From contig NZ_JBBMXV010000003.1 in NCBI RefSeq assembly GCF_037996645.1, positions 310,001-374,000 on the forward strand: 64,000 nt of DNA, given 5' to 3'. The translations under genes were made by a program, and so were the position numbers. The DNA is from Halalkalicoccus tibetensis. Its GTDB lineage: Archaea > Halobacteriota > Halobacteria > Halobacteriales > Halalkalicoccaceae. The notes below the pieces were generated by a model that did not search any database, had not been told where the DNA came from, and worked only from the letters and a program-made list of their open reading frames with translations. Below are positions 1 through 64,000 of this stretch, in pieces (the first letter of the stretch is position 1; each line of letters begins with the position of its first letter).

Positions 1-1
1 C

Positions 2-847
2 CTCCGGACGGCCGTCTCCCAGCTCTCGAGCACCGATCCCGCGGGCCCGACCGACCCCGAGGACCACGAGGCGACCCTCGAGAAGAGCCGCCGTATCACG
101 GCCAAGGTCCCGACGATCGTCGCCGCCTTCGCCCGCTACCGCGAGGGCGACGAGCCGGTCGAGCCCCGCGAGGAGCTGAGCCATGCCGAGAACTTCCTCT
201 ACATGCTCAACGACGAGGAGCCCGACGAGACCGCCGCAGAGACGTTCGACGCGGCGCTCGTCCTGCACGCCGACCACGGGCTCAACGCCTCGACGTTCTC
301 GGCGATGGTCACCGCGAGCACCCTCTCGGACGTCCACAGCGCCGTCACCAGCGCGATCGGCACCCTCAAGGGCGGCCTGCACGGCGGCGCGAACCAGAAC
401 GTCATGGAGATGCTGAAGGAGGTCGACGACAGCGACAAGGACCCGGTCAAGTGGGCGAAGGACGCCCTCGACGAGGGTCGCCGCGTCGCCGGCTTCGGCC
501 ACCGCGTCTACGACGTCAAGGACCCCCGCGCGTTCATCCTCGGGGAGTTCTCCGAGTCGCTGGCCGAGGAGGCCGGCGACATGAAGTGGTACGACTACAG
601 CATCGCCATCGAGGAGTTCATGCAGGAGGAAAAAGGGATCCCCCCGAACGTCGACTTCTACTCGGCGACCACCTACTACCAGATGGACATCCCCATCGAC
701 CTGTTCACCCCGATCTTCGCGCTCTCGCGGGTGGGCGGCTGGACGGCCCACGTCGCAGAACAGTACGACGGCAACCGGATCATGCGCCCGCGCGCCCGGT
801 ACGTCGGCCCCGAGGACCGGGAGTTCGTCCCGCTCGATGAACGGTAA
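2..847 (+). CDS. gltA: Citrate synthase, C-terminal part (gene begins before the window)
   Basis: Condenses acetyl-CoA with oxaloacetate to citrate at the entry of the TCA cycle. The reading frame is open from the first bases and ends at TAA 845-847, so only about the last 281 residues are present. Recognisable are the catalytic-region HADHGLNAS (from base 266), GLHGGANQN (about 373-399) and GFGHRVY (about 490-510), all standard in citrate synthase. The N-terminal domain lies outside the window. The family is certain; whether it also accepts propionyl-CoA (2-methylcitrate synthase) cannot be judged here. Confidence 0.95.
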   Translation, partial: LRTAVSQLSSTDPAGPTDPEDHEATLEKSRRITAKVPTIVAAFARYREGDEPVEPREELSHAENFLYMLNDEEPDETAAETFDAALVLHADHGLNASTFSAMVTASTLSDVHSAVTSAIGTLKGGLHGGANQNVMEMLKEVDDSDKDPVKWAKDALDEGRRVAGFGHRVYDVKDPRAFILGEFSESLAEEAGDMKWYDYSIAIEEFMQEEKGIPPNVDFYSATTYYQMDIPIDLFTPIFALSRVGGWTAHVAEQYDGNRIMRPRARYVGPEDREFVPLDER

Positions 848-874
848 CGACGACAGCACCCCCTCCCATCTGCC

Positions 875-1261
875 ATGGCACGCGTCTTCGTCTACGGAAC
901 GCTCACCGACCCCGACCGGGTCGAGGAACTGCTCGATCGTTACGAGCTCGGCTCGGAGGTCGTCCTGCAGGGGCTTCGCCGTGTCGAGGGCCAGTACCCG
1001 ACGCTCGCCCCGGGCGGCGAGTGTGAGGGACGCCTGCTCGAAACGCCCGAGATCGACCGGCTCGACGCCTACGAGGGGGTCGAATCGGGGCTCTATCTCC
1101 GAGCCTCGGTCCCCGTCGACGACGGCGAAAGCGCCGACTGCTACGTCGGCGACCCCGAGCCGTTGGGGGCCGACGCCGAGTGGCCTGGGAGCGGCCCGTT
1201 CGAGGAGCGCGTCCGATCCTACCTCGACGCCAACGACGTCCGAATCGGCCACAAAGAATGA
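875..1261 (+). CDS. Gamma-glutamylcyclotransferase-like (AIG2/GGCT fold) protein
   Basis: 128 residues. The N-terminus MARVFVYGTLTDPDRVEELL has the YGTL signature that forms the substrate-binding loop of gamma-glutamylcyclotransferases. The core GECEGRLLETPEIDRLDAYEG fits the conserved acidic-residue and YEG part of the fold. The family cyclises gamma-glutamylamines or gamma-glutamylcysteine derivatives to 5-oxoproline; haloarchaea use gamma-glutamylcysteine as a thiol, so a thiol-turnover role is conceivable but only inferred. It lies 27 bases after citrate synthase on the same strand and may be cotranscribed. Substrate unknown. Confidence 0.8.
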   Translation: MARVFVYGTLTDPDRVEELLDRYELGSEVVLQGLRRVEGQYPTLAPGGECEGRLLETPEIDRLDAYEGVESGLYLRASVPVDDGESADCYVGDPEPLGADAEWPGSGPFEERVRSYLDANDVRIGHKE

Positions 1262-1423
1262 CACCCGTGCGCCGCCCGTCTGACGCCCCTTCGGATCGCC
1301 CCCGTCGAGCGGTTTCACTTCCGCTCCGGACGGGCTGGTTTTATATAGATGGGAGACGCCCCTATAGCTGCACGTCACACGGTTCGTGCATTCCCCATCC
1401 GTCCGATTCTTTCGGAGACGAAC

Positions 1424-1430
1424 CGTTAAC
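1424..1430 (+). promoter_or_regulatory. TATA-like box of the threonine ammonia-lyase gene
   Basis: CGTTAAC centred about 27 bases before ATG 1455 gives the spacing expected of a leaderless haloarchaeal transcript. It supports 1455 as the start over the in-frame ATG at 1386. A second AT-rich box (TTTATATAG, about 1340-1348) lies farther upstream. Confidence 0.55.
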
Positions 1431-1454
1431 CACGACCCCCGCGTAGCCGCCGGC

Positions 1455-2666
1455 ATGCTCGACGTCCAGGACGTCTACGGGGCACGCGAGCGGGTCGAGC
1501 GGACCGCCCGCCACACCCCGCTCGACTACTCGCATACCTTCTCGGAGATGACCGGCGCCGAGGTCCACCTCAAGCTCGAGAACTTCCAGCGCACCGGCGC
1601 GTTCAAGATCCGTGGAGCGACCAACCGGATCGCGACGCTTTCGGATCGGGAGCGGGAGGCGGGCGTCGTCACCGCCAGCGCGGGCAACCACGCCCAGGGG
1701 GTCGCGCTCGCGGCCACCCGCATGGGCGTCGACGCGGTCATCGTCATGCCCGAACACGCCCCGATCTCGAAGCTCAAGGCCACACGGAACTACGGCGCCG
1801 AGGTCGTCCGCCATGGGTCTGGCTACGACGCGGCCGCCGAGCGCGCCCACGCGATCGAGCGCGAGGAGGGGCGTACCTACGTCCACGCCTTCGACGACGA
1901 GGCGGTGATGGCCGGCCAGGGGACCATCGGCCTCGAGATCGTCGAGGACTGCCCCGAGGTCGACACCGTTCTCGTCCCGATCGGCGGGGGCGGGCTGATC
2001 GCGGGGATCGCGACGGCGCTGAAGGCCCAGGAACGCGACATTCGGGTGATCGGCGTGCAGGCCGAGGGCGCCGCCAGCGCCGCCGACTCCCTCGAGAAGG
2101 GGTCGGTCCAGGAGTGGGACGCGGTCGAGACCATCGCCGACGGGATCGCGGTCGGGCGGATGGGCGATCTGACCTTCGAAGTGATCGAGGAGCGCGTCGA
2201 CGAGGTGGTGACGGTCTCGGACTCGGAGATTGCCGTCGCGCTCGCGGCGCTGCTCGAGCGCTCGAAGACGCTCGTCGAAGGGGCGGGGGCGGTCCCGCTG
2301 GCGGCGCTGCTCTCGGGCGCCGTCGACTACGAGGAGGGCGAGACGATCGTCCCGGCGCTCTGTGGGGGCAACATCGACCTCAACACGTTGACGACGGTGA
2401 TCATGCGCGGGCTGGTCGAGACGGGCCGGTATCTGAAGGTCCGCACGGTGCTGAAGGACCGCCCCGGTGCCCTTCGCCAGCTGATCGACGTGCTCGCGGA
2501 GAACCGCGCGAACATCTACGCGATCCAGCACGACCGGACCTCGCGGGACATCGCGATGAACGCCGCGGAGGTCGTGATCGACCTCGAGACCCGCGGCCAC
2601 GACCACGTCGGGGAGCTGCTGGCGGGGATGCGCGAGCAGGGCTACGAGGTCGAGGTGCTGGTGTAG
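1455..2666 (+). CDS. ilvA: Threonine ammonia-lyase (threonine deaminase)
   Basis: PLP enzyme that deaminates threonine to 2-oxobutyrate, the first step toward isoleucine. 403 residues from ATG 1455 (MLDVQDVYGARERVERTARH). The PLP lysine lies in FQRTGAFKIRGA, the SAGNHAQGVA phosphate/substrate loop follows, then the glycine-rich IGGGGLIAG cofactor-binding loop. The C-terminal about 75 residues (LKVRTVLKDRPGALRQLIDV) form one ACT-type regulatory domain, so allosteric control is likely. This short form with one ACT domain resembles TdcB/catabolic-type enzymes in length. The in-frame start at 1386 is less likely because the adjacent TATA box fits 1455. The next gene encodes a RidA-like protein that hydrolyses the reactive enamine/imine this enzyme releases. 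Confidence 0.93.
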   Translation: MLDVQDVYGARERVERTARHTPLDYSHTFSEMTGAEVHLKLENFQRTGAFKIRGATNRIATLSDREREAGVVTASAGNHAQGVALAATRMGVDAVIVMPEHAPISKLKATRNYGAEVVRHGSGYDAAAERAHAIEREEGRTYVHAFDDEAVMAGQGTIGLEIVEDCPEVDTVLVPIGGGGLIAGIATALKAQERDIRVIGVQAEGAASAADSLEKGSVQEWDAVETIADGIAVGRMGDLTFEVIEERVDEVVTVSDSEIAVALAALLERSKTLVEGAGAVPLAALLSGAVDYEEGETIVPALCGGNIDLNTLTTVIMRGLVETGRYLKVRTVLKDRPGALRQLIDVLAENRANIYAIQHDRTSRDIAMNAAEVVIDLETRGHDHVGELLAGMREQGYEVEVLV

Positions 2667-2673
2667 TTTTAAG
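2666..2673 (+). promoter_or_regulatory. TATA-like box of the RidA-family gene
   Basis: GTTTTAAG directly overlaps the stop of the threonine ammonia-lyase gene and is centred 28 bases before ATG 2698. The RidA gene can therefore be transcribed leaderless on its own as well as from the upstream gene. Confidence 0.5.
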
Positions 2674-2697
2674 AACGGCCCATCCGAGGATAGGGGT

Positions 2698-3078
2698 ATG
2701 AAGCGAACCGTCAGCACCTCCGAGGCGCCCGACGCGATCGGCGCGTACAGCCAGGCGACGGCCACGAACGACCTGCTGTTCACCGCGGGTCAGATCGCGC
2801 TCACCCCCGACGGGGAGTTCCTCGGCGACGAATCGGTCGCGGTCCAGACCCGTCAGTGCCTCGAGAACGTGAAGGCGATCCTCGAGAGCGAGGGGCTCTC
2901 GCTCCAGCACGTCGTGAAGACGACGATCTATCTGGACGACATCGACGACTTCGACGGGATGAACGAGGCCTACGCCGAGTACTTCGCTGACAACCCGCCG
3001 GCTCGGAGCGCCCTCGAGGTCGGCTCGCTCCCGAAGGGCGCCGCCGTCGAGATCGAGACCGTCGCCACGACCGACTGA
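2698..3078 (+). CDS. RidA-family reactive imine/enamine deaminase
   Basis: 126 residues, the usual length of the YjgF/YER057c/UK114 (Rid) family. It starts with PDAIGAYSQA, contains FTAGQIALTPDGE, and ends with PPARSALEVGSLPKGAAVEIE, in which the arginine of PARSA and the glutamate near the end are the canonical ligand-binding residues. Rid proteins hydrolyse 2-aminoacrylate and 2-aminocrotonate, made by PLP dehydratases, to oxo acids and ammonia. Its place 31 bases after threonine ammonia-lyase, the main source of 2-aminocrotonate, agrees with this job. Confidence 0.93.
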   Translation: MKRTVSTSEAPDAIGAYSQATATNDLLFTAGQIALTPDGEFLGDESVAVQTRQCLENVKAILESEGLSLQHVVKTTIYLDDIDDFDGMNEAYAEYFADNPPARSALEVGSLPKGAAVEIETVATTD

Positions 3079-3284
3079 TGGATCCGCGGACGAAGGCGAG
3101 CCTGCTGTGGGGGATGATCGGCGCGCTTTCCTTCCTCGTCCTGATCCAGGGTTACGAGCTGCTCACCGGCGAGCGCCTCTCGTTCGCCCTGAAGTTCGCG
3201 GTCGCGGGCTGCGTCGGGGTGGCCGCCGCCGGGTCGACGTACGCCGCCGAACCGCTCGTCCTCGGGTCGAACGGAAGGGTTTAA
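3078..3284 (+). CDS. Small two-helix membrane protein
   Basis: 68 residues whose ATG shares one base with the RidA stop codon (TGATG), so it is probably translated from the same message. Two hydrophobic stretches, about residues 8-26 (SLLWGMIGALSFLVLIQGY) and 36-56, are likely membrane helices with short polar ends. No motif gives a function. Its stop codon lies inside the TTTAAA box (3280-3285) that sits about 30 bases before the tRNA-Ser gene, so the tRNA promoter is embedded in the end of this gene. Confidence 0.7.
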   Translation: MDPRTKASLLWGMIGALSFLVLIQGYELLTGERLSFALKFAVAGCVGVAAAGSTYAAEPLVLGSNGRV

Positions 3285-3311
3285 AGGCGAACGACGGGTA
3301 GAACACGACGA

Positions 3312-3393
3312 GCCGGGATGGCCGAATGGTAAAGCGCACGCCTGGAAAGCGTGTTCCCTTTTGGGATTCTGGGTTCAAATCCCAGTCCCGGCG
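3312..3393 (+). tRNA. tRNA-Ser (anticodon GGA)
   Basis: 82 bases fold as a class II tRNA. Acceptor arms GCCGGGA (3312-3318) and TCCCGGC (3386-3392) pair, followed by discriminator G. The anticodon arm CACGC-CTGGAAA-GCGTG reads GGA (serine UCC/UCU). A long variable arm TCCC-TTTT-GGGA and the T arm CTGGGTTCAAATCCCAG follow. CCA is not encoded. A TTTAAA box about 30 bases upstream fits a promoter. Confidence 0.95.
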
Positions 3394-3519
3394 TCCGTCT
3401 GTGGCGAGCATCGTGAGGAGCGAAGCGACGAACCGCGAGCCACGAAGTCGACACGGATACGGGATTTGAGCAGCGAACGAGCTGAGCGAAGTGAGTGAGT
3501 TCAAATCCCAGTCCCGGCG
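3394..3519 (+). repeat. tRNA-Ser 3'-tail: purine-rich spacer ending in a copy of the tRNA 3' end
   Basis: Bases 3499-3519 repeat exactly the last 21 bases of the tRNA (3373-3393, GTTCAAATCCCAGTCCCGGCG): half of the T arm, the acceptor strand and the discriminator. The 105 bases between are rich in GAGCGAAG-type repeats, contain an inverted pair GTGGC...GCCAC, and include CGTGAGGAGCGAA at 3412-3424. This is the layout of attL/attR left by integration at a tRNA 3' end, but with almost nothing between. No reading frame is present. The tRNA-His gene (51.4 kb) has the same arrangement. Confidence 0.8.
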
Positions 3520-3537
3520 CCTCGTGCTTTCTTCGAT

Positions 3538-3747
3538 CTATCGCGTCTCCTCGACGGAGACGTACGAGCCGCGCTCGGCGGCGATCCAGCGGCTCTCGGG
3601 CCGGCCCCGCGTGGCGTCGAACACCACGACCTCGTCGGGCGCGAACCCGAAATCGATTCCGACTCCGGCCGGGTTGAACGTATAGCGCAGCGCGAACGTC
3701 GGCCAGTCACTGGCCGGGGAGGCGTGCTCGGGGCCGACCTCACTCAT
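3538..3747 (-). CDS. Small haloarchaeal protein, possibly DUF7511-like
   Basis: 69 residues, no transmembrane segment. The end ESRWIAAERGSYVSVEETR resembles what I remember of the haloarchaeal DUF7511 family (a WITAEEGSYV-type end); this match is from memory and uncertain. The middle has DEVVVFDATRG. Its ATG overlaps by 8 bases the end of the 55-residue gene upstream (ATGAGTGA), so the two are translationally coupled. Function unknown. Confidence 0.65.
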   Translation of the reverse strand: MSEVGPEHASPASDWPTFALRYTFNPAGVGIDFGFAPDEVVVFDATRGRPESRWIAAERGSYVSVEETR

Positions 3748-3907
3748 ACGCCCGCCCGTCGCGAAAGGAGTCCTCGAGGCGGTCGAGGAACTCGATCGCC
3801 TCCTGGAGGTACACCATCTGTTCGGCGGGGATGTCGTCGTGTTCCGCCGCCTCCTCGAGGAGCGCTTTCGCCCGCGCGACCCGTGCGGGGAACGACAGTT
3901 CGTTCAT
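3740..3907 (-). CDS. 55-residue helical protein coupled to the next gene
   Basis: Short reading frame from ATG 3907 to TGA 3740. The protein begins MNELSFPARVARAKALLEEA and ends FLDRLEDSFRDGRAYE; it is highly charged and predicted mostly alpha-helical, with no cysteine motif or membrane segment. It ends in ATGAGTGA, whose ATG starts the following 69-residue gene, a strong sign that both are real. Codon use matches the neighbours. Function unknown. Confidence 0.65.
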   Translation of the reverse strand: MNELSFPARVARAKALLEEAAEHDDIPAEQMVYLQEAIEFLDRLEDSFRDGRAYE

Positions 3908-4102
3908 GCTCGCACCGCCCGATGGCGTCTCGTGACCGCCCCCGACGGGTCCGAACCCGTTTTCGGCGCGCGGGGGCGACCGGTGGTGTCGTCCGTCGTC
4001 CGTGATCTCGGTGTCTCTCGGTTCATGGAGTATCGCTGTCCTGTCATAGAGAAATATCTACTATCATATATATCGTCAGTAACGTCGTCGTGAACGGCCG
4101 GC

Positions 4103-4116
4103 TTACCGCCGGGTAA
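4103..4116. promoter_or_regulatory. Perfect inverted repeat upstream of the PAS kinase
   Basis: TTACC-GCCG-GGTAA followed by CCCC lies about 90 bases before the kinase start. A near copy (TTACG-GTCC-GGTAA, then CCCC) lies at 16331-16344 before the exported deacetylase gene. Both are candidate operators. The rest of the 299-base gap holds AT-rich promoter sequence (TATATATG about 4159-4166) and no gene. Confidence 0.35.
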
Positions 4117-4206
4117 CCCCACCTCGCTAGTTTGTTACAGTAAAATGGATAAGAAAGTATATATGTTATACGAGGTAACTGACGCTACCGTAACGCTTCA
4201 CTACTC

Positions 4207-6783
4207 ATGACGCCTGTTCAGGTCCTCTATCTCGGTAGCGCGGCAGACCCGATCGAGCGACTGCTCACGGCGGCCGATGGGAACCCGTCGATCGCCGTGT
4301 CGGCCGTTCCGTCGGTCACGGTGGCGGTCTCGGATCCGGTCGTCCGGCGTGCCGACTGCCTCGTCTGGGACGCGACGGGCGGTACGGATCCGGAGATCGA
4401 ACGGCTGTTCTCGCTCTCGCCCGGCCTCCCGGTCGTCGTTCGGAGCTCCCGATCCGTCCCCGACAGCCTCGAGACCTACGCGCCGTCGATCACCCGCGTC
4501 GACGACGAGTCGCTCGTCGATGCGGTTCGGGCGGTTCACGACCCCGACGCCGACGCCGGCTCGCCACCGGAGGTGACGCTGTCGCTTCTGGATCAGTCGG
4601 CCGACCGGATCGCCCGGATCGATCGCGACGGGACGTACCGGTCGGTCAGCGAGGGGCTCGCCGCCGCGATCGGCAGCTGTCAGGGTGAGCTGCTCGGAAC
4701 GCCCGTCACGGACTCGTCGGTGGGCGACCCCGAACCGATCCTCGAGAACGGGCGCCGCGCTATCGAATCCGGAGCGATCCAGCGCTACACCGACGGGAAC
4801 CACCAGTACGTCTTCGTCCCCGTCGGCGACGAGCAATTCCAGCTCGTCGTTCAGGACGCCCAGTCGACGAACGGCTCCGAGCGGATCGAGCTCTCGAACG
4901 GCTTCATCGACACCGTGCTGGACCGGCTCTCGGACATCTTCTTCGTCTTCGATTTCGAGGGCAACTTCCTCCACTGGAACGACCGCCTCGCGGAAGTGAC
5001 CGGCTACTCGAACGATGAGATCGCCTCGATGTCCCCCATGGAGTTCTTCGTCCAGGAGGACTACGACCAGGTCGATACGGCCATCTCCGAGATCGTCGAG
5101 ACGGGCGACGCGACCGCGGTCGTTCGTATCCGTACCCGCGGCGGGCGGCTGATCCCCTACGAGTTCACCGGCTCGATGGTCGCCCACGACGACGGTTCGC
5201 CCCGCTATATCTGTGGTATCGCCCGGGACATCTCCCAGCGACGTCGTTCCGAGCGCGCGTTGCGCGAGCGCCAGCAGGCGCTGTCGAACCTCATCCGGAA
5301 CCTCCCGGGGGTCGTCTACCGGTACCGAAACCAAGCGGGCTTCCCCGTGGAGTTCATGAGCGAGGGCTGTACGTCGCTCACCGGCCACTCCCGCGAGCGC
5401 CTCGAGTCCGGCGAGCTCTCGTGGGGGGACGTGATCCACCCCGACGACCGCCAGGAGGTCTGGGACGTCGTCCAGGACGCCATCGACCGCGGCGACCAGT
5501 ACCAGACGACCTACCGCATCCGGACCGCCGACGACGAGGTCCGGTGGGTCTGGGAACAGGGCGGCGGCGTCGACGACCCCGACGGCTCCGTCGAGTACCT
5601 CGACGGCTACCTCACCGAGATCACCGACGTCGTCGAGATCGAGGAGGAACTCCGCCGCGAGAAGGCGTTCACCGAGAGCGCCCTCGACGCCCAGCCCGAC
5701 GTCTTCTACGTCTTCACCCCGAGCGGCGACATCCTTCGGTGGAACGACCGCTTCAACGAGGTGACGGGGTACACCGACGAGGAGATAGAGCGCATGCACC
5801 CCACCGAGTTCGTCGCATCCGACGACGTCCCCACGATCCTCCGGGGTATCGAGCGGGTCGCGGCCGAGGGTGCGACCGTCTCGATCGAGGCGACGCTCGT
5901 GAGCAAGGACGGTGAGCGGATCCCCTACGAGTTCACGGGGTCGGTGATCGAGGACATCAGCGAGCCGATCTACGATACCGGCGACCACGATGTCTACATC
6001 TGTGGGACCGGTCGGGACATCTCCCAGCGGATCACCGCAGAACGGGAGCGCGAAGCGGCTATCGAGGAGCTCGAGCGCTCGAACGCCGAGCTCGAGCGGT
6101 TCGCCTACGTCGCCTCTCACGACCTGAAGGAGCCCCTGCGGATGATCCGTAGCTACCTCGACCTGATCCAGCGGCGCTACGAGGGCGAGCTCGACGAGGA
6201 CGCCGACGAGTTCATCGGCTACGCCGTCGACGGGGCCGAGCGGATGCGAAAGATGATCGACGACCTGCTCACGTACTCCCGGATCGGCACCGACGACCTC
6301 ACCCCCGAGCCCGTCGAGTGTCGCGACCTCCTCGATCGGGTCCTCGCCGGCCTCAAGATCGCCATCGAGGAGGAGGACGCCGAGATCACCGTCGATCGCC
6401 TGCCGACCGTCGAGGGCGACGCCCAGCAGCTCGCCCAGCTCTTCCAGAACCTCATCAGCAACGCTATCGCCTACTCGGGGGACACACCCCCCAGGATCCA
6501 CGTCTCGGCGACGGAGCTCGAGGACGGATGGCAGTTCTCGGTCGAGGACGACGGCGTCGGAATCGACCCTGAACAGGCCGACGAGGTCTTCGAGATCTTC
6601 TCGTCGGGACCCGTCTCCTCGAGCACCGGGATCGGCCTCGCGATCTGCCAGAAGATCGTTCGTCGCCACGGCGGCGAGATCTGGGTGGAGTCCGAACCCG
6701 GGGTCGGCACGACGTTTCATTTCACGATTCCGGAGAGCAAACCGACACCCGCCGACGCCCCCTCGGAGACGCCCGATCTATGA
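4207..6783 (+). CDS. Multi-PAS sensor histidine kinase
   Basis: 858 residues, soluble. Residues about 1-115 resemble a degenerate receiver domain (MTPVQVLYLGSAADPIERLL, ADCLVWD). A weak PAS-like segment follows (about 125-225), then three PAS domains (about 235-375, 375-490, 490-625); the first and third share FFVFDFEGNFLHWNDR / VFYVFTPSGDILRWNDR and end in YICGIARDISQR / YICGTGRDISQR. The HisKA helix ERFAYVASHDLKEPLRMIRS places the phospho-accepting histidine at residue 638. The ATPase domain shows N box LFQNLISNAIAYSG, VEDDGVGIDPE and STGIGLAICQKIV. No membrane segments, so it senses an internal signal (light, redox or small molecule). No response regulator is adjacent. Confidence 0.9.
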   Translation: MTPVQVLYLGSAADPIERLLTAADGNPSIAVSAVPSVTVAVSDPVVRRADCLVWDATGGTDPEIERLFSLSPGLPVVVRSSRSVPDSLETYAPSITRVDDESLVDAVRAVHDPDADAGSPPEVTLSLLDQSADRIARIDRDGTYRSVSEGLAAAIGSCQGELLGTPVTDSSVGDPEPILENGRRAIESGAIQRYTDGNHQYVFVPVGDEQFQLVVQDAQSTNGSERIELSNGFIDTVLDRLSDIFFVFDFEGNFLHWNDRLAEVTGYSNDEIASMSPMEFFVQEDYDQVDTAISEIVETGDATAVVRIRTRGGRLIPYEFTGSMVAHDDGSPRYICGIARDISQRRRSERALRERQQALSNLIRNLPGVVYRYRNQAGFPVEFMSEGCTSLTGHSRERLESGELSWGDVIHPDDRQEVWDVVQDAIDRGDQYQTTYRIRTADDEVRWVWEQGGGVDDPDGSVEYLDGYLTEITDVVEIEEELRREKAFTESALDAQPDVFYVFTPSGDILRWNDRFNEVTGYTDEEIERMHPTEFVASDDVPTILRGIERVAAEGATVSIEATLVSKDGERIPYEFTGSVIEDISEPIYDTGDHDVYICGTGRDISQRITAEREREAAIEELERSNAELERFAYVASHDLKEPLRMIRSYLDLIQRRYEGELDEDADEFIGYAVDGAERMRKMIDDLLTYSRIGTDDLTPEPVECRDLLDRVLAGLKIAIEEEDAEITVDRLPTVEGDAQQLAQLFQNLISNAIAYSGDTPPRIHVSATELEDGWQFSVEDDGVGIDPEQADEVFEIFSSGPVSSSTGIGLAICQKIVRRHGGEIWVESEPGVGTTFHFTIPESKPTPADAPSETPDL

Positions 6784-7025
6784 ACGCGGGATCGACTCTT
6801 GCTCTTCGAGACGCTTATTGCGGTATTAATAGGTAAAATGGAATGAAATCGGACGATGAAACGTTCCTCGTTCTCTTAATATGACCGTTATTTTCGAGCC
6901 AGGAACGCCGACAACACCGTTTAGACGGCCACTGGGCGGTACTGTGTCCCCTCGCCTCCTCTAGGGACGGTGTAATATCGTGAACCATCGCCCCGTTATA
7001 TATTCATCGCAGTCTCATACTACTC

Positions 7026-7031
7026 CGAGGT
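7026..7031 (+). promoter_or_regulatory. Ribosome-binding site and promoter of the PadR-like gene
   Basis: GAGGTG ends 7 bases before ATG 7039 and complements the 16S 3' end. The TATA box TTATATATTC (about 6994-7003) is about 40 bases upstream, so the message carries a short leader, unlike many leaderless genes here. Confidence 0.55.
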
Positions 7032-7038
7032 GTACTGA

Positions 7039-7353
7039 ATGCATGATTTAACAGGATTTCAGCGTGACCTGCTTCTGGTGATCGCTGGCCTCGACGAACC
7101 GAAAGGGCTCGACGTCAACGACGAGCTAGAACGATACTACGGCACCGAGATCCGCCACGGCCGTCTCTACCCCAACCTCGACACGCTCGTCAATAAGGGG
7201 TTGGTGAAGAAGGGGAAACACGACCTCAGGACCAACAAGTACATCCTGACCGACCGTGGCGAGCGCGAGATCGAGGCCCGCCTCGACTGGGAGCTCTCCT
7301 ACATCCCCGACGAGATAAAAGGGGAACTGGAGGAGCTGCCACAGACTCAGTAA
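7039..7353 (+). CDS. PadR-family winged-helix transcriptional regulator
   Basis: 104 residues. MHDLTGFQRDLLLVIAGLDE, then ELERYYGTEIRHGRLYPNLDTLVNKGLVKKG and TNKYILTDRGEREIEARLDW form the PadR winged helix: recognition helix with RLYPNLDTL, then the beta wing ending in LTDRG. This is a haloarchaeal version with a short C-terminal helix for dimerisation. It would bind DNA near a ligand-controlled gene, but the target is not evident. It lies between the PAS kinase and the convergent phosphodiesterase operon. Confidence 0.88.
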   Translation: MHDLTGFQRDLLLVIAGLDEPKGLDVNDELERYYGTEIRHGRLYPNLDTLVNKGLVKKGKHDLRTNKYILTDRGEREIEARLDWELSYIPDEIKGELEELPQTQ

Positions 7354-7395
7354 CGGCCCCATGCAGACGGTCTCCACCGGGTGCGGTGGGGGGCA

Positions 7396-9033
7396 CTACT
7401 CGAGATATCCCAGATCCGACAGCCGCTCTTCTACCTGTTCGTCCCCGTCCCCGTCGTCGCGTCCGGACGCCGGCGAGTCGTCGTAAGGGGGGTACGAAGC
7501 CGCGCCCCCGTCCCCGACGACCGGTAGGACGTGCCCGTCCATCCGGTCGCTGTACGGGATCCCGATCGCCGAGCAGATCGTCGGCGCGACGTCGAACAGA
7601 TGTGCGTCCATGAGGTCCGCTTCGGCGTCGATCCCCTCGCCCGCGGCGACGAACAGTCCGTCGAGCTTGTGGTTCCACGGTTCGGTCGGCGGGCCGAACA
7701 GCCCGTCGCGGAGCTGTGCCGAGAGGAACTGCTCGAAGTCGTTCGGCACCGTGAGGACGTCGACCGCCTTCTCGGTGTACGGTCCCCAGAAGTACTCCTC
7801 ACGGGGGGCGACCTCGCCGAAGACGGGCTCCCCGTCGGGCGTCTCGACCCCCGCGAGCAGCTCGATCAGCTCGTCGCGGACCTCCTCGTACTCCTCCCGC
7901 GGAACGACGCCCTCCGGCTCGCGGCCCTCGAGATTGATCCGCACCCCGAGTTCGGTTCGCGCGCGCATGTACGCCCGCGACCCGGGGAAGTCGACCTGTT
8001 CGGCGCCCGTCCGGCTCACGCCCGACGGGGCGTGCCGGCGTGCGAGCTCCCCGAGGCCGACCCGATCGAGAACGCCTACCGCCCGCGAGGGGGTCAGCCC
8101 GGCCTTCGCGGCCGTCGCAGCGAGCCGCTCGACCGTGCTCGGCTCCCACGTGGTTCGGTCGTCGCCCTCCCGGAGCTGATCGCGGATCGGGTTCCAGGAG
8201 GGCATCCCCTTTCCCCCGGTCGTCGCCTCGACGTACCCCTCGCGACGGAGGTACTCGTTGAGGCGGAACTCGTAGTTCTCGTAGGGCCCCATCCCGTGGT
8301 CGCTCGCGACGAACACCCGCTTCGGGTCACACGCCTCGAGGATCTCCCCGATCTGTTCGTCCGTGGCCTCGTAGATCCGCTGTACGTGGTCGGGGTTCCC
8401 GTCGAACTCGTGGAAGACCGTGTCGGTCTTCTGGAACTGGACGAACCCGAAGTCGGGCTCGTACTCGTCGGCGAGATATCGGAACGCCTCCCCACGCATC
8501 CGCGCCAGCGTGCAGTACTCGTCGAGCTTCTCCTCGTCGGTGTAGGAGTCGTCGCCCCGCGAGTAGTTCGGATACACCCGGTACTCCCCGATCGCCTCCC
8601 GGACCTCCTCGAGGATCCCCTTCGGGTGGGTTCCGGGGTTCTCCGGACCGATGAAGCCGGGGACCACCGCCCCATCGATTTCGTCGGGCGGGTGGGTGAC
8701 GGGGGCGTTGACGATCACGCTCGAGCGGTCGTGTTCGTCGAGCAGCTCCCAGAGGGTGTGCTCGCGGACGTGGTCGGCGGTCACGACCTCCCAGTCGTAG
8801 CCGTCGAAGTCGACGAACCCATAGACGCCGTGTTTGCCGGGGTTCACGCCCGTATACAGCGAGGGCCAGGCGCTCGGCGTCCACGGCGGGATCTGGGACT
8901 CGAGAGGAGCACTTACCCCGTCCTCGATGATCGACTCAAGGTTCGGAATGCTGTCGGTCTCCGAGAGGCGATCGATCACGGGCTGGCAGGCGGCGTCGAT
9001 CCCGATCAGGAAGGTGTCCATTCGGTTGCTCAT
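7396..9033 (-). CDS. Alkaline-phosphatase-superfamily phosphodiesterase/nucleotide pyrophosphatase-like enzyme
   Basis: 545 residues from ATG 9033; a GTG at 9048 and ATG at 9021 are alternatives, and the TTTAAC box near 9069 fits 9033 better. MDTFLIGIDAACQPVIDRL starts the metal-binding core. PPWTPSAWPSLYTGVNPGKHGVYGF has the threonine/serine nucleophile region of type I phosphodiesterases. KTDTVFHEFDGNPDHV and VFVASDHGMGP supply the aspartate/histidine metal ligands. No signal peptide, so it acts in the cytoplasm. It is the last gene of a minus-strand operon with a membrane protein, a deacetylase and an LpxD-like acyltransferase; a phosphoglycan, phospholipid or nucleotide-sugar substrate is inferred from context. 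Confidence 0.85.
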   Translation of the reverse strand: MSNRMDTFLIGIDAACQPVIDRLSETDSIPNLESIIEDGVSAPLESQIPPWTPSAWPSLYTGVNPGKHGVYGFVDFDGYDWEVVTADHVREHTLWELLDEHDRSSVIVNAPVTHPPDEIDGAVVPGFIGPENPGTHPKGILEEVREAIGEYRVYPNYSRGDDSYTDEEKLDEYCTLARMRGEAFRYLADEYEPDFGFVQFQKTDTVFHEFDGNPDHVQRIYEATDEQIGEILEACDPKRVFVASDHGMGPYENYEFRLNEYLRREGYVEATTGGKGMPSWNPIRDQLREGDDRTTWEPSTVERLAATAAKAGLTPSRAVGVLDRVGLGELARRHAPSGVSRTGAEQVDFPGSRAYMRARTELGVRINLEGREPEGVVPREEYEEVRDELIELLAGVETPDGEPVFGEVAPREEYFWGPYTEKAVDVLTVPNDFEQFLSAQLRDGLFGPPTEPWNHKLDGLFVAAGEGIDAEADLMDAHLFDVAPTICSAIGIPYSDRMDGHVLPVVGDGGAASYPPYDDSPASGRDDGDGDEQVEERLSDLGYLE

Positions 9034-9103
9034 TCGCTCGTGGGTCACCCTTCGTCGGTCGGCCGGTTAAAGACACCCTCTTGGAACCCGCGCTTGAGTC
9101 GCC

Positions 9104-11107
9104 TCAGGTGTCGCCGTCGCCCTCGAGGTCGGCGCCGACGTCCGCGTCGTCGTCGATCTCCCAGGTCGCCGTACACATCGTGACGTCGTCGTTGTCGTAG
9201 GCGTAGTGACGCTCCGCCCCACAGAGCTCGTCACGGCTCATCTCCGGGGTGCCGCTTCGCTCCTCGTCGAGCGCGAAGAAGGCCGATCCGCTGGACTGGT
9301 ACTCCCGATAGATCACCGTCTCGGAGCTCTCCAACCCCTCGTCGGAGACGTCGGCTGCAACCCCGGGTCCGGGACCGGCCCGCGTGAACACAGTGTTGTA
9401 GGGGTGGTCGGTGTGGTAGACCTCGCCCGCCTCCTCGTCGACCGGACGGATCTCGCCGATGGTGTCGACCGCGCTCAGCTCGGCCTGGTTGTAGCTGTAC
9501 TGGGTCTGGGCGTCGCCGAACCGCGGGTTGTCGATCGTTCCGTCGGTCGCGGCGAACGACACCAGCGGGAACGCGAGCGCGAAGACGAGCAACACGACGA
9601 GGATCACCGGCGTCGTCAGGCGCCGCGCGAGATACGCGACGCCGACCGCGGCCAGCAGCGCCAGCGGCGCCGTGAGGAACGCGTACCACCGCTGGGGGAT
9701 GAACGTCCGGACGCCGAACATCGGGAACCCGAAGATGAACACGAGCATCACGACGATCGAGGCCCCGCACATCACCTTCGCGTGTGAGATGTTGCGCCGC
9801 CTGAGGACGTACAGACAGCCGACGACCGCGAGCGCGAACGGGATCAGGAACACCGCCGCGTCGATGTACTGGACCGCCTGTTCGAGCAACGACGGCTCGG
9901 TCGCTGCCTCGACACGATCACCGGTGACGTCGCCGAGCCCGGCCGATTCCTCTAGGGTCACCCGGAAGAAGCTGAAGGTGGTCGCGAGGAATGTATCGCC
10001 GTGATACGGCGTCAGCGACCACATGAACGTGATGAAGCCCAGATCGAACGCCAACAGTCCCGTCAGGCTCACCGAGTCGGAGCTCCCCGCGTTGAGCCCA
10101 CGGAACCGACTGGGGGGTGCGAACAGCTCGAAACGAAGGAGGAGGTGGGCGAGCAGCCCCGCTCCCGTGAGGATGAGCATGATGAACGCCGAGATCTGGT
10201 GGGTGAGGATCGTCGCGATACTGAGGACGACGATCAGGACGAACTCGCGGCTTCCCGGGTTGACGTCGAGGACGCGGACGAGCAGGTAGAACACCCCGAG
10301 GAAGAAGACCAGACCCAGGCCGGTCGGGATGAGGTGGATCGACCACTCGACGGTGTGGGCCGAGATTCCGTAGATCGCGGCGGCGAACAGGCTCCAGCGG
10401 GCGGAGACGAACAGACGGGTCGCGATGTAGACGAACACGGGCGAGAACGCCATCCCGAACCCGACCGAGAGGAACAGTCCGTTGCGGACCGCGACGTCCC
10501 CCAGCAGGCTCGTGGCGACGACCGCCAGGTGGAACAGCGGCGATGCGTAGTACTTGTTGCCCTCGAGGAAGTCGAGCGATCCGGTCTCGAGGATCGTCAC
10601 CGACCACGCGGGGACGTGCGTCCAGACGTCGATCCCGGTGTAGCCGGGCGTGGTAAGCAGCGAGACGTACCGGATGGTGAACGCGAGCACGAGGATCTGC
10701 GCCATGACGAGCCAGGGGACGAAGTCCCGCTCGCGCGTGAAGAATATCTGGAGGAAGATCGCGATCCCCACGAGCGTCGCGAGGTTGTAGAACATCGGCG
10801 TGCGCCCGCCCTGATAGATCCCCATGACGATCAGGAGGGCGGTCCCGAGCAGCACGAGGCTGGGCAGCAGCCGGCCGGCCCAGACGGGAAGGGTCGGCAG
10901 CCCCTCGGTGTTGCTCGTCCGAACCGCGAGCAGGTAGAGCGTGGCGGCGATCACCATCGCGACGGGGATCGCGACGATGTAGAAGTTCGAGGCGAGCAGC
11001 CGTAGGGGCAACAGGACGACGGCGAGGACGATCGCGAGGATCGCACCGATCACGTCGAAGCGCTGGCTCTCGAGCCAGCCGTAGACTCCACCGGCTCTAC
11101 TCGCCAT
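9104..11107 (-). CDS. Large polytopic membrane protein, glycosyltransferase-like
   Basis: 667 residues from ATG 11107 (a GTG three codons earlier is possible). About twelve to thirteen hydrophobic helices, from FDVIGAILAIVLAVVLLPL to VILVVLLVFALAFPLVSFAA, are followed by an acidic C-terminal domain of about 130 residues on one side of the membrane. TPGYTGIDVWTHVPAWSVTI between the early helices recalls the first loop of GT-C glycosyltransferases, where an acidic residue binds the polyprenyl-phosphate sugar, and HLIPTGLGLVFFLGVFY resembles those proteins too. A role in moving sugars outside the membrane is inferred, not shown. It is 43 bases after the deacetylase gene in the same operon. Confidence 0.75.
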   Translation of the reverse strand: MASRAGGVYGWLESQRFDVIGAILAIVLAVVLLPLRLLASNFYIVAIPVAMVIAATLYLLAVRTSNTEGLPTLPVWAGRLLPSLVLLGTALLIVMGIYQGGRTPMFYNLATLVGIAIFLQIFFTRERDFVPWLVMAQILVLAFTIRYVSLLTTPGYTGIDVWTHVPAWSVTILETGSLDFLEGNKYYASPLFHLAVVATSLLGDVAVRNGLFLSVGFGMAFSPVFVYIATRLFVSARWSLFAAAIYGISAHTVEWSIHLIPTGLGLVFFLGVFYLLVRVLDVNPGSREFVLIVVLSIATILTHQISAFIMLILTGAGLLAHLLLRFELFAPPSRFRGLNAGSSDSVSLTGLLAFDLGFITFMWSLTPYHGDTFLATTFSFFRVTLEESAGLGDVTGDRVEAATEPSLLEQAVQYIDAAVFLIPFALAVVGCLYVLRRRNISHAKVMCGASIVVMLVFIFGFPMFGVRTFIPQRWYAFLTAPLALLAAVGVAYLARRLTTPVILVVLLVFALAFPLVSFAATDGTIDNPRFGDAQTQYSYNQAELSAVDTIGEIRPVDEEAGEVYHTDHPYNTVFTRAGPGPGVAADVSDEGLESSETVIYREYQSSGSAFFALDEERSGTPEMSRDELCGAERHYAYDNDDVTMCTATWEIDDDADVGADLEGDGDT

Positions 11108-11150
11108 CCTGTCCACCTTCTCGTCCGTGGCTGTGTGGTTCGCTCATCGA

Positions 11151-11918
11151 TTACTCCAAGCCGTACCGGAACTCGTCGACGTTGTATTTCTTTTCAACAA
11201 GTTGCTCCTGCATAAATCGTTGCGTCCGATCGAGCTCCCGGTCGACCTCCCGGCCGAGCCGCGTCTCGAAGTCGGCGTCCTCCTCGCCCCAGAGCCCGGG
11301 ATGGGTGAGGATCTGGAGCTTCTCCGGCGGGTCGCCTGCCAGGGGGTGTTCCTCCCGCCAGCGCTGGTTCGAGTCACCCCGGTAGGCGATGTCGGTGAAG
11401 AAACGCTCCTCGTAGGTGCTGATGAACCCGTCGAACGACCGCCGGAAGAGCCACTCGTCGGGCCGGTGAAAGGAGACCGCCTCGCTCACCTCCCCGACCG
11501 CGCTCGAGAGCGCGTCCCGCTCGGCGAGCGCGCGCTTGGTCACCGCCTCGGCCGGGGCCTCGCCGTTCCAGTACTGATGGGTGCTGAAGTGGACGCCGAT
11601 CGTGTGGCCCATCGACTGGAGCTCGCGCAGCGCACTCCTGACCGGCTTGTAGAAGACGTTGTACAGCGGACAGCTCAGTAGAACGAAGTACGTCGCCTCG
11701 ATGCCCAGGTCGGCCTCGATCCGCCCCATTTCGAGCGCCTTTCGGGGCGCGAAATCGATGTCGTGGCGGACGATCATCTCCCCGGGTTCGAGGGGGTCGG
11801 CGTAGTCGGCGTCGATGTATCCCGACTCCTGTAGTTCGGCGAGGAACCGTTCGTACCAGTCGTAGGTGAACTCGACGTCTCCCGTGGGCGGCTGATCGGA
11901 GGGGCTGTGTACGGTCAT
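11151..11918 (-). CDS. Polysaccharide-deacetylase-like (NodB fold) protein
   Basis: 255 residues without signal peptide. EMIVRHDIDFAPRKALEMGR carries the metal-binding HDID motif near the start, and MGHTIGVHFSTHQYW has the HXXXH-type second metal site of NodB-fold hydrolases. Such enzymes remove N- or O-acetyl groups from polysaccharides or lipid-linked sugars. The absence of a signal suggests action on a cytoplasmic or membrane-linked precursor. Its ATG overlaps the LpxD-like gene's stop (ATGA), so the two are translationally coupled; an acyltransferase and a deacylase acting on the same sugar is an attractive but unproven reading. Confidence 0.8.
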   Translation of the reverse strand: MTVHSPSDQPPTGDVEFTYDWYERFLAELQESGYIDADYADPLEPGEMIVRHDIDFAPRKALEMGRIEADLGIEATYFVLLSCPLYNVFYKPVRSALRELQSMGHTIGVHFSTHQYWNGEAPAEAVTKRALAERDALSSAVGEVSEAVSFHRPDEWLFRRSFDGFISTYEERFFTDIAYRGDSNQRWREEHPLAGDPPEKLQILTHPGLWGEEDADFETRLGREVDRELDRTQRFMQEQLVEKKYNVDEFRYGLE

Positions 11919-12739
11919 TGGTCTTGGATGGGGCGTGCGGGGGTGCCGACGACCGTCGTGTCGTCCGGGACGTCCGAGAGGACGCCCGCGTTCATGCCGA
12001 CTTCGGCGCCGTCGCCGACCGTCACGTCCGTCGCGACCGACACGTGCGGGTGGATCGTCGCGCGCTCGCCGACGGCCGACCCGCCGGCGAAGCCCGACCC
12101 GTAGGCCACGGTCGTCTCGCGGCCGATACGGGCCTGATGGGCGAGGTGGACCTGGCCGCTCAGTTTCGCACCGCGTTCGACGACCGTCTCGTCGAAGACG
12201 GCCCGGTCGATCGACGTGTTCGGGCCGATCTCTACGTCGTCCTCGATTATCACGCGGCCCTGATGTATCTGCCGGTGCAGCCGACCCGCCGGTTCGCGCG
12301 CGAACCCGAACCCCTCGCTGCCGAGGACGGCCCCCGCACGGACCGTACAGTCGTCGCCGACCTCGACACAGTCCTTGACGTGGACCTGCGGGCCGATGCG
12401 GGTCCGTTCGCCGATCGTCGCCCCCTCCTCGACGACCGCCGTCGGGTGGACCTGCGTCTCCGCGGGGCGCTCGACGAAGAACTCGTTTGCGGCCTTCACG
12501 AAGTCGAGCTTGGGATCGGCCGTCGGAACGAGCGTCCGGTCGTCGGCGGGCTCGAGGCCCGGCGGGCAGAGGACCACGCCGGCGTCGGAGGCCCGAAGAT
12601 AGGCAGGATCGTCGTAGATACAGAACGCGAGGTCGTCCGGGCCGGCGGAATCGAGCGCGTCGACGCCGGTGACCATCGCTTCGGGGCCGACGTGTTCGGC
12701 GCCGACGAACTCGGCGATCTCCGTTGAGGTGAGCGTCAC
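11915..12739 (-). CDS. LpxD-like left-handed beta-helix N-acyltransferase
   Basis: 274 residues from GTG 12739. The N-terminal about 90 residues (MTLTSTEIAEFVGAEHVGPE, DLAFCIYDDPAYLRASDAG) match the UDP-binding domain of LpxD. From about residue 97 hexapeptide repeats form a left-handed beta helix (IGERTRIGPQVHVKDCVEVG). VLGSEGFGFAREPAG and SGQVHLAHQARIG correspond to the LpxD active-site region, including the catalytic histidine. LpxD acylates UDP-glucosamine derivatives in bacterial lipid A synthesis, which archaea lack. The donor here may be acetyl-CoA or a different acyl group; substrate unknown. First gene of the four-gene operon; an AT-rich box (TAATAAAATA) lies about 36 bases upstream. 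Confidence 0.85.
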   Translation of the reverse strand: MTLTSTEIAEFVGAEHVGPEAMVTGVDALDSAGPDDLAFCIYDDPAYLRASDAGVVLCPPGLEPADDRTLVPTADPKLDFVKAANEFFVERPAETQVHPTAVVEEGATIGERTRIGPQVHVKDCVEVGDDCTVRAGAVLGSEGFGFAREPAGRLHRQIHQGRVIIEDDVEIGPNTSIDRAVFDETVVERGAKLSGQVHLAHQARIGRETTVAYGSGFAGGSAVGERATIHPHVSVATDVTVGDGAEVGMNAGVLSDVPDDTTVVGTPARPIQDQ

Positions 12740-12909
12740 GGTGTTCCTACGCGTATTGGTTTCGGGAGGTATTTTATTATCCCGGCTCTAACGGCCGCTG
12801 TCGAAGCGAGTGCCCCGATGGCCGTTACGAGCGGGCCGTGGACCGCGTCTAGCCCCCGTATAAGGAAGTACTGCCACCGGGTCGCCCCCGACAGAGCATC
12901 CGAATATCC

Positions 12910-13872
12910 ATGTATAACGACAAGACGATCGCCGCCGTCATCCCGGCGTACAACGAGGAGCCGTTCATCGGCGAGGTCCTCGAGACCCTCCCCGAGTTCA
13001 TCGACCGCGCCTACGTGATCGACGACCGTTCGACCGACGACACGTGGGGCGAGATCCAGCGCAAGGCCGAGGCCGTGAACGACGAGGGCGAGACCACCCT
13101 CGACCGCGTGGTCCCGATCCGTCACGCTGAGAACAAGGGCGTCGGGGGCGCGATCAAGACCGGCTATCTCCACGCGCTCGACGACGAGATGGAGGTCACG
13201 ACCGTCATCGCGGGCGACGGCCAGACCGAACCCGACATCGTCGAGCGAATCGTCAAGCCCGTCGCCGAGGGGAAGGCCGAGTACTCGAAGGGCAACCGTC
13301 TTCTCGGGTCCGAACGCCAGGACATGCCGCTGTTCCGCCAGGTGGGCAACTTCGTCCTGACGCTGATCACGAAGATCGCGAGCGGCTACTGGAAGATCAT
13401 GGACCCCCAGAACGGCTCGACCGCGATCTCCTACGAGGCGCTGAACAACGTGGGGATCGAGGAGATGTACGAGGACTACGGCTACCCCAACGACCTCCTG
13501 GTGCGGCTCAACGCGAAAAACATGCGCGTCGCCGACATCAAGCGCCGCGCGGTCTACAAGGACGAGGAGAGCAGCATCGACTACAAGACCTACATCCCGA
13601 AGGTCTCGGGGCTCCTCCTCCGGGACTTCCTCTGGCGCCTTCGCGTGAAGTACCTCGTCCGGGACTTCCACCCGCTGGCGCTGTTCTACTACGTCGGCGC
13701 GGCCTCGGCGGGCGCCGGACTGCTGTCGGCGCTCAAGTCGGCGATCGACCGAGAGGGGACCTCCCGAGGGACCTCGCTCGTGCTGTTCGTGCTCGGGTGG
13801 CTGTTCATGCTGCTGGCGATGGTCTTCGACATGCAGGAGAGCGAGGACCTCGAGGTCTTGCTGTACGACTGA
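12910..13872 (+). CDS. GT2-family glycosyltransferase, dolichyl-phosphate-mannose-synthase type
   Basis: 320 residues. KTIAAVIPAYNEEPFIGEVL is the GT2 start, VIDDRSTDDT the donor-binding stretch and VTTVIAGDGQTEPDIV carries the DXD-like metal site. GSTAISYEALNNVGIEEMYEDYGYPNDLL is the acceptor region of Dpm1/DPMS-like enzymes. Two C-terminal membrane helices (about 256-275 and 284-303) anchor it, as in archaeal polyprenyl-phosphate sugar synthases. It would load a sugar from a nucleotide donor on dolichyl phosphate or onto a lipid-linked glycan. It is transcribed divergently from the LpxD-like operon. Confidence 0.88.
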   Translation: MYNDKTIAAVIPAYNEEPFIGEVLETLPEFIDRAYVIDDRSTDDTWGEIQRKAEAVNDEGETTLDRVVPIRHAENKGVGGAIKTGYLHALDDEMEVTTVIAGDGQTEPDIVERIVKPVAEGKAEYSKGNRLLGSERQDMPLFRQVGNFVLTLITKIASGYWKIMDPQNGSTAISYEALNNVGIEEMYEDYGYPNDLLVRLNAKNMRVADIKRRAVYKDEESSIDYKTYIPKVSGLLLRDFLWRLRVKYLVRDFHPLALFYYVGAASAGAGLLSALKSAIDREGTSRGTSLVLFVLGWLFMLLAMVFDMQESEDLEVLLYD

Positions 13873-13964
13873 ACGCGAACCCCGCGCTTCGCGGCCTCTT
13901 CTCGCTGGCGGTTACACTCCTCGGATAGCGCCGAAAAAGGAAAGCACCGGGTCGCACCCGAGCG

Positions 13965-15056
13965 TCAGTAGTTGAAGACTTCGTAGCGACCGTTGCCGTT
14001 GACGTCGAGGCCACTGGTGTCGACCGAGCCGGCACCCGAAACGACGGAAACGCCGTCGCGGACCGAGCTCGAGAGGTCCATGTCGACGTCGTTGATGCTC
14101 GCCGAGTCGACGCCGCCCATCACGCGGATGGCCTCGGTCTGATCGATGCTCATCTCGATGTCGACGTTCGAGACCTCGAGGTTCGAACCCCCGTCCAGCC
14201 GGATGGGGCGCTGGCCGCCGAAGCCGCTGATGTCCTCGTCGTAGACAAACGTCGAGCCGCTGATCGAACTGCCGTCGCCCGTGAGCCGCACGCCCGCGAC
14301 GTTGGTGTTGACGAACCGGCCGCCCTCGACGTGGACCTGGCCGGAGCCGCCCGTACAGTAGATCCCGTTGTCCGGGAACGGACCGACGTCGATGTTCCGG
14401 AGGGTGAGGTCGCCCGAGTGGTAGTTACTGACGAGCAGTCCGGTGCCGCCACGGCCGCCGCTTACGTCCTCGCCGCCGTCCGAGAGGTCGACGTTCTCGA
14501 CGGTACCGCTGCCGCCACTGTTGGCGAGGCCGGCGAGCATCGGGCCCTTGCTCGGGGTGTCGTGTTTCCCCTCGACGGTGATGTCGCCCGCGTACAGGTC
14601 GTCCGCGGCCTGGAGCTCGAAGACCCGGCCGCCGGTGTTCGATCCGGAGATGTCGGCGGTGAAGCCCTCGACGTGGAGGTCACCGATCGGGTCGTTGTAG
14701 GTTCCCAGCTTGAAGACGTAGCCGTTGGTGGGTGCGACGTCGATGGTCGCGTCGTTCCCGACCATCCCGAACTTCTCGTAGCCGGTGAGACGCACGGTAT
14801 CGTCGACGAGATACTCGCCCGAGGGGAACTTCACGAGGGTGTCGTCGCCCGCGACCTGCTGGAGGGTCGACGTGATCGAGCTGTTGCCCGAGCTGTCGGC
14901 GCCCGCCTCGACGATGTCGACGACGTTCGAGTACTCCGATTCGTCCGATGCGCTCGCGATCGAACCGAGAAGCGGCGTCGCTACCAGTCCGCCAACGGCA
15001 CCGAGATAACCGCGTCTGCTGACAGAACTGCGCTCTTCGTGGTCAATATCTCGCAT
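13965..15056 (-). CDS. Tat-exported right-handed beta-helix protein
   Basis: 363 residues. The N-terminus has SVSRRGYLGAVGGLVATPLLG, a twin-arginine signal with an AXA-type cleavage site (SIASAS) near residue 36. The rest is a pectate-lyase-like right-handed beta helix: repeated short strands such as GDLTLRNIDVGPFPDNGIYC, VHVEGGRFVNTNVAGVRLTG and SNLEVSNVDIEM. It ends in VNGNGRYEVFNY without a membrane anchor. Proteins of this shape bind or cleave polysaccharide, or form surface layers; no catalytic residues could be assigned. It is adjacent to another beta-helix protein and an exported deacetylase, hinting at joint action on an extracellular polymer. Confidence 0.82.
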   Translation of the reverse strand: MRDIDHEERSSVSRRGYLGAVGGLVATPLLGSIASASDESEYSNVVDIVEAGADSSGNSSITSTLQQVAGDDTLVKFPSGEYLVDDTVRLTGYEKFGMVGNDATIDVAPTNGYVFKLGTYNDPIGDLHVEGFTADISGSNTGGRVFELQAADDLYAGDITVEGKHDTPSKGPMLAGLANSGGSGTVENVDLSDGGEDVSGGRGGTGLLVSNYHSGDLTLRNIDVGPFPDNGIYCTGGSGQVHVEGGRFVNTNVAGVRLTGDGSSISGSTFVYDEDISGFGGQRPIRLDGGSNLEVSNVDIEMSIDQTEAIRVMGGVDSASINDVDMDLSSSVRDGVSVVSGAGSVDTSGLDVNGNGRYEVFNY

Positions 15057-15200
15057 TCCGCTCGTATCACATCAACCATCCCGTGTAACGTTTTCGAATT
15101 GAAAATAGTGGGAATGATGAGTCAAATGGGGAACGTATATGACAAATAACACTAGAACGATAGCGACCGGCGACGCTGGCAGGATACCGAGCCTCGCCGC

Positions 15201-16238
15201 TTACGGGGTAGGCCGGTCATCGGAACCGATCTCGACCCCATCGACGACGATATCACCCACGCAGGCCGCCCCTCCACACGCCGAGATCGCCCTACTGGAC
15301 GCCCGCGCGATGACGGGGTCGGCGATCTCGACGCCGAAGGCGCCGCCGGCGAGGTCGATCCCGTGTCGGGCCCCGTCGATTCTGGGGGCGTCGATCCTCG
15401 TGTCGGTCGAGTGTGAGACCTGAAGGGCTACCCCCCGGTCGTCGGTGCTGTCGCGGGGATCGGTAATGTGGGGCTCGTCGAGGACCGTCCCCAGACAGTA
15501 GTCGATCCGGTGGCCGTACTCCCCGTAGCCCGAGACCTCACACCGTTCGAACAGGCTGTCGACACACGACTCCATACGGAGGGGGACGTCCCCGCCGACG
15601 GTCGTCACCTCCCGAAAAACGGGGCCGACGAGCGGATCGAGACGATGGATCTCGGCTCGACTCTCGTCCCCTCCCTCGTCCCCGAAGCCGGTTCTGGTGG
15701 CCCGCTCGACGACGAGCCCCGAGTCGGTCACGGACGCGACGCGCGCGATCTGGCATCCGTAACCCGATCCCGCCCGGAGGGGGTGACGACCCGACCAGCC
15801 CTCATACGGCGTTTCGATCAGCAGGTGGTCCCCCGCGGTGAACCCGGCTGTCGAGACGACGTCGATCCGCCGTTCGTCCTCCCGGATCGGGCCCGCCGCC
15901 CGGGTCGAGGTCGCCGGCGACGCGCCGTTGTAGTGGCTGCCCCGGAAGTGGAACCCGCCCGCGTCGGCGAACTCGATCGTCGCTCCCCCGCCGTCGATCG
16001 TCAGCGCCGTCCCGATCGCGTGCAGCTCCTCGAACCGGAAGATCCCGTCGCGAAACAGGACGCGGTCACCGGTTTCGGCGCGTTCGAGGACCGATCGGAA
16101 CACTCCGTCACAGGGGTCCCCATCGCCGATCCCGGCGACCTCCGCGAGGGCGTCCATCTCGAACGTTCGCCGGTCGCCGTCGAACCGGTTCGCCGGTCGG
16201 CCGCTGTTCGTCGGTTCCCGTCTCGCCGGCGTCGCCAT
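15201..16238 (-). CDS. Right-handed beta-helix protein without signal peptide
   Basis: 345 residues from ATG 16238; an in-frame GTG at 16259 adds seven residues. The start FRSVLERAETGDRVLFRDGIF resembles the N-terminal part of pectin-lyase-fold and phage tailspike proteins. Turns such as VDSLFERCEVSGYGEYGHRI, LGTVLDEPHITDPRDSTDDR and STDTRIDAPRIDGARHGIDL follow. No signal or membrane helix is visible, so the protein is either intracellular or released by another route. Different in sequence from the neighbouring Tat-exported beta-helix protein. Function unknown. Confidence 0.72.
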   Translation of the reverse strand: MATPARREPTNSGRPANRFDGDRRTFEMDALAEVAGIGDGDPCDGVFRSVLERAETGDRVLFRDGIFRFEELHAIGTALTIDGGGATIEFADAGGFHFRGSHYNGASPATSTRAAGPIREDERRIDVVSTAGFTAGDHLLIETPYEGWSGRHPLRAGSGYGCQIARVASVTDSGLVVERATRTGFGDEGGDESRAEIHRLDPLVGPVFREVTTVGGDVPLRMESCVDSLFERCEVSGYGEYGHRIDYCLGTVLDEPHITDPRDSTDDRGVALQVSHSTDTRIDAPRIDGARHGIDLAGGAFGVEIADPVIARASSRAISACGGAACVGDIVVDGVEIGSDDRPTP

Positions 16239-16330
16239 TCCGTATAACTTTCCGATCACGTCCTCTCACGCGTCGAGGAGAACCACCGACGACGTATGAC
16301 TCTGAGCGGATCGACCCGTAATCGGGGCGC

Positions 16331-16344
16331 TTACGGTCCGGTAA
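16331..16344. promoter_or_regulatory. Imperfect inverted repeat before the exported deacetylase
   Basis: TTACG-GTCC-GGTAA followed by CCCCC resembles the perfect repeat at 4103-4116 (TTACC-GCCG-GGTAA, CCCC). Both lie about 90-120 bases before a gene start. A candidate operator only. Confidence 0.3.
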
Positions 16345-16427
16345 CCCCCACGAGGGCCGTTTAGCGATGCTCCCGCCTTGAGCGTCGCCCACCGTGATGC
16401 CAGTGAACAGCTCTCGTGATTTATCCG

Positions 16428-16438
16428 ATATATAAATA
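16428..16438 (+). promoter_or_regulatory. TATA box of the exported deacetylase gene
   Basis: ATATATAAATA is centred about 30 bases before ATG 16463, fitting a leaderless message. The preceding bases TTATCCGATATAT recur at 43982-43994 upstream of the HalOD1 gene. Confidence 0.55.
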
Positions 16439-16462
16439 AAGGACAGGGATCGGATAGTACGG

Positions 16463-17605
16463 ATGATGAGAGACACCACTGGCGTCCACCCGGGCCGTCG
16501 TTCGTTCCTGCGATCGGTCGGCGCCGGCGCGGCGGCGATCGGCGCGTCCGGCTTCCTGTCGGGAGCGGGTGCCGCCCAGGAAGACGCCGAAGACGACGAA
16601 CCCGCGGGCTACCTCTCGATCGTCTACGACGACAGCCCCGCCGAGGACTACGAGATGTACCAGGTCCACCGGGAGTACGACGCCCCCGGCTGTACCGCGG
16701 CCTGCCCGGGCCTGATGGACTCGAGCGAGAGCTGGCTCACCACCGAGCAGCTCCAGGAGATGCACGAGTTCGGCTGGGAGGTCATGTCCCACACCGTCGA
16801 CCACCGCGCGCTCGGCGAGGTGCCGATCGAGGCCGACATCGCCGAGGGCGACGACCGGATCTACGCCCAGACCAACAACCAGGGCCGGTTCGAGGGCGAC
16901 CCGATCGTCGTTATCGGCGAGGACGGCGAGGCCGAGGGCACGGTCGCGGGCAACGGCGAGGACGACACGGGTCTGTACATCGAGCTCGAGGAGCCGATCG
17001 GCGAGAGCTTCGCCGCCGACGGGGCGGTCGTCCGGTACACCGACGAGTTCACCGAGGAGATCCTCGCGGACTCACGGACCCAGCTCGAGGAGATGGTCGG
17101 CGAGGGACAGGTCACCGGTTTCATCTATCCCTACGAGCGCGACGACGGGTTCGTCGGCGAGGTCATCTCCGACTACTACGACGCCGCGCCGCGGCGCGAC
17201 GGCGCCGGCGGGCTCAACTCCGAGCACGACCCCGACCCCCACGAGCTCTCACGGCGATATATGGAGACCGACCACATGGACGAAGCCGACATCGAGCAGT
17301 TCCTCGACAACGTCGCGAACGAGCCCGACTACGGGATCCTCGCGGGTCACAGCCAGTACGAGACCATGCCGCCCGAGCGACTCGAGTTCGTCCTCGAAGA
17401 GGCCCAACGGCGCGACATCGAGGTCGTCACGATCCAGGAGGCGCTCGACGTCTTCGGCGTCGTCGACGCGCCCGAAGAGGCCGAGGAAGGGGAGGAGGCG
17501 GACGACGATCCCGGGGACGAAAACGGCGGGGACGGGGCGGGCGACGACGACTCCGAGGGACTGATCGCCCGGATCCTCTCGTTCTTCCGGTCGCTGTTCG
17601 ACTGA
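16463..17605 (+). CDS. Tat-exported polysaccharide deacetylase family protein
   Basis: 380 residues. GRRSFLRSVGAGAAAIGASG is a Tat signal, followed by GAGAAQED for cleavage near residue 37. The NodB-like core has YLSIVYDDSPAEDYE (first metal-binding segment, DD) and FGWEVMSHTVDHRALGEV (HXXXH second site). An insertion of about 60 residues (about 135-195) interrupts the domain. FIYPYERDDGFV and ILAGHSQYETMPPERLEFVL complete the fold. The last 50 residues are an acidic linker (EEAEEGEEADDDPGDENGG) and an amphipathic tail ARILSFFRSLFD that may touch the membrane. Likely modifies extracellular polysaccharide next to the beta-helix proteins. Confidence 0.85.
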   Translation: MMRDTTGVHPGRRSFLRSVGAGAAAIGASGFLSGAGAAQEDAEDDEPAGYLSIVYDDSPAEDYEMYQVHREYDAPGCTAACPGLMDSSESWLTTEQLQEMHEFGWEVMSHTVDHRALGEVPIEADIAEGDDRIYAQTNNQGRFEGDPIVVIGEDGEAEGTVAGNGEDDTGLYIELEEPIGESFAADGAVVRYTDEFTEEILADSRTQLEEMVGEGQVTGFIYPYERDDGFVGEVISDYYDAAPRRDGAGGLNSEHDPDPHELSRRYMETDHMDEADIEQFLDNVANEPDYGILAGHSQYETMPPERLEFVLEEAQRRDIEVVTIQEALDVFGVVDAPEEAEEGEEADDDPGDENGGDGAGDDDSEGLIARILSFFRSLFD

Positions 17606-17699
17606 ACCCACGACGATACCTCTCCCTACATATTTATTTTAATACGAAAATCGAATAGTAAATTACGGAGCAGCCCATAGGTCGATCCGGCGAGAGACG

Positions 17700-18575
17700 G
17701 TGACCAGCAACACAGATCGAGCACAGCGGGTCGTCGATACCGTCGACCTCATCTCGAAGAAATGGCATCCGGTGATCATCCACCGGCTCCTAGAGGACGG
17801 GCCGCTGCGGTTCAACGAGCTCAAGGAGCGCATCGAAGGCATCTCCGCGAAGGTCCTCACCGACAGCCTGGAGGACCTCACGGGGAACGAACTGGTACGG
17901 CGGACGGTGGTGAGCGAGTCGCCACTGCGCGTCGAGTACGAGCTCACCGACACGGGTCGGGAGTTACAGGGCGCGCTCGAGGCGCTTGCCCAGTGGGGCG
18001 ATCAGTATCTCGACCCGGATCCGGATCCCGTCGTCCTGATCGTCGACGACGATCCCCGGCTCGTGAACATGCACGCGAGCTGGCTCGAGGCGGACCACAC
18101 CGTCGAGCGGGCCTACGACGGCGAGGAGGCGTTCCGGCGGCTCGACGACTCGGTCGACGTCGTCCTGCTCGATCGCCGGATGCCCGGGGTGTCTGGCGAG
18201 GACGTCCTCGCGCGGGTCCGCGAGTGGAACCTCGACTGTGGCGTGGTGATGCTCTCGGCCGTCGAACCGGACTTCGACATCGTCGACATGGGATTCGACG
18301 CCTACGTCGCCAAACCGGCCTCCCGGGAGGACGTCCGCGAGACGGTCACCGACGTCCTCGCTCGCGAGGTCCACGACGAACCCCTCCGTCGATATCTGGC
18401 GCTCGCGGCCAAGGAGTCGATCCTTCGAAGCGAGAAGTCGGCGACCGAGCTTGAGGCCAGCGAGGACTATGATCGGCTCGAATCCCGTCTTCGGGAGCTC
18501 GAGTCCCGGCTCGACGATCCCACCGACGCGGCCGACGACGAGCGCCTCCAGGCCATCGTCGGCAACGACGCCTGA
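17700..18575 (+). CDS. HxlR-type winged-helix / receiver / HalX fusion regulator
   Basis: 291 residues from GTG 17700. Residues about 1-100 are an HxlR-type winged helix (LISKKWHPVIIHRLLEDGPL, LRVEYELTDTGRELQGAL). Residues about 110-225 form a response-regulator receiver (VVLIVDDDPRLVNMHASWLE) with the phosphorylatable aspartate at 158 in VVLLDRRMPGVSG and the conserved lysine in AYVAKPASRED. The C-terminus (YLALAAKESILRSEKSATEL) is the haloarchaeal HalX domain with a coiled-coil feel. An AT-rich promoter (TATTTATTTTAATA, about 17628-17641) precedes a leader of about 40 bases. A REC-histidine kinase gene follows 200 bases later and is a likely partner. Confidence 0.87.
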   Translation: MTSNTDRAQRVVDTVDLISKKWHPVIIHRLLEDGPLRFNELKERIEGISAKVLTDSLEDLTGNELVRRTVVSESPLRVEYELTDTGRELQGALEALAQWGDQYLDPDPDPVVLIVDDDPRLVNMHASWLEADHTVERAYDGEEAFRRLDDSVDVVLLDRRMPGVSGEDVLARVREWNLDCGVVMLSAVEPDFDIVDMGFDAYVAKPASREDVRETVTDVLAREVHDEPLRRYLALAAKESILRSEKSATELEASEDYDRLESRLRELESRLDDPTDAADDERLQAIVGNDA

Positions 18576-18655
18576 TACGTGGCCGCCGATCGAATACGTC
18601 TCAACGAAATTATAAATATTTTTACTATCTACTACCTGCAATATAGTGGCGACGA

Positions 18656-18778
18656 ATGAACTCCCCCGCCCTTTCCCCTCCAGCCGCGCCGGAACCGATC
18701 GGTCGTGATACCCACGCCGTGTCCCTCTGCACGGCCTGCGGTTCGACCGAAGCTCCTAGCATCGACTTCGCGCCATGA
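18656..18778 (+). CDS. Possible 40-residue CxxC microprotein upstream of the hybrid kinase
   Basis: Short frame from ATG 18656 ending in TGA 18776-18778, which overlaps the ATG of the REC-histidine kinase (ATGA). The peptide is proline-rich at the start and carries one zinc-knuckle-like pair SLCTACGSTEA. The TATAAATA box at about 18611-18618 would give a transcript starting about 14 bases before this ATG. Single-CxxC microproteins are frequent in haloarchaea, but this frame could also be only a leader ORF. No homologue could be checked. Confidence 0.4.
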   Translation: MNSPALSPPAAPEPIGRDTHAVSLCTACGSTEAPSIDFAP

Positions 18779-19848
18779 CCGCTCCCCCTTCCTTCGAGTC
18801 GGTGCTCCTGATCGAGGACAACCTCGGCGACGCCCGCCTCATCGAGGAGATGCTACGCGAGGACCGTGAGGATCCGCCGGTCGAGTTCAGACACGCCCGG
18901 TCGCTCGAAGCGGGGCTCGATGCGCTCTCGAGCGAGGAACCCGACGTGCTCCTGCTCGACCTCCGGCTCCCCGACAGCACCGGGCTCGAAACCCTCGAAA
19001 CCGTCCTCGATCGCACCGCGACGGTGCCCGTGATCGTCCTGACCGGGATGCCCGAGGCGCGACTCGGGATGGAAGCGGTCTCGCACGGCGCACAGGACTA
19101 CCTGGTGAAGGACGACGTCACCCCGGAGGTGCTCACGCGCGCGATCAGATACGCCATCGAGCGAAAGAAGACCGAACGGGAACTCAGAACACGCACGCGC
19201 GAGCTCGCCATCCTCAACCAGCTCACCCGCCACGACATCAGGAACGACATCAGCCTCGTCGTCGGTCGGGCCCGTGAGGTCACCGAGTACGTCGAGCCCC
19301 GCGGACAGGACGCCGTCGACGAGATCATCCAATCGAGCAACCACATCCTCCAGCTCACCCGTACGGTGGGCGATATCGTCGAGACGGTGACCGACGACGA
19401 GGAGGTCGAACTCCATCCCGTCGTCCTCTCGCAGGTGCTCGCGACCGAGGTCGAGAAGGCCCAGGGGTTGTATCGCGACGTCGAACTCTCGATCGAGGGC
19501 GAGGTCGCGGGGCTGCGGGTACGTGCGAACGATCTGCTCTCGTCGGTCGTGGGCAACCTCATCAGCAACGCCATCTTCTACAACGACAAGGACGTTCCCG
19601 TGGTGACGATCTCGGCCGAAGCGACCGACGAAACGGTCCTCGTTCGGGTCGCGGACAACGGTCCCGGCATCCCCGACCGACGGAAGGAACGCATCTTCGC
19701 CGAGGGCGAACAGGGGGCGGCGAGTTCAGGAATGGGGATCGGCCTCTCGCTGGTCGACCGGCTCGTCACCCAGTACGACGGCACGATATGGGTCGAGGAC
19801 AACGATCCGGAGGGATCGGTCTTTTGCGTCGAGCTCGACCGGGTGTAG
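18775..19848 (+). CDS. Receiver-histidine kinase hybrid
   Basis: 357 residues. Receiver domain at about 8-125 (SVLLIEDNLGDARLIEEMLR) with phosphorylatable Asp62 in VLLLDLRLPDSTG and the lysine in QDYLVKDD. A coiled coil (KKTERELRTRTRELAILNQL) leads to a dimerisation helix whose histidine is residue 153 (LTRHDIRNDIS). The ATPase domain has N box SSVVGNLISNAIFYND, VADNGPGIPD and SSGMGIGLSLVDRL. No PAS or membrane segment: it behaves as a phospho-relay node taking input through its receiver. The HxlR-REC-HalX regulator just upstream is the likely output partner. Confidence 0.9.
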   Translation: MTAPPSFESVLLIEDNLGDARLIEEMLREDREDPPVEFRHARSLEAGLDALSSEEPDVLLLDLRLPDSTGLETLETVLDRTATVPVIVLTGMPEARLGMEAVSHGAQDYLVKDDVTPEVLTRAIRYAIERKKTERELRTRTRELAILNQLTRHDIRNDISLVVGRAREVTEYVEPRGQDAVDEIIQSSNHILQLTRTVGDIVETVTDDEEVELHPVVLSQVLATEVEKAQGLYRDVELSIEGEVAGLRVRANDLLSSVVGNLISNAIFYNDKDVPVVTISAEATDETVLVRVADNGPGIPDRRKERIFAEGEQGAASSGMGIGLSLVDRLVTQYDGTIWVEDNDPEGSVFCVELDRV

Positions 19849-19898
19849 TAGCTTACCGCACCGATAATAAGGATCGGCTCCCGAGAACTACGGAACCA

Positions 19899-19937
19899 AT
19901 GACCGACCGACGCGACATCCGTGACGACCATGTCTGA
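19899..19937 (+). other. 12-residue upstream ORF overlapping the GT4 start
   Basis: ATG 19899 to TGA 19935-19937 overlaps the ATG (19930) of the glycosyltransferase gene in another frame. The box GATAATAAGG (19863-19872) is centred about 31 bases before this small ATG, the leaderless spacing, so ribosomes may start here and reinitiate at 19930. Peptide sequence itself is unremarkable. Confidence 0.3.
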
Positions 19938-21165
19938 GCGACTCGACGTCGCCTTCGTTCCCGCGGAGTGCCCGGGCAGCGACGGCACCGGCGCGACCCA
20001 TAGCTCGACGATTTACATCGAGCGCCTCTCGCGGCGTCACGACCTGACGGTGTATGTCTCCTCGCAGATGGACGCCGACGACGCGACCCTCCCCGCGCAG
20101 GACCGCGTCGAGTACGTGCTCCACGACGACCTCCCGAAGCTTCCCCATCCGATCTTCACGAAGATGGATGCCCTGCACGAGGAGAGCGCGGCCCTCGAGG
20201 GCCACGACCTGGTCCACTCTTACTCCTCGGCGTTCATCCCCGTGCTCGCCGAACTCGAGATCCCGACGCTCGTCACGCTCAACTCCTATCTCCCCGTCTG
20301 TCCGAAGGCGGACATGCTCTATCACGGGGAGCGAAAGTGCTCGGGCCCCGGCCCGCTGAAGTGTGCGGCCTGCGTCCCGACGACCGCCTTCAAGCGCCGC
20401 CAGGGGATCGAGGCCGAGCTCCGCCAGGGCTACGTCTCGATGGGCCAGATCCCGTTCGTCCGCTCCTCGATGAACCACGCCGACGGGATCACGGCGTACC
20501 ACGCCCTCTCGCCCCATCTGAAGGACGACTACGCGGACCTGGGCTTTCCCGAGGACTCGATCACGGTCGTCCCCCACTTCTACGACGAGGAGTTCCACCG
20601 CCCGCGTCCCGAGCCGACGGAGCTCACCGAGCCGATCTCGGCGCTGTACGTCGGTGCGCTCCAGGACATCAAGGGCGTCGAGACGCTCGTCCGTGCCCTC
20701 GCGCTGCTCCGCCGAAACGACCGGGACGTCGAGCTGCGGATCGCGGGTCGCGGTCCCCTCGAGGACACGCTACGCGAGCTGGCGGCCGACCTCGGGGTCG
20801 AGGACGCGATCACCTGGCTCGGCTACGTCGATCACGGCGAGCTGCCGGACCTCTATCGCTCCTCGGACGTGTTCGTCTATCCCGGCGTCATCGACGAGCC
20901 GTTCGGCCGGGTCATGCTCGAGGCGCTGGCGACCCACACCCCGATCGTGAGCGCCGACGTCGGCAGCATGGACTACATCGTCGGGCCGGCGGGGACGCTC
21001 TTCGAACCCGGGAACCCCGAATCGCTCGCCGAAGCCTTCGAGACGCTCCGGAGCGATTACGCCGCTCACCGCGAGGCCGTCTCGCACCAGCTCAAACGGT
21101 TCGAACCCGAGACGGTGATCGATTCGTTCTCCTCGCTGTATGCCGGCGTCGTGGACTCCACGTAG
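19930..21165 (+). CDS. GT4-family glycosyltransferase
   Basis: 411 residues from ATG 19930; a GTG at 19921 is in frame. The GT-B fold is evident: N-terminal MSERLDVAFVPAECPGSDGT and acceptor half, with an insertion containing cysteines (LNSYLPVCPKADMLYHGERK, GPLKCAACVPTT) that may bind a metal. The C-terminal half has ALYVGALQDIKGVETLVRAL, IAGRGPLEDTLRELA and YPGVIDEPFGRVMLEALATH, the last being the donor-sugar-nucleotide motif with the EX7E-type glutamates. It would transfer a sugar to a membrane-linked glycan. The unusual CPKA...KCAAC insertion sets it apart from ordinary GT4 members. Confidence 0.88.
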   Translation: MSERLDVAFVPAECPGSDGTGATHSSTIYIERLSRRHDLTVYVSSQMDADDATLPAQDRVEYVLHDDLPKLPHPIFTKMDALHEESAALEGHDLVHSYSSAFIPVLAELEIPTLVTLNSYLPVCPKADMLYHGERKCSGPGPLKCAACVPTTAFKRRQGIEAELRQGYVSMGQIPFVRSSMNHADGITAYHALSPHLKDDYADLGFPEDSITVVPHFYDEEFHRPRPEPTELTEPISALYVGALQDIKGVETLVRALALLRRNDRDVELRIAGRGPLEDTLRELAADLGVEDAITWLGYVDHGELPDLYRSSDVFVYPGVIDEPFGRVMLEALATHTPIVSADVGSMDYIVGPAGTLFEPGNPESLAEAFETLRSDYAAHREAVSHQLKRFEPETVIDSFSSLYAGVVDST

Positions 21166-21277
21166 ACCCGTCCGCGATAGCCCTGGCTCGCGGCCGTAGA
21201 TACTGCTCGGCCAGTCAGATAGCTATCGCTCGAACGGTTGGCGCTCAAAAAACCGTGATGATCGGAAGTACCGACGT

Positions 21278-21672
21278 CTAAGGCGTGTCTTCTTCGTCGT
21301 CCGCGGCCGGGTCGTCCTCGTCGTCGCCGAGGCCGTCTTCCTCGTCGTCCGCGGCCGGGTCGTCCTCGTCGTCTTCGAGGCCGTCTTCCTCGTCGTCCGC
21401 GGCCGGGTCGTCCTCGTCGTCTTCGAGGCCGTCTTCCTCGTCGTCCGCGGCCGGGTCGTCTTCCATGTCGTCCTCGGCCGGATCGTCCTCAGCCGGGTCG
21501 TCCTCGGCCGGATCGTCCTCAGCCGGGTCGTCCTCGGCTGGGTCGTCCTCAGCCGGGTCGTCCTCGGCTGGGTCGTCCTCGGCCGGGTCGTCTTCCATGT
21601 CGTCCTCGGCCGGATCGTCCTCGGCCGGGTCGTCCTCGGCAGGATCCTCCTCGTCGCCTGCGGGATCCTCTT
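21278..21672. repeat. Tandem 18-base and 48-base repeats
   Basis: The acidic lipoprotein gene contains an array of 18-base units (about 21474-21650, each encoding DPAEDD) beside 48-base units (about 21290-21470, each encoding 16 residues). Units differ only at silent positions (GGCCGG/AGCCGG/GGCTGG), which points to recent duplication followed by slight drift. Confidence 0.75.
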
Positions 21673-21769
21673 CTTCTTCTTCGCCTTCGTCGGTACATCC
21701 TGCAAGCGCGAAGACGCTCGCCGCGCCTGCTGCTTCAACGAATCGCCGTCTGCTGAGTTTTTTCTGCAT
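21278..21769 (-). CDS. Tat lipoprotein made of acidic tandem repeats
   Basis: 163 residues. Residues 1-24 (MQKKLSRRRFVEAAGAASVF then ALAGC) are a Tat signal with a lipobox LAGC, so the protein is expected to be lipid-anchored outside the cell. Everything after is Asp/Glu/Pro/Ala: about ten DPAEDD hexamers (18-base units), interrupted by DMEDD, then three to four copies of a 16-residue unit DPAADDEEDGLEDDED (48-base units). There is no folded domain. It may be a spacer, a charged surface coat or the remnant of a longer lipoprotein. The repeats make copy-number variation between strains likely. Confidence 0.7.
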   Translation of the reverse strand: MQKKLSRRRFVEAAGAASVFALAGCTDEGEEEEEDPAGDEEDPAEDDPAEDDPAEDDMEDDPAEDDPAEDDPAEDDPAEDDPAEDDPAEDDPAEDDPAEDDMEDDPAADDEEDGLEDDEDDPAADDEEDGLEDDEDDPAADDEEDGLGDDEDDPAADDEEDTP

Positions 21770-22105
21770 TGGCTAACCCCCGTCGTTCCCTATAGGCTCG
21801 ACGGGGTTTACTATACTTACTCTAAACCTTCCCGCCGATTTGAACCGGGCCTAGCTGGTTGAAAGCCTGTGAAAGAGTCTGAAAACCTCCGAATCACTTC
21901 GCGGCCGGTATATCGGTTGTGCGGCGGTTTGAGGCCTTCTACTGCCGATGAACGATTCGGCAAGCCGTATAAAACACACTTTAATCTGATGTTTTACTGA
22001 GAGTATATAAAAAAGGCCATTAGGGAGGGGGGGTTATGGGTGGACGGAGACGTATGACTCGCCCATCGCCTCGCAGTCCTTCCCGTACCCACGCCAATCC
22101 TACTC
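21770..22105. other. 336-base divergent intergenic region with helically phased TGAAA repeats
   Basis: Holds promoters for the lipoprotein (minus) and the HTH membrane protein (plus; TATATAAAAAAGG about 22005-22017). TGAAA occurs at 21860, 21870 and 21880, exactly ten bases apart, with TGAAC at 21841, so all face one side of the helix: a possible regulator-binding array. No gene seen. Confidence 0.4.
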
Positions 22106-23284
22106 ATGGGTGAGCAGGGATACCGTGTTTCCTCCCGGCTGTTCGTCGCGTTCGCCGTCCTGATCGTCCTCGGGGTCGGCACCGCCATCGCGGTTCCGAT
22201 CGCGGACGACCCCAACGACGCGAGCGGCGCGACGACCGGGAACGGTGATGCTCCCGGGTTCCACGGGACCGAGATCGCCGGCGACGGCTACATCGACGAC
22301 CAGGAGGCCCTGGTCTCGGATCATCCCGGCCCGGCCTACGTCTGGAGCACGGAGCCGACGACAGTGAACACCACCCTCGGGAGCGGGGCGGCCAACGAGG
22401 AGTCCGCCGTGTGCGGCGAGGTGACCGATACTGACGGCGAAGCACTTTCGGATCTCGGCTGTCAGTCCGTTACACCCACCGGCGACGGAAGCAGCGTCGA
22501 GTTCGACATCGACGAATGGCCCGACGGGTACCAGGGAGGCGCCTGGATCACGCTCGAGCTTCGGACCGACGACGGGGAGATGGAGTACTACGAGACCGTT
22601 CCCGTAACCGTGATCCACCCCGAGGGGGACTTATCGGGCGACAGGTTGACCAACGCCGACGAGGTCCGTTACGGAACCGACTTCACGGTCCCCGACACGA
22701 CCGGCAACGGACTCACCGACTGGGAGGAGGTCGCCGTTCACGGGACGGATCCGCTCGCGACCGACACCAGCGGCGATGGCGTCGGCGACGCGACGGCCGT
22801 CCGTCTCGGCCTCGACCCGACGATCCCGTACCTCCCGTACGTCTACGTCGGCGCCGGCCTGCTCGTCGTCCTCCTCGTCGTCGCGGGCGGAGGGGCGCTG
22901 GGCTGGCACTTCATGCGGCGATACACCGGCAGCGAGGGGGGAGACGGGCAGGCCGAACCGACGACGACCGACGACGAACCGGCGGGGGCGGGGTCCGCGA
23001 ACGATCCTCCCACCACACCGCCCCCCGTCGACCCTCCCACGGAGCCGGATCCCGACGGCGACGGCCCGCCGCTGACCAAGGAGGAGGAGATCTGTCGGAT
23101 ACTCGACGAACACGACGGTCGGATGAAACAGTCACGGCTCGTCGATCACACGGAGTGGTCCCAGGCGACCGTCAGCCGCCTGCTCACGAAGCTCGAACAG
23201 GAGGGGACGGTCACGAAGCTCAGATCCGGTCGGGAGAACATCGTCGAGCTCCGCGGTGTGGAGTCCGAGTCACCCGACGTGTAA
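22106..23284 (+). CDS. Membrane-anchored winged-helix regulator with extracellular calcium-repeat domain
   Basis: 392 residues. A signal/anchor helix (about 10-30, LFVAFAVLIVLGVGTAIAVP) is followed by an outer domain that ends in three aspartate-rich repeats GDRLTNADEVRYGTDF, PDTTGNGLTDWEEVAVHGTD, DTSGDGVGDATAVRLGLDP, like thrombospondin type 3/dockerin-type calcium loops. A second helix (about 246-268) leads to a proline-rich linker and a cytoplasmic winged helix: DEHDGRMKQSRLVDHTEWSQ and ATVSRLLTKLEQEGTVTKL. This is a one-component membrane regulator reading an outside signal, perhaps calcium or surface glycan. The same HTH recurs at 32859-33419. Target genes unknown; the neighbouring glycan genes are candidates. 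Confidence 0.82.
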   Translation: MGEQGYRVSSRLFVAFAVLIVLGVGTAIAVPIADDPNDASGATTGNGDAPGFHGTEIAGDGYIDDQEALVSDHPGPAYVWSTEPTTVNTTLGSGAANEESAVCGEVTDTDGEALSDLGCQSVTPTGDGSSVEFDIDEWPDGYQGGAWITLELRTDDGEMEYYETVPVTVIHPEGDLSGDRLTNADEVRYGTDFTVPDTTGNGLTDWEEVAVHGTDPLATDTSGDGVGDATAVRLGLDPTIPYLPYVYVGAGLLVVLLVVAGGGALGWHFMRRYTGSEGGDGQAEPTTTDDEPAGAGSANDPPTTPPPVDPPTEPDPDGDGPPLTKEEEICRILDEHDGRMKQSRLVDHTEWSQATVSRLLTKLEQEGTVTKLRSGRENIVELRGVESESPDV

Positions 23285-23294
23285 CCCCCTTCGA

Positions 23295-24284
23295 TCAGTC
23301 GGTGAAGGCGAGCCGCGTGGTCTGATCGGCGTCCTCGGGTGACGGGTCGTCTGGCGCGTCACCCTCGTAGAGCAGGACCCAGACGTAGACGTCGTTGTCG
23401 GTCGTCGGGCCGATGTCATAGCCGATCTGCTCGGTCTCACCGTCCTCGACTGTCGTCTCGAACCGATCGAGCTCCGTCTCGCTTTCGACGCCTTCGACGT
23501 CCTGACCGTCGTCGCTCAGCACGACTTCCTGCTGGTAGACGACCGCGGTGTAGCTCTGTGTCTCACCCTCGTGGTTCTCGATCCCGACGGTGATCGGCGC
23601 AGTTTCGCCGCCCGAAAGGTCGGTCGGCAGGTCCGTCGTGGTCAGCTCGCCCTCCTCGTTCTCCGAGAGCAGGTAGAGCTCGGTGTGGGGTTCCTCGGCG
23701 GGCAACGACGGGGCCGCGAAGGCCATGTACGCCCCGCCGGCCACCAGCGCCAGGAGGCTGAAGACGAGGAAGACGTTCAACAGGACGTGTCGCTGGTTCT
23801 CCGGCTCGAACGGGGCGGGCGTCTCGCCACGGCGCCGTTGGTGGACCGTGAACAGACCCGCTACGGTGCCGACGGCGCGTCCCCCAACCCCATAGCGATC
23901 CTCGGGGGGCCGCCTGGCACGCCGCAGCAGCCCGATCAGGGAGAACAGGACCGTCCATGCCACGGTGGCGACGGCGATCGGCAGCAGGGTGACGCCGTAC
24001 GGCGAGAAGTTCGCGACGTACGCGATCGAGGGAACGATCGCGAGGCTCAGCGCGACGGACAGGGCGATCCGCTCGAGCGTCCCGAAGCCGGCCCCGTCCT
24101 CGGTGGGTGGGTCCGGGAAGAGGGCGCTCACGAACGCGTATCCGGGTAGCAACACCACGAGCGGGAGGGCGAGCGCGACGCGGACCGGGGCGATAGTCAC
24201 GTCGACTATCAGGATCCCGACCGCGGCGAGGGCACTGAAGAGGATGGTTAGCAGGAGGTCTCCCATCCACTGGTGGGCTCTCAT
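23295..24284 (-). CDS. DUF1616 membrane protein
   Basis: 329 residues. Four N-terminal hydrophobic helices occupy residues about 10-30, 34-55, 72-90 and 97-118, with LPGYAFVSALFPDPP between helices two and three, typical of archaeal DUF1616 proteins. A loop and a further helix near 170-190 (VFLVFSLLALVAGGAYMAFA) precede an outer domain of about 140 residues with beta-sandwich character (PITVGIENHEGETQSYTAVV). DUF1616 proteins are often found in archaeal surface-glycan gene clusters; biochemical role unknown. Ends 11 bases from the convergent HTH gene. Confidence 0.83.
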   Translation of the reverse strand: MRAHQWMGDLLLTILFSALAAVGILIVDVTIAPVRVALALPLVVLLPGYAFVSALFPDPPTEDGAGFGTLERIALSVALSLAIVPSIAYVANFSPYGVTLLPIAVATVAWTVLFSLIGLLRRARRPPEDRYGVGGRAVGTVAGLFTVHQRRRGETPAPFEPENQRHVLLNVFLVFSLLALVAGGAYMAFAAPSLPAEEPHTELYLLSENEEGELTTTDLPTDLSGGETAPITVGIENHEGETQSYTAVVYQQEVVLSDDGQDVEGVESETELDRFETTVEDGETEQIGYDIGPTTDNDVYVWVLLYEGDAPDDPSPEDADQTTRLAFTD

Positions 24285-24432
24285 TTCCCCGGGCTACGCG
24301 AGGTACGTTGAAAAACCCCCCGACCGTTCGTCGGAACAGGGGGGTGCTCGCCACGCTCTACCGGTAACACCAGTGACACGCCGCCCACTGTCGTTTTCGC
24401 GCCGGTTATCCGCCGCTGTCGGCGGTTAACAC

Positions 24433-24440
24433 GTTTATAA
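24433..24440 (+). promoter_or_regulatory. TATA box of the sugar-nucleotide operon
   Basis: TTTATAAC follows GGTTAACACG. A start of transcription about 27 bases on would give a leader of roughly 125 bases to ATG 24588. The ATG is preceded by the ribosome-binding site CGGAGGG (24577-24583). Confidence 0.5.
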
Positions 24441-24501
24441 CAAAGGCGCCACCTTTCGTAAATCGAGGTGAGAACGGGCTCCGACCCGCTTACCGTCTAC
24501 C

Positions 24502-24591
24502 ATGCAACTGACATTACACTACCCTGTCCGGCCCCACGCGACGCTCGGAACCGGTCCCCTCGACGCCACCCTGCCCGGAGGGACCCGATGA
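24502..24591 (+). other. 29-residue upstream ORF overlapping the aminotransferase start
   Basis: ATG 24502 runs without stop to TGA 24589-24591, which overlaps ATG 24588 (ATGA). It fills most of the operon leader. The peptide (begins MQLTLHYPVRPHATLGTGPL) shows no domain. It may couple translation of the operon or be chance; a TGA in this frame follows automatically because the second codon begins with A. Confidence 0.25.
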
Positions 24592-25676
24592 TCCCCATCG
24601 CGAACCCCGACATCGGCGCGGGGGAGCAGGAAGCCGTCGAGGAGGTCCTCGAATCGGGTTATATCGCCAGCGGCGACGTCGTCTCCGAGTTCGAATCCGA
24701 GTTCGCCGACTTCTGTGGCGCCGATCGCGGCGTCGCGACCGCGAACGGGACCGCCGCCCTCCATGCGGCCTGCGAGGCCCTCGACGTCAGGGGGAAGGCG
24801 GTGATCACCACTCCCTTCTCGTTCGTCGCGACCGCGAACTCGATCCGGCTGGCCGGCGGCGAGCCGGTGTTCGCCGACGTCGACCCCGAAACGTACAACC
24901 TCGACCCCGATGCCGTCGAGACCGTCCTCCGCGAGCGCGAGGACGTCGCGGCTGTCATGCCGGTCCACCTCTACGGGCTGCCCGCGGACATGGAGCGGTT
25001 CGTCGAGCTCTCGGAGGAGTACGACGTCGCGCTTATCGAGGACGCCGCACAGGCCCACGGCGCGACAGTCGGCGACCGGCCCGTGGGTTCGATCGGCGAT
25101 GTCGCCTGCTTCTCGTTCTACCCGACGAAGAACATGACGACCGGCGAGGGGGGGATGGTGACGACGAACGACCCCGAGATCGAGGCGGGGGTCCGACAGT
25201 ACATCAACCACGGCCGCGACGGGAGTGCCCAGTACGCCCACCCGGAGATCGGGCACAACCTGCGGCTGACGAACATCGCCGCGGCGCTCGGGCGCGTTCA
25301 GCTCGATCGCCTCCCCGCGTTCACTGAGGCCCGCCGGGAGAACGCCCGCCGCCTGACCGAGGGGCTGGCCGACGCGGACGTCGAGACGCCGACGGTCCCC
25401 GACGACCGCACCCACGTCTACCACCAGTACACGATCCGAAGCGACGACCGCGAGGCCCTCAAGGACGGTCTCGAGGAGCAGGGCGTCGGCAGCAAGGTCT
25501 ACTACCCGACCTGTCTCCACGAGCTCGAGGCCTACGAGGGCTACAGTGCGGAGGTCCCCCACGCGAAACGCGCGACCGAGGAGGTGCTCTCGCTGCCGGT
25601 CCATCCGAACCTCTCGTCGGACGATGTCGATCGGATCGTTGAAGCGGTCACGAACCAAGGGGTGAAACATGTCTGA
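24588..25676 (+). CDS. DegT/DnrJ/EryC1-family sugar aminotransferase (WbpE-like)
   Basis: 362 residues from ATG 24588, chosen because CGGAGGG lies just upstream and homologues start with IPIANPDIGAGEQEAVEEVL; upstream in-frame codons are proline/arginine-rich noise. PLP lysine is residue 181 in FSFYPTKNMTTGEGG. ANGTAALHAACEAL binds phosphate and IEDAAQAHGA carries the PLP-binding aspartate. The family aminates 3- or 4-keto sugars of nucleotide sugars using glutamate. Followed with 8-base overlap by a Gfo/Idh/MocA dehydrogenase; in the WbpA/B/E/D pathway this pair makes the 3-amino group of UDP-2,3-diamino-2,3-dideoxyglucuronate. Specificity inferred from neighbours. Confidence 0.9.
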   Translation: MIPIANPDIGAGEQEAVEEVLESGYIASGDVVSEFESEFADFCGADRGVATANGTAALHAACEALDVRGKAVITTPFSFVATANSIRLAGGEPVFADVDPETYNLDPDAVETVLREREDVAAVMPVHLYGLPADMERFVELSEEYDVALIEDAAQAHGATVGDRPVGSIGDVACFSFYPTKNMTTGEGGMVTTNDPEIEAGVRQYINHGRDGSAQYAHPEIGHNLRLTNIAAALGRVQLDRLPAFTEARRENARRLTEGLADADVETPTVPDDRTHVYHQYTIRSDDREALKDGLEEQGVGSKVYYPTCLHELEAYEGYSAEVPHAKRATEEVLSLPVHPNLSSDDVDRIVEAVTNQGVKHV

Positions 25677-26646
25677 ACGGCCACCCGTCCGTGTGGGCGT
25701 CATCGGCGTCGGCAGCATGGGCCAGAACCACGTCCGCGTCTTCCGGGAGCTGCCCGAAACGGAGCTCGTCGGGATCTACGACGCGGACCGGGAGCAGGCC
25801 GCGTCGGTCGCGGACGCCTTCGGCGTCGACGTCCTCGATCTCGACGACCTGCTGGACGCGGTCGACGCGGTCTCGATCGCGGTCCCGACCCAGTATCACT
25901 ACGATACCGCCCGGGAGTGTATCGACGCTGGCGTCGGTGTCCTGATCGAAAAGCCGATCGTCGAGGACCTGGACAACGGCCGGCAGCTGATCGAGTTCGC
26001 GGACCAGCGCGACGTCACCCTCCAGGTCGGCCACATCGAGCGGTTCAACCCGGCCGTAATGACGCTGATGGAGCTGCTCGACGACCTCGACATCATCGCG
26101 ATCGAGGCCAAACGCCTCGGACCACCGCTCGACCGGGAGATCGCCGACACGGCAGTGATGGACCTGATGATCCACGACATCGACATCATGCTCTCGATAT
26201 TCGGCGAGGAGGCCGAGGACGTCCATGCCGCGGGCACGCGGGGATCGGACTACGCGACGGCGACGATCCAGACCCCCTCGGGACGGATCGGCCAGCTCAC
26301 CGCGAGCCGCGTCACCCAGCAGAAGGTCCGCGAGCTGACCATCACCGCCGAGAAGTGTCGCGTCATCGTTGACTACATCGACCAGTCGATCGAGATAACC
26401 CGCCAGTCGCTGCCGGAGTACGCCAAACAGGACGGCTTCCGGTACCGCCACGAGAACATCGTCGAACAGGTGCTCGTCGAGCGCCGCGAGCCCCTGAAGA
26501 ACGAGCTCTCGGCGTTCGCCGAGGCGGTCAGAACGGGCTCGGAGCCGGTCGTTACCGGCGAGGACGGGCTCCGCGCGCTCTCGCTGGCCCGCGAGATCGA
26601 CGCGCTCGCGGGACGCGAGCGGAGCGCGCCGACCGACGCCGTCTGA
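25669..26646 (+). CDS. Gfo/Idh/MocA-family sugar dehydrogenase (WbpB-like)
   Basis: 325 residues. The Rossmann start VRVGVIGVGSMGQNHVRVFR has the GxGxxG NAD-binding loop. VLIEKPIVEDLDNGRQLIEF contains the EKP motif whose lysine acts in catalysis in this family, and MDLMIHDIDIMLSIFGEE supplies the D/H pair at the active site. It would oxidise a 3-OH of a UDP-uronic acid sugar, giving the 3-keto substrate of the aminotransferase encoded just upstream. Its ATG overlaps that gene's stop by 8 bases, so the two are coupled. Exact substrate inferred. Confidence 0.88.
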   Translation: MSERPPVRVGVIGVGSMGQNHVRVFRELPETELVGIYDADREQAASVADAFGVDVLDLDDLLDAVDAVSIAVPTQYHYDTARECIDAGVGVLIEKPIVEDLDNGRQLIEFADQRDVTLQVGHIERFNPAVMTLMELLDDLDIIAIEAKRLGPPLDREIADTAVMDLMIHDIDIMLSIFGEEAEDVHAAGTRGSDYATATIQTPSGRIGQLTASRVTQQKVRELTITAEKCRVIVDYIDQSIEITRQSLPEYAKQDGFRYRHENIVEQVLVERREPLKNELSAFAEAVRTGSEPVVTGEDGLRALSLAREIDALAGRERSAPTDAV

Positions 26647-26718
26647 GCCCCGTTATGGATACCATAGTAAACAGTCCGAGGAGCGACAGTCTCCTATAGC
26701 CCCCGCGCGAACGAACCG

Positions 26719-26772
26719 ATGACTTACATGCCCACGACAGCGATCCCCCAGCCCACGGAGGTCCCCGGATGA
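26719..26772 (+). other. 17-residue upstream ORF overlapping the acyltransferase start
   Basis: ATG 26719 to TGA 26770-26772, sharing ATGA with ATG 26769. The box CCTATAGC (26693-26700) lies about 23-25 bases before this small ATG, close to leaderless spacing. The acyltransferase ATG has its own site GGAGGT at 26758-26763. Possible reinitiation leader; may be chance. Confidence 0.25.
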
Positions 26773-27362
26773 CCGAGCCGCGCCGAGAACTCGGCGAGGA
26801 CTGTGTCATCGACGATCCCGACTCGGTCGGCTACCTCCACGACGAGTCGGCCGACCCCGCAGTGATCGGCGATCGAGCCCGCATCCGCAAGGGAACGATC
26901 GTCTACGCGGACGTCGAGATCGGCGACGACTTCACGACGGGCCACAACGCCCTCGTGCGCGAGGACACGACGATCGGCGACAGCGTGATCGTCGGCACGG
27001 ACACCGTGATCGACGGGACCACCGAGATCGGCTCGCACGTCAGTCTCCAGACGGGCGTCTACGTTCCGACGGACACGACGATCGGCTCGAACGTCTTCGT
27101 CGGTCCGCGGGCGGTGATGACGAACGATCACTACCCCGTTCGCCAGGACGAACCGCTCGAAGGGCCGACCATCGAGGACGGCGTCTCCGTCGGCGCGAAC
27201 GCGACAATCCTCCCCGGCGTGCGCGTCGGTGCGGGCTCGTTCGTCGCCGCCGGCGCGACCGTCACCGAGGACGTACCCCCACACACCCTCGCGCTCGGCA
27301 CGCCGGCGCGACACCGCGACCTTCCCGATTCGTTGACGGGGGAGAACCTACTCAATGAGTGA
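26769..27362 (+). CDS. Hexapeptide-repeat N-acetyltransferase (WbpD-like)
   Basis: 197 residues. After a short N-terminal part the chain is left-handed beta-helix repeats: [40 protein letters not shown]. The active-site segment [20 protein letters not shown] has the asparagine/histidine expected of sugar N-acetyltransferases. [20 protein letters not shown] and [10 protein letters not shown] are the usual acetyl-CoA-binding end. It would acetylate the amino group placed by the WbpE-like enzyme. The 3' end overlaps the next gene by 8 bases (ATGAGTGA). Confidence 0.9.
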
Positions 27363-28746
27363 TAGCACATCACAGGGCGCTCCGGCGCTCTACGGCTCGG
27401 ACGTATCGACCGACGAACAACGGGACGCGCTGACCGGCGGCGAGGTCCCGATCGCGGTCTACGGCCTCGGCAAGATGGGACTGCCGCTGGCCTCGGTCTA
27501 CGCCGACGTGACGGGCAACGTCACCGGCGTCGACGTCGACCCCGCGGTCGTCGAGTCGATCTCGGCCGGCGAGAACCACATCGTCGGCGAGCCCGGGCTC
27601 TCCGACCTCGTCGAGGAGGTCGTCGACCGGGGCGCGCTCTCGGCGACGACCGAAGGCTCCACGGCCGCCGCCGACGCCCGGGTCCACGTCGTGATCGTCC
27701 CGACGCTGGTCGACGAGGACAGCAAACCGGACCTCTCGGTGGTCGAATCGGTGATGGCGGACGTCGCCGCGGGGCTTTCGGCGGGCGATCAGGTGATCCT
27801 CGAATCGACCGTCCCGCCGCGGACCTGCCGCGACGTCGTCGCGCCGACCCTCGCCGCAGAAAGCGGGCTCGATCGTGAGGAGTTCGGCGTCGCGTTCTGT
27901 CCCGAACGGACTTCGAGCGGGCGCGCGCTCGAGGACATCCGTGGCGCCTACCCGAAGATCGTCGGCGGGATCGACGACGAGAGCACCCGAGTCGCGGAGC
28001 TGCTCTACGGAGAGATCAGCTCGAACGAGATCGTTCCCGTCGCCGACGCCACGACGGCGGAGGCGGTCAAGGTGTTCGAGGGGGTCTATCGCGACGTCAA
28101 CATCGCGCTCGCCAACGAGCTCACGAAACACGCAGAAGAGCTCGAGATCAGCGTGCTCGAGGCGATCGAGGCGGCCAACACCCAACCGTTCTGTGACCTC
28201 CACATCCCGGGCGCGGGCGTCGGAGGCCACTGCATCCCCTACTACCCGCACTTCCTGATCCAGATGTTCAACGCGGACTCGCGGCTGATGGAGCTCTCCC
28301 GGGAGATCAACGACACGATGCCGACCTACACCGCGGAGCTCGCCCTCTCGGGGCTGGCGAAACACGGAAAGGAGTCGGCGGGAAGCGACGTGCTCGTGCT
28401 CGGGTTGACCTACCGCGCGGGCGTCGACGAGCTGCGCGCGACGCCGGCAATGGGCGTGATCGAGCGCCTCGCGGGTGCGGGCGCGGACGTCACGGCGGTC
28501 GACCCGATCACGGACACGACGGAACCGTTCGAGGACGCCGGCGCGAACGTCGTCTCGCTCGACGACGTACGCGAAGGGAGCTACGACGCGGTCGTACTGG
28601 TGACCGCACAGGAGGCGTTCGAGGACCTCGAGATACCTGCCCTGGCGGCCGACGACCCGTTGGTGGTCGTCGACGGCCGGCAGGCCCTGACGGAGCTACA
28701 GAATGAACACGGAATCTACTACAGAGGGATCGGTATCAATGCCTGA
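27355..28746 (+). CDS. Nucleotide-sugar 6-dehydrogenase (WbpA-like)
   Basis: 463 residues. The NAD-binding start [20 protein letters not shown], the second domain [20 protein letters not shown] (catalytic lysine and asparagine), and [15 protein letters not shown] with catalytic Cys293 are typical of the UDP-glucose/GDP-mannose dehydrogenase family. [19 protein letters not shown] starts the UDP-binding domain. These enzymes oxidise C6 to a carboxylate in two NAD-dependent steps; with wbpB/D/E-like genes next to it, UDP-GlcNAc is the most likely substrate. Start overlaps the acyltransferase gene by 8 bases. A second dehydrogenase gene follows at once. Confidence 0.88.
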
Positions 28747-30034
28747 ACCGAACGGAGACACGGTCTGTATCGTTGGCCTCGGCTACGTCGGCCTACCGCT
28801 CGCGAACGCCTTCGACGAGGAGGGCCTCGACGTGATCGGCTTCGACGTCGACGAGGAGAAGGTAGCGGAGCTCGCCGCGGGGCGCGACCCGACCCATGAG
28901 ATCGGCGACGAGGCGGTCTCGAAGGGCGGGATCGAGTTCACGACGGACCCGACCCCGATGGAACGTGCCGACTACGTCATCATCACCGTCCCGACGCCGG
29001 TCGACAGCATGAAGAACCCGAACCTCGAGTTCGTCGAGAGCGCGGGCCGGTCCGTCGGCCAGCAGCTCTCGGCCGGAACGACCGTCGTTCTCGAGTCGAC
29101 GGTCTACCCGGGCGTCACCCGTGACCGTCTCGGGCCGGCCATCGAGGCTGCCTCGGGGCTGACCCAGGGCGAGGAGTTCCACCTGGGCTACTCGCCCGAA
29201 CGCCTCGCACCGGGGACGGACAAGAGCCTGCGCGAGGTCAAGAAGATCGTCAGCGGCGACACCGAGGAGACGCTTGCGGACCTCGCGGCGCTCTACGGCA
29301 CCGTCATCGACGCCGGGCTCTATCACGCCGAGACCATCGAGGCCGCGGAGGCGGCGAAAGTGATCGAGAACGTCCAGCGCGACGTGAACATCGCCGTGGT
29401 CAACGAACTCGCGCTGATCTGTGACCACATGGGCCTCGACACCCAGGAAGTGATCGACGCGGCGTCCTCGAAGTGGAACTTCCATCCCTACGAGCCCGGC
29501 CTCGTCGGCGGCCACTGTATCCCCGTCGACCCGCTGTTCCTGGTGCATGGCTCCGAGCGTGCGGGATACTCGCCGAAGCTCATCCTCCAGGCCCGCGAGG
29601 TCAACGAGTACATGCCCAAACACACCGCCGAACTCACCCTGAAGGCGCTCAACCAGTCGGGCAAGGTCCTCCAGGACAGCCGGCTGGTCGTGCTCGGGCT
29701 CGCGTACAAGCCGAACGTCGGCGACCTCCGGACCTCCGAGATCGGCGGCGTCATCACGACGCTCGCCGAGTACGGCATCGAGTGCGACGGCTATGACCCG
29801 CTGGCGCCCGACGAGAAGATCCGCGAGTCGTTCGGGATCAACCCGCTCTCGGGGATGGAGTTCGACGGTGCCGACGGGATCGTGCTGGCGACGCCACACG
29901 ACGCGGTCCTCGAGGAGTTCGACCTCGAGGCCGCGGCCGAGCAGCTCGCCGATGACCCCGTGCTGGTCGACGTGAAGGGCGTGCTGGACGAGGCGGAGGC
30001 CCAGGAGGCCGGCTATGCCTACCGCAAGCTCTGA
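28739..30034 (+). CDS. Second nucleotide-sugar 6-dehydrogenase
   Basis: 431 residues from ATG 28739, which overlaps the previous stop by 8 bases (ATGCCTGA); an ATG at 28703 is less likely as it reaches 44 bases into the upstream gene. NAD loop DTVCIVGLGYVGLPLANAF, catalytic lysine region AAKVIENVQRDVNIAVVNEL, and LVGGHCIPVDPLFL with Cys260. LGLAYKPNVGDLRTSEIGGV opens the UDP-binding domain. It is clearly homologous to but different from its neighbour, so the two probably oxidise different sugars, such as UDP-GlcNAc and UDP-ManNAc or UDP-Glc. Confidence 0.88.
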   Translation: MPEPNGDTVCIVGLGYVGLPLANAFDEEGLDVIGFDVDEEKVAELAAGRDPTHEIGDEAVSKGGIEFTTDPTPMERADYVIITVPTPVDSMKNPNLEFVESAGRSVGQQLSAGTTVVLESTVYPGVTRDRLGPAIEAASGLTQGEEFHLGYSPERLAPGTDKSLREVKKIVSGDTEETLADLAALYGTVIDAGLYHAETIEAAEAAKVIENVQRDVNIAVVNELALICDHMGLDTQEVIDAASSKWNFHPYEPGLVGGHCIPVDPLFLVHGSERAGYSPKLILQAREVNEYMPKHTAELTLKALNQSGKVLQDSRLVVLGLAYKPNVGDLRTSEIGGVITTLAEYGIECDGYDPLAPDEKIRESFGINPLSGMEFDGADGIVLATPHDAVLEEFDLEAAAEQLADDPVLVDVKGVLDEAEAQEAGYAYRKL

Positions 30035-31064
30035 ACGCGAGCGTCTGCTCATCGCGATCCAGCACCCGGCACACGTCCACTTCTATAAGCACGCGATCCG
30101 CGAGCTCGAGGGCGACTACGAGGTCTCGATCGTGGTGCGCGACTCGGAGGTCGCGACCGATCTGCTCGACGCCTACGGCTTCGAGTACGACGTGATCGGG
30201 CGATCCGCATCGGGCCTCAGGCTGCTGGCCGCCCAGGCGCTCTACGAGGCGAAGATGCTTCGTCACGCCCGCGAGTTCGAACCCACCGTGATGACCGCCA
30301 TCGGCGGCTCCGCGGTCTCCCACGTCGCCCGCGCGGTCGGCGCGAAGAGCGTCGTGTTCACCGACACCGAGCATGCGGCGCTAACGAACAAGCTGATGGC
30401 GCCGTTCGCCGACGAGATCTGGACGCCCGAGTGTTTCCACGAGGAGTTCGGCGAGAAACAGGTGCGGTATCCGGGCTATCACGAGCTCGCCTACCTCCAC
30501 TCCGACCGCTTCTCGCCGGACGGATCGATCCGCGAGGCGGTCGGCCTCGCGTCCGACGAGGAGTTCGTCGTCCTCCGGCTCGTCTCCTGGGACGCCTCCC
30601 ACGACGCCGGCGCGGGCGGGATCGACGACGTCGGCGACGTGGTCGATCGACTCGAAGCCACCGGCACAACCGTGCTGATCACCGCCGAGGGCGACCTCCC
30701 CGCACGCGTTCGCGACCGACGAGTGGACATCGAGCCCCACAGGATGCACGACCTGCTCGCGGAGGCCTCGCTGTTCGTCGGCGAGGGCGCGACGATGGCC
30801 GCCGAGAGCGCGGTGCTCGGGACGCCCGCGGTCTACGTCAACACCCTTCGGATGGGGTATACCGACGAGATCGAGGCGCGCTACGGTCTCCTCTACAACT
30901 GTCAGGGCTCGTTCCGCCACCGGATGGGCCTCGACGTCGCCGAGGCGATCCTCTCGGGCGAGGAGACACGCGACTGGGAGGGCGCACGCGAGCGCCTCCT
31001 CGAGGAGAAGGTCGACACGACGAACGTGATCCTGGCGGCCCTCACTGGCGATGGCACCTATTGA
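30015..31064 (+). CDS. DUF354 glycosyltransferase-like protein
   Basis: 349 residues. ERLLIAIQHPAHVHFYKHAI resembles the N-terminal lobe of GT-B enzymes, and IGGSAVSHVARAVGAKSVVF continues it. VLITAEGDLPARVRDRR and HRMHDLLAEASLFVGEGATM (AAESAVLGTPAVYVNTLR) are the nucleotide-sugar half, resembling UDP-GlcNAc 2-epimerase/glycosyltransferases. DUF354 members are found in archaeal surface-glycan loci. It overlaps the second dehydrogenase by 20 bases and the next glycosyltransferase by 14, so it belongs to the same message. No catalytic residue is assigned with certainty. Confidence 0.85.
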   Translation: MPTASSERERLLIAIQHPAHVHFYKHAIRELEGDYEVSIVVRDSEVATDLLDAYGFEYDVIGRSASGLRLLAAQALYEAKMLRHAREFEPTVMTAIGGSAVSHVARAVGAKSVVFTDTEHAALTNKLMAPFADEIWTPECFHEEFGEKQVRYPGYHELAYLHSDRFSPDGSIREAVGLASDEEFVVLRLVSWDASHDAGAGGIDDVGDVVDRLEATGTTVLITAEGDLPARVRDRRVDIEPHRMHDLLAEASLFVGEGATMAAESAVLGTPAVYVNTLRMGYTDEIEARYGLLYNCQGSFRHRMGLDVAEAILSGEETRDWEGARERLLEEKVDTTNVILAALTGDGTY

Positions 31065-31971
31065 CGTCCTCCAGCTGGTGACGACCCCACGGTCGTTCTT
31101 CGACCAGCAGGTCCGGACCCTCGAGGAACGAGGCGTTCGCTGTACGGTCGTCGAAGTCCCTCGGCCCGAGGGCGGTCGGGGTCCGGAGTCGTTCGCGCGT
31201 TTCTACCGGGAAGTGCTTCGCGAGGCCGTTCTCGGCGACTACGACCTCGTTCACGCCAACTACGGGCTGGTCGGTCCGATCGCGCTCGCCCAGCCCGTTC
31301 GCCCCGTCGTCCTCTCGATCTGGGGCTCCGAGGTGATGGGCTATTCGAACCGGCTCGATCGGGTCACCCGGTTCGCCGCCCGCCACAGCGACGCGGTGAT
31401 CGCGCCCTCGAAGGCGGTCTCCCGCGAGCTGGACGTCCCCCATGCGACGATCCCCTTCGGCATCGACACCGAACTGTTCCGGCCGATGGACCGCGAGCGG
31501 GCACGCGAGTATCTGGGGTGGGATCCCGACGAGCGGATCGTCCTGTTCCCGTACGACCCCGATCGTGCGGTGAAGAACTACCCTCTCGCGCGTCGCGTCG
31601 TCGAGGGGCTTTCGATGAACGCGGAGCTGCGAACGGTCTCGGGACTCGACTACGAGGAGATGCCGTACGTGATGAACGCGAGCGACGCGCTGCTCGTGAC
31701 CTCCGAGCGCGAGAGCGGCCCGATGGTCGCCAAGGAGGCCGTCTCGTGCGGTTTACCAGTCGTTTCGACCGACGTCGGGTTCGTCAGCGACGTCCTCTCG
31801 GGCGTTTCGAACTGTTTCACGGGCCGATCGGAGAGGTCTCTCATCGATTCCCTCGAATACGTGCTTGAGAGCGGCCAGAGAGCCGAACCAAGCGATGCAA
31901 CCGGTGGCTTAGGGCTGGATGAAATGGCGGACGATATCCTTACCCTCTACACAACCACCCTCAGGTTCTGA
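31051..31971 (+). CDS. GT4-family glycosyltransferase
   Basis: 306 residues, shorter than usual (about 370). MAPIDVLQLVTTPRSFFDQQ and DYDLVHANYGLVGPIALAQP form the acceptor half. LFPYDPDRAVKNYPLARRVV and the donor-binding region VMNASDALLVTSERESGPMV, KEAVSCGLPVVSTDVG (EX7E-type glutamates) form the GT-B C-terminal lobe. Last gene of the operon that starts at 24588: every preceding junction is an overlap except the 122-base gap before the acyltransferase gene. Likely adds the sugar made by the upstream enzymes to a lipid-linked glycan. Confidence 0.88.
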   Translation: MAPIDVLQLVTTPRSFFDQQVRTLEERGVRCTVVEVPRPEGGRGPESFARFYREVLREAVLGDYDLVHANYGLVGPIALAQPVRPVVLSIWGSEVMGYSNRLDRVTRFAARHSDAVIAPSKAVSRELDVPHATIPFGIDTELFRPMDRERAREYLGWDPDERIVLFPYDPDRAVKNYPLARRVVEGLSMNAELRTVSGLDYEEMPYVMNASDALLVTSERESGPMVAKEAVSCGLPVVSTDVGFVSDVLSGVSNCFTGRSERSLIDSLEYVLESGQRAEPSDATGGLGLDEMADDILTLYTTTLRF

Positions 31972-32265
31972 TCCGTCTTCGCGAAAATACAATTCATACC
32001 CCAGCACAAGAATCGGGCCCTTATAGTATAATTAAGACGATACCTTCGGCCGGTGAAATCAGCTAATACGACTGGATAGTCCCATAGAGGCACTACGAGT
32101 CGATCTATCTCCGGAGGTGAAGCCAGTTTTGGAACCCGTTTATCCCATTCGTTTCGATATACTTCCGGGCGGAGCGGATCGAGAAAAACGATTCGGAACG
32201 ATTCAAAACTACGTGGAACAACAGCCGGTTTATTATGCCTTGGCCGATAAGAGGGACGTGTCGAA

Positions 32266-32841
32266 ATGATGTCGACCGTCAATGCGGAGCAGTCTCCGAA
32301 CGGAGCCGGAGTTTCGGAGGTTGCTTCCCCTGAACACTCTCTCTCGAAGGACGACACCTTCCATATTCTCCAGAACGAACGTCGTCGCCGCGTGCTGCAG
32401 TACCTCTCCGACACGAAGGGTCCTGTGGACATGCGTGATATCGCGGAACAGGTCGCAGCGTGGGAGCACGATACTACTGTCCAACAGCTCACGTCGGATC
32501 AGCGCCAGCGGGTGTATATCGCGCTGTATCAGTCCCACCTGCCGAAGCTCGCCGACTTCGATCTCATAACTTACAATCGAAGTCGGGGGGTAGTGGAACG
32601 GACGCCCGTTGCCGATCAGGTGACCCAGTACCTGCGCGAGCCCGACGATCGCTCGGACGAGGGCTCCATCGGGGAAGTCGAGTGGACACGGTACTACGGC
32701 GGCGCAACGGCCGTCAGTATCTGTCTCATCGTGGTCGCATGGCTCAGTTCGCTCCCTGTCTCGGGGATCGTGCTCGCTGCCGTGATCACCACCATTTACG
32801 TGGTCGTGACGGCGGGACTGATGCGAACCACCGAGAACTGA
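32266..32841 (+). CDS. DUF7344-type winged-helix protein with two membrane helices
   Basis: 191 residues (ATG 32269 is the alternative start). SKDDTFHILQNERRRRVLQY begins a winged helix, and QRQRVYIALYQSHLPKLADF with ITYNRSRGVVERT completes the pattern known from haloarchaeal DUF7344 proteins. Two C-terminal hydrophobic helices (about 144-163 and 166-185) tether it to the membrane. A TATA box TTTATTATG (about 32229-32237) lies about 35 bases upstream. The gene is followed 17 bases later by another membrane HTH gene. Likely a membrane-linked transcription factor; ligand unknown. Confidence 0.82.
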   Translation: MMSTVNAEQSPNGAGVSEVASPEHSLSKDDTFHILQNERRRRVLQYLSDTKGPVDMRDIAEQVAAWEHDTTVQQLTSDQRQRVYIALYQSHLPKLADFDLITYNRSRGVVERTPVADQVTQYLREPDDRSDEGSIGEVEWTRYYGGATAVSICLIVVAWLSSLPVSGIVLAAVITTIYVVVTAGLMRTTEN

Positions 32842-32858
32842 GGCGGAGACGGTAGAGA

Positions 32859-33419
32859 ATGGCTCTGACCACGCCACGAGCGGGTTCGACGGACGACCGC
32901 ACCCCGGTTGCCGACCGACGGGTCCGGCCCGGATCGAACGCTTGCACGGGGTCGTCGGCTCGCGCCTACGCCGGCATCGGGATCGGGATCTCGGTACTGC
33001 AGTTCGACTTCGGCGCCGACTGTATGGTCGCCTTGATGGTCGGACTCCTGGGTGGGATGCTGGCGGGTATGGCGCTGACACAGTTTCACGAACCCGACGA
33101 CCCCGAACCGTTGGCGGCAGCACAAACCCACGCGGCGTCGATGGCGCCGATCGAAACCACTCCACCGGACGAGGCGCTCGAGGACCCGGCGTTGACCGAC
33201 GAGGAGCGGATCGTTCGCCTGTTGGCGTCGAACAACGGTCGGATGAAACAGACCCGGATCGTCGAGGAGACCGGCTGGTCGAAGGCGAAGGTCAGCCGGC
33301 TGCTCTCAGCGATGGCGGAGGACGGCGAGATAACGAAACTGACCGTCGGTAGGGAGAACATCATTTTCCTCGGGTCGCCGGACGGCGTCTACACGCCAAG
33401 CGACGGACCGCCGGGGTAG
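32859..33419 (+). CDS. Membrane-associated winged-helix regulator
   Basis: 186 residues. One or two hydrophobic stretches (AYAGIGIGISVLQFDF, CMVALMVGLLGGMLAGMALT, about 37-76) are followed by an acidic linker and a C-terminal winged helix ERIVRLLASNNGRMKQTRIV, EETGWSKAKVSRLLSAMAED then TKLTVGRENIIFLG. That HTH is nearly the same as in the 392-residue membrane regulator at 22106-23284 (DGRMKQSRLV, VSRLLTKLEQEG). The N-terminus before the membrane part is arginine-rich and the true start may lie farther in. Probably paired with the DUF7344 protein upstream. Confidence 0.75.
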   Translation: MALTTPRAGSTDDRTPVADRRVRPGSNACTGSSARAYAGIGIGISVLQFDFGADCMVALMVGLLGGMLAGMALTQFHEPDDPEPLAAAQTHAASMAPIETTPPDEALEDPALTDEERIVRLLASNNGRMKQTRIVEETGWSKAKVSRLLSAMAEDGEITKLTVGRENIIFLGSPDGVYTPSDGPPG

Positions 33420-33758
33420 TTCGATCGACGGGGTGGACGATGCCGATCGCGGTCGCCGCCGAGTCCCGTCCGAAGACGACGGTGCCGTTCCGTCTACGGA
33501 CTCGTCCGACGGGGACGCGTTATCCGCCCGTTCACTCCACGTCGTCCCGCTGCTCGTGTGTTCGTTCGGACGGAGCCGACCCGTCCGTCGCCGTTCGATG
33601 GGCTTTAGCCTGCGTATAGTAATGCATACGAGAACGGTCTATCTGACAGAAGCACAGTGTGTTCCCCGCTGTGTACGTACCTCCGATTATGACATTCAAC
33701 GATGGCTCCCTCGAAACGACCCGCCGACGGACTCCCTCTCGGTATGAGGTGAACTGAT
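33420..33758. other. 339-base gap before glmS
   Basis: Contains TATA-like GTATAGTAATGC (about 33614-33625) and the AT-richer stretch to 33700. An open frame at 33433-33747 has arginine-rich, atypical composition and is not credible. Nothing else seen. Confidence 0.5.
33746..33752 (+). promoter_or_regulatory. Ribosome-binding site of glmS
   Basis: GAGGTGA ends 6 bases before ATG 33759, fixing the start at MCGIIACVGS, as required because Cys2 must be the processed N-terminal nucleophile. Confidence 0.6.
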
Positions 33759-35570
33759 ATGTGTGGCATCATCGCTTGTGTCGGTTCCTCCAACGCGGTC
33801 GACACCGTTCTGACCGGACTCAAGAACCTCGAATATCGGGGCTACGACTCCGCCGGGCTCGCGATCCAGAACGGCTCGAACCTCGTAGTTCGAAAGCGCG
33901 CGGGCAAGATCAGCGATCTCACCGACGGGTTCGCCCAGGAGCTCCCGCAGGGCGTCTTGGGGATCGGCCATACCCGCTGGAGCACCCACGGCCCGCCGAC
34001 CGACGAGAACGCCCACCCCCACACGAGCGCCTCGGGCACCGTCGCGGTCGTTCACAACGGCGTCATCTCCAACTACGAGGCGCTTCGAACCGAGCTCGAG
34101 GGGCTCGGCTACGCGTTCGAGAGCGACACCGACACCGAGGTCGTTCCGCACCTCATCGAACACTACCTCGAGGACGGTCTCGACAGCGATGCCGCGTTCC
34201 GCGAGGCGATCGACCGTCTCGAGGGGAGCTACGCCATCGCGGCGATGGTCGAGGGCGAGGAGACGGTGCGCGCGGCTCGACAGGGCTCGCCGCTCGTCGT
34301 CGGCATCCACGACGACGCGTACTATCTGGCGAGCGACGTCCCCGCCTTCCTCGAGTACACCGACGAGGTGATCTACCTCGAGGACGGCGACGTCGTCACC
34401 GTCGAGGACGGATCGCTCTCGATCACGGACCTGGCCGGCGAGCCGATCTCGCGCGAGACCGACGTCGTCGACTGGGACCCCGAGGAGACCGGCAAGGGTG
34501 GCTACGACCACTACATGCTCAAGGAGATCGAGAGCCAGCCCGAGTCGCTCTCGAACACGATCCGCGGACGGATCGACCCCGACGAGCCGGCCGTCCATCT
34601 CGAGGACTTCCCGCGGGGCTGCTTCGAGGACGTCACCGAGGTCCACTTCGTGGCCTGTGGCACGTCGTATCACGCGGCGCTGTACGGCGCGCGGCTGCTC
34701 GAGGAAGCGAACGTCTCGGTTCGTGCTTCGCGTGCCAGCGAGTTCTCCGGGCGGATCCCGAACCCCGACGGAACGCTCGTCGTCCCGGTCACCCAGAGCG
34801 GCGAGACCGCCGACACCCTGGGTGCGCTCAGGGCGGCGCGGGAAGCGGGCGCCCGGACGCTCGCGGTGACGAACGTCATCGGCTCGACGATCGCCCGCGA
34901 GGCCGACGAGGTGTTGTACATCCGCGCCGGCCCGGAGATCGGCGTCGCCGCCACCAAGACCTTCTCCTCGCAGGTGGTCACGCTCGTCCTGCTGGCCGAG
35001 CGGCTCCGCGAGGAGGTCGAGGGCGCCATCGCCCGCGAGGACCGCCGTGAGTTCCTCGAGGCGCTGTCGGTGCTTCCCGACCAGATCGAGGAGGTGATCC
35101 GGACCTCCCGGGCCGAGGCCCTCAGCGAGAAGTACGACGACCGCGGGGCGTACTTCTTCATCGGCCACGCCCTCCAACACCCCGTGGCGCTCGAGGGTGC
35201 GCTGAAGTTCAAGGAGATCACCTACGAGCACGCGGAGGGGTTCGCCTCCGGCGAGCTCAAACACGGCCCGCTCGCACTCGTCACGCCGGGGACCCCGATC
35301 TTCGCACTGTTCGACGGGAAGCACGACGAGAAGACCCACACGAACGCAAAGGAGGCCCAGGCCCGTGGCGCGGAGATCGTCGCGGTCACGTCCAGCGAAC
35401 GGACCGCGTCGTTCGCCGACGACGTCCTGGCGATCCCCGACACCCACCCGGATCTCGTCGGGCTGCTCGCGAACGTCCAGCTCCAGTTCGTCTCCTACTA
35501 CACCGCACGGTTGCTCGGCCGGCCGATCGACAAGCCACGCAACCTCGCGAAGAGTGTCACCGTCGAGTGA
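33759..35570 (+). CDS. glmS: Glutamine--fructose-6-phosphate aminotransferase (isomerizing)
   Basis: 603 residues, the family's normal length. MCGIIACVGSSNAVDTVLTG has Cys2, the glutaminase nucleophile after Met removal; EYRGYDSAGLA and IGHTRWSTHGPPTDENAHPH are glutaminase-domain motifs (1 to about 220). Two SIS isomerase domains follow (about 285-420 and 450-590), with FVACGTSYHAALYG, VTQSGETADTLGAL and the end KPRNLAKSVTVE that reaches the active site. It converts fructose 6-phosphate plus glutamine into glucosamine 6-phosphate, the first step to UDP-GlcNAc. GlmM- and GlmU-like genes lie 4-6 kb downstream on the other strand. Confidence 0.96.
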   Translation: MCGIIACVGSSNAVDTVLTGLKNLEYRGYDSAGLAIQNGSNLVVRKRAGKISDLTDGFAQELPQGVLGIGHTRWSTHGPPTDENAHPHTSASGTVAVVHNGVISNYEALRTELEGLGYAFESDTDTEVVPHLIEHYLEDGLDSDAAFREAIDRLEGSYAIAAMVEGEETVRAARQGSPLVVGIHDDAYYLASDVPAFLEYTDEVIYLEDGDVVTVEDGSLSITDLAGEPISRETDVVDWDPEETGKGGYDHYMLKEIESQPESLSNTIRGRIDPDEPAVHLEDFPRGCFEDVTEVHFVACGTSYHAALYGARLLEEANVSVRASRASEFSGRIPNPDGTLVVPVTQSGETADTLGALRAAREAGARTLAVTNVIGSTIAREADEVLYIRAGPEIGVAATKTFSSQVVTLVLLAERLREEVEGAIAREDRREFLEALSVLPDQIEEVIRTSRAEALSEKYDDRGAYFFIGHALQHPVALEGALKFKEITYEHAEGFASGELKHGPLALVTPGTPIFALFDGKHDEKTHTNAKEAQARGAEIVAVTSSERTASFADDVLAIPDTHPDLVGLLANVQLQFVSYYTARLLGRPIDKPRNLAKSVTVE

Positions 35571-35928
35571 CCGTCCTGGCATAGTTCCCTGAATGCAGCC
35601 GCTAAGTTCTCCGGGATCGCTCAGCCGATAGCGTACTCAAGGACGTTCTCAGGGACGACCCAGCGCGGCGGCATCGGTCGGACGATCGCACCCCCGTTCG
35701 AGTTCCCTCGATCGACGAGGCTCGGACGGTAGACTGAGAACGGAGAACGGTCGGCGTTCCTCGGGACCGATCGGAGTCGTGCGGTGGCGAACCGCGTGGC
35801 GCGCTTTGCCCGAGATATGGCGTACTGCCTCGGTCGGTGCTATCGACCCGCTTGTCAGGTCGTCTCGGAAGAAGCCGTGAACCCGACGAGGGAGGGGACG
35901 CCTTCGGCCCTAAATCGGGTGCCGGGGA
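35571..35928. other. 358-base gap after glmS
   Basis: Ordinary GC-rich sequence; no credible gene, tRNA or strong terminator. A frame from 35784 gives an arginine/histidine-repeat peptide and is the shadow of the acidic repeat gene on the other strand. Confidence 0.5.
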
Positions 35929-36708
35929 TCAGCTGCCGAAGATCGGCCCATCGTCGTCGTCATCGCCGTCTTCGTCCTCTGCTTCGTCGTCTTCGGCTTC
36001 GTCATCGTCAGTTTCGTCGGTGTCGTCGGTTTCATCGGCGTCCTCCGCATCATCGACATCGTCCGCGTCGTCGGCCCCGTCAACGTCATCGGCGCCGTCG
36101 GTGTCGTCGGTTTCATCGGCGTCGTCATCGAAGATCGGGCCGTCCTCGGCATCGTCGGTCTCGTCTGCGTCGTCAGCATCGTCAGCGTCCTCGGTCTCGT
36201 CTGCATCGTCAGCATCGTCAGCATCGTCGGTTTCGTCGGCCCGATCGGTTTCGTCGGTGTCATCGGTGTCATCGGTGTTATCGGTGTCGTCGTCGTCCTC
36301 CGAATCGTCAGCATCGCCAGCGTCGTCGGCTTCGTCTGCGTCGTCAGTATCGTCGGCGTCGTCGGTTTCGTCGACATCGCCGTCCCCTCCATCCGTGTCC
36401 TCGTCACCGTCGTCCGGCGCTTCATCTCCGCCGTCGTCCGCTCCGCCTTCCTCCGTATCCGCCGGTTCCTCGTCGGCCGCGTCGCCGACTTCGTCCGGGT
36501 CCTCGAGACCCTCCTCCTCGTCCGAGATCGGGCTCGACGTCAGGTCGCCACCCGGAAGTCCCGCCGTGATCGCGAGTCCGACGACGAAGAGGCTCACTCC
36601 AAGCACCAGCAACGCTCGCTGGACGGACACCTGATCGAACCGTCCTATCACCGGATGTGGCTTATCCGGGGTCGAGAACGGGGGCGGCGAGCGTGAAACG
36701 GCCCACAT
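35929..36708 (-). CDS. Membrane protein with a long Asp/Thr/Ala low-complexity domain
   Basis: 259 residues. A membrane helix lies at about 32-52 (ALLVLGVSLFVVGLAITAGL). The remaining 200 residues are almost only D, E, T, A and G in variations of TDDADDADE, with GPIF appearing twice, at DAEDGPIFDDD and at the very C-terminus DDDDDGPIFGS. The start ATG 36708 has an AT-rich box ATAATAAAG about 30 bases upstream. The repeated GPIF suggests duplication of a tail segment. The protein is probably exposed outside as a charged stalk. The gene is one long run of GTC/ATC triplets on the plus strand. Function unknown. Confidence 0.65.
   Translation of the reverse strand: MWAVSRSPPPFSTPDKPHPVIGRFDQVSVQRALLVLGVSLFVVGLAITAGLPGGDLTSSPISDEEEGLEDPDEVGDAADEEPADTEEGGADDGGDEAPDDGDEDTDGGDGDVDETDDADDTDDADEADDAGDADDSEDDDDTDNTDDTDDTDETDRADETDDADDADDADETEDADDADDADETDDAEDGPIFDDDADETDDTDGADDVDGADDADDVDDAEDADETDDTDETDDDEAEDDEAEDEDGDDDDDGPIFGS
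35935..36380. repeat. Degenerate trinucleotide-rich tract
   Basis: About 445 bases of GTCGTC/ATCGTC/TTCGTC/ATCGGC-like units inside the acidic membrane-protein gene. Irregular higher-order period; slippage during replication is likely. Confidence 0.7.
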
Positions 36709-36792
36709 TACCGTACTGTTGTTATCCCCGATGCTTTATTATCGGTTCGGTAATGCGCGTCCCGATCGACGACCGACCGTGGACGGGCGGCA

Positions 36793-36799
36793 GTTAAGT
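36793..36799 (+). promoter_or_regulatory. TATA-like box of the CapA-like gene
   Basis: GTTAAGT, about 30 bases before ATG 36826, fits a leaderless start. Confidence 0.45.
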
Positions 36800-36825
36800 C
36801 CTCGACCGCCGTACACCGTATCGAG

Positions 36826-38142
36826 ATGGACGCCACCGACGACGTCCTTCGGCTCGTGGAGCCGGACGGGGAGACGTGGTCGCTCTACGTCGCCGGGGAC
36901 TTCGTGTACGACGGCCCGACGGGCCCGTCCCCGATCGGCGACACCGTCGGGAGCCGTATCGCCTCGAGCGACCTCTCGGTCCTCAACCTCGAGGCGCCGA
37001 TCCCGGCGGACGACTCGATCCCGAAAGCCGGCCCGAAGAAGGAGTCGGCGCCCGGAGTGCCGGCGCTGCTCGGTGAGACGGGCTTCGACGCCGTGACGCT
37101 CGCGAACAACCACGCGATGGACTACGGCCTCGAGGGCCTCACCGAGACCGTTGAGGCCTGCGGGGACGCCGGCCTCGAGACGCTCGGCGTCGGAACCGAC
37201 CGCTCGGACGCGCTTTCCCCCCTGTACCTGACGATCGACGGCACCGAGATCGCACTCGTCAACGCCTGCCAGCGGGAGTTCGGCGTCGCGACCGGCTCGC
37301 GGCCGGGCACCGCTTGGATCGACCACCCCGACGCCGACCGCACCATCGAGCGCGCGAACGAGCGTGCCGAGGTCGTGATACTCATCGCGCACGGGGGCGT
37401 CGAGTTCGTCCCGTTGCCGCCGGTGCAGTGGCAGCGTCGCCTCCGGCGGCTGACCGAACTGGGTGCCGACCTCGTCGTCGGGCACCACCCCCACGTCCCG
37501 CAGGGCTGGGAGCGCTACGAGGGAACGCCGATCTTCTACAGTCTGGGGAACTTCCTGTTCGACCACACGGTCCGCCCGAAGGCCCAATGGGGGCTCTCGC
37601 TCGAGATCACGTTCGACGGTCCGACGCCGGCCGCCGCCGAACTCGTCCTCACCGAGGAGGTCGACGGGGGCATCCAACTCCTCGAGGAGGAGTCACGGCG
37701 CCGGGAGTGTCTCTCGCATCTCCATCGGCTCTCGGGGCTCTTCGACGACCCCGACGAGTACGCGGCCCACTGGCAGGAGATGGCCGTTCGGATCTTCAAC
37801 CAGCGCTACTCGGGGTGGCTGCGGCGGGCCGCGGGCGGCAACCCGGTGACCTTTCTTCGCCAGCCGCGCGAACACCTCACCCAGGACGGGCTCTGGACCG
37901 GCGAGGCCCGCCAGGAGGAGCTCCTCCTCCTGCTGAACGTCGTCCGGAACGGCTCGCATCGATCGCTGATGGAGACGGCGCTCGCGGTTCAGTCCGGCGC
38001 CAGCGTCGATCGGCGGACCCCCGAGGTCGAGCGACGGGTCCGCGAACTCCTCTCCTGGACGGAGGACCAGCCCGTCTACGATCGACCGACGACGATCGAA
38101 CGGAAGGTGAGCGACCTCTCGGAGCGGTTCCTCGGCGAGTAG
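36826..38142 (+). CDS. CapA/PgsA-like metallophosphatase-fold protein
   Basis: 438 residues, no signal peptide. LYVAGDFVYDGPTGPSP and SVLNLEAPIPADDSIPKAGP match CapA (metal-binding D and N/E). GFDAVTLANNHAMDYGLEGL, VVILIAHGGVEFVPLPPVQW and DLVVGHHPHVPQGWERYEGT give the histidine ligands, and PIFYSLGNFLFDH is the diagnostic CapA motif. CapA takes part in poly-gamma-glutamate capsule synthesis in bacteria and in some haloarchaea. No PgsB/PgsC genes are visible here, so the protein may serve another surface polymer. The last 150 residues are an extra helical region. Confidence 0.88.
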   Translation: MDATDDVLRLVEPDGETWSLYVAGDFVYDGPTGPSPIGDTVGSRIASSDLSVLNLEAPIPADDSIPKAGPKKESAPGVPALLGETGFDAVTLANNHAMDYGLEGLTETVEACGDAGLETLGVGTDRSDALSPLYLTIDGTEIALVNACQREFGVATGSRPGTAWIDHPDADRTIERANERAEVVILIAHGGVEFVPLPPVQWQRRLRRLTELGADLVVGHHPHVPQGWERYEGTPIFYSLGNFLFDHTVRPKAQWGLSLEITFDGPTPAAAELVLTEEVDGGIQLLEEESRRRECLSHLHRLSGLFDDPDEYAAHWQEMAVRIFNQRYSGWLRRAAGGNPVTFLRQPREHLTQDGLWTGEARQEELLLLLNVVRNGSHRSLMETALAVQSGASVDRRTPEVERRVRELLSWTEDQPVYDRPTTIERKVSDLSERFLGE

Positions 38143-38149
38143 CCGCGGG

Positions 38150-39748
38150 TCAGTTCCTGGTCTCGTCGCCCTCGCCGAAGAGGCGCTCGACCGTCGACGC
38201 GTATCGGCTCAGCGGACCCGGCATCCCGCTCAGGATCCGCGTGATCTCCGAGGGGTCGATCGCCTTCGTCGCGAGCGCCAGGATCCCGTAGGCGATCAGC
38301 CCCGCCGGGGGGATCACGACGAACGCGATCAGGGGGGCGTCGACCGGCAGCGCCGTGTCGATCAGCGGGAGCCCGAGAGTCACGAGCGGCGCCTCGATCA
38401 GCGCGTCGATCCCGATCGCCAGCGCGACGAGCATCACGCCGGTGGCCGCGACGGTGATCGAGACGCGGATCGGCCGGATGTCCCCCAACGGGTTGTAGCC
38501 GATCGCGCGCGCGCCCCAGAGATGGAACACCGGAAGCGAGAGGTAGCCAAGCGAGGTCGCGATCGCCGCCCCCTCGATCCCGAACTGGGGGATCAGCGTC
38601 AGGTTCAACAGCAGGTTCATCGCCGCCGCCGCCCCGGTCGCGAGGATCATGACCCGCATGTCCCCGCGGGCGTGGCTCACCGAGAGGATCGGCCGGGCGA
38701 CGGCGAAGCCGACGGTGCCCGGCAACAACAGGAGCAGCGGTGCGATCGTCGGGCCGAACTCGGCCCCGTAGTACCGCGGGACGAACTCCGCGGCCAGTAC
38801 GGCGATCCCGACGGCCATCAACGCCGTCAGCAACAGCGTATAGCGGGTCGCCTTCGAGGCCAGCGAGGTGATCTGCTCGACCTGATCGCGGTGCCACAGC
38901 TCCGAGGCCGACTGGATCATCACCGACTGGACCGCCTTGGGCGCGAGCCAGAGGAACTCCGCGAGCACGAGTGCGGCCTTGTAGTAGCCGACCTGTGCCT
39001 CGTCCGTGAACGCCTGCAGCATCAGCACGTCGACGTGATACAGCGAGGTCAGAAAGAGGATGTAGACGATCGAGAGGTTGTTGAAGTTGAGAAGCTCCCG
39101 CCGGGGGAACGATTCGGGGGTCCGCTCGAAGACCGAACGCATCGAGATCTCGCGCGCGAGGAAGAAGAAGCCGATCAGACTGGTGAGCGCGTCGGCGATG
39201 ATGTGGCCCGCGAGAACGCCCGAAACCCCGTAACCGAGGTAGGCGAGCGAGATCGCGAACGTGAAGAAGAACACCTTCTGTACGACGAACAGCGGCTCGG
39301 AGATGTGTTCGAGCTTCAGGCCCAGCAGCGAGCGATGGGCGTACTCGCGCATCTGGGCCATGATCGTCACCAGCGCCAACAGCAGGAAGAAGAAGGCGTA
39401 CTCCTCGCCGGGGTAGCGATCGACCAGGCCGATCTGGACCGACGCGAGCAACAGCGCGCTCGCGGCCAGCGCGAGCACCGTCGCGATCCGGAAGTAGTAG
39501 CCGAAGACGTTGTCGTGCCAGTCCTCCTCGTCGCGGTCCTCGGCGAGGTACTTGCGGGTCCCGCTGTCGACGCCCGAGCTCACGACGATCATCAGGAGGG
39601 CGAAGACCGACATCACGGTCGCGTACGTCCCGTAGCCCTCGGGGCCGAGGATACGCACGAGGATCGGCGTCATCACCGCACCGAGCATCGCGACGGCGAC
39701 GTTCGCGCCGGCGATGGAGATAAACGCCGTAACGAGTGTACGTTTCAT
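38150..39748 (-). CDS. Oligosaccharide flippase (polysaccharide transporter, Wzx-like)
   Basis: 532 residues with about 14 hydrophobic helices spread over the entire chain. The start KRTLVTAFISIAGANVAVAM followed by LVRILGPEGYGTYATVMSVF is the RfbX/Wzx signature, including the GPEGYG loop. Later DVLMLQAFTDEAQVGYYKAA and LIPQFGIEGAAIATSLGYL are repeated membrane halves of the MOP family. It would move lipid-linked oligosaccharide across the membrane. It shares the minus strand with GlmU- and GlmM-like genes and converges with the CapA gene, 7 bases apart. The AT-rich TTTACTATTTTATTA just upstream of the start is a likely promoter. Confidence 0.9.
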   Translation of the reverse strand: MKRTLVTAFISIAGANVAVAMLGAVMTPILVRILGPEGYGTYATVMSVFALLMIVVSSGVDSGTRKYLAEDRDEEDWHDNVFGYYFRIATVLALAASALLLASVQIGLVDRYPGEEYAFFFLLLALVTIMAQMREYAHRSLLGLKLEHISEPLFVVQKVFFFTFAISLAYLGYGVSGVLAGHIIADALTSLIGFFFLAREISMRSVFERTPESFPRRELLNFNNLSIVYILFLTSLYHVDVLMLQAFTDEAQVGYYKAALVLAEFLWLAPKAVQSVMIQSASELWHRDQVEQITSLASKATRYTLLLTALMAVGIAVLAAEFVPRYYGAEFGPTIAPLLLLLPGTVGFAVARPILSVSHARGDMRVMILATGAAAAMNLLLNLTLIPQFGIEGAAIATSLGYLSLPVFHLWGARAIGYNPLGDIRPIRVSITVAATGVMLVALAIGIDALIEAPLVTLGLPLIDTALPVDAPLIAFVVIPPAGLIAYGILALATKAIDPSEITRILSGMPGPLSRYASTVERLFGEGDETRN

Positions 39749-39800
39749 TTACTATTTTATTACGGGATGACGGCCAGCGTTATCAACGTCCTGGCTCGGC

Positions 39801-40982
39801 TCACCGATCGCGCAGTACCGCTTCGCCGGGCGCCGTGGTCGCGTCCCCCGAGAGAGTCACGCCGGGCGCGAGGCTCGTGTTGATCGCCGTCTTCGCGCCG
39901 TGGCCGACCACGACGCCGAACTTCCGCCGGCCGGTCGAGACCCGGTCGCCTTTGACGGTGAGCTCCACGTCGTCGCCGTCGTGGCGCAGGTTCGCGACGT
40001 TCGTCCCCGCGCCGAGGTTCACGTCCCGCCCGAGGACGCTGTCGCCGACGTAGGAGAGATGCGGGACGTTCGTCCCCTGCATGATCACGCTGTTCTTGAT
40101 CTCGACCGCCTGTCCGATGTGGACGTCGCCCTCGAGCAGGGTCGCCCCGCGGACGTAGGCGTTCGGGCCGATCTCGCAGTCGGGGCCGATGTAGGCCGGT
40201 CCCTCGATCGTCACGCCCGGTCCGATCGACGCGCCCTCCTCGACGACGACCCGGCCCTCGAGGGTCGCGTCGGCGTCGACCTCGCCGTCGAGCCGGCGTC
40301 CTTCCTCGCCCAAGAGGAGTTCGTTGGCCTCGAGCAGTTCCCACGGGCGCCCGACGTCCATCCAGCGTTCGACCTCGACGGGCGTAACGTCGTGGTCCTC
40401 GATGACGCGTGCGAGGACGTCGGTGAGCTCGTGTTCGCCCCGCTCGCTCATCGGCACGTCGAGGTGGGCTTTCGCCTCCGGCGGGAACAGGTAGACGCCC
40501 GCGTTCGCGAGGTTCGTCGGCGGCTCCTCGGGCTTCTCGATGATGTCGGTCACCCGTCCGTCCGACGTCGAGAGAACGCCGTAGTTCGAGGGATCGTCGA
40601 CCTCGAAGGCACCGATAGCGGGGGCGTTCGCGAACAACTCGGCGATGCTCTCGGGGTCGTAGAGGTTGTCGCCGTTGATGACGGCGAACGCCTCGTCGAT
40701 GTGCTCGCGTGCCGCCCGGACGGCGTGGGCCGTCCCCAGCTGCTCCTCCTGGGTGGCATAACTGACCGGCACCCCGCGGTAGGTCTCGCCGAAGTACTCC
40801 TCGACGACGTCGCCCATGTAGCCCGTGACGAAGATCAGCTCGTCGGCGCCGCCGGCGACCGCCGCGTCGGCGACGTGGGCGGCGATCGGCCGGCCGGCGA
40901 CCGATAACATCGGCTTCGGTATCGACTCCGTCAGGGGACGAAGGCGGGTTCCTTGACCCGCCGCGAGGATCACGGTTTGCAT
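39801..40982 (-). CDS. glmU: Bifunctional sugar-1-phosphate nucleotidylyltransferase/acetyltransferase (archaeal GlmU type)
   Basis: 393 residues. QTVILAAGQGTRLRPLTESI with KPMLSVAGRPI is the nucleotidyltransferase signature. FAVINGDNLYDPESIAEL holds the metal aspartate, and VTDIIEKPEEPPTNLANAGV the substrate-binding site. From about residue 240, hexapeptide repeats (VVEEGASIGPGVTIEGPAYI) form a beta helix, ending in VVVGHGAKTAINTSLAPGVT. Archaeal enzymes of this build acetylate glucosamine-1-phosphate and attach UTP to give UDP-GlcNAc, or act on glucose-1-phosphate. GlmM lies immediately upstream on the same strand, which favours GlmU. Confidence 0.85.
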   Translation of the reverse strand: MQTVILAAGQGTRLRPLTESIPKPMLSVAGRPIAAHVADAAVAGGADELIFVTGYMGDVVEEYFGETYRGVPVSYATQEEQLGTAHAVRAAREHIDEAFAVINGDNLYDPESIAELFANAPAIGAFEVDDPSNYGVLSTSDGRVTDIIEKPEEPPTNLANAGVYLFPPEAKAHLDVPMSERGEHELTDVLARVIEDHDVTPVEVERWMDVGRPWELLEANELLLGEEGRRLDGEVDADATLEGRVVVEEGASIGPGVTIEGPAYIGPDCEIGPNAYVRGATLLEGDVHIGQAVEIKNSVIMQGTNVPHLSYVGDSVLGRDVNLGAGTNVANLRHDGDDVELTVKGDRVSTGRRKFGVVVGHGAKTAINTSLAPGVTLSGDATTAPGEAVLRDR

Positions 40983-41061
40983 TGTCGAATCGTTTCCTGC
41001 TTGCGGGCTTTGTTATCTGCCGGTTAATGCATGGCGATCCCCTTCCACCCACGAGCAGCGT

Positions 41062-42396
41062 TCACACGGACTCTACGGCGTCATCGAGCAGCCCTGTCGC
41101 GACCGACCGTAGCTCCTCGGCTCGGTCCTGGTCGCGGGACTCGGCGGTCACCCGGATCAGCGGCTGGGTCCCGCTGGCTCGCAGCAGGAACCAGCCGTCG
41201 GAGAAGCCGACACGGACGCCGTCGATCGTCAGCAGGTCGGCATCGGGATAGGTCTCGGGAACGGCCGTCGCGACGCGCTCCATCACGGCCTCCTTGTGCT
41301 CGGTTTCGACGTTCTCGCGAAGCAGGTGCGGCGAGACCACGCTGTCGACGCGCTCGGAGAGCGGCGTCTCGGCCACGGTGGCCGCGAGCTTGCAGGCCGC
41401 GAGCGGACCGTCGGGACAGAGCGTCTCGTCGGGCCAGATCCACGCCCCGCTGGGCTCGCCGCCGAAGACCACGTCGGGCTCGGTCGTGCGTTCGGCGACG
41501 TGGACGTCACCCACGCGGGTGTGGGTGACCGACGCGCCGAGCTTCGCGAGCTCGTCCTCGACGACGAGGCTCGTGTCGACCGGGACCGCGACGCGGGTCC
41601 CCTCGCTTGCGGCCTCGCGCGCGAACAGCGCGAGCAGCACGTCCTTGGGGACGAACCGGCCCGTCTCGTCGACGGCCATCATGCGGTCGGCGTCGCCGTC
41701 GTGGGCGATCCCCAGGTCCGCGTCGGTCTCCGCGACCCGCCCGCAGAGCGCCTTGCAGTTCTCCGCGGTCGGCTCGGAGGGCCGGTTGGGAAAGCTGCCG
41801 TCGGGCTCGGCGTGCATCGCTTCGACCGTACAGCCCAGCCGTTCGAGCGCGTCGATCGTCACCCCGCCGGCGCCATTGCCCAGATCGACGACCACCGAGA
41901 GCCCCTCGAGCGAGCCGGGCTCGACCGCGGCCATGAGCTCCTCGACGTGGCGCTCGTTCGCGTCCTCGAGGACGGCCCGACCGCCGCCCTCATCCCAGTT
42001 CCCGAGCTCGTACTCCCCGCTCGTGATCCGCTTTTCGATCCGATCGGCCTGGGCGGCCTCGAACGCCTGTCCCGAGGGGTTCCAGAGCTTCAGCCCGTTG
42101 TCCTCGGGCGGGTTGTGCGAGGCGGTCACGACGACCCCTGCCTCGGCGCCCTCCCGACCCACCGCCCGCGCGAGCGTCGGCGTCGCTACCATGCCCGCGT
42201 CGAGGACGTCCGCGCCACACTCGCGTGCGCCCGCGCTGACGGCCTCGAGGAGCCACTCGCCGCTCTCGCGGGGATCGCGGCCCACGACGATCCGATCGGC
42301 GTCGGTCGCGACGGCCCGACCGACCGAGAGCGCGAGCTCGCCGGTTACGACGTCGCCGACCGGTCCGCGGATGCCACTCGTTCCGAAGAGACTCAT
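41062..42396 (-). CDS. glmM: Phosphoglucosamine mutase
   Basis: 444 residues, usual for the family. SLFGTSGIRGPVGDVVTGEL begins the N-terminal domain; VVTASHNPPEDNGLKLWNPS contains the phosphorylated Ser93; DLGIAHDGDADRMMAVDETG carries the metal-binding DGDADR; FGGEPSGAWIWPDETLCPDG the sugar-binding loop and RASGTQPLIRVTAES the phosphate-binding loop. Converts glucosamine 6-phosphate to 1-phosphate between GlmS and GlmU. Archaeal phosphomannomutase/phosphoglucomutase relatives share these motifs; the company of glmS and glmU supports glmM. A 79-base gap separates it from the GlmU gene. Confidence 0.88.
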   Translation of the reverse strand: MSLFGTSGIRGPVGDVVTGELALSVGRAVATDADRIVVGRDPRESGEWLLEAVSAGARECGADVLDAGMVATPTLARAVGREGAEAGVVVTASHNPPEDNGLKLWNPSGQAFEAAQADRIEKRITSGEYELGNWDEGGGRAVLEDANERHVEELMAAVEPGSLEGLSVVVDLGNGAGGVTIDALERLGCTVEAMHAEPDGSFPNRPSEPTAENCKALCGRVAETDADLGIAHDGDADRMMAVDETGRFVPKDVLLALFAREAASEGTRVAVPVDTSLVVEDELAKLGASVTHTRVGDVHVAERTTEPDVVFGGEPSGAWIWPDETLCPDGPLAACKLAATVAETPLSERVDSVVSPHLLRENVETEHKEAVMERVATAVPETYPDADLLTIDGVRVGFSDGWFLLRASGTQPLIRVTAESRDQDRAEELRSVATGLLDDAVESV

Positions 42397-42700
42397 ATCG
42401 GCCCGTCGTCGGCCATCTTCATTACTCTACGGCTTCCCCTCCGAACGCCGCTCTCGGTTTCCCCGCTTTGCCGGCGGTTAACCGGCTTTACGAACCGAAT
42501 AATCCCCTCGCCGCGGGCGAACGGAGGTTCGCTCCGGAACGGGGCCGAGCCGATCCGTGCCGGCCGCCGAACCGGACGTGGGCCTCCGTCGAACCATCGT
42601 CTGACGTTTCTATCGTGGTTAGGAGATCTATAACAAAGTGGCTGGATCGCCTATCGACGCTCGTGAGCGGACGCTCTTCGGCGATAGGGAGGAGGATGGC
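42397..42700. other. 304-base divergent region
   Basis: Promoters for glmM (minus) and the 50-residue membrane protein (plus). Contains CGGTTAACCGG (near 42475), an inverted repeat like those before other genes, and TATAACAAAG at 42629-42638, identical to part of the box before the sugar-nucleotide operon. No gene seen. Confidence 0.45.
42690..42694 (+). promoter_or_regulatory. Ribosome-binding site deciding the start of the next small gene
   Basis: AGGGAGGAGG with core GGAGG (42690-42694), 6 bases before GTG 42701. The longer in-frame start GTG 42638 sits only about eight bases after the TATAACAAAG box and is unlikely. Confidence 0.55.
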
Positions 42701-42853
42701 GTGACGGTCTTCGAAGCGTCGCTGACCTTCTTCGTGCTCGCACTCGTGACCATCCTCGCGAACGCGTGGGACGTACGGTGGCTCTCGCTGGCGCGAACCC
42801 GGTGGTTCAGCACCGCCTGTATCGTGCTGGGGATCGTCTCGTTATTGGTGTAG
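42701..42853 (+). CDS. 50-residue two-helix membrane protein
   Basis: GTG start chosen for its strong ribosome-binding site. Two hydrophobic helices (FEASLTFFVLALVTILANAW and STACIVLGIVSLLV) joined by DVRWLSLARTRWF. No known domain. Lies alone between glmM and the DUF420 gene. Haloarchaeal genomes carry many such short membrane proteins; function unknown. Confidence 0.6.
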   Translation: MTVFEASLTFFVLALVTILANAWDVRWLSLARTRWFSTACIVLGIVSLLV

Positions 42854-42953
42854 CTCGGACGACGTCGTGGGACCGGCGATCGGTTGTCTTCCTCTCCGAT
42901 CACCATGAGCCCTGTGAAGGACGCGAACCATCGGGGACTCGTATCCCGCCCGA

Positions 42954-43568
42954 TCAGGCCGGGGCGAACTCCGCGGCGTAGAGGTGGTTGAGCATGACGT
43001 AAGTGACGACGCCGAGGACTAGGCTGAGGATCCACGATCCGGCGGCGATCTGGCCGACCCGTGCGTGGGAGGTTTCCGCCAGCTCGGTCGGGGTGTGAGT
43101 GAGCCCGAGGACGATCGCGTAGAGCACGAGCGGCACCGCGAGCACCGAGAGGACGATGTGGATCGCGAGCATGATCAGGTAGGCGGGCTGGATCCAGTCC
43201 CACAGCGGCACCCAGGCGTACTGGCTGGCGAGGACGAAGTGTTTCTCGCCGCCGCCACCGACCTTCGGGAGGTACAGCAGGAGGAACAGCACGATCAGGG
43301 CGAACGACAGCACCATCGCGTTCCTGTGTTTCCCGACCTCGCCCTTGCGGATCCAGTACCAGCCGAGCACGAGCGAGACGGTCGTCACCGTGTTGACGAT
43401 CGCGATCGCGTGCGAGAGCAGGTCGACACCCGGTTCGCCGATGTCGGGGTACAGCGGGACGACGCCGGCGAAGGTCCCGATGACGAGCGCGTAGCCAAGC
43501 GCCGTGAGCACCATCGCGGCCGCCAGTGGTCGGTTCCTCGCGCGCCGCTGTACGGTTGCCGTTGCCAT
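42954..43568 (-). CDS. DUF420 membrane protein
   Basis: 204 residues with about six membrane helices. DLLSHAIAIVNTVTTVSLVL, IRKGEVGKHRNAMVLSFALI and YLIMLAIHIVLSVLAVPLVL contain the histidines typical of DUF420, a family related to a cytochrome-oxidase assembly or subunit protein (CtaM/YozB in Bacillus). TPTELAETSHARVGQIA precedes the last helix. Probably helps assemble or modify heme-copper oxidase; no oxidase genes are in this window. Single gene, with its own promoter region of about 70 bases toward the HalOD1 gene. Confidence 0.87.
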   Translation of the reverse strand: MATATVQRRARNRPLAAAMVLTALGYALVIGTFAGVVPLYPDIGEPGVDLLSHAIAIVNTVTTVSLVLGWYWIRKGEVGKHRNAMVLSFALIVLFLLLYLPKVGGGGEKHFVLASQYAWVPLWDWIQPAYLIMLAIHIVLSVLAVPLVLYAIVLGLTHTPTELAETSHARVGQIAAGSWILSLVLGVVTYVMLNHLYAAEFAPA

Positions 43569-43637
43569 TGTTCACTGTTGGTTGCCCGCCACTAAATGAC
43601 CTCTCATTCGCCCGCCGCGCTCCCGACCGAGCCGCGC

Positions 43638-43952
43638 CTATGACTCGAAGCCGACCGGTTGGACCTCGATCTCCCCCGATCCGTAGACCGTCACTCGGTG
43701 TTCGAGGGCGACGAACTCCACGTAGGTCTCCCGGCCCGCTCCGGTCGTGGGGTCGAACAGCGCGTCCAACGAGTCCGGATCGACGTAGGTGTACAGCTGG
43801 AACTCCGACGGATCGGCCCCGGCGGCCTCAGAGACCGCCAGAACGACCGTCGTCGACAGCGGCCCCGTCTCCTCGTCGTGGCTGGTTCGATAGACACCGT
43901 CCTCGCGGGCCACGTCCTGCGTCGCCGCCGTTTCCGTATCCCTGGCGCTCAT
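43638..43952 (-). CDS. HalOD1 output-domain protein
   Basis: 104 residues from ATG 43952 (an upstream ATG at 44024 would add 24 residues covering the promoter). TGPLSTTVVLAVSEAAGADP, YTYVDPDSLDALFDP and VEFVALEHRVTVYGSGEIEV match HalOD1, a haloarchaeal output domain found alone or attached to receiver/PAS proteins, predicted to transmit regulatory signals. Stand-alone here. The AT-rich ATATATCGGATAA (43982-43994 reversed) lies about 35 bases upstream. Mechanism unknown. Confidence 0.85.
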   Translation of the reverse strand: MSARDTETAATQDVAREDGVYRTSHDEETGPLSTTVVLAVSEAAGADPSEFQLYTYVDPDSLDALFDPTTGAGRETYVEFVALEHRVTVYGSGEIEVQPVGFES

Positions 43953-44147
43953 TCTCCGGGTACCTCGTCCGTCATCGTAGCTTATCCGATATATGTCTTT
44001 ATCATTTCCTGAAATTTGCTGCACGGAACCGATGTACGACCGTCAGGGAACCGAGTTGGAACTCCGCTCATCCACCGCGTTCTCCTGCCTCCGGAGCCGG
44101 GCGGACGAGCGAGCCGCTCGCCACGTTCGCCTCCCGTAGAACCGCGA

Positions 44148-44220
44148 TGGGACCGCCCGGATTTGAACCGGGGTCAACGGCACCCAAGGCCGCAAGGATA
44201 CCAAGCTACCCCACGGTCCC
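44148..44220 (-). tRNA. tRNA-Pro (anticodon TGG)
   Basis: 73 bases on the minus strand. Acceptor GGGACCG pairs with CGGTCCC, discriminator A. Anticodon arm GCGGC-CTTGGGT-GCCGT reads TGG (proline CCA). T arm CCCGGTTCAAATCCGGG. No encoded CCA and no intron. Unlike tRNA-Ser and tRNA-His in this window, no copy of its 3' end lies downstream. Confidence 0.95.
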
Positions 44221-44288
44221 GTACACCCGGTTTCGGTCGGCGAGGACGAAAACGTTTCGTTCTTACCGCCGGCGCTCCTATCCGTCGC

Positions 44289-44552
44289 ATGGTCACTGGA
44301 CTCGAAGTCGCGGTCCTCGTCGCCGTCGTCGTCCTCCTGCTGGGTTCGTACCGCGTCATCCACACCGTACGCCCCTTCATCGTCAACGCGGTCGTCGGCC
44401 TTCTCGCCCTCATCCTCGCGTCGATGTTCGGCTTCGGCGTCGAGATCACCCCGTTCGTCCTCCTGATCGTCGCGATCGGCGGCGTCCCAGGGGCCGTGCT
44501 CGTCGTCCTGCTCGCCTATCTGGGGATCGCATTCACGCCCGTCGCGATCTGA
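44289..44552 (+). CDS. BofA-family membrane protein
   Basis: 87 residues, nearly all hydrophobic. LEVAVLVAVVVLLLGSYRVI, HTVRPFIVNAVVGLLALILA and ITPFVLLIVAIGGVPGAVLV, VLLAYLGIAF fit the pro-sigmaK processing inhibitor BofA family. In Bacillus BofA restrains a site-2 protease. A site-2 protease gene lies 4 kb away (48355-49605), but a link is speculative. The start ATG 44289 follows TATA-like AACGTTTCGTTCTTACC. Confidence 0.8.
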   Translation: MVTGLEVAVLVAVVVLLLGSYRVIHTVRPFIVNAVVGLLALILASMFGFGVEITPFVLLIVAIGGVPGAVLVVLLAYLGIAFTPVAI

Positions 44553-44710
44553 CTCCGTACCGCTCCGTACCGTTCCGTACCGGTTCGGAACGCTACCGCA
44601 CCCAAAATACAGCTCATATATTCGTTTAAGTAAGTGGGGACCGTCCTCACGGATGATGCCCGGACACGACGGTCGACCGATCGATCGCGCTCGAACGGAG
44701 GGCCACTGAG

Positions 44711-44839
44711 ATGTGGTTGTTCCTGGCGGTCTGTTGGATCGGTGTCCTCCTCGCAGTGCTCACGCTGCTGTTCGCGGAGGGACGGCGCAGCGAGGCCGAG
44801 CCCGTGCGTGGCGAGCGAGTCGACTGGTCCCGGCCGTAG
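44711..44839 (+). CDS. 42-residue single-helix membrane protein
   Basis: ATG 44711 to TAG 44837-44839, preceded by GGAGG at 44698-44702. The first 22 residues (MWLFLAVCWIGVLLAVLTLL) are a membrane helix, followed by a charged tail (EGRRSEAEPVRGERVDW). It ends 8 bases from the convergent helicase gene. Unrecognised; too short for family assignment, but ribosome-binding site and codon use support it. Confidence 0.5.
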   Translation: MWLFLAVCWIGVLLAVLTLLFAEGRRSEAEPVRGERVDWSRP

Positions 44840-44847
44840 CTTCGCGT

Positions 44848-46899
44848 TCACTCCTCGCCGTGGAGCTCCATCGTCGCGACGATGTCCAGGGGGTCCTCGC
44901 CCTTGCGGATCCCGTCGAGGATCTTGAACGCCTCGTCGGGCGCGAGGAAGTGTCGCGTGACGGCCCGGCCCAGCGGCGTGGGGTCGAGCCCGTCGATGAA
45001 CTCGTACTCCAGCAGCTTGCCGATCGCGTGGGTGGTCGGTATCTCGCCGATCATCCGGTCGTTGAGCGATTTCGCGCGCTTGCCGCCGACGACCACGTTC
45101 GCGAGCGTCTCCTCGATCGCCGCCGACTCGTCGTAGTGGGTGCGGACCGGTTCCATCTCGTCCTTCAGGAGCTTGAACGCGATCTCGTCCTCGGTGCCCT
45201 CCATGCTGTTGTGATAGGAGCAGTCGGGCTCGACCAGCAGGTAGACCGTCCCGCGGTCGTGGTAGTCGGGCCGGCCCGCCCGCCCGAGCATCTGGTGGAA
45301 CTCCTGGACCGAGAGCCACTCGATGCCCATCGCCAGCGAGTCGAAGATCACCTGCGAGGCGGGGAAGTCCACCCCCGCCGCGAGCGCCGCGGTCGTCACG
45401 ACCGCCGAGAGCTCCTGGTCGGCGAATCGACGCTCGACCTTCTTTCGCTGCCCGTAGTCGAGGCCCGCGTGATACGGCGCGGCGTCGTACTCGATCTTCC
45501 GGCTGATCTCGTGACAGCGCCGCCGGGAGTTGGTGAAGATTATCGTCTGGCCGCGATACCCCTTCGAGGACTCCCGGTCGAACTCGCGTTTCACGAGCCG
45601 GTTCTCGATGCGCGGTTTCTCGTCGCCGCCCGCGAAGGTGAGGTGGCGCTCGATCGGGATGGGCCGCTCCTCGAACTCGATGAGGCGCGCCTCGAGCTTT
45701 CGCGCGAGCCACTCGGGGTTGCCGACGGTCGCGGAGAGGTAGACCCATTGGGCACCTCCGTAGCCCGCTCGCCTGCCCGCGCGCTGCTCGCAGTAGTCCT
45801 TCAGCCGGGCGATCAGCCCGTCGAGGCGGTGGCCCCGCTCGTCCTCCTTGAGGGTGTGGACCTCGTCGATGACGACCGTGGCGATGTCGCCCAGGTCCCG
45901 CCCGGTGCGCAGCGCGTGGTCGATCCCCTCGTAGGTGCCGACGATCACGTCCGCGTTCGGGTCGAACCGGTTGCCGTCGTCCCGGACGCGGCTCGCGCCG
46001 ACCCGCAGGGTGACGTTCGCGAGGTCGCCGTACTCGTCGCGGAAGTCCTCGTGTTTCTGGTTCGCGAGCGCCACCAGCGGGACGAGAAAGAGCATCTTCC
46101 CCTCGCCCTTCAGTACGCGGTCGATCCCCGTCATCTCGCCGACGAGGGTCTTGCCCGTCGCGGTCGCCGAGACGACGAGCTGGTCCCGGCCCTCGAAGAG
46201 GCCGTTCTCGGCGGCGAGGCTCTGGACCGGCAGCAGGTCGTCGAACCGTCCCTCCAGTAGGCCCTGCAGCTCCGGATGGAGATCGAGCGAGGAGACGGGC
46301 ACCGGGTTGACCTCGTCGGTCGTGGCGCTGATCTCGTCGAACTTCGTGAGGTCGGGGTCGAGCTCGCCCTGCAGCAGGTTCGTGATCCGTTCGAGGTCCT
46401 GGACCTCCAGCAGCAGGTCCTTCAGTCGGTCCTCGGCCGCGCCGGTGACCCCACCCGCGTACGAGAGCTCGCGTTCGAGCTCGACGAAGGCACAGTCCGG
46501 ACAGATCTGTTCCCGGCCCGTCTCGATCGCCGTCTCGCCCGTAATCGGCGAGAACCGCCCCGTCGATGCACAGAGCCGACAGGTCCTGACGACGCGCGCG
46601 TCGAGCTGGTAGCCCGAGAGCATCTCCCGAAGCTCCTCGCGCCCCTCCCGCGAGGTCTGCTCGGAGATCCTGATTCGATCGGCTCCGCGCGCGAACTCGA
46701 CGAACTCCTCGGGGTTGCGTGGCTCCTGGGTCGAGTCGCGCTTGATGCGGAACTTCCCGGGTCGCGGACCCGCGCTCGTCTCCTTCAGCTCGAGGACGGC
46801 CTGGAACAGCCGCTCGCCGTCCCTGAGCGGCACCGCGAGGTAGTCGTCGCGGGTTCCGTGGAGGAAGAGCGTCCCGACCCGCTGGCGCTGCGTTGACAC
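44848..46899 (-). CDS. DEAD/DEAH-box superfamily 2 helicase with zinc ribbon
   Basis: 683 residues from GTG 46899; the open frame continues upstream but that part is arginine-rich noise, and a TATA-like GTATTTG lies 25 bases before 46899. Residues 107-136 hold CRLC...CPDC, a four-cysteine zinc site within an N-terminal module. The helicase core has SATATGKTLVGEM (Lys250), DEVH 345-348, VYLSATVGNPEWLARKL, and the second RecA domain FTNSRRRCHEISRKI, TTAALAAGVDFPASQVIFDS and QMLGRAGRPDYHDRG. Related in build to Hel308/Ski2-type helicases. Role in DNA repair or RNA processing cannot be decided from sequence. Confidence 0.88.
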   Translation of the reverse strand: MSTQRQRVGTLFLHGTRDDYLAVPLRDGERLFQAVLELKETSAGPRPGKFRIKRDSTQEPRNPEEFVEFARGADRIRISEQTSREGREELREMLSGYQLDARVVRTCRLCASTGRFSPITGETAIETGREQICPDCAFVELERELSYAGGVTGAAEDRLKDLLLEVQDLERITNLLQGELDPDLTKFDEISATTDEVNPVPVSSLDLHPELQGLLEGRFDDLLPVQSLAAENGLFEGRDQLVVSATATGKTLVGEMTGIDRVLKGEGKMLFLVPLVALANQKHEDFRDEYGDLANVTLRVGASRVRDDGNRFDPNADVIVGTYEGIDHALRTGRDLGDIATVVIDEVHTLKEDERGHRLDGLIARLKDYCEQRAGRRAGYGGAQWVYLSATVGNPEWLARKLEARLIEFEERPIPIERHLTFAGGDEKPRIENRLVKREFDRESSKGYRGQTIIFTNSRRRCHEISRKIEYDAAPYHAGLDYGQRKKVERRFADQELSAVVTTAALAAGVDFPASQVIFDSLAMGIEWLSVQEFHQMLGRAGRPDYHDRGTVYLLVEPDCSYHNSMEGTEDEIAFKLLKDEMEPVRTHYDESAAIEETLANVVVGGKRAKSLNDRMIGEIPTTHAIGKLLEYEFIDGLDPTPLGRAVTRHFLAPDEAFKILDGIRKGEDPLDIVATMELHGEE

Positions 46900-46943
46900 T
46901 GTCAGTACTACGGAGGCGAGGTATTTGTGCCTATCACTTCGCT

Positions 46944-47315
46944 TTAGGGCTCGACCAGCGAGATCGCGTCCTCGCCGTTGGGGACCGCACAGAGGAACGC
47001 CCCCGCCTCGCTCCCCTCGTTCCTGTACCAGTGGACGACGCCCGCGGGGATCAGAAGCGAGTCGCCGGCCGAAACGACGTGTTCCTCGTCGCCGATCCCG
47101 ACGACGTACTCGCCCTCGAGGACGTACTGTTCGTGCTCGACCTCGTTGGTGTGTCTCGGCACCTCCGCGCCGGGCGCGAGGGTGAAGCGCCGCATCGCGA
47201 AGCTCGGCGCGCCATCGCTCTCGTCGAGCAGGACGCCCTTCGAGAGGCCCTCGGCGGCCTCGACGGGCTCGTACTCGACCGTCTCGCCCCGACGAACGAC
47301 GACGTCTCCGGACAT
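46944..47315 (-). CDS. Cupin-domain protein
   Basis: 123 residues. RRFTLAPGAEVPRHTNEVEH with EQYVLEGEYVVGIGDEE is cupin motif 1 (metal-binding histidines and glutamate); DSLLIPAGVVHWYRNEGSEA is motif 2 with the third histidine. A single cupin barrel. Such small proteins are sugar isomerases, dioxygenases or ligand sensors; nothing here narrows it. It lies between the helicase and, divergently, a universal stress protein gene. Confidence 0.88.
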   Translation of the reverse strand: MSGDVVVRRGETVEYEPVEAAEGLSKGVLLDESDGAPSFAMRRFTLAPGAEVPRHTNEVEHEQYVLEGEYVVGIGDEEHVVSAGDSLLIPAGVVHWYRNEGSEAGAFLCAVPNGEDAISLVEP

Positions 47316-47393
47316 GTCGCTCCCTATGAAACGCCCTCCTATCGGTCTTTCCGTCGACTGAACGCTTTTGCCCTCTGAGTGATAACACCAACC

Positions 47394-48302
47394 ATGGGAG
47401 AGGTCCGGTCGACATCCGAGGGCGCGGGCGGGGCCGACGGCTATCGATTGGTCGTCGCCGTCGGGAACCCGAGCTACGCGTCCCAGCTCGTGCGGACCGC
47501 CGTCGACATCGCGCGCGCGAACGACGGCGAGGTCCGGATCGTCACCGTGGTCCACAAGCCCCGCGAGTCCCCGTTCTCGGTGTTCTCCGACGAGGCGATC
47601 CGAGAGGAGTACGCGGGCGACCGCCGCGAGATCCTCGACCGGGCGCTGGAGGTCGCCGGCGACTCGGTCCCCGTCGACGGGCGGCTGGTCGTCGGCACCG
47701 ATGTCGGCCGCGCGCTGCGGTCGTTCGTCCGCGAGGTCGACGCTGACGCGCTGCTGGTCGGCTGGCACGGGCGGCCCCGTCGCGACGGGATCGTCCTCGG
47801 CTCGACCATCGACGACGTCCTGCGGCGTGCACCCTGCGACGTGCTCGTCGAGCGGATCGGCCCGACCGCCGACGGCGTCGAGCGGGTGCTGCTGCCGGTC
47901 GCCGGCGGCCCGCACCTCCCGTTCGCGGCCTCGGTCGCCGACGCGATCGCGGGCGCGAACGACGCGTCCGTGAGGCTGCTGACGGTGGTCGGTCCCGGCG
48001 CGACCGACGCCGAGCGCGACGACTCGCGTGGGGTCCTCGAGGAAGCGGCTGGACTGCTCACGGCCCCGTCCGAGAGCCGCCTCGCGGAGTCGGCCTCCGT
48101 CGAGGACGCGGTCCTCGAGGCGGCCGACGACAGCGACTTGGTCGTCTTCGGGGCGACCCGCCGCGGACCGGTCCGGCGCCGGCTCATAGGGTCGGTCCCG
48201 CAGGCCGTCGGCCGACGTTCGGATCGGTCCGTGATCGTCGCGCGCCGGCGACCCGATCGGTCCGTCCTCGACCGGGTGGCGGGCCGGCTCTGGGATCGGT
48301 GA
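47394..48302 (+). CDS. Tandem universal stress protein (two UspA domains)
   Basis: 302 residues from ATG 47394. First UspA domain about 15-150 (YRLVVAVGNPSYASQLVRTA, ADALLVGWHGRPRRDGIVLG, IDDVLRRAPCDVLVERI), with a degenerate ATP loop GWHGRPRRDGIVLGS. Second domain about 157-290 (VERVLLPVAGGPHLPFAASV, LVVFGATRRGPVRRRLIGSV, PQAVGRRSDRSVIVAR). Binds ATP or AMP in related proteins and supports stress survival. Stand-alone gene with divergent cupin neighbour. Confidence 0.9.
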   Translation: MGEVRSTSEGAGGADGYRLVVAVGNPSYASQLVRTAVDIARANDGEVRIVTVVHKPRESPFSVFSDEAIREEYAGDRREILDRALEVAGDSVPVDGRLVVGTDVGRALRSFVREVDADALLVGWHGRPRRDGIVLGSTIDDVLRRAPCDVLVERIGPTADGVERVLLPVAGGPHLPFAASVADAIAGANDASVRLLTVVGPGATDAERDDSRGVLEEAAGLLTAPSESRLAESASVEDAVLEAADDSDLVVFGATRRGPVRRRLIGSVPQAVGRRSDRSVIVARRRPDRSVLDRVAGRLWDR

Positions 48303-48323
48303 CCGTCGGCCGGCGAGAAGCCT

Positions 48324-48330
48324 TTTATAC
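48324..48330 (+). promoter_or_regulatory. TATA box of the site-2 protease gene
   Basis: TTTATAC centred about 28 bases before ATG 48355, matching a leaderless start. Confidence 0.55.
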
Positions 48331-48354
48331 GTCCTCCGCCCGTATCGCCCGGTA

Positions 48355-49605
48355 ATGTTCAAGAGCTTTCGCATCGGCTCGCTTTTCGGGATCCCGATCA
48401 AGCTGGACGTCTCCTTTCTGCTGATCCTCCCGATCTTCGCGTGGCTGATCGGCGCTCAGATAGAGCTGCTCGTCGGTCCGCTGAACGCCCTCTTCGGGAC
48501 GACCCTCGATACCGCGGCGCTTACGGCCGGCTACCGACCGTGGATCCTCGGGCTCACCGCGGCGATCGGTCTGTTCGGCGGCGTCGTCCTCCACGAGCTG
48601 GGCCACTCGCTGGTGGCCGTCCGCTACGGCTACCCCATCGACTCGATCACGCTGTGGCTGCTTGGCGGGCTCGCCCAGCTCACCGACCAGCCCGAGGACT
48701 GGAAACAGGAGTTCGCCATCGCCATCGCCGGCCCGATCGTCAGCGTCGCCGTCGGGATCGGCTCCTATCTCCTGTTGTTCGTCGTTCCCGCGAGCCTCGA
48801 CGGCGTCGTCTTCGTGCTCGCCTATCTGGCACTGCTGAACGTCGTGCTCGCGGTCTTCAACATGCTGCCGGCGTTCCCGATGGACGGCGGGCGCGTCCTC
48901 CGGGCGCTGCTCGCGCGCAATCGCCCGTTCGCGCGCGCGACCCAGATCGCCGCCGAGGTCGGCAAGCTCTTCGCGCTGTTCATGGGACTGTTCGGCCTGC
49001 TGCAGTTCAACGTCATCCTGATCGCGCTCGCCTTCTTCGTCTACATCGCTGCCTCGGGCGAGGCACAACAGACCGTCATGAAGGCGGCCTTCGAGGGGGT
49101 CCGGGTCGACGACATCATGACCGCCGAGGGGGACGTCCACACCGTCTCGCCCGACACCTCGATCGCCGACCTCCTCGAGCGGATGTTCTCCGAGCGCCAC
49201 ACCGGCTACCCGGTGATGGAGAACGACCGGCTTGTCGGCGTCGTCACCCTCTCGGACGCCCGCCAGGTCGACGCCGTCGAGCGCGACGCCTTCACCGTCG
49301 AGGACGTGATGACGACCGAACTCGAGACCATCGGGCCCGACGCCGAGGCGATGGACGCGCTCAACCGGATGCAACAGGGCGGGATCGGCCGGCTGCTCGT
49401 GGTGCAGGAAGACGATCTGGTCGGCCTGATCTCGCGGACCGACCTGATGACCGCGCTCAACATCATCAAATCCAGCGGGTCGATCGAGACCGCGAAACGG
49501 GCCGCCGACGAGCGCGACCCCGATCGGATCGACCGGGGCGGGACCGATCGCTCGATGGGCTCGCGCGACCGCGACTCGAACTCCGAGAGCCGCTGGGACC
49601 ACTGA
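48355..49605 (+). CDS. Site-2 protease (M50 family) with two CBS domains
   Basis: 416 residues. The membrane domain (about 1-240, six helices) carries HELGH at residues 80-84 (zinc and catalytic glutamate) and NMLPAFPMDGGRVLRALL, the second zinc-binding motif. Two CBS domains (about 255-310 and 318-375; DIMTAEGDVHTVSPDTSIAD, VMTTELETIGPDAEAMDALN) may sense nucleotides. The last 40 residues are charged and flexible. These intramembrane proteases cleave anchored transcription factors or signal remnants; the membrane HTH regulators at 22-23 and 32-33 kb are conceivable targets, but that is speculation. Confidence 0.93.
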   Translation: MFKSFRIGSLFGIPIKLDVSFLLILPIFAWLIGAQIELLVGPLNALFGTTLDTAALTAGYRPWILGLTAAIGLFGGVVLHELGHSLVAVRYGYPIDSITLWLLGGLAQLTDQPEDWKQEFAIAIAGPIVSVAVGIGSYLLLFVVPASLDGVVFVLAYLALLNVVLAVFNMLPAFPMDGGRVLRALLARNRPFARATQIAAEVGKLFALFMGLFGLLQFNVILIALAFFVYIAASGEAQQTVMKAAFEGVRVDDIMTAEGDVHTVSPDTSIADLLERMFSERHTGYPVMENDRLVGVVTLSDARQVDAVERDAFTVEDVMTTELETIGPDAEAMDALNRMQQGGIGRLLVVQEDDLVGLISRTDLMTALNIIKSSGSIETAKRAADERDPDRIDRGGTDRSMGSRDRDSNSESRWDH

Positions 49606-49621
49606 GTACGAAAAACCCGAT

Positions 49622-50053
49622 TCAGTCGATGTCGATGCGCGTTCCGTCGTCCTCGTCGTCGGCCTCCTCGCGGGTCGGGAGGTGGATCTCGAGCACCCCG
49701 TTGCGGTAGCTGGCGCCGATCTCCTCCTCGATCACGTCGCCGGGTACCGCCAGCTGCCCGTGGACGCGGCGGCTGTGGCGTCGGGTCGTGGCGCCGTCGT
49801 CCTCGCTGGTCTCGTGGGTCGCCCCGATCGAGAGGGCACCGTCCTCGAACCGGAGGTCGATCTCCTCGCGCTCGAAGCCGGGCATGTCCGCGAGGACCAC
49901 GTAGCCCTCCTCGCCAGTCTCGAGGCTGAGGTTGATGTCGCTGTGCTCGCCGGCCCCGAGCGACGGGCGGCCGTCCCAGCCCTCCCACATCGAGCGGCGC
50001 ATCTGTTCCATCATCCGTTCCATCTCCTCGAAGGGGTATCGTCGCATTGCCAT
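49622..50053 (-). CDS. hsp20: Hsp20/alpha-crystallin small heat-shock protein
   Basis: 143 residues from ATG 50053 (ATG 50047 also possible). A TATA box TCTATATAAG at 50081-50090 lies about 32 bases upstream. The alpha-crystallin domain spans about 35-135: DINLSLETGEEGYVVLADMP, GFEREEIDLRFEDGALSIGA and VIEEEIGASYRNGVLEIHLP, with the conserved A-x-x-x-N-G-V-L-E segment near the end. Binds unfolded proteins without ATP. Ends 16 bases from the convergent site-2 protease gene. Confidence 0.93.
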   Translation of the reverse strand: MAMRRYPFEEMERMMEQMRRSMWEGWDGRPSLGAGEHSDINLSLETGEEGYVVLADMPGFEREEIDLRFEDGALSIGATHETSEDDGATTRRHSRRVHGQLAVPGDVIEEEIGASYRNGVLEIHLPTREEADDEDDGTRIDID

Positions 50054-50182
50054 AATGAACAGTAGTATGTTGTTTGCAGTTCTATATAAGAATTCAGAGG
50101 GGTATGATAGCACTGCTCCGAACTATTAACTCGATTCCGAATCGCAGTAACTTCTTATGGCAAGCGTCTGTATAGTGAGGTG

Positions 50183-50311
50183 ATGCCAGAGATCACCGTC
50201 TCCGACACGCTGTACCGTCAGCTCGAGAACGCCGCGGGCGAGGAGGACTTCGAGTCGGCGCTGTGGGAGATGACCTACCTGTTCCAGCGTGGCAACGACC
50301 CCTCGGAGTAA
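50183..50311 (+). CDS. 42-residue conserved-looking small protein, possibly ribbon-helix-helix-like
   Basis: ATG 50183 to TAA 50309-50311. PEITVSDTLYRQLENAAGEE begins like a small ribbon-helix-helix DNA-binding or antitoxin protein, then EDFESALWEMTYLFQRGNDP. TTATGG about 27 bases before the ATG fits a leaderless start, and GAGGTG directly abuts the ATG. Several haloarchaea carry similar short proteins (from memory, unchecked). No toxin gene is adjacent, so an antitoxin role is not supported. Confidence 0.6.
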   Translation: MPEITVSDTLYRQLENAAGEEDFESALWEMTYLFQRGNDPSE

Positions 50312-50406
50312 GCCGTTTTCCCGTCCGTTCTCGCACGATATCCAGAAGAGCCACCGGCCAGGGACGTCGCCGGTCGACGAGGGCTCCCGTCGCTTCGGGG
50401 GCCAAC

Positions 50407-51165
50407 CTATCCTTCCAGTTGACGAACCTGCGATTCGAGGTGGCGCTCGTGGTCGGCGATCGCGTCCTGGTGGGCCTGCTCGTCCCCCAGCCTGCGGGTC
50501 GATAGCTCCTGTAACCGGTGGTCCTTCCCGTAGAGGACGACCGTATCGCCGGCTTCGATCTCGGTGTCGGGTCCCGGCGCGCCGACGTACGGCCCGTCGG
50601 CCTTGTCGACGGCCAGCACCTGCACCCCTTCCGAGAAGAGGTCCAGATCGCGGAGCGTCCCGCCGGTGAGCCACGTCCCCGACTGGATATCGACCTCGGA
50701 GACCCGGTAATCGCCCTGGAGGCCGAGCATCCGCGTGTAGTCGCGGAGCTCGAGGTCCGTCGTGCGGCTGAGCGCCCACTCGATCATCGGCGTCACCGCC
50801 TTGTTGAGCCAGCGGCTCCGCGCGAACCCGAGTATCACGACGGAGCCGCCGAACAGGTACGCGAGCGTCACCAGGTCGCCGCCACCGTTCGTGAACGTCA
50901 GGACGAACGCGCCGATCCCGCTCACGACCCCGACGTTGCCGAGCAGGATGAGCGTGCTCGCGATCCGCCGCCTGCCCGGCGTCGCGACGACCCGTTCGGC
51001 CTCGTCGGTCGTATAGCCCGCCCCCGACAGCGCCGACCTGGCCTGGAAGGAGGCGATGTCGGGCGAGAGGCCGGTCATCTCGAACGCGACCGCCCCGATC
51101 CGACTGATCAGCAAGGAGAGCGCGAGAACGAGCAGAACCGCGTGTGGGGCCGATTCCACCACCAT
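50407..51165 (-). CDS. Membrane protein with TrkA C-terminal (RCK_C) domain
   Basis: 252 residues from ATG 51165. Residues about 8-27 and two helices between 80 and 125 cross the membrane. SPDIASFQARSALSGAGYTT resembles the loop of small potassium-channel-linked proteins. The end (about 160-235) is an RCK_C domain: GDYRVSEVDIQSGTWLTGGT, DLFSEGVQVLAVDKADGPYV and DTEIEAGDTVVLYGKDHRLQ. It likely binds a ligand controlling ion transport. No pore domain with a TVGYG filter is present, so it is not a channel itself. Confidence 0.8.
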   Translation of the reverse strand: MVVESAPHAVLLVLALSLLISRIGAVAFEMTGLSPDIASFQARSALSGAGYTTDEAERVVATPGRRRIASTLILLGNVGVVSGIGAFVLTFTNGGGDLVTLAYLFGGSVVILGFARSRWLNKAVTPMIEWALSRTTDLELRDYTRMLGLQGDYRVSEVDIQSGTWLTGGTLRDLDLFSEGVQVLAVDKADGPYVGAPGPDTEIEAGDTVVLYGKDHRLQELSTRRLGDEQAHQDAIADHERHLESQVRQLEG

Positions 51166-51332
51166 ACCGACGGTAGGGGACGGATCCGTATGAGCACCAC
51201 GAAACCGAAAGACGGAGAGGCCTCGATCGTCGTCGGCCGATGGGCCCACGCGGCGTTGCACGTCCCCGCTTCAGCGTTCGTTCGCGGTGCTCTCTACCGA
51301 AAGCGCGCGCTCACGAACTATCGCTCGGAAGA

Positions 51333-51447
51333 AGGTCCAGATGCGAGAATTGAACCTCGGTCGTTTCGCTCGCTCCGCTCGCTTCACTCCCTGCTTCGAT
51401 TCTCTTCGTTTGACTTTTCGCTCCTCACGTCCGTTCGTCCCGAAAAG
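51333..51447 (-). repeat. tRNA-His 3'-tail: purine-rich spacer ending in a copy of the tRNA 3' end
   Basis: Read on the minus strand, the tRNA-His gene is followed by about 90 bases rich in GAGCGAGCG and then by 51333-51357, which repeats 51445-51469 (the tRNA 3' end plus three trailer bases) with one difference in 25. CGTGAGGAGCGAA (51417-51429 reversed) starts 19 bases after the tRNA, precisely as in the tRNA-Ser tail. No gene in this stretch. Confidence 0.8.
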
Positions 51448-51521
51448 GTCCAGGTGCGAGAATTGAACCCGCGTCTCAGCCTCCACAAGGCTGAAGGATA
51501 GTCCACTACCCCAACCCGGAC
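51448..51521 (-). tRNA. tRNA-His (anticodon GTG)
   Basis: 74 bases including the extra G at -1 that pairs with C73, the identity mark of tRNA-His. Acceptor GTCCGGGT with ACCTGGAC; anticodon arm CAGCC-TTGTGGA-GGCTG reads GTG; T arm ...GGGTTCAATTCTCGC. The AT-rich CGTATTTTATCC (51543-51554 reversed) lies about 27 bases upstream and may also serve the divergent gene. Confidence 0.94.
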
Positions 51522-51603
51522 ACACACGTCCGTAATCGCCCTGTGGATAAAATACGTTACGACTTCCGAACGCTTTTTCTCCACGATGGCGTACCAGTGC
51601 TCA

Positions 51604-52059
51604 GTGGCCATCACCGACAAGATCTACGTGAAGAACCACCGCCAGCTCGCCTCCCAGCTCGAGACCTCGATCCCGAAGGGGGCGTTCAAGGGCGCGACGC
51701 TCGACCTGCTCTTCCAGGGCGAAGGACTGGAGAAGCTCGACGAGACCTCCCGCGAGCGGGTGCTTGACTTCACGCAGGACTTCCTCGACTGCGACTGCGA
51801 CACCAATCCCTACTGCGGGCACCCCGAGCAGAAGTTCATGCGGTATCTCCTCGAGCTCCGGGCGGAGGGTCTGGGCCCCGAGGCGATCGTCGACGTGATG
51901 ACCGACGACTACATGGTCTATGCCTATCCGGGCGACGTGCTCTCCTTCCTCGACGACTCGGTCCGCACCCTCGAAGCGGTCGAGGCGCTCGCGAGCGTCG
52001 AGAGCAACGACGAGGTCGAGCGCTCGGCCGGCTCGAAGAAACGCGAACTCTCGGGTTAA
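51604..52059 (+). CDS. Conserved-looking haloarchaeal protein with cysteine cluster (possibly DUF5814-like)
   Basis: 151 residues from GTG 51604; an ATG at 51586 would add six residues (MAYQCS). AITDKIYVKNHRQLASQLET starts the protein. FTQDFLDCDCDTNPYCGHPE has four cysteines spaced C-x-C-x5-C around a histidine, probably binding a metal. LGPEAIVDVMTDDYMVYAYP and DVLSFLDDSVRTLEAVEALA form the helical C-terminal half. I recall a haloarchaeal DUF5814 family of this appearance, but the assignment is uncertain. The nearby helicase (44848-46899) is a conceivable functional relative. Its end overlaps the convergent RHH gene by four bases. Confidence 0.72.
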   Translation: MAITDKIYVKNHRQLASQLETSIPKGAFKGATLDLLFQGEGLEKLDETSRERVLDFTQDFLDCDCDTNPYCGHPEQKFMRYLLELRAEGLGPEAIVDVMTDDYMVYAYPGDVLSFLDDSVRTLEAVEALASVESNDEVERSAGSKKRELSG

Positions 52060-52472
52060 CCCAGCCTGTAAGTGTCCTCGGCCTCGCTTTTCCCGTTCTC
52101 GCGATCGAGCTCCTCTAGGTGGACGACCTCCTCGATCTCCTCGCCGTCGTCGAGCTGCTGGCGGAGCTGTGTGATGTAGCGTTTATGTTCGTCGAGCTGG
52201 TCGCGCAGGTGTTCGGCCTCGAGCTCGAGGCGCTCGTGTTCGCGAACGAAGCTCTTCGGCACCTCGACGCGCGGCGGGAACTCCTCAGTCGCGTCTGCGT
52301 CGGCCTCGTGCTCGGGGACCACCTGGACTTGGCCGTCGTGGGCAACCAGCGTATCGACGTAGTCGCGGAACACGGCCGACAGCGAGATGTCGCGCTCCTC
52401 GGCGATCTCGCGCAGCGTCTCGAAGACGTCCTCGTTGACGCGAAAGGAGATGGTCTTGTTCTTGTTGCCCAT
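52056..52472 (-). CDS. Ribbon-helix-helix protein with coiled coil
   Basis: 138 residues. KTISFRVNEDVFETLREIAE with ISLSAVFRDYVDTLVAHDG is an RHH (CopG/MetJ-like) DNA-binding fold at residues 6-45. A coiled coil (EHERLELEAEHLRDQLDEHK, about 78-110) follows. A TATA box ATACTTAAGG (52496-52505) is 28 bases upstream (leaderless). The RHH plus long coiled coil suggests an oligomeric DNA-binding protein rather than an antitoxin; no toxin gene is near. Target unknown. Confidence 0.82.
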   Translation of the reverse strand: MGNKNKTISFRVNEDVFETLREIAEERDISLSAVFRDYVDTLVAHDGQVQVVPEHEADADATEEFPPRVEVPKSFVREHERLELEAEHLRDQLDEHKRYITQLRQQLDDGEEIEEVVHLEELDRENGKSEAEDTYRLG

Positions 52473-52495
52473 TCGCCCCCATTTCGCCTCGCAGA

Positions 52496-52505
52496 ATACT
52501 TAAGG
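52496..52505 (-). promoter_or_regulatory. TATA box of the ribbon-helix-helix gene
   Basis: CCTTAAGTAT on the minus strand is centred about 28 bases before ATG 52472, the leaderless distance. Confidence 0.55.
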
Positions 52506-52525
52506 GTTTGTCAGACGCCGGTCGC

Positions 52526-52744
52526 CTACGGTCTCGCCGGGGTCTCGCGCGTCCCCTCAACGGGCTCCGGCGTCGGCGAATCCTGACTGTCGGTCCGGCG
52601 TCGTTCCTCCTCCGTCCGCTGGCTCTCCGTGGCCCCGTCCGGCGAGATCCCCATCGCGGCGTACACTGCCCGCCAGCCGCCGCTGGGCGAGGCCTCCCGG
52701 TCGGGGTCGGTACGTGCTCGTCGCTGGTTCGGGTCCGATCTCAT
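52526..52744 (-). CDS. Possible small disordered protein
   Basis: 72 residues, rich in R, E, T and P, with one ordered-looking part GGWRAVYAAMGISPDGATES in the middle. No recognised domain, no ribosome-binding site evident. It follows the RPA operon on the same strand after 80 bases. Could be a real low-complexity haloarchaeal protein or an artefact of GC-rich DNA. Confidence 0.35.
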   Translation of the reverse strand: MRSDPNQRRARTDPDREASPSGGWRAVYAAMGISPDGATESQRTEEERRRTDSQDSPTPEPVEGTRETPARP

Positions 52745-52824
52745 GTCGAAGCGTCCGCTATCGGGCGGTCAGTGAACTGCTCGAACGGCCCGTATGGCCG
52801 TGATCGGTCGAAAACGGCGGTTCG

Positions 52825-53442
52825 TCAGGCCGTGGGCTCGGTCGCCTCTTCCTCTTCGGCCTCGCCTTCGCTCTCGCCGTCCTCGACGCTTTCGAGCGCC
52901 GAGAGCAGGTCACGCTGGTAGTTCTTGACCGGGAGGTCGTACTCCTCGCGGGCCATCGAGGCGTACTCGTTGGCCTCGTCGTCGAACGCCTCGATGCGTT
53001 CGATGGTCCGTTCCGCGGTCTCGACGACCCAGCGGTCCCGCGTCCCGACGTCGACCTCGGTGATCGACTCCGGACGGACCGAGACGTTGACGTCGCCCTC
53101 GTCGGTCTCGTAGGTCCGGGGCTTGCCGACGATCGAGACGTACGCCGGTGGCTCGGCCTCCCGCAGGAAGTTCGCGGCCTCGGGCTGGTACTGGCCGGCG
53201 TAGACGAAGAAGGTACCAGTGGGATCGACGATCCGACCCTGCCAGTACTCGCTGTCCTCGCCGACGTCGCTCTTCTCGGTCAGCGTGCCGACGATGAACA
53301 CGCGGTTCGCGCGCGCGCCCGTCGGGAGCAACGCGTACAGCGGCGCGCGCTCGTCGTCGCTCTCCTTGAACGTGTAGCCGGCGTCGTTGAACTCGCTCGC
53401 GAACACGCGCTGGGCGAGCTCGCGGGTGGGTGCTTGGCTCAT
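52825..53442 (-). CDS. rpap3: RPA-associated OB-fold protein
   Basis: 205 residues. The OB fold appears as ANRVFIVGTLTEKSDVGEDS, YWQGRIVDPTGTFFVYAGQY and PPAYVSIVGKPRTYETDEGD. It begins with SQAPTRELAQRVFASEFNDA and ends in a helical, then strongly acidic tail (SEGEAEEEEATE). This is the COG3390-type partner of archaeal replication protein A; in Haloferax the homologous rpa3 and rpap3 genes are adjacent and the products act together in binding single-stranded DNA. It starts on the base right after the end of rpa3. Confidence 0.9.
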   Translation of the reverse strand: MSQAPTRELAQRVFASEFNDAGYTFKESDDERAPLYALLPTGARANRVFIVGTLTEKSDVGEDSEYWQGRIVDPTGTFFVYAGQYQPEAANFLREAEPPAYVSIVGKPRTYETDEGDVNVSVRPESITEVDVGTRDRWVVETAERTIERIEAFDDEANEYASMAREEYDLPVKNYQRDLLSALESVEDGESEGEAEEEEATEPTA

Positions 53443-54372
53443 TTAGATCGACCTCGCTTTGATCAGCGTCTCCTCGGGATCGGTCGGCGCGCCGAGCTCC
53501 TCGACCGCGTCGGCGAGCACGTAGCGCCCGAACGTCGGGCCGCGAACCCGGTAGTACCGTCCGAGGAGTTCGCCGCGGATCTCGTCGGCGACGACCGTCG
53601 TATCGAGCGCGTCCATCGCCATCTGCTTTGCCTCCTCCAGGCCGATCCCGGCGACCTCCTCGGTGGCCTCCTGGTCGAAGATTACCTCCTGGACCTCGCG
53701 GCCGTCGTCGAGGACGCCCTTGATCCGGAGGTCGAACTCGCCCTCGACCTCGCCGTGTTCGGAACACCGGCCGTTCTGGAGGACGCGGGTGCAGCCCTCC
53801 TCGGGGCAGCGCTTGATCAGCCCCGAGCCCGACTGGACGTCGACGAACGCGCCCTCGATCTCGCTCTCGTCGTTGCCGACCTCGAGCTCCTCGTCGAGCT
53901 CGGTGATCGTGGTCGTGCGGTTGAGCTTCACCGAGAACCGACCCTCGTACTCGTCGGTGACGACGTTCTCGAGCCGGTAGACGCCGTCCTCCTCGAGCTC
54001 GGGGAGGTCGGATTTGGCCCACTTGGTGAACTTCAGGGTGCCCGACGGATCGCCCAGCAGCCCCACTTGGGCGATCGAGTCGCTTCGGGGCTCCCAGAGG
54101 TCGACGACCTTCGCGGTGAGGTCGACCCACTGTTCGGCGGCGTCGACCTCCGCGAGCTGGACGTCGTCGTTCGAGCCGCCGCCAAGCGAGTCACGATCCA
54201 ATCCCGCCTCGTCGAGGTAGTGGTTCGTGACGCTCCGGCGCGCCTCCTCCGCGGGGATCTTGTACTCGGTGACGAGCGTTTCGAGCCGGGACTCGACCTC
54301 GTCGGTACTGACGTCGAGATGTTCGGAGAACTGGTCCGCTATGCTTTCCGCGTGCTGTCGCAGGTCTGTCAT
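53443..54372 (-). CDS. rpa3: Replication protein A, RPA3-type single-strand DNA-binding protein
   Basis: 309 residues. A helical N-terminus (LRQHAESIADQFSEHLDVST) is followed by an OB fold (about 80-165: WVDLTAKVVDLWEPRSDSIA, VGLLGDPSGTLKFTKWAKSD). A zinc finger at about 188-206 (CPEEGCTRVLQNGRCSEHGE, three cysteines and a histidine) precedes the C-terminal domain FDLRIKGVLDDGREVQEVIF. Binds single-stranded DNA in replication and repair. ATG 54372 with TTGAAAAC about 27 bases upstream. Forms an operon with the RPA-associated gene. Confidence 0.93.
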   Translation of the reverse strand: MTDLRQHAESIADQFSEHLDVSTDEVESRLETLVTEYKIPAEEARRSVTNHYLDEAGLDRDSLGGGSNDDVQLAEVDAAEQWVDLTAKVVDLWEPRSDSIAQVGLLGDPSGTLKFTKWAKSDLPELEEDGVYRLENVVTDEYEGRFSVKLNRTTTITELDEELEVGNDESEIEGAFVDVQSGSGLIKRCPEEGCTRVLQNGRCSEHGEVEGEFDLRIKGVLDDGREVQEVIFDQEATEEVAGIGLEEAKQMAMDALDTTVVADEIRGELLGRYYRVRGPTFGRYVLADAVEELGAPTDPEETLIKARSI

Positions 54373-54464
54373 GGTCTCACTGTCTCCGCTTCGTTTTCAA
54401 TGGGAGACATACCGCTGTTGGTGCCCGATGGTATAAAAAGTTCCGCGAGCGGGGTGAAAGTGGT

Positions 54465-55241
54465 CTACCAGTACGACAGCGCCGCCTCGTAGCGCTGGGC
54501 GACGTCGTCCCAGTCGACGACGTCCCACCACGAGTCGACGTACTCCCCCCGTCGGTTCTCGTACTGGAGGTAGTAGGCGTGCTCCCAGACGTCCAGCCCC
54601 AGAAGCGGCGTCGCGTCCTGATGTTCGAGGCGGTTCTGGCTCTCGACCTGGCCGACGATCAACTGGTCGGCGAGCGGCTCGTAGAACAGCCAGGCCCAGC
54701 CGTTGCTCTCGACGGCCTCGGCGGCCGCCGAGAACTCCTCGCGGAAGGCGCTGACCGAACCGAAGTCCTCGATCAGGCGGTCACAGAGCTTCCCCTCGGG
54801 TTCGCCGCCGCCCTCCGGATCCATGTTCTCCCAGAAAATGGCGTGGTTGACGTGCCCCGAGAGGTTAAAGGAGAGGTCGCGTTTCGCGCGCTTGATCCCC
54901 TCGTAGTCGTCGGCCTCGCGCATCCCCTCGAGCTCGTCGAGCGCGGCGTTCGTCCCGTCGACGTAGCCCTGGTGGTGTGCGGAGTGGTGCAGCTCCATGA
55001 TCCGGGCGTCGATCGCGGGTTCCAGGGCGTCGTAGTCGTAGGGCAGTTCGGGCAGCGTGTACTCCCCGCCGCCGTACGCGCCCTCGAGATCGACGTCCGA
55101 CTCCGTTTCCTCGTCCTTGTCGCGATCGTCCGCGCCGACGCCCTGGGTACCGAGTAGCGCGCCCGCGCCGGCGCCCGCGAGGCCGAGCCCCTGGAGCACC
55201 CGTCGGCGGTGTAGCTCGACGAGCGGGATGTCCCGGCTCAT
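54465..55241 (-). CDS. Superoxide dismutase (Fe/Mn) with Tat signal
   Basis: 258 residues from ATG 55241. The first about 38 residues (MSRDIPLVELHRRRVLQGLG then LAGAGAGALLGTQGVGADD) form a twin-arginine signal, then an acidic linker. From about residue 60 (YTLPELPYDYDALEPAIDAR) it is a complete Fe/Mn SOD: HHSAHHQGYV and LSGHVNHAIFW supply metal histidines, LGLDVWEHAYYLQYENRRGE the aspartate and last histidine. Very similar to the SOD encoded 2 bases upstream, so it is a duplicated copy that gained an export signal. It would remove superoxide outside the membrane. Confidence 0.9.
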   Translation of the reverse strand: MSRDIPLVELHRRRVLQGLGLAGAGAGALLGTQGVGADDRDKDEETESDVDLEGAYGGGEYTLPELPYDYDALEPAIDARIMELHHSAHHQGYVDGTNAALDELEGMREADDYEGIKRAKRDLSFNLSGHVNHAIFWENMDPEGGGEPEGKLCDRLIEDFGSVSAFREEFSAAAEAVESNGWAWLFYEPLADQLIVGQVESQNRLEHQDATPLLGLDVWEHAYYLQYENRRGEYVDSWWDVVDWDDVAQRYEAALSYW

Positions 55242-55243
55242 GG

Positions 55244-55846
55244 TTACTCCTGGGACCGTGCGTCGTCGTAGCGCTGGGCGACGTCGTCCCAGTCGACGAC
55301 GTCCCACCACGAATCGACGTACTCGCCGCGCTCGTTCTCGTACTGGAGGTAGTAGGCGTGCTCCCAGACGTCCAGTCCGAGCAGGGGTTTCGCGCCCTGG
55401 TGGGCGAGGCGGTTCTGGCTCTCGACCTGGCCGACGATCAACTGGTCGGCGACCGGTTCGTAGAACAGCCAGGCCCAGCCGTTGCTCTCGACGGCCTCCG
55501 CCGCTGCCGAGAACTCGCTCCGGAACGCCTCGAACGAGCCGAAATCGTCCGCGATGGCGTCCGCGAGTTCGCCGCCGGGCTCGCCGCCGCCGTCGGGGCT
55601 CATGTTCTCCCAGAAGATGGCGTGGTTGACGTGTCCCGAGAGGTTAAAGGAGAGATCGCGCTTTACGTGCTTGATTCCCTCGAAATCGCCAGATTCGCGC
55701 ATCTCCTCGAGCTCCTCGAGCGCGGCGTTCGCGCCGTCGACGTAGCCCTGGTGGTGTGCGGAGTGATGCAGCTCCATGATCCGGGCGTCGATCGTCGGCT
55801 CGAGCGCGTCGTAATCGTACGGAAGCTCCGGCAGTTCGTAGCTCAT
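55244..55846 (-). CDS. sod: Superoxide dismutase (Fe/Mn), cytoplasmic
   Basis: 200 residues from ATG 55846 (MSYELPELPYDYDALEPTID). All metal ligands are present: HHSAHHQGYV (first histidine), LSGHVNHAIFW, and DVWEHAYY. The haloarchaeal type with MSPDGGGEPGGELADAIADD is expected to use manganese. Converts superoxide to hydrogen peroxide and oxygen. The Tat-bearing copy follows 2 bases later on the same strand, so both are on one message; over about 190 residues the two match closely. Confidence 0.95.
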   Translation of the reverse strand: MSYELPELPYDYDALEPTIDARIMELHHSAHHQGYVDGANAALEELEEMRESGDFEGIKHVKRDLSFNLSGHVNHAIFWENMSPDGGGEPGGELADAIADDFGSFEAFRSEFSAAAEAVESNGWAWLFYEPVADQLIVGQVESQNRLAHQGAKPLLGLDVWEHAYYLQYENERGEYVDSWWDVVDWDDVAQRYDDARSQE

Positions 55847-55950
55847 GTCCCACTCCTCGATTGGTCGTCCACTCACTTCACTGTGGGTGCAGGACCCTCC
55901 GCCGGCATCGGGGCGACGGGACTTTGTGTAGCGCCACGCTATCGGACGGT

Positions 55951-56235
55951 ATGGTCGACCGACGGATGAGCCGTTTCCTGCGCTCGAAGCTCCGGGAGGC
56001 GGGCCGGCAGTACGAGGAGGCCCGCAGCTCCTACCGCGACGGCCGCGACTCCGGCCCCGAGATCGACGTCCCGCGCGACGAGTCCGGTCGTGCGCGGATC
56101 GTCTGTCGGCGCCACGCGGAGAGGCGCGCCGTCGCGCTCGACGCCGAGGACCGCCCGACCTGTTTCGAGGCGGGCCACCCCGACTGCGAGGGCTGTGTCG
56201 AGGACCTCCACGGCGGAACCATCGAGACCTGGTGA
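55951..56235 (+). CDS. Small haloarchaeal cysteine-containing protein (DUF7091-like)
   Basis: 94 residues. VDRRMSRFLRSKLREAGRQY, EEARSSYRDGRDSG and RARIVCRRHAERRAVALDAE are followed by CFEAGHPDCEGCVEDLHGGT. The last part (C-x7-C-x2-C with histidine) may bind a metal. I recall a haloarchaeal family DUF7091 with this look (RARIVCRRYAEKRAVALD), unverified here. Starts at ATG 55951, divergent from the SOD genes. Function unknown. Confidence 0.78.
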   Translation: MVDRRMSRFLRSKLREAGRQYEEARSSYRDGRDSGPEIDVPRDESGRARIVCRRHAERRAVALDAEDRPTCFEAGHPDCEGCVEDLHGGTIETW

Positions 56236-56730
56236 CCCCTGTTCCCGATTCGGGAGGGGATCCCCTGCCGGACGAGAGATAAACCTTATGCGACGATATC
56301 GAATCGGAACGCAGTAGTTGCGAATCCCCTGAATAACAGGAACGACCTTCCAGAAATTATCCTCCCTACTCGCAGAGTCAGCTACTTTCCGCCGCTAAAA
56401 TGGATAAGAAATCTTATGGCTTTTCTAATTTCCGATAAATGTCGAGAATAAATGTCGCTATCGGAGAGCTGCTGCTATCCGCTTGCAAGCACGACCGCCG
56501 TTATCCAAGTAACGTACTCAACCTCTGATCAACTATCTCCAAAAAGCGCTGAGCTGTTATCCGGGGTTTCGATCTGAACTCATCATAGATCGCTACCTGA
56601 ACTAAGAAATCTACTAACAAACACATATTATAGGAAAGATTCTTGTTGGTTCTCCGGTTTCCGAACTTTTAAAAATATGTGATAGTGTTTTGTGCGAAAC
56701 ATATTTAGCTTGTAGAATGTATTTATACGT
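56236..56730. other. 495-base AT-rich gap without a clear gene
   Basis: Composition drops sharply from about 56300 on, unlike its surroundings. No frame of credible length; ATAAATGTCG occurs twice 16 bases apart (56435-56460). TAAAATGGATAAGAAA at about 56396-56411 equals a segment at 4141-4156 before the PAS kinase. CATATTTAGC (about 56699-56708) lies 27 bases before ATG 56731 and is the likely promoter. Looks like foreign or relic DNA. Confidence 0.5.
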
Positions 56731-57036
56731 ATGAATTGGTTCAATCCTCGCTCAAAATGGGAAGTGGCAGCGGGAATCTTTGCTGCAGTCTGGGCCATTC
56801 ACACTCTGTATATTCATTGGTTCTTAGATCCTAATCTTCAAGATATACAGATCGTCCTGTGGATTAGTTTAGTGACTGCAGTTTGCCTAGGTGTTCTCAT
56901 CACCTCTTTTGGTGTTGTCACTGGAAGAGTATATCAGAATACTCAACGATACCTACGGATCGGTCAAGTGCTCGGAGGGAGCGCGCTTATTATGATCGTT
57001 ATTTTCGTTTCAATGGGGTTCATCACGTCCGGATGA
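56731..57036 (+). CDS. AT-rich three-helix membrane protein, probably acquired
   Basis: 101 residues. Three hydrophobic helices at about 11-33 (VAAGIFAAVWAIHTLYIHWF), 40-64 (QIVLWISLVTAVCLGVLITS) and 77-98 (IGQVLGGSALIMIVIFVSMG). Codons end mostly in A or T (TTT, ATT, AAT), unlike every neighbour, which prefer G or C, so the gene probably came from elsewhere. The protein lacks the acidic excess of haloarchaeal proteins. It sits between the DUF7091-like gene and an alpha/beta hydrolase in an AT-rich patch of about 1 kb. No family recognised. Confidence 0.65.
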   Translation: MNWFNPRSKWEVAAGIFAAVWAIHTLYIHWFLDPNLQDIQIVLWISLVTAVCLGVLITSFGVVTGRVYQNTQRYLRIGQVLGGSALIMIVIFVSMGFITSG

Positions 57037-57313
57037 TCCAGGAAAGGGTCTACAGAGCGAATCAGTGTTCTTCTTTGCAAGTAGCTCCAACCAGAATACC
57101 GTATTCAGTATGCAGTCCTACATAGCAGATGCTTCATCTATTCTGACTATGAAATGAAGACAGTACCAACAGCTGTATACAGTGATAGAAAGTCGTGCAC
57201 GTTTTCTGTCGTTCGTAACTGCAGGGCGCGGTCGTCGTTTCCTCCATCCCGAGGCGGGCCGAGAGACGCGTCTCGGCGGGTCTTCGACGGCGTAGAAGCG
57301 GTCCTCGTCATCC

Positions 57314-58120
57314 TCAGGCGGCGTCGTCCCGGCCGGACACCGCTTTCCGTTCGAACTGGCGTATGGCGTCGGTGAACGCCTCCGGACGATGGAGGTTGCT
57401 GATATGGCCGACGCCGTCGATCACGGCGGTGTAGGAGTCCTGACCGGCCGCGGCGTGGTCGTCCTCGCCGCGTCGCATGATCAGGTCCCGTTCCCCGTTG
57501 AGAACGAGCGTCGGTCCGGGGTAGGACGCGAGCGCGCTTCGGAAATCCGTCCCGCGGAGGTCGGGCCCGGCCTCCCCGAACTGTCTGGGGTAGATCCCGG
57601 AGTCGATGATCTCCTCTTTCGTCCCCTCGGACAGGTCACGCTTGCGGACCCAGCGCTTGCCGGCTCGCTGGACGCCGCGCTCGACGAGATCGCTTCTGGT
57701 CGCGAGACGGGAGACGCTGCCGACCGCCCGGGTGAGGAGATCCGTCCTCCCGACCGGGTTAGCGCTGGAGCCCGCGAGCACGAGCCCGTCGACCTTCTCG
57801 GGGTGGCGATTCGCGTACGCCGTCGAGACGTACCCGCCGAGCGAGAGCCCGACGAGGATCGCGTGTCCGCCGGCGGCCGACTCGACGACCTCGTCGAGCA
57901 GGTCGAGCGCCGGCTCCATGCGGAACGTTTCGTCAGCGTGCGTACCGTGGCCGGGCAGATCCAGCGCGATGACCCGGTATTCGTCCGACAGCGCGTCGAG
58001 CTGAGGGACCCACATCTTCCGGGTAAACATGGCCCCGTGGACGAACACGATCGGTTGGGCGTCCTCCGGGCCGGCCACCTCGATGCTCGATCGGTCGATT
58101 TCCTCCGTCGCTCGGCTCAT
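57314..58120 (-). CDS. Alpha/beta hydrolase
   Basis: 268 residues from ATG 58120 (an upstream in-frame ATG at 58135 is possible). QPIVFVHGAMFTRKMWVPQL is the oxyanion-hole HGXXF region; VGLSLGGYVSTAYANRHPEK has nucleophile Ser93; LVLNGERDLIMRRG the acid; DGVGHISNLHRPEAFTDAIR the catalytic histidine. Substrate could be an ester, lactone or C-C bond compound; no neighbour narrows it. Stand-alone gene at the border of the AT-rich patch. Confidence 0.9.
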   Translation of the reverse strand: MSRATEEIDRSSIEVAGPEDAQPIVFVHGAMFTRKMWVPQLDALSDEYRVIALDLPGHGTHADETFRMEPALDLLDEVVESAAGGHAILVGLSLGGYVSTAYANRHPEKVDGLVLAGSSANPVGRTDLLTRAVGSVSRLATRSDLVERGVQRAGKRWVRKRDLSEGTKEEIIDSGIYPRQFGEAGPDLRGTDFRSALASYPGPTLVLNGERDLIMRRGEDDHAAAGQDSYTAVIDGVGHISNLHRPEAFTDAIRQFERKAVSGRDDAA

Positions 58121-58283
58121 GTCGTTTCGACACACGGTATGAGCCCGTTTAGCTCATTGGTACGCCGTTCCGGAACGTCGAGCGGGTCCCGGTTGGATCG
58201 GCCCCGCCTCGACACTTCTATATCGCCATTACTGGTTTATCGGGTCGGACCCGACCCCGTCCTATCGGATGGAGAATGGGGAC

Positions 58284-58760
58284 TCAATCGAGTTCCTGGC
58301 GGCGGACGCGGACGATTCCGTCCATCGTCACGCCGACGAGTAGGTCGCGTTTGACCTCGCGACCGCTGATCGCGTCGCCCGCGGCGTCGCTGACGGACTT
58401 CATCAGCTCCGGGGCGGTCTGGTTGACCTTCACCTCGGCGTCGTCGCAGGCCGCGTAGACGCGAGAGGGGACGTCGTAGAGGTCGGTTCCCGCGGCGACC
58501 TCGATCCGAACCGGGGCGTTGAGCGCCTCGGCGAACGCGATCGTCTCGCGGGCCTTCTCGACGTTCGTTCGGGCGCTTGCCTCGATGCTCGAGACGTTCG
58601 CACGGGAGGTCCCTAAGCGCTCGGCGATGGCTGCCTGCGGGACGTCGCGCTCGCGGAGCGCCAGCACTTCTGCCTGTCGACGCGTGAGGACGTTCCGTTC
58701 GGGATCGAACCCGACCTGGTCGAGCAGGGCGTCCACGTCGTAGTCGGTCGGCTCGCTCAT
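58284..58760 (-). CDS. Tfx-family DNA-binding protein
   Basis: 158 residues. NVLTRRQAEVLALRERDVPQ and AAIAERLGTSRANVSSIEAS make the HTH of archaeal Tfx regulators (recognition helix TSRANVSSIEASA). The C-terminal about 90 residues (PVRIEVAAGTDLYDVPSRVY, LMKSVSDAAGDAISGREVKR) form the ligand-like domain. Tfx was first described as a regulator beside the molybdenum formylmethanofuran dehydrogenase operon in methanogens; here the target is unknown. Follows the TRAM-protein gene after 10 bases, so the two may be cotranscribed. Confidence 0.92.
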   Translation of the reverse strand: MSEPTDYDVDALLDQVGFDPERNVLTRRQAEVLALRERDVPQAAIAERLGTSRANVSSIEASARTNVEKARETIAFAEALNAPVRIEVAAGTDLYDVPSRVYAACDDAEVKVNQTAPELMKSVSDAAGDAISGREVKRDLLVGVTMDGIVRVRRQELD

Positions 58761-58770
58761 GGCGGGACGG

Positions 58771-59241
58771 CTACGCGCCCCAGAAGTTGTCGCGGCTTCC
58801 GAGCCGCTCGCGGTCCGGTTTTCTCGTCCGCTCGTCCTCTTCCTCATCCCCCTCGTCTTCGTCCCCATCGGTGTCCGCTTCGGACTCGTCCTCGTCGCTC
58901 TCGGGGTTGAGCGGGAGGCGCTCGATCTCCTCGCCCCGGGCGTGGTTCGAGCGGACCGTGGTGATCTTCACCCGGGCGCGCGCTCTGGGAAGGATCCCGT
59001 CGATCATCACGATGAACCCGTCGTCGGTCCGGCCGACGCCGGCGCCGCTCTCGTGCATGTCGTCGACCTCGACGACGACCTCCTCGCCCGGCTGGACGGG
59101 CTGCTGTTTGAGCTCACTGATCGGCTGGCCGTAGTGGTTACACCACTCGGCGCCGCCGCGGTCCCCGTAATGTTGACACCCCATCCCCGCGATGCGCTCC
59201 GAGAAGCTCGGGCACTCGTCTGCGAGCGGACAGTCCGACAT
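58771..59241 (-). CDS. TRAM-domain protein with N-terminal cysteine cluster
   Basis: 156 residues from ATG 59241. MSDCPLADECPSFSERIAGM and GCQHYGDRGGAEWCNHYGQP place cysteines at 4, 10, 22 and 34, likely a zinc or Fe-S site. A TRAM fold follows (about 52-108): VQPGEEVVVEVDDMHESGAG, VGRTDDGFIVMIDGILPRAR and ARVKITTVRSNHARGEEIER. The tail is acidic and disordered. TRAM domains bind RNA, and similar haloarchaeal proteins are thought to act as RNA chaperones. Shares a strand and probably a message with the Tfx regulator. Confidence 0.87.
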   Translation of the reverse strand: MSDCPLADECPSFSERIAGMGCQHYGDRGGAEWCNHYGQPISELKQQPVQPGEEVVVEVDDMHESGAGVGRTDDGFIVMIDGILPRARARVKITTVRSNHARGEEIERLPLNPESDEDESEADTDGDEDEGDEEEDERTRKPDRERLGSRDNFWGA

Positions 59242-59280
59242 ACGGGAGGATAGCAAAGCAGCGGGCTAAACGCTTACGAC

Positions 59281-59393
59281 CGACCTTTTGCGCTGCGTTC
59301 GCTCGCTGGCGCTCGCTCACTCGGCAAAAGGTCGATCAAAAGCGAGCGGACTTCCCGCTGGTCAGTCCGCTCTACCGCTCGCGCCTTCGGCGC
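59281..59393. repeat. Three consecutive hairpins in a GAGCGA-rich intergenic element
   Basis: An 11-base perfect inverted repeat CGACCTTTTGC/GCAAAAGGTCG (59281-59291, 59324-59334) brackets a 32-base segment rich in GCTCGCT. A second (AGCGGAC/GTCCGCT, 59345-59351 and 59365-59371) and third (GCGCC-TTC-GGCGC, 59381-59393) follow. It lies between the radical SAM gene's end and the start of the TRAM gene. The filler resembles that in the two tRNA tails. Could act as terminator or be a short repeat element. Confidence 0.6.
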
Positions 59394-59424
59394 TCGCGGA
59401 GAAACCTCTGGAGAACCGTACCGC

Positions 59425-60417
59425 CTACGCCAGCGGCGTTCGCTCGACCACGGTCCCGTCGTAGGTCGGGTACTGCTCGACGATCTCGCCCTCCGTCAGA
59501 TCGCCCTCCTCGACCATCTCCTCGAGCAGCCACCACGCCAGTTCGACGTGCTCGGACTTCGTCCTGTAGAACTCCTCGGGCACGCCCAGGTCCCGGAGGC
59601 GCGCCTCGGGCGTCCGGGTCTTCCCGTACACCAGGGTCCCGTCGTCGGTGATCTCGTCGAACTCCCGGCGGACGTTGCGGGCCATCCGTTTCAGGCGGTT
59701 GCGGTGCTGGGCGGCGTCCTTGAAGACGCTCGTACAGAAGTAGACCTTCGGATGGTCGCCCATCTGATCGAGGATCGCCTTCGAGCCCTCGACGGCGCTC
59801 ATGTGGCCGTCCTCGAGCTCGTAGCCCTCCTCCTGCATTCTCCTGTAGTTGCCGTCGCTCATCTCGAACTGGTTGATGTTACAGAAGTCGGCCGCGCCCT
59901 CGTCGAGGAACTCGAGGAACTCGGGCTCGGCGCGGATGCCGGGGATCTCGAACGCGGGAGTGAGTCCCTCCTCACGGGCGATATGCAGGATCTCCTCCCA
60001 TTCGGTGCCGTGCATCTCGCCCCAGAGCTCGAGCGGCGGGTGAAAGCGGATCTCGTCGAGCCCGGCCTCGCTGAGCCGGCGCATGTTCTCGCGGCCCCCG
60101 GTGATCCCGGTGTAGAGGTGGGTGTGGTGGTCCTCGCCGAACTCCTCCTTCAGCAGGCGCAGGTACCGGCAGGTCTTCTCCATGGCCTCCTGGGGCTCGC
60201 CGCCCGTCAGCGAGGTGCCCAGCGCGTCCATCCGTTTGGCCTCCTCGATGACGTCCTCGTCGCTCTCGACGGGGCGCTCGTTGGCGTAGACCTGGGTGAC
60301 GTTCTTGCGGTTCTCCCCCAAGGGACAGTAGAAGCAGTCGCGCTGGTCGCAGTAGCCGTAGACGAACAGCACCATCTTCCCCCCTTCGGCGCACTGTTCA
60401 CAGCCCTTGGAGATCAT
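59425..60417 (-). CDS. Radical SAM protein (COG2108-like) with CX4CX2C cluster
   Basis: 330 residues. KMVLFVYGYCDQRDCFYCPL has the iron-sulfur cysteines at 23, 28 and 31: spacing CX4CX2C instead of the usual CX3CX2C. A further pair CEQC is at 6 and 9. ALGTSLTGGEPQEAMEKTCR is the GGE motif that binds SAM; FCNINQFEMSDGNYRRMQEE and YFCTSVFKDAAQHRNRLKRM come later. This matches archaeal uncharacterised radical SAM proteins related to pyruvate formate-lyase activating enzyme (COG2108). The reaction is unknown. ATG 60417 begins MISKGCEQCAEGGKMV. Confidence 0.88.
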   Translation of the reverse strand: MISKGCEQCAEGGKMVLFVYGYCDQRDCFYCPLGENRKNVTQVYANERPVESDEDVIEEAKRMDALGTSLTGGEPQEAMEKTCRYLRLLKEEFGEDHHTHLYTGITGGRENMRRLSEAGLDEIRFHPPLELWGEMHGTEWEEILHIAREEGLTPAFEIPGIRAEPEFLEFLDEGAADFCNINQFEMSDGNYRRMQEEGYELEDGHMSAVEGSKAILDQMGDHPKVYFCTSVFKDAAQHRNRLKRMARNVRREFDEITDDGTLVYGKTRTPEARLRDLGVPEEFYRTKSEHVELAWWLLEEMVEEGDLTEGEIVEQYPTYDGTVVERTPLA

Positions 60418-60552
60418 TCATGGGGAGTAGCGGTCCCATCGTCAAAAGCCGACCGGTCCCGATCGGTCCCGGAAACGCTTGTGGCCTCCCGACGGGGCAT
60501 ATATCCCTGCCCGCCTAGCTCGCGTGTCGGCACCCCGCCGACGCGTTTCATC

Positions 60553-61569
60553 ATGGAGGCATACGAGATCCGAGAAGTCGACGAGGAGTTCGAGGGAGTC
60601 GTTCGGACCGAGCGCGAACGCCCGACACCCGGGCCTGGCGAGGCGCTCGTCCGGATGGAGGCCGGCGCGCTCAACTACCGCGACGTCGCGATCGCGAGCA
60701 CCGACTTCTCCTATCCCGGCGAGGAGCTTCCCATGATTCCTCTCTCCGACGGCGCCGGCGAGGTCGTCGAGCTGGGAGCGGGCGTCGATAGGTTCGACGA
60801 AGGCGACCGGGTCGCGACGGCGTTCTTCCCCGACTGGGTCGACGGGCCGCTGACGCCGGGGGACAACCGCCGTTCGCCGGGGGGCAACATGGACGGCACC
60901 CTCGCCGAGTACGTTTCCTACCCCGCCGAGGGGCTCGTCGAGCTGCCCGACTACCTCTCGAGCGAGGAGGCGGGCTCGCTGACCTGCGCGGCGGTCACGG
61001 CCTGGACGGCGCTGGTCGAGCACGGCGAGCTGACCGCCGGCGAGCGCGTGCTCTGTCTGGGAACGGGCGGCGTCTCGACGTTCGCCCTGCAGTTCGCCAC
61101 GGCCCAGGGCGCCGAGACGATCGTGACCTCCTCGAGCGACGCGAAGCTCGAACGCGCCCGCGAGCTGGGCGCCGACCGGACCCTGAACTACGAGGAGACC
61201 CCCGACTGGGGCGAGGCGGTCCAGGAGATGACCGAGAGCGGCGTCGATCACGTGATCGAGATCGGCGGCCAGGGGACGTTGGAACGGTCGATCCGCGCGA
61301 CCGGCCCGGACGGCGAGGTTCACCTCATCGGCGTGCTCACCGGGATCTCCGGCGAGGTCGATCCCGCGCCGATCCTCAACACCCCGCTGTCGGTCCGGGG
61401 CGTGAGCGTCGGCAGCCGCGGCGCCTTCGAGCGGATGCTCGCGGCCATGGAGAGCGAGGGGATCCGTCCCGAGATCGACCGGACCTTCGGCTTCGACGAG
61501 GCCCGCGAGGCCTACCGCTACGTCCGGGATGGCGCCCATCAGGGCAAGGTCGCGATCACGTTCGACTGA
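60553..61569 (+). CDS. Quinone-oxidoreductase-like NAD(P)H dehydrogenase (MDR superfamily, zinc-free type)
   Basis: 338 residues from ATG 60553. Catalytic domain EALVRMEAGALNYRDVAIAS, GEELPMIPLSDGAGEVVELG and DRVATAFFPDWVDGPLTPGD; the cysteine/histidine zinc ligands of alcohol dehydrogenases are absent (NYRD, DGAG). The Rossmann part starts with AGERVLCLGTGGVSTFALQF, then IEIGGQGTLERSIRATGPDG. Fits quinone oxidoreductase/alcohol dehydrogenase-like members of the family. Transcribed divergently from the radical SAM gene; no shared substrate evident. Confidence 0.9.
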   Translation: MEAYEIREVDEEFEGVVRTERERPTPGPGEALVRMEAGALNYRDVAIASTDFSYPGEELPMIPLSDGAGEVVELGAGVDRFDEGDRVATAFFPDWVDGPLTPGDNRRSPGGNMDGTLAEYVSYPAEGLVELPDYLSSEEAGSLTCAAVTAWTALVEHGELTAGERVLCLGTGGVSTFALQFATAQGAETIVTSSSDAKLERARELGADRTLNYEETPDWGEAVQEMTESGVDHVIEIGGQGTLERSIRATGPDGEVHLIGVLTGISGEVDPAPILNTPLSVRGVSVGSRGAFERMLAAMESEGIRPEIDRTFGFDEAREAYRYVRDGAHQGKVAITFD

Positions 61570-61616
61570 GGCCCGTCCCCGAAGGTCCTTATCCGCCGGT
61601 TGCGTAGCCCCACCCG

Positions 61617-62702
61617 ATGCTGCTGGTGTTGTGTGTCGACCTCGACGACGACATCGGCCGGAAGACCGGCTTCGACACCCCGGTCGTCGGCCGCGAGGCC
61701 TGCGAGGCCGCCGCCGTCGCGCTCGCCACCGCCGACCCCGAGGACTCCGACGTCAACGTCGTCTTCCAGGGCGTTCACCTCTACGACGAGCTGGCGAGCG
61801 AGGGCGAGGCCGTCGAGGTCGCGGCCATCACCGGCAACGCGAAGGCCGACGTCAGCGCCAACCGCGAGGTCGGCGACGAGCTCGACCGCGTGCTCGCGGG
61901 CCTGGCGACCGGCGAGTCCGTCTCCGCGATCATCGTCACCGACGGCGCCCAGGACGAGAGCGTCATCCCCGTGATCCGCTCGCGGGTGCCGGTCGACGGC
62001 GTCCGCCGGGTCGTCGTCCGCCAGGCCCAGGACCTCGAGTCGATGTACTACACGATCAAGCAGGTGCTGAACGACCCCGAAACCAGGGGAACGATCCTCA
62101 TTCCTCTCGGGATCCTCCTGCTGATCTACCCGCTCGTGGCCGTCGCCGACCTGCTGGGGCTGCCGGGGAGCATCCTCGGGGTGCTCTCGGCGATGCTCGG
62201 GCTCTACGTCCTGTTTCGGGGACTTGGCCTCGAGGAGACCGTCGACGAGCTCGCCGAGCGCGGTCGCCGGCTGCTCTATACGGGTCGGGTGACGCTGATC
62301 ACGTACGTCGTCGCCGCGGCCCTGCTCTTCATCGGCGGCGTCGACGGGCTCGAATCGCTCGAGGCGGCCCGCGCGGAGATGTCGATGGGGGCGATCGAGG
62401 TGATCGCCGCGCTGGTCTACGGCGCGATCCAGTGGTTCGCCGCCGCCGGTATCACCTCCAGCCTCGGCCAGATCACCGACGAGTACCTCGCGGATCGCTT
62501 CGAGTGGCGCTACCTCAACGCGCCCTTTTACGTGATCTCGATCGCGGTCGTGCTGTATGCCGTCAGCGCGTTCGTGCTCGACTACCAGGACCTCCCCTAC
62601 GTGGCGATCGCGCTCACGATCGGGACCCTACTGGGGCTGGCGAGCACGCTGACCTTCGCCATCGCGGAGTCGAGAATGGAACGCCGGGCCGAGCCGACCT
62701 GA
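61617..62702 (+). CDS. DUF373 membrane protein
   Basis: 361 residues. The soluble N-terminus starts MLLVLCVDLDDDIGRKTGFD and TPVVGREACEAAAVALATAD, characteristic of archaeal DUF373 proteins, and goes on with AIIVTDGAQDESVIPVIRSR and VVVRQAQDLESMYYTIKQVL. About six hydrophobic helices follow from residue 160 (GTILIPLGILLLIYPLVAVA and later). DUF373 is widespread in archaea, of unknown function; the aspartate-rich DLDDD motif may bind a metal. Confidence 0.92.
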   Translation: MLLVLCVDLDDDIGRKTGFDTPVVGREACEAAAVALATADPEDSDVNVVFQGVHLYDELASEGEAVEVAAITGNAKADVSANREVGDELDRVLAGLATGESVSAIIVTDGAQDESVIPVIRSRVPVDGVRRVVVRQAQDLESMYYTIKQVLNDPETRGTILIPLGILLLIYPLVAVADLLGLPGSILGVLSAMLGLYVLFRGLGLEETVDELAERGRRLLYTGRVTLITYVVAAALLFIGGVDGLESLEAARAEMSMGAIEVIAALVYGAIQWFAAAGITSSLGQITDEYLADRFEWRYLNAPFYVISIAVVLYAVSAFVLDYQDLPYVAIALTIGTLLGLASTLTFAIAESRMERRAEPT

Positions 62703-62706
62703 GCCG

Positions 62707-63009
62707 TCAGGCGCGGAGGCGCAGGCGCTTCGGTCGGCGGAACCAGGCGCTGGCCGCGCGGACCCACGCGGACCACGCCCGCACCAACGGGGCTCGATCG
62801 TGGTCGTGCTCGTGCTCGTGTCCGGACTCTCGCTTGCGCTCGGTGAGCAGCGCCTCGCAGTCGGGACAGCGGTACTCGATGCTGCTCGTGTGCTCGCGGA
62901 CGACCCAGTCCCCGTCGATCGGGCTCTGGTGGTCACAGGCCGGACAGAACAGCGTCGTCTTCCTGTCGGGTGGGCTATCGGGATCGATCGCGTGAACGGA
63001 TCGCGTCAT
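62707..63009 (-). CDS. Small zinc-ribbon protein
   Basis: 100 residues. TTLFCPACDHQSPIDGDWVV and SSIEYRCPDCEALLTERKRE give two CPxC knuckles 29 residues apart: a zinc ribbon. After it GHEHEHDHD is a histidine-rich run, then a basic/tryptophan-rich tail (AWSAWVRAASAWFRRPKRLR). Haloarchaea carry several such proteins (DUF8106-like, from memory). May bind nucleic acid; function unknown. Convergent with DUF373, ending 4 bases from it. Confidence 0.78.
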   Translation of the reverse strand: MTRSVHAIDPDSPPDRKTTLFCPACDHQSPIDGDWVVREHTSSIEYRCPDCEALLTERKRESGHEHEHDHDRAPLVRAWSAWVRAASAWFRRPKRLRLRA

Positions 63010-63066
63010 TGGATGGATGAAGGGGAACGACGGGTAAAAGTCCGTTGGCCCACCGGAAAAACTGGG

Positions 63067-63909
63067 CTATTGTTCACGAATAACGACGAACTCCGCGAGG
63101 TCGCGGAGGTACTCGTAGGCCTGTTCGTCGGCGACCTCGATCCGCGAGAGCGCCTCGAGTGCGGCCTCGGACTGGTCGTGGGCACGCTCGTTGGCCTCCT
63201 CGGGGTCGAGGTCCGTGACCCGCAGCAGCGAGGGGCGATCCATCTCGTCGTCCTGGCCCGTAGGCTTGCCCAGCTCCTCGGGGTCGGCCGTCTCGTCGAG
63301 CACGTCGTCGCGGATCTGGAAGGCGACCCCCACGCGCTCGGCGTACTCGCCGACGGCCTCGACGGTCACGCCGTCGGCGCCGGCGCCGATCGCGCCCAGC
63401 TCGGCGGCCGCCCGGAACAGCGCGCCGGTCTTCCGCCGGGCGAGCTCCATGTACTCCTCCTCGCTCCCCGGTCGGTCGGCGAGCTCGGTCGCCTCGCCCT
63501 CGCCGAGCTCGACCATCGCCTCGGTGACCGCCTGCATCGCGCGCGGATCGGCCGAGAACAGCGCGAACGCCTCGCCCAGCTGGGCGTCGCTGCCGATGAT
63601 CGCCGGGCCGTAGCCGTACTTCGCCCAGGCGCTCTCGACGCCCCGTCGAACGTCCGACCGGTCGATGATGTCGTCGATCACCAGCGAGGCGTTGTGCACC
63701 AGCTCGACGCCCACCCCGAAGTCGACGGCGTCGCTCGGCTCGCCGCCGACCGCCTCGCAGACGAGGACGGTGACCGTCGGGCGGACCCGCTTGCCGCCCG
63801 ACAGGGCCGTATGGCCCACCTCGTCGGCCAGCCCGTCGGGCTCGACCCCGCCGACGACGGCCTCCAGGCGCTCGTCGACGAGCGCCCGCCGACGTTCGAG
63901 ATACTCCAT
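63067..63909 (-). CDS. idsA: Polyprenyl (geranylgeranyl) diphosphate synthase
   Basis: 280 residues, shorter than typical (about 350), with every essential motif. GGKRVRPTVTVLVCEAVGGE binds isopentenyl diphosphate; first aspartate-rich motif DDIID at 79-83; second DDVLD at 201-205 in AFQIRDDVLDETADPEELGK; then GKPTGQDDE. The product makes the isoprenoid chains of archaeal membrane lipids or quinone tails; the exact chain length cannot be read here. The start ATG 63909 is followed by MEYLERRRALVDERLEAVVG. Some N-terminal residues of longer homologues are lacking. Confidence 0.88.
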   Translation of the reverse strand: MEYLERRRALVDERLEAVVGGVEPDGLADEVGHTALSGGKRVRPTVTVLVCEAVGGEPSDAVDFGVGVELVHNASLVIDDIIDRSDVRRGVESAWAKYGYGPAIIGSDAQLGEAFALFSADPRAMQAVTEAMVELGEGEATELADRPGSEEEYMELARRKTGALFRAAAELGAIGAGADGVTVEAVGEYAERVGVAFQIRDDVLDETADPEELGKPTGQDDEMDRPSLLRVTDLDPEEANERAHDQSEAALEALSRIEVADEQAYEYLRDLAEFVVIREQ

Positions 63910-64000
63910 TACCGGGTCTTCAGGGGGCTCGAGGCAAGTAGATGACGGATCGGGGACGCCGACACCGGAGTTAACCGAGCCGCTTCCGTAGGGGGCGTAT

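Follow-up and report, generated by a model that had tools for sequence, protein, structure and literature searches.

Hairpin-forming repeat units fitted to tRNA 3' ends in Halalkalicoccus tibetensis and other Halobacteriales

Two tRNA tails in the window

In the stretch of DNA analysed here (the window; 64,000 nucleotides of the Halalkalicoccus tibetensis genome), the genes for tRNA-Ser(GGA) and tRNA-His(GTG) are each followed directly by a short unit that ends in a copy of the 3' end of that tRNA. The gene for tRNA-Pro(TGG) has no such unit in the window and is filled in one congener (G002). Both units contain two hairpins, the second of which is built from an inverted copy (IC) and a direct copy (DC) of parts of the host tRNA, as listed below.

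3312..3393, + strand: tRNA-Ser(GGA), host of unit 1 (ARAGORN, Rfam)
3394..3519, + strand: unit 1 of 126 nt, whose last part copies the tRNA-Ser 3' end (sequence comparison)
3400..3444, + strand: hairpin 1 of unit 1, with a GTGGC/GCCAC stem, a GA/GA internal loop and GC/GC (sequence)
3412..3424, + strand: 13-mer CGTGAGGAGCGAA, in hairpin 1, behind tRNA-Ser(GGA)
3461..3469, + strand: 5' arm of hairpin 2 of unit 1, GGGATTTGA, the IC of the T-loop/T-stem
3470..3495, + strand: core of hairpin 2 of unit 1 (covariance model R1, E=1.2e-8)
3496..3519, + strand: 3' arm of hairpin 2 of unit 1, TGAGTTCAAATCCCAGTCCCGGCG, the DC of the tRNA-Ser 3' end
44148..44220, - strand: tRNA-Pro(TGG), without a unit
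51447..51520, - strand: tRNA-His(GTG), host of unit 2 (ARAGORN, Rfam)
51334..51446, - strand: unit 2 of 113 nt, whose last part copies the tRNA-His 3' end (sequence comparison)
51415..51446, - strand: hairpin 1 of unit 2, TTTTCG...GA-AC-GGAC-GT-GA...CGAAAA, containing the 13-mer
51417..51429, - strand: 13-mer CGTGAGGAGCGAA, second copy in the window, behind tRNA-His(GTG)
51395..51404, - strand: IC of the T-loop/T-stem of tRNA-His, GAGAATCGAA, in unit 2
51357..51394, - strand: core of hairpin 2 of unit 2, GCAGGGAGTGAAGCGAGCGGAGCGAGCGAAACGACCGA (model R1, E=3.3e-13)
51334..51356, - strand: DC of the tRNA-His 3' end, GGTTCAATTCTCGCATCTGGACC, in unit 2

The preliminary description of this DNA had drawn attention to the 13-mer, and we found both copies on the strands where it had placed them, each with the tail's own tRNA-end copy further on. 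It gave the offset as exactly 19 bases in both tails. Counted from base 73 for both tRNA ends, the offset is indeed 19 nt in the Ser tail but 18 nt in the His tail. It also proposed a genome-wide search against tRNA coordinates, and held that abundance of the 13-mer independently of tRNAs would speak for general low-complexity sequence. In the entire genome (3.6 Mb, 15 contigs), exact CGTGAGGAGCGAA was found only three times, and a reversed control pattern once. The third copy starts 16 nt past the end of tRNA-Lys(TTT); all three copies thus lie 16-19 nt behind a tRNA, a placement far beyond chance, and the proposed refutation fails because every copy is linked to a tRNA gene. When up to two mismatches were allowed, the count in the window was at chance level; therefore, the evidence lies in the position of the 13-mer and not in its abundance. 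With three copies in the genome, all within a variable hairpin, CGTGAGGAGCGAA was dropped as a marker of the family: it is only a piece of hairpin 1, and the family-defining part is hairpin 2. Low-complexity noise as an explanation of the tails was ruled out by the position, by the covariation and by the shuffled controls given below.

Architecture of the units and fit to the host tRNA

The units are about 65-160 nt long, non-coding and hairpin-forming, and are located directly behind tRNA genes. In the units that we call type A, the order is hairpin 1, IC, core and DC, and the tails always lie on the sense strand of the tRNA. The IC of these units carries the host T-loop and part of the T-stem in inverted orientation, the DC is the host tRNA segment from the T-loop to base 73 in direct orientation, and the two together form the stem of hairpin 2, the core of which is typically CAGGGAG...CGACCG. 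In type B units (for example, those of Arg and Ala-CGC), the IC copies the 3' strand of the acceptor stem instead, and GA-rich hairpins are borne on the antisense strand. Tandem arrays occur behind tRNAs for Lys, Val, Met and Arg, with three units in the case of Lys-TTT.

Hairpin 1 differs between units. Units that are alike over their whole length belong mainly to tRNAs whose 3' ends are the same (Val-CAC/Val-GAC and Lys-CTT/Lys-TTT), and the Val-CAC and Val-GAC units, compared between species, are 90% identical over 122 nt. Cores and hairpin 1 are also common to tRNAs with other 3' ends: a 35-nt stretch of hairpin 1 of unit 1, CGAGCA-CGTGAGGAGCGAAGCGACGAACCGCGAG, recurs with 97% identity in the tRNA-Lys(TTT) tail. 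The core of the Leu-CAG units is unrelated in sequence to the others. Separately, the tail of tRNA-Phe (L019) is a plain 142-bp tandem duplication of tRNA end and trailer without a hairpin 2 core. Because of this plain duplication and the unrelated Leu-CAG core, one common ancestor element cannot cover all cases. In the tail of tRNA-Ser(TGA) (L035, contig G000:C1), hairpin 1 contains an N and then 19 C in a row, which probably arose as an artefact when the hairpin was assembled.

The IC is fitted to its own host. At the position facing T-loop base 57, the IC matches the host in 87 of 94 units (mean of shuffled assignments 53, maximum 69), and the agreement with the own tRNA at T-stem positions 63-65 is 1.53 of 3 (shuffled 0.96, maximum 1.18). 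In the eight units in which the T-loop of the tRNA and that of the DC mismatch, the IC tracks neither of the two consistently.

The core shows internal covariation. In the motif GCGAxCGNAGyGAGC, the combinations at x/y are AT 48, GC 33, CG 6, GT 3, TG 1 and AC 2, from which we conclude that x and y pair. Hairpins of the form X-GA-NN-loop-NN-GA-X' are common within the units, and their loops were counted in the units alone, as a genome-scale scan for GA/GA was dominated by coding sequence. Three-base loops are GNA in 58/83 of these hairpins, as against 74/184 where the flanks are unpaired. Four-base loops are GNYA in 19/42, as against 0/127 with unpaired flanks; another 13/42 are GNAB, and just 2/42 are GNRA. 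Loops of the GNA and GNNA types, closed by G-C pairs, are those of DNA mini-hairpins of very high stability (PMC4686876), and GNNA and GNAB are two of the DNA tetraloop motifs that Nakano 2002 names in its title (via PMC5090098). By this analogy, the loop types hint at selection on single-stranded DNA. The z-score of folding was -3.3 with RNA parameters on the sense strand versus -1.9 with DNA parameters; thus, the folding energy gives no preference for single-stranded DNA. The sense strand folded better than the antisense strand in 47 of 57 type A units.

Distribution and turnover

A copy of the tRNA's own 3' end was found within 450 nt downstream of 22 of the 43 tRNAs of the H. tibetensis genome (28 copies). 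Across four congeneric genomes, this one being the first, the corresponding numbers are 22/43, 15/42, 18/42 and 6/44 tRNAs, and no own-end copy was found within 450 nt upstream in any of the four. As a control, ends of tRNAs for other amino acids were searched for in the tails, and were present in 2-4.6% of tests (4.5% in this genome).

A covariance model, R1, was built on hairpin 2. At E<=1e-3, it gave 21 matches in this genome, 20 of which lie behind tRNAs. The remaining one (L068, G000:C2:146162-146207) is an isolated core with non-tRNA arms. At G000:C2:3904-4044 (L070-L073), weaker tandem GGGAG...CGACCGWGGTTC cores are found in an intergenic region without a tRNA; the core is thus present away from tRNAs as well, in low number. 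R1 matched 33 of 40 relatives. In a sample of the phylum, 27 of 30 genomes of the order Halobacteriales were positive, at many tRNA types, and no match was obtained in the sampled genomes outside the order. An exact-pattern scan of named genomes gave at least 120 stretches, and all listed records are from haloarchaea, among them Haloferax, Halorubrum, Natrinema, Natronococcus and Halobellus. Among the 81 matches listed, 75 are preceded on their own strand by a tRNA, mostly 39-85 nt away, and the DC of the listed matches is mostly identical to the upstream tRNA at 18-21 of 20-21 positions. The other six comprise two at locus ends, two with inserts of 2-3 kb, and two others. The inserts (L299 and L267, from Haloferax marinum and Haloterrigena salina) lie between the tRNA and hairpin 2 and contain integrase-like fragments; in L299 the entire unit is duplicated and flanks the insert on both ends.

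There is strong support for a family that spans the order and is found at about half of all tRNA genes in H. tibetensis. The preliminary description had read the succession of tRNA end, spacer and tRNA end as a short repeat family; this reading is strongly supported as well, and the family is far larger than it appeared from the window.

We compared nearly every tRNA region of three congeners with that of H. tibetensis. Orthologous tRNAs are filled in some congeners and empty in others, which may reflect gain or loss. At Leu-CAG, Leu-CAA, Ile-GAT, Glu-TTC and Ser-TGA, the junctions of filled and empty sites are exact to 0-2 nt, and the difference between the two states is the unit plus one end copy. 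Unit 1 is missing or degenerate at the orthologous tRNA-Ser(GGA) of the three congeners, the decayed copy in G001 being without the DC; unit 2 has an orthologous unit in G002 and is degenerate in G004. The Leu-CAA tail is kept across species of Halorubrum, exceeds its flank in conservation and shows a compensatory change in its core stem, all of which suggests selection on the structure. In tRNA-Leu(CAA) tails (L038, L165 and, in Halorubrum, for example L243), a second hairpin, GATGCGGAAGACGCTCTCGGAGCGCTCTTCCCTCGCA, is near-identical between Halalkalicoccus and Halorubrum, which is unusual for intergenic DNA.

Possible origin of the units and relation to known systems

Of the explanations considered, the best is that these are hairpin repeat units, spread over the order, that are gained and lost at tRNA ends as non-autonomous units; we give it a probability of roughly 0.4. 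The precise filled and empty sites between species are consistent with such a unit. The preliminary description had suggested a short nonautonomous mobile unit: the precise sites and the lack of any gene in the unit agree with this, while mobility is what we infer from the pattern of presence and absence. Gain would take place at the tRNA 3' end by a generic event in which about 20 terminal nt of the gene, from the T-loop to base 73, are duplicated, and this duplication would leave the tRNA intact. A loss may occur by recombination between both copies of about 20 nt. The IC, being complementary to the near-universal T-loop sequence, might serve to recognise tRNA genes of any kind through base pairing, probably at a time when one of the DNA strands is single. 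As the unit encodes no enzyme, it would be non-autonomous, and the remaining candidate drivers are a tyrosine recombinase of the host or of an element, or template switching during replication. A more specific form of the proposal, in which the IC pairs with the universal T-loop on single-stranded DNA and guides insertion behind base 73, duplicating the segment from the T-arm to the end, with arrays growing in the manner of CRISPR at the leader, seems to us improbable.

As to enzymes, tyrosine recombinases were found in all nine unit-rich genomes tested. A Y1 (HUH) transposase (PF01797) was found neither in this genome nor in 4/9 of the unit-rich genomes, and Cas1 (PF01867) was likewise absent from this genome and from 6/9 of the unit-rich genomes (this one included). 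Mobilisation by IS200/IS605 or RAYT and by Cas1/casposase were thus both rejected for this genome. A tyrosine integrase gene lies at G000:C1:586369-587574, about 700 nt behind tRNA-Glu(TTC), where a weak end copy is found at +934; this has the appearance of an ordinary tRNA-integrated element.

The main rival of the gain-and-loss reading is that the tail is a functional, structured RNA trailer cotranscribed with the tRNA, acting as a second, t-element-like tRNase Z site, as protection from misfolding or as a small RNA. The constant sense-strand orientation of type A tails, the RNA-parameter z-score with the stronger folding of the sense strand, the compensatory changes and the conserved Leu-CAA tail of Halorubrum all argue for a trailer, and the t-elements of Haloferax, which are tRNA-like and serve as substrates of RNase P and tRNase Z (PMC4326828), provide a precedent. 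However, presence and absence change fast among congeners, some genomes have no unit at all, decayed copies exist, the GA hairpins of type B tails are antisense, and the loops differ from the usual stable RNA tetraloops; we consider a trailer function less likely than the gain-and-loss reading. Slippage or template switching at hairpins behind tRNAs could also generate the tails as a self-templated by-product, neither element nor function. Such a process would explain the simple duplication in the Phe tail, the variation of cores between tRNAs, and the peak of whole-unit sharing at tRNAs with the same 3' end, but being blind to sequence it would not yield the same core of about 40 nt across families of one order and its absence from the sampled genomes outside, and we regard it as improbable.

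It is slightly less probable still that the tails are remnants of attachment sites, left by an element with a tyrosine integrase or by a miniature using such an integrase, the end copy being attR. The 3' ends of tRNAs are classic attachment sites; the integrase-like fragments in L267 and L299, the integrases of the nine unit-rich genomes and the integrase gene adjoining tRNA-Glu fit with this origin, and so does the flanking direct repeat of the tRNA 3' end. No integrase gene lies inside the units, though, and at 65-160 nt there is too little room for one. Moreover, since integrases need a matching attP, one core behind dozens of different tRNAs would not be expected, and the IC and the structure are left unexplained. 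The unit sequence had no match in the IMG/VR viral contigs, phages and plasmids searched, a search run with few haloarchaeal plasmids and with the BLAST low-complexity filter, which may mask sequence of this kind.

The nearest known architecture is that of the 178-bp repeats of E. coli tyrT and their rtT RNA, which stand in tandem behind a tRNA gene and each contain the tRNA 3' end. Our units, too, each hold the 3' end of the host tRNA, but the tyrT array is one enterobacterial locus with no known IC of the T-loop, and an Rfam scan of the Ser unit gave no RtT match at E<=1. Casposons and Cas1 integrate at tRNA ends and duplicate the tRNA 3' end as target; the units have no casposon genes.

Partial tRNA copies are known to arise from integrated elements (PMC9897764). 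Prophages and ICEs integrated at tRNAs have the same direct 3' end repeat behind an intact tRNA, but span kilobases with an integrase, whereas the units are geneless and share a hairpin core at many tRNAs. The PATEs, SMRs and MITEs of Haloquadratum are likewise short, non-coding, palindromic and haloarchaeal (PMC3119063), but are not linked to tRNAs; PATEs relate to IS605 and make no target duplication (PMC3119063), whereas every unit ends in a tRNA 3' end copy. The terminal inverted repeats expected of MITEs are also missing: the tRNA end recurs in direct orientation at the ends of the unit, and the IC is internal. REP/BIME sequences with RAYT resemble the units as small intergenic hairpin repeats occurring in tandem, but are dispersed between genes and linked to Y1. 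The t-element of Haloferax, a tRNA-like element in a haloarchaeal transcript (PMC4326828), is one lone tRNase Z site upstream of 5S rRNA, whereas the tails are only candidate tRNase Z substrates. No Rfam family matches the units, and no description of a tRNA-end repeat family was found in the open-access literature, in line with the remark in the preliminary description that such a unit was not known to be described.

In H. tibetensis, our findings indicate an unannotated, structured repeat, fitted to the individual tRNA, at about half of the tRNA genes, and most sampled Halobacteriales have it at many of theirs. At least part of the 'GAGCGAAGCGAGCG filler' in haloarchaeal intergenic DNA consists of paired GA/GA hairpins with covarying stems, which excludes its reading as noise. 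If the units are mobile, they would represent a small tRNA-targeting element that brings along a copy of the tRNA end and so spares the tRNA. If they are functional, tRNA maturation would have an unrecognised layer in this group, which includes the genetically tractable Haloferax, where the units occur.

What the first reader, a model, noticed from the sequence alone, without database searches (positions are those of the whole stretch)
7396..12739. Four-gene membrane/glycan operon with an LpxD-like acyltransferase
LpxD acylates UDP-glucosamine in lipid A synthesis, which archaea do not have. Here an LpxD relative with intact active-site histidine is coupled (ATGA) to a NodB-like deacetylase and followed by a large membrane protein and a phosphodiesterase, with a Dpm1-like transferase divergent. 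This might be an undescribed archaeal sugar-acylation system.
Basis: partly seen in the sequence, partly recalled or inferred. Interest (0 to 1): 0.55.

Follow-up and report, generated by a model that had tools for sequence, protein, structure and literature searches.

The report
Archaeal LpxD-like amino-sugar acyltransferase operon
A salt-loving archaeon carries a relative of the bacterial lipid A enzyme LpxD inside a surface-sugar gene cluster, where it probably attaches a small acyl group to an amino sugar, so a hallmark bacterial endotoxin enzyme appears to serve a different job in archaea.

Summary
The genes are real and at the stated coordinates, in a genome of (by inference) Halalkalicoccus. 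The LpxD-like protein belongs to the LpxD family (Pfam domain, hexapeptide helix, catalytic His) but is not the lipid A enzyme: it misses the lipid_A_lpxD cut-off, lacks the C-terminal ACP-binding helix, has Pro at an acyl-pocket Gly position, and its 24 host genomes show no ACP domain and no LpxA or LpxC over cut-off. It occurs in 24 of 391 sampled genomes of the class (13 of 86 genera). The exact four-gene order holds in 6 of 24, all one genus. Looser partners recur: NodB-like deacetylase within 10 kb in 20 of 24 loci, Dpm1-like GT2 in 18; NodB or a DegT aminotransferase in 23. Of four NodB-less loci, three lie in pseudaminic-type (two) or dTDP-aminosugar (one) clusters, apparently in the N-acetyltransferase slot. 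Best reading: an ACP-independent, probably acyl-CoA-using N-acyltransferase of nucleotide-linked amino sugars in a diamino-sugar surface-glycan island; deacetylase, GT2 and membrane protein may work like ArnD, ArnC, ArnT. No chemistry was tested.

The parts
11915..12739 (-). LpxD-like N-acyltransferase (274 aa, GTG start)
   Evidence: PF04613 37.8 bits vs 30.8, Hexapep; PRK00892.1 230.7 vs 207, TIGR01853 208.8 vs 242.5 not reached
12137..12139 (-). codon of H201, aligned with catalytic H239 of E. coli LpxD
   Evidence: His in 24 of 24 haloarchaeal and 76 of 76 bacterial sequences
12047..12049 (-). codon of P231, at the position of E. coli G269 (acyl pocket)
   Evidence: Pro in 24 of 24 haloarchaeal, Gly/Ala in 76 of 76 bacterial sequences
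11151..11918 (-). NodB/CE4-like deacetylase, no hydrophobic segment found, ATGA overlap with the LpxD-like gene
9104..11116 (-). polytopic membrane protein, about 12 hydrophobic segments plus a C-terminal domain of about 145 aa; GT-C-type transferase is a guess
   Evidence: no Pfam or PDB match; conserved D163/W165/H167 and Y189/P193/H196; hydropathy
7396..9048 (-). type I phosphodiesterase/nucleotide pyrophosphatase family protein, no hydrophobic segment found
   Evidence: PF01663 123.7 bits
12910..13872 (+). GT2, polyprenyl-phosphate-sugar synthase type (AglJ/ArnC-like), divergent
   Evidence: PF00535; TIGR04182 AglJ 54.5 bits, below cut-off 325; ArnC 17.3 bits
13965..15056 (-). beta-helix-like protein with a Tat-like start (by eye); no Pfam match itself, homologues recur near LpxD
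   Evidence: related L048 protein: Beta_helix; 16 of 24 loci
16463..17605 (+). second polysaccharide deacetylase
   Evidence: PF01522 32.4 bits vs 23.1
24468..25676 (+). DegT/DnrJ sugar aminotransferase (WbpE/ArnB/PseC-like)
   Evidence: PF01041 396 bits; 178 bits to E. coli ArnB
25669..26646 (+). Gfo/Idh/MocA oxidoreductase (WbpB/UDP-GlcNAc 3-dehydrogenase-like)
   Evidence: NF040723 249.2 bits, below cut-off 450
26769..27362 (+). hexapeptide sugar acetyltransferase (WbpD/NeuD-like)
   Evidence: Hexapep 91.2 bits; NeuD 91.3 bits, below cut-off 160.8
27355..30034 (+). two nucleotide-sugar dehydrogenases (27355-28746, 28703-30034)
   Evidence: TIGR03026 357.2 and 383.5 bits vs 189.8
33759..35570 (+). 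GlmS (UDP-GlcNAc supply)
   Evidence: TIGR01135 702.7 vs 418
39801..42396 (-). archaeal GlmU-type and GlmM-type proteins (39801-40982, 41062-42396)
   Evidence: TIGR03992 531.9 vs 292.1; TIGR03990 479.9 vs 439

Best explanation
The LpxD-like protein is a cytosolic, ACP-independent N-acyltransferase that acylates the free amine of a nucleotide-activated amino sugar made by the neighbouring pathway (here probably a UDP-2,3-diamino-sugar route: GlmS/GlmM/GlmU, C6 and C3 dehydrogenases, DegT aminotransferase). Donor: most likely acetyl-CoA or another short acyl-CoA. System logic, inferred by analogy with the Arn pathway (recalled): GT2 loads the N-acylated sugar onto polyprenyl phosphate, the coupled NodB-like enzyme removes an N-acyl group on the cytosolic side, and the membrane protein hands the sugar to a surface glycan. 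SHOWN by sequence: family, catalytic His, lost ACP helix, altered acyl-pocket position, no ACP/LpxA/LpxC detected, recurrent neighbours. INFERRED: substrate, acyl donor, order of steps, and the roles of the membrane protein and the phosphodiesterase.
For: Family and catalytic His. Residues after the Gly-x-Pro motif: 4-17 in 24 haloarchaeal sequences, 19-62 in 76 bacterial ones; the E. coli G269 position is Pro in 24 of 24 versus Gly/Ala in 76 of 76. P. aeruginosa Gly272, which I equate with E. coli G269 by the offset of the catalytic His, is named among acyl-pocket residues, and the C-terminal helix bundle contacts ACP (PMC6820557, passages). In the 24 LpxD-bearing genomes: ACP domain 0 of 24, LpxC 0 of 24 and LpxA 0 of 24 over cut-off, with controls ringing. 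An amine source, NodB or DegT, lies within 10 kb in 23 of 24 loci. Three of the four NodB-less loci: L213 and L051 hold PseG-, NeuB/PseI-, DegT- and PseB-like genes around the LpxD-like gene, and no PseH match passes its cut-off in those two genomes; L059 has RmlA- and RmlC-like proteins, a 4,6-dehydratase-type protein, FdtA and DegT with the LpxD-like gene. The NodB-GT2 pairing persists in LpxD-negative loci (10 of 15 fetched).
Against: The window has its own WbpD-like acetyltransferase (26769-27362), so N-acetylation of the diamino sugar does not need this gene; in such loci it must do a second or different acylation. No activity, substrate or donor was tested. Matches below the PseH cut-off exist (best 63.4 bits in G150, cut-off 93.1; and only 1 of 14 control genomes passes it), so the slot argument is not exclusive. 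Except PseG in L213, the Pse/Neu-type neighbours are below their equivalog cut-offs, so which nonulosonic acid is made is open. E. coli H276 is not conserved (Asp 11, His 10 of 24), nor are E. coli N44 and Y47 of the N-terminal domain, recalled as uracil contacts, though F41 is. The membrane protein has no recognised family and its model failed (pLDDT 34.5). ArnD and ArnT show no significant similarity to the NodB and membrane-protein profiles (7.6 and -1.3 bits). L055 has neither NodB nor DegT.
Confidence: 0.6

Rival explanations
1. Lpx-like order: the NodB-like enzyme deacetylates the 2-N-acetyl group of the UDP-sugar (role of LpxC) and the LpxD-like enzyme re-acylates that amine (role of LpxD), giving a sugar with a non-acetyl N-acyl group. 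(Shares the N-acyltransferase core with the best explanation.)
For: LpxD and NodB reading frames overlap in 9 of 24 loci of four genera (automatic gene starts); neither window protein has a hydrophobic segment; it would explain why loci with their own acetyltransferase keep the gene. GnnA/GnnB of diamino lipid A are described as NAD-dependent oxidation and transamination (PMC5644692, passages), parallel to the Gfo/DegT pair here.
Against: NodB stays with GT2 (10 of 15) and with DegT plus acetyltransferase genes (11 of 15) in fetched loci of LpxD-negative genomes, so NodB has a job independent of LpxD; four LpxD loci have no NodB within 10 kb.
Confidence: 0.25
2. An ordinary sugar N-acetyltransferase of LpxD ancestry, interchangeable with WbpD/PseH/FdtC types, with no special acyl group. 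(A narrower form of the best explanation.)
For: The three transaminase-cluster loci; Pro and bulky residues at acyl-pocket positions; 18 of 22 members also match the NeuD sugar-acetyltransferase model at E <= 1e-20.
Against: A WbpD-like acetyltransferase homologue coexists in the window (about 14 kb away) and within 10 kb in 7 of 24 loci; the NodB-linked members fall in one clade apart from the transaminase-cluster ones.
Confidence: 0.4
3. A true LpxD making a long-chain N-acylated glycolipid, an archaeal lipid A analogue.
For: PRK00892 subfamily cut-off passed; catalytic His.
Against: No ACP domain, and no LpxA or LpxC over cut-off, in 24 genomes; no ACP helix, acyl-pocket Gly position is Pro.
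Confidence: 0.03

Closest known systems
LpxD, UDP-3-O-acylglucosamine N-acyltransferase (TIGR01853, PF04613)
   Same: N-terminal LpxD domain, hexapeptide repeats, catalytic His, invariant Arg (E. coli R217)
   Different: 274 aa against 341 in E. coli, no C-terminal ACP helix, acyl-pocket Gly position is Pro, below equivalog cut-off, no LpxA/LpxC/ACP detected
Sugar N-acetyltransferases of aminosugar pathways (WbpD, PseH/LegH, FdtC/QdtC; roles partly recalled)
   Same: position beside a DegT aminotransferase in clusters of the same kind
   Different: by sequence LpxD family; NeuD model 77.4 bits against a cut-off of 160.8
Arn pathway (ArnB-ArnA-ArnC-ArnD-ArnT; roles recalled)
   Same: set of roles: aminotransferase, N-acylation, GT2 onto polyprenyl phosphate, NodB-type deacylase, membrane transferase
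   Different: only ArnB (178 bits) and weakly ArnC (17.3 bits) resemble the window proteins; an LpxD-type enzyme in place of the formyltransferase
GnnA/GnnB plus LpxA/LpxC/LpxD diamino lipid A route
   Same: Gfo-type oxidoreductase, DegT aminotransferase, LpxD family
   Different: no LpxA/LpxC over cut-off; CE4-like rather than LpxC-type deacetylase; glycan, not lipid A, context

Membership tests
LpxD (lipid A N-acyltransferase) | Pfam LpxD N-terminal domain over gathering score | tested here: met
   37.8 bits vs 30.8
LpxD (lipid A N-acyltransferase) | catalytic His (E. coli H239) | tested here: met
   24 of 24
LpxD (lipid A N-acyltransferase) | TIGR01853 equivalog cut-off | tested here: not met
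   208.8 vs 242.5
LpxD (lipid A N-acyltransferase) | C-terminal ACP-recognition helix | tested here: not met
   tails 4-17 vs 19-62 residues; alignment with E. coli
LpxD (lipid A N-acyltransferase) | ACP and the pathway partners LpxA, LpxC in the genome | tested here: not met
   ACP domain 0 of 24; LpxC and LpxA over cut-off 0 of 24 each
LpxD (lipid A N-acyltransferase) | transfers 3-hydroxyacyl to the 2-amine of UDP-3-acyl-GlcN | not testable with these tools
   needs biochemistry
NeuD/WbpD/GlmU-type acetyltransferase | family cut-offs (TIGR03570, GlmU models) | tested here: not met
   NeuD 77.4 vs 160.8; GlmU models far below
CE4/NodB deacetylase (window 11151-11918) | Pfam PF01522 gathering score | tested here: not met
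   21.0 vs 23.1, narrowly
CE4/NodB deacetylase (window 11151-11918) | metal/base motif H-D-x-D and H-x3-H | tested here: met
   H52, D53, D55, H110 in 20 of 20, H114 in 18 of 20; meaning of the motif recalled
CE4/NodB deacetylase (window 11151-11918) | CE4 relatives by profile or fold | tested here: inconclusive
   profile A3 against PDB: best 5jmu, peptidoglycan GlcNAc deacetylase, E 0.0017; model pLDDT 63, its three Foldseek hits at E <= 0.001 are all CE4-type deacetylases, TM to query 0.36-0.44
GT-C glycosyltransferase (window 9104-11116) | recognised GT-C family or fold | tested here: inconclusive
   no Pfam or PDB match; model failed
Arn pathway | homologues of ArnB, ArnC, ArnD, ArnT | tested here: inconclusive
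   ArnB 178 bits, ArnC 17.3; ArnD 7.6 and ArnT -1.3, not significant

The most novel reading that the evidence does not exclude
Archaea hold their own branch of the LpxD family, repurposed as a CoA-dependent enzyme that puts a non-acetyl short acyl group (for example 3-hydroxybutyryl) on amino sugars, run with Arn-like load-deacylate-transfer logic to build an N-acyl-modified or free-amine-bearing surface glycan; LpxD chemistry would then not be tied to lipid A or to ACP.
Probability: 0.15. Interest if true: 0.7.

Novelty: new variant of a known kind. Interest (0 to 1): 0.5.

Why it matters
LpxD is treated as a lipid A enzyme; one survey states that all bacteria it examined have both LpxA and LpxD or lack both (PMC3087551, passages). 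An ACP-independent LpxD branch in archaea, without a recognisable LpxA and placed in several different amino-sugar clusters, would show that this fold serves general sugar N-acylation, would give archaeal glycobiology a testable enzyme for N-acyl diversity, and warns that automatic 'lipid A' labels in archaea can mislead.

Tried and rejected
Lipid A analogue: rejected on the ACP/LpxA/LpxC tests and the lost ACP helix. Four genes as a universal block: rejected, strict order in 6 of 24 genomes, one genus. Recent transfer from a sampled bacterium: not supported; the 36 bacterial LpxD rows of the tree (35 scanned loci plus E. coli; every second of the bacterial sequences of at least 320 aa was used) form one group (support 82/95) apart from the haloarchaeal rows. 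But several deep forks are weak, branches are long, L055 is unplaced, the haloarchaeal rows are not one clade in the drawn tree (2 label changes), and the root is by midpoint. None of the 76 bacterial loci, many of them short, holds a NodB, GT2, membrane-protein or phosphodiesterase homologue at 1e-4. Structure of the membrane protein: model useless; PDB profile search empty. Membrane protein versus the L046-type one (MemC2): hhalign probability only 45.9, E 2e-4, so grouping them is tentative. A CoA-transferase III gene next to the LpxD-like gene in L057 was considered as a donor clue; it occurs in 1 of 24 loci and was not pursued. First gene calling failed on low-GC loci L051, L057 and L059 and was replaced, then by tblastn. 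A paper on archaeal membrane proteins (PMC5898192, passages) gave nothing on these genes.
Full report
WHAT IS THERE. The window lies in contig 3 of a 3.6-Mb genome. Its genus is Halalkalicoccus by inference: same-genus genome G216 has its LpxD-like gene on a contig of 28,980 bases, as has Halalkalicoccus paucihalophilus DSM 24557. The LpxD-like stop and the deacetylase start overlap as ATGA. A TATA-like stretch at 12770-12779, read by eye, would give a nearly leaderless transcript from the GTG at 12739; this is inference.

THE LPXD-LIKE PROTEIN. Pfam LpxD passes its cut-off (37.8 vs 30.8) with hexapeptide repeats. NCBIfam's broad PRK00892 model passes (230.7 vs 207), the lipid A equivalog does not (208.8 vs 242.5). 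All 22 members of alignment A1 match both models at E <= 1e-20, and 18 also match the NeuD sugar-acetyltransferase model. The closest solved structures are bacterial LpxDs. H201 aligns with E. coli H239. One search aligned 24 haloarchaeal sequences (22 of A1 plus L066 and L213), E. coli and 76 bacterial ones. His is universal, as is the Arg at E. coli R217. E. coli G269 is Gly/Ala in 76 of 76 bacteria but Pro in 24 of 24 haloarchaea; E. coli G268 is Gly/Ala in 76 of 76 bacteria and His/Gln/Asn/Ser (17/4/2/1) in haloarchaea. E. coli H276 is His in 66 of 76 bacteria and 10 of 24 haloarchaea. In the N-terminal domain F41 is kept (23 Phe, 1 Tyr of 24), N44 and Y47 are not. Tails after the Gly-x-Pro motif do not overlap (4-17 vs 19-62). 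A paper on P. aeruginosa LpxD names Gly272, which I equate with E. coli G269 by the offset of the catalytic His, among acyl-pocket residues, and the C-terminal helix bundle as the ACP contact (PMC6820557, passages). The protein thus seems not built to use ACP, and its acyl pocket is altered, probably towards a short acyl group; both functional steps are inference.

NO LIPID A PATHWAY DETECTED. In the 24 LpxD-bearing genomes: ACP domain 0 of 24 at E <= 0.001 (11 of 14 control genomes ring); LpxC over cut-off 0 of 24, one weak sub-threshold hit (4 of 14 controls pass); LpxA over cut-off 0 of 24, while sub-threshold hexapeptide hits occur in all 24 (4 of 14 controls pass).

DISTRIBUTION. Pfam LpxD finds 22 of 391 genomes of the class at E <= 0.001, 18 of them over cut-off; the A1 profile finds 24 of 391 in 13 of 86 genera at E <= 1e-20, one a contig-edge fragment. 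In a phylum sample 8 of 294 match at E <= 1e-15, 5 of them outside the order and weakly. The A3 deacetylase profile finds 76 of 391 genomes at E <= 1e-20. Deacetylase and LpxD co-occur in 21 of 24 LpxD genomes against 55 of 367 others (Fisher p 1e-13, uncorrected for kinship); by genus 11 of 13 against 40 of 86 overall (hypergeometric p 0.003). In one of the 21 (G301) the two genes are on different contigs. Seven of 7 genomes of the genus hold the membrane protein; the LpxD-like gene was searched in 6 of these and found in all 6.

NEIGHBOURHOOD. Within 10 kb of the LpxD-like gene in the 24 genomes: NodB-like 20, GT2 18, beta-helix protein 16, membrane protein of either type 15, phosphodiesterase of any type 12, DegT 11, DUF354 11, GT4 11, Gfo 8, WbpD-like acetyltransferase 7. 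Some loci are cut by contig ends, so counts are lower bounds. NodB or DegT is present in 23 of 24. The exception is L055, the most divergent sequence (33% identity), next to another hexapeptide gene. By chance a given gene lies within 10 kb in about 0.6% of placements in a 3.6-Mb genome. Exact order LpxD-NodB-membrane protein-phosphodiesterase: 6 of 24, all of the window's genus. Four genomes of genus g12 carry NodB-MemC2-phosphodiesterase-LpxD in one direction (one, L046, with an opposite-strand gene between the last two). But MemC2's homology to the window's membrane protein is weak and their phosphodiesterase is only about 28% identical. LpxD and NodB reading frames overlap in 9 of 24 loci from four genera (automatic gene starts).

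WHAT THE NODB CASSETTE DOES WITHOUT LPXD. I fetched NodB loci of 15 of the 55 NodB-bearing genomes without LpxD. Eleven have DegT and the WbpD-like acetyltransferase on the fetched stretch, 10 have GT2, and 8 show acetyltransferase-DegT-YdjM-NodB-GT2 in one direction; 4 show neither DegT, acetyltransferase nor GT2. In L052, L054 and L056 the LpxD-like gene sits between YdjM and NodB. It looks like an added module on a recurrent amino-sugar cassette.

WHAT LPXD DOES WITHOUT NODB. In L213 and L051 the gene lies between a PseG-like gene (160.7 bits, over the 153.55 cut-off, in L213; 146.4, below it, in L051) and a NeuB/PseI-like gene (below cut-offs), followed by a DegT gene (PseC model 382 bits in L213, below 423.5) and PseB-like or Polysacc_synt_2 genes. 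No PseH match reaches its cut-off in either genome. In L059 it lies near RmlA- and RmlC-like proteins, a 4,6-dehydratase-type protein, FdtA (180 bits) and DegT. In such pathways an N-acetyltransferase follows the aminotransferase; the haloarchaeal legionaminic route is drawn that way (LegC then LegH, PMC6137143, passages); the PseH and FdtC/QdtC slots are recalled. The LpxD-like gene thus appears to fill the N-acyltransferase slot. In the tree these three sequences fall outside the 20-member clade (support 95/75) that holds every NodB-linked row of the tree. Nineteen of those 20 have NodB within 10 kb; the locus of the twentieth (L066) ends where NodB would be expected.

THE WIDER WINDOW. From about 7 to 42 kb the window holds GlmS, GlmM- and GlmU-type proteins, two nucleotide-sugar dehydrogenases, a UDP-GlcNAc-3-dehydrogenase-like oxidoreductase, DegT, a WbpD-like acetyltransferase, GT4s, DUF354, a flippase-like protein and a second deacetylase. 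With recalled WbpA/B/E/D chemistry this predicts a UDP-2,3-diamino-uronic acid.

MECHANISM. Shared core of the favoured readings: the LpxD-like enzyme acylates an amine on an activated sugar. Its acetyltransferase neighbour suggests a second amine or a different acyl group. For the rest, the Arn-like model explains why NodB stays with GT2 even without LpxD; the Lpx-like model explains the coupling of NodB to LpxD. The NodB-like protein keeps H-D-x-D and mostly H-x3-H, its profile weakly finds CE4 enzymes in the PDB and its low-confidence model resembles them; no hydrophobic segment was found, so it probably acts in the cytosol. The membrane protein's role as a transferase rests on topology and conserved polar residues only.

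LITERATURE. Searches of the held library for LpxD with haloarchaea (1 unrelated paper), archaea plus polysaccharide deacetylase (0), archaeal hexapeptide acyltransferase (0), Halobacteria plus sialic acid (0), and euryarchaeota plus lipid A biosynthesis (2 unrelated papers) listed nothing on an archaeal LpxD (listings only). Subscription journals are mostly not covered.

VERDICT. Observation confirmed, interpretation partly supported: a new variant of a known enzyme family in a real but only loosely conserved gene set.

Noticed in passing
window 17700-18575 and 18775-19848, +: A protein fusing an HxlR-type DNA-binding domain, a receiver domain and HalX, followed by a receiver-histidine kinase hybrid; the fusion looks unusual, and relatives of the first lie in the same place in L040, L042 and L043.
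   Followed up: no
window 13965-15056 and 15201-16259, -: Two proteins without Pfam match, the first with a Tat-like start; homologues of the first or of a Beta_helix protein lie within 10 kb of the LpxD-like gene in 16 of 24 loci, perhaps polysaccharide-processing.
   Followed up: partly
own genome G000:C3:291802-293676 (L031, L062): A paralogue of the membrane protein (about 40% identity) roughly 24 kb before the operon, with counterparts in sister genomes.
   Followed up: partly
L057:9386-11526: A CoA-transferase family III gene 23 bases from the LpxD-like gene on the same strand; a possible acyl-CoA supplier, but seen in only one of 24 loci.
   Followed up: no
L055:18137-19084: Most divergent LpxD-like protein (33% identity), with an adjacent small hexapeptide gene and neither NodB nor DegT nearby; may be a different subfamily.
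   Followed up: partly
window 4201-6720, -: An 839-aa open frame antisense to the 858-aa sensor-type gene at 4207-6783; such long antisense frames recur in this GC-rich DNA and are probably not genes.
   Followed up: no
window 23295-24284, -: DUF1616 protein (253.6 bits); homologues lie within 10 kb of the LpxD-like gene in 7 of 24 loci; function unknown.
   Followed up: no
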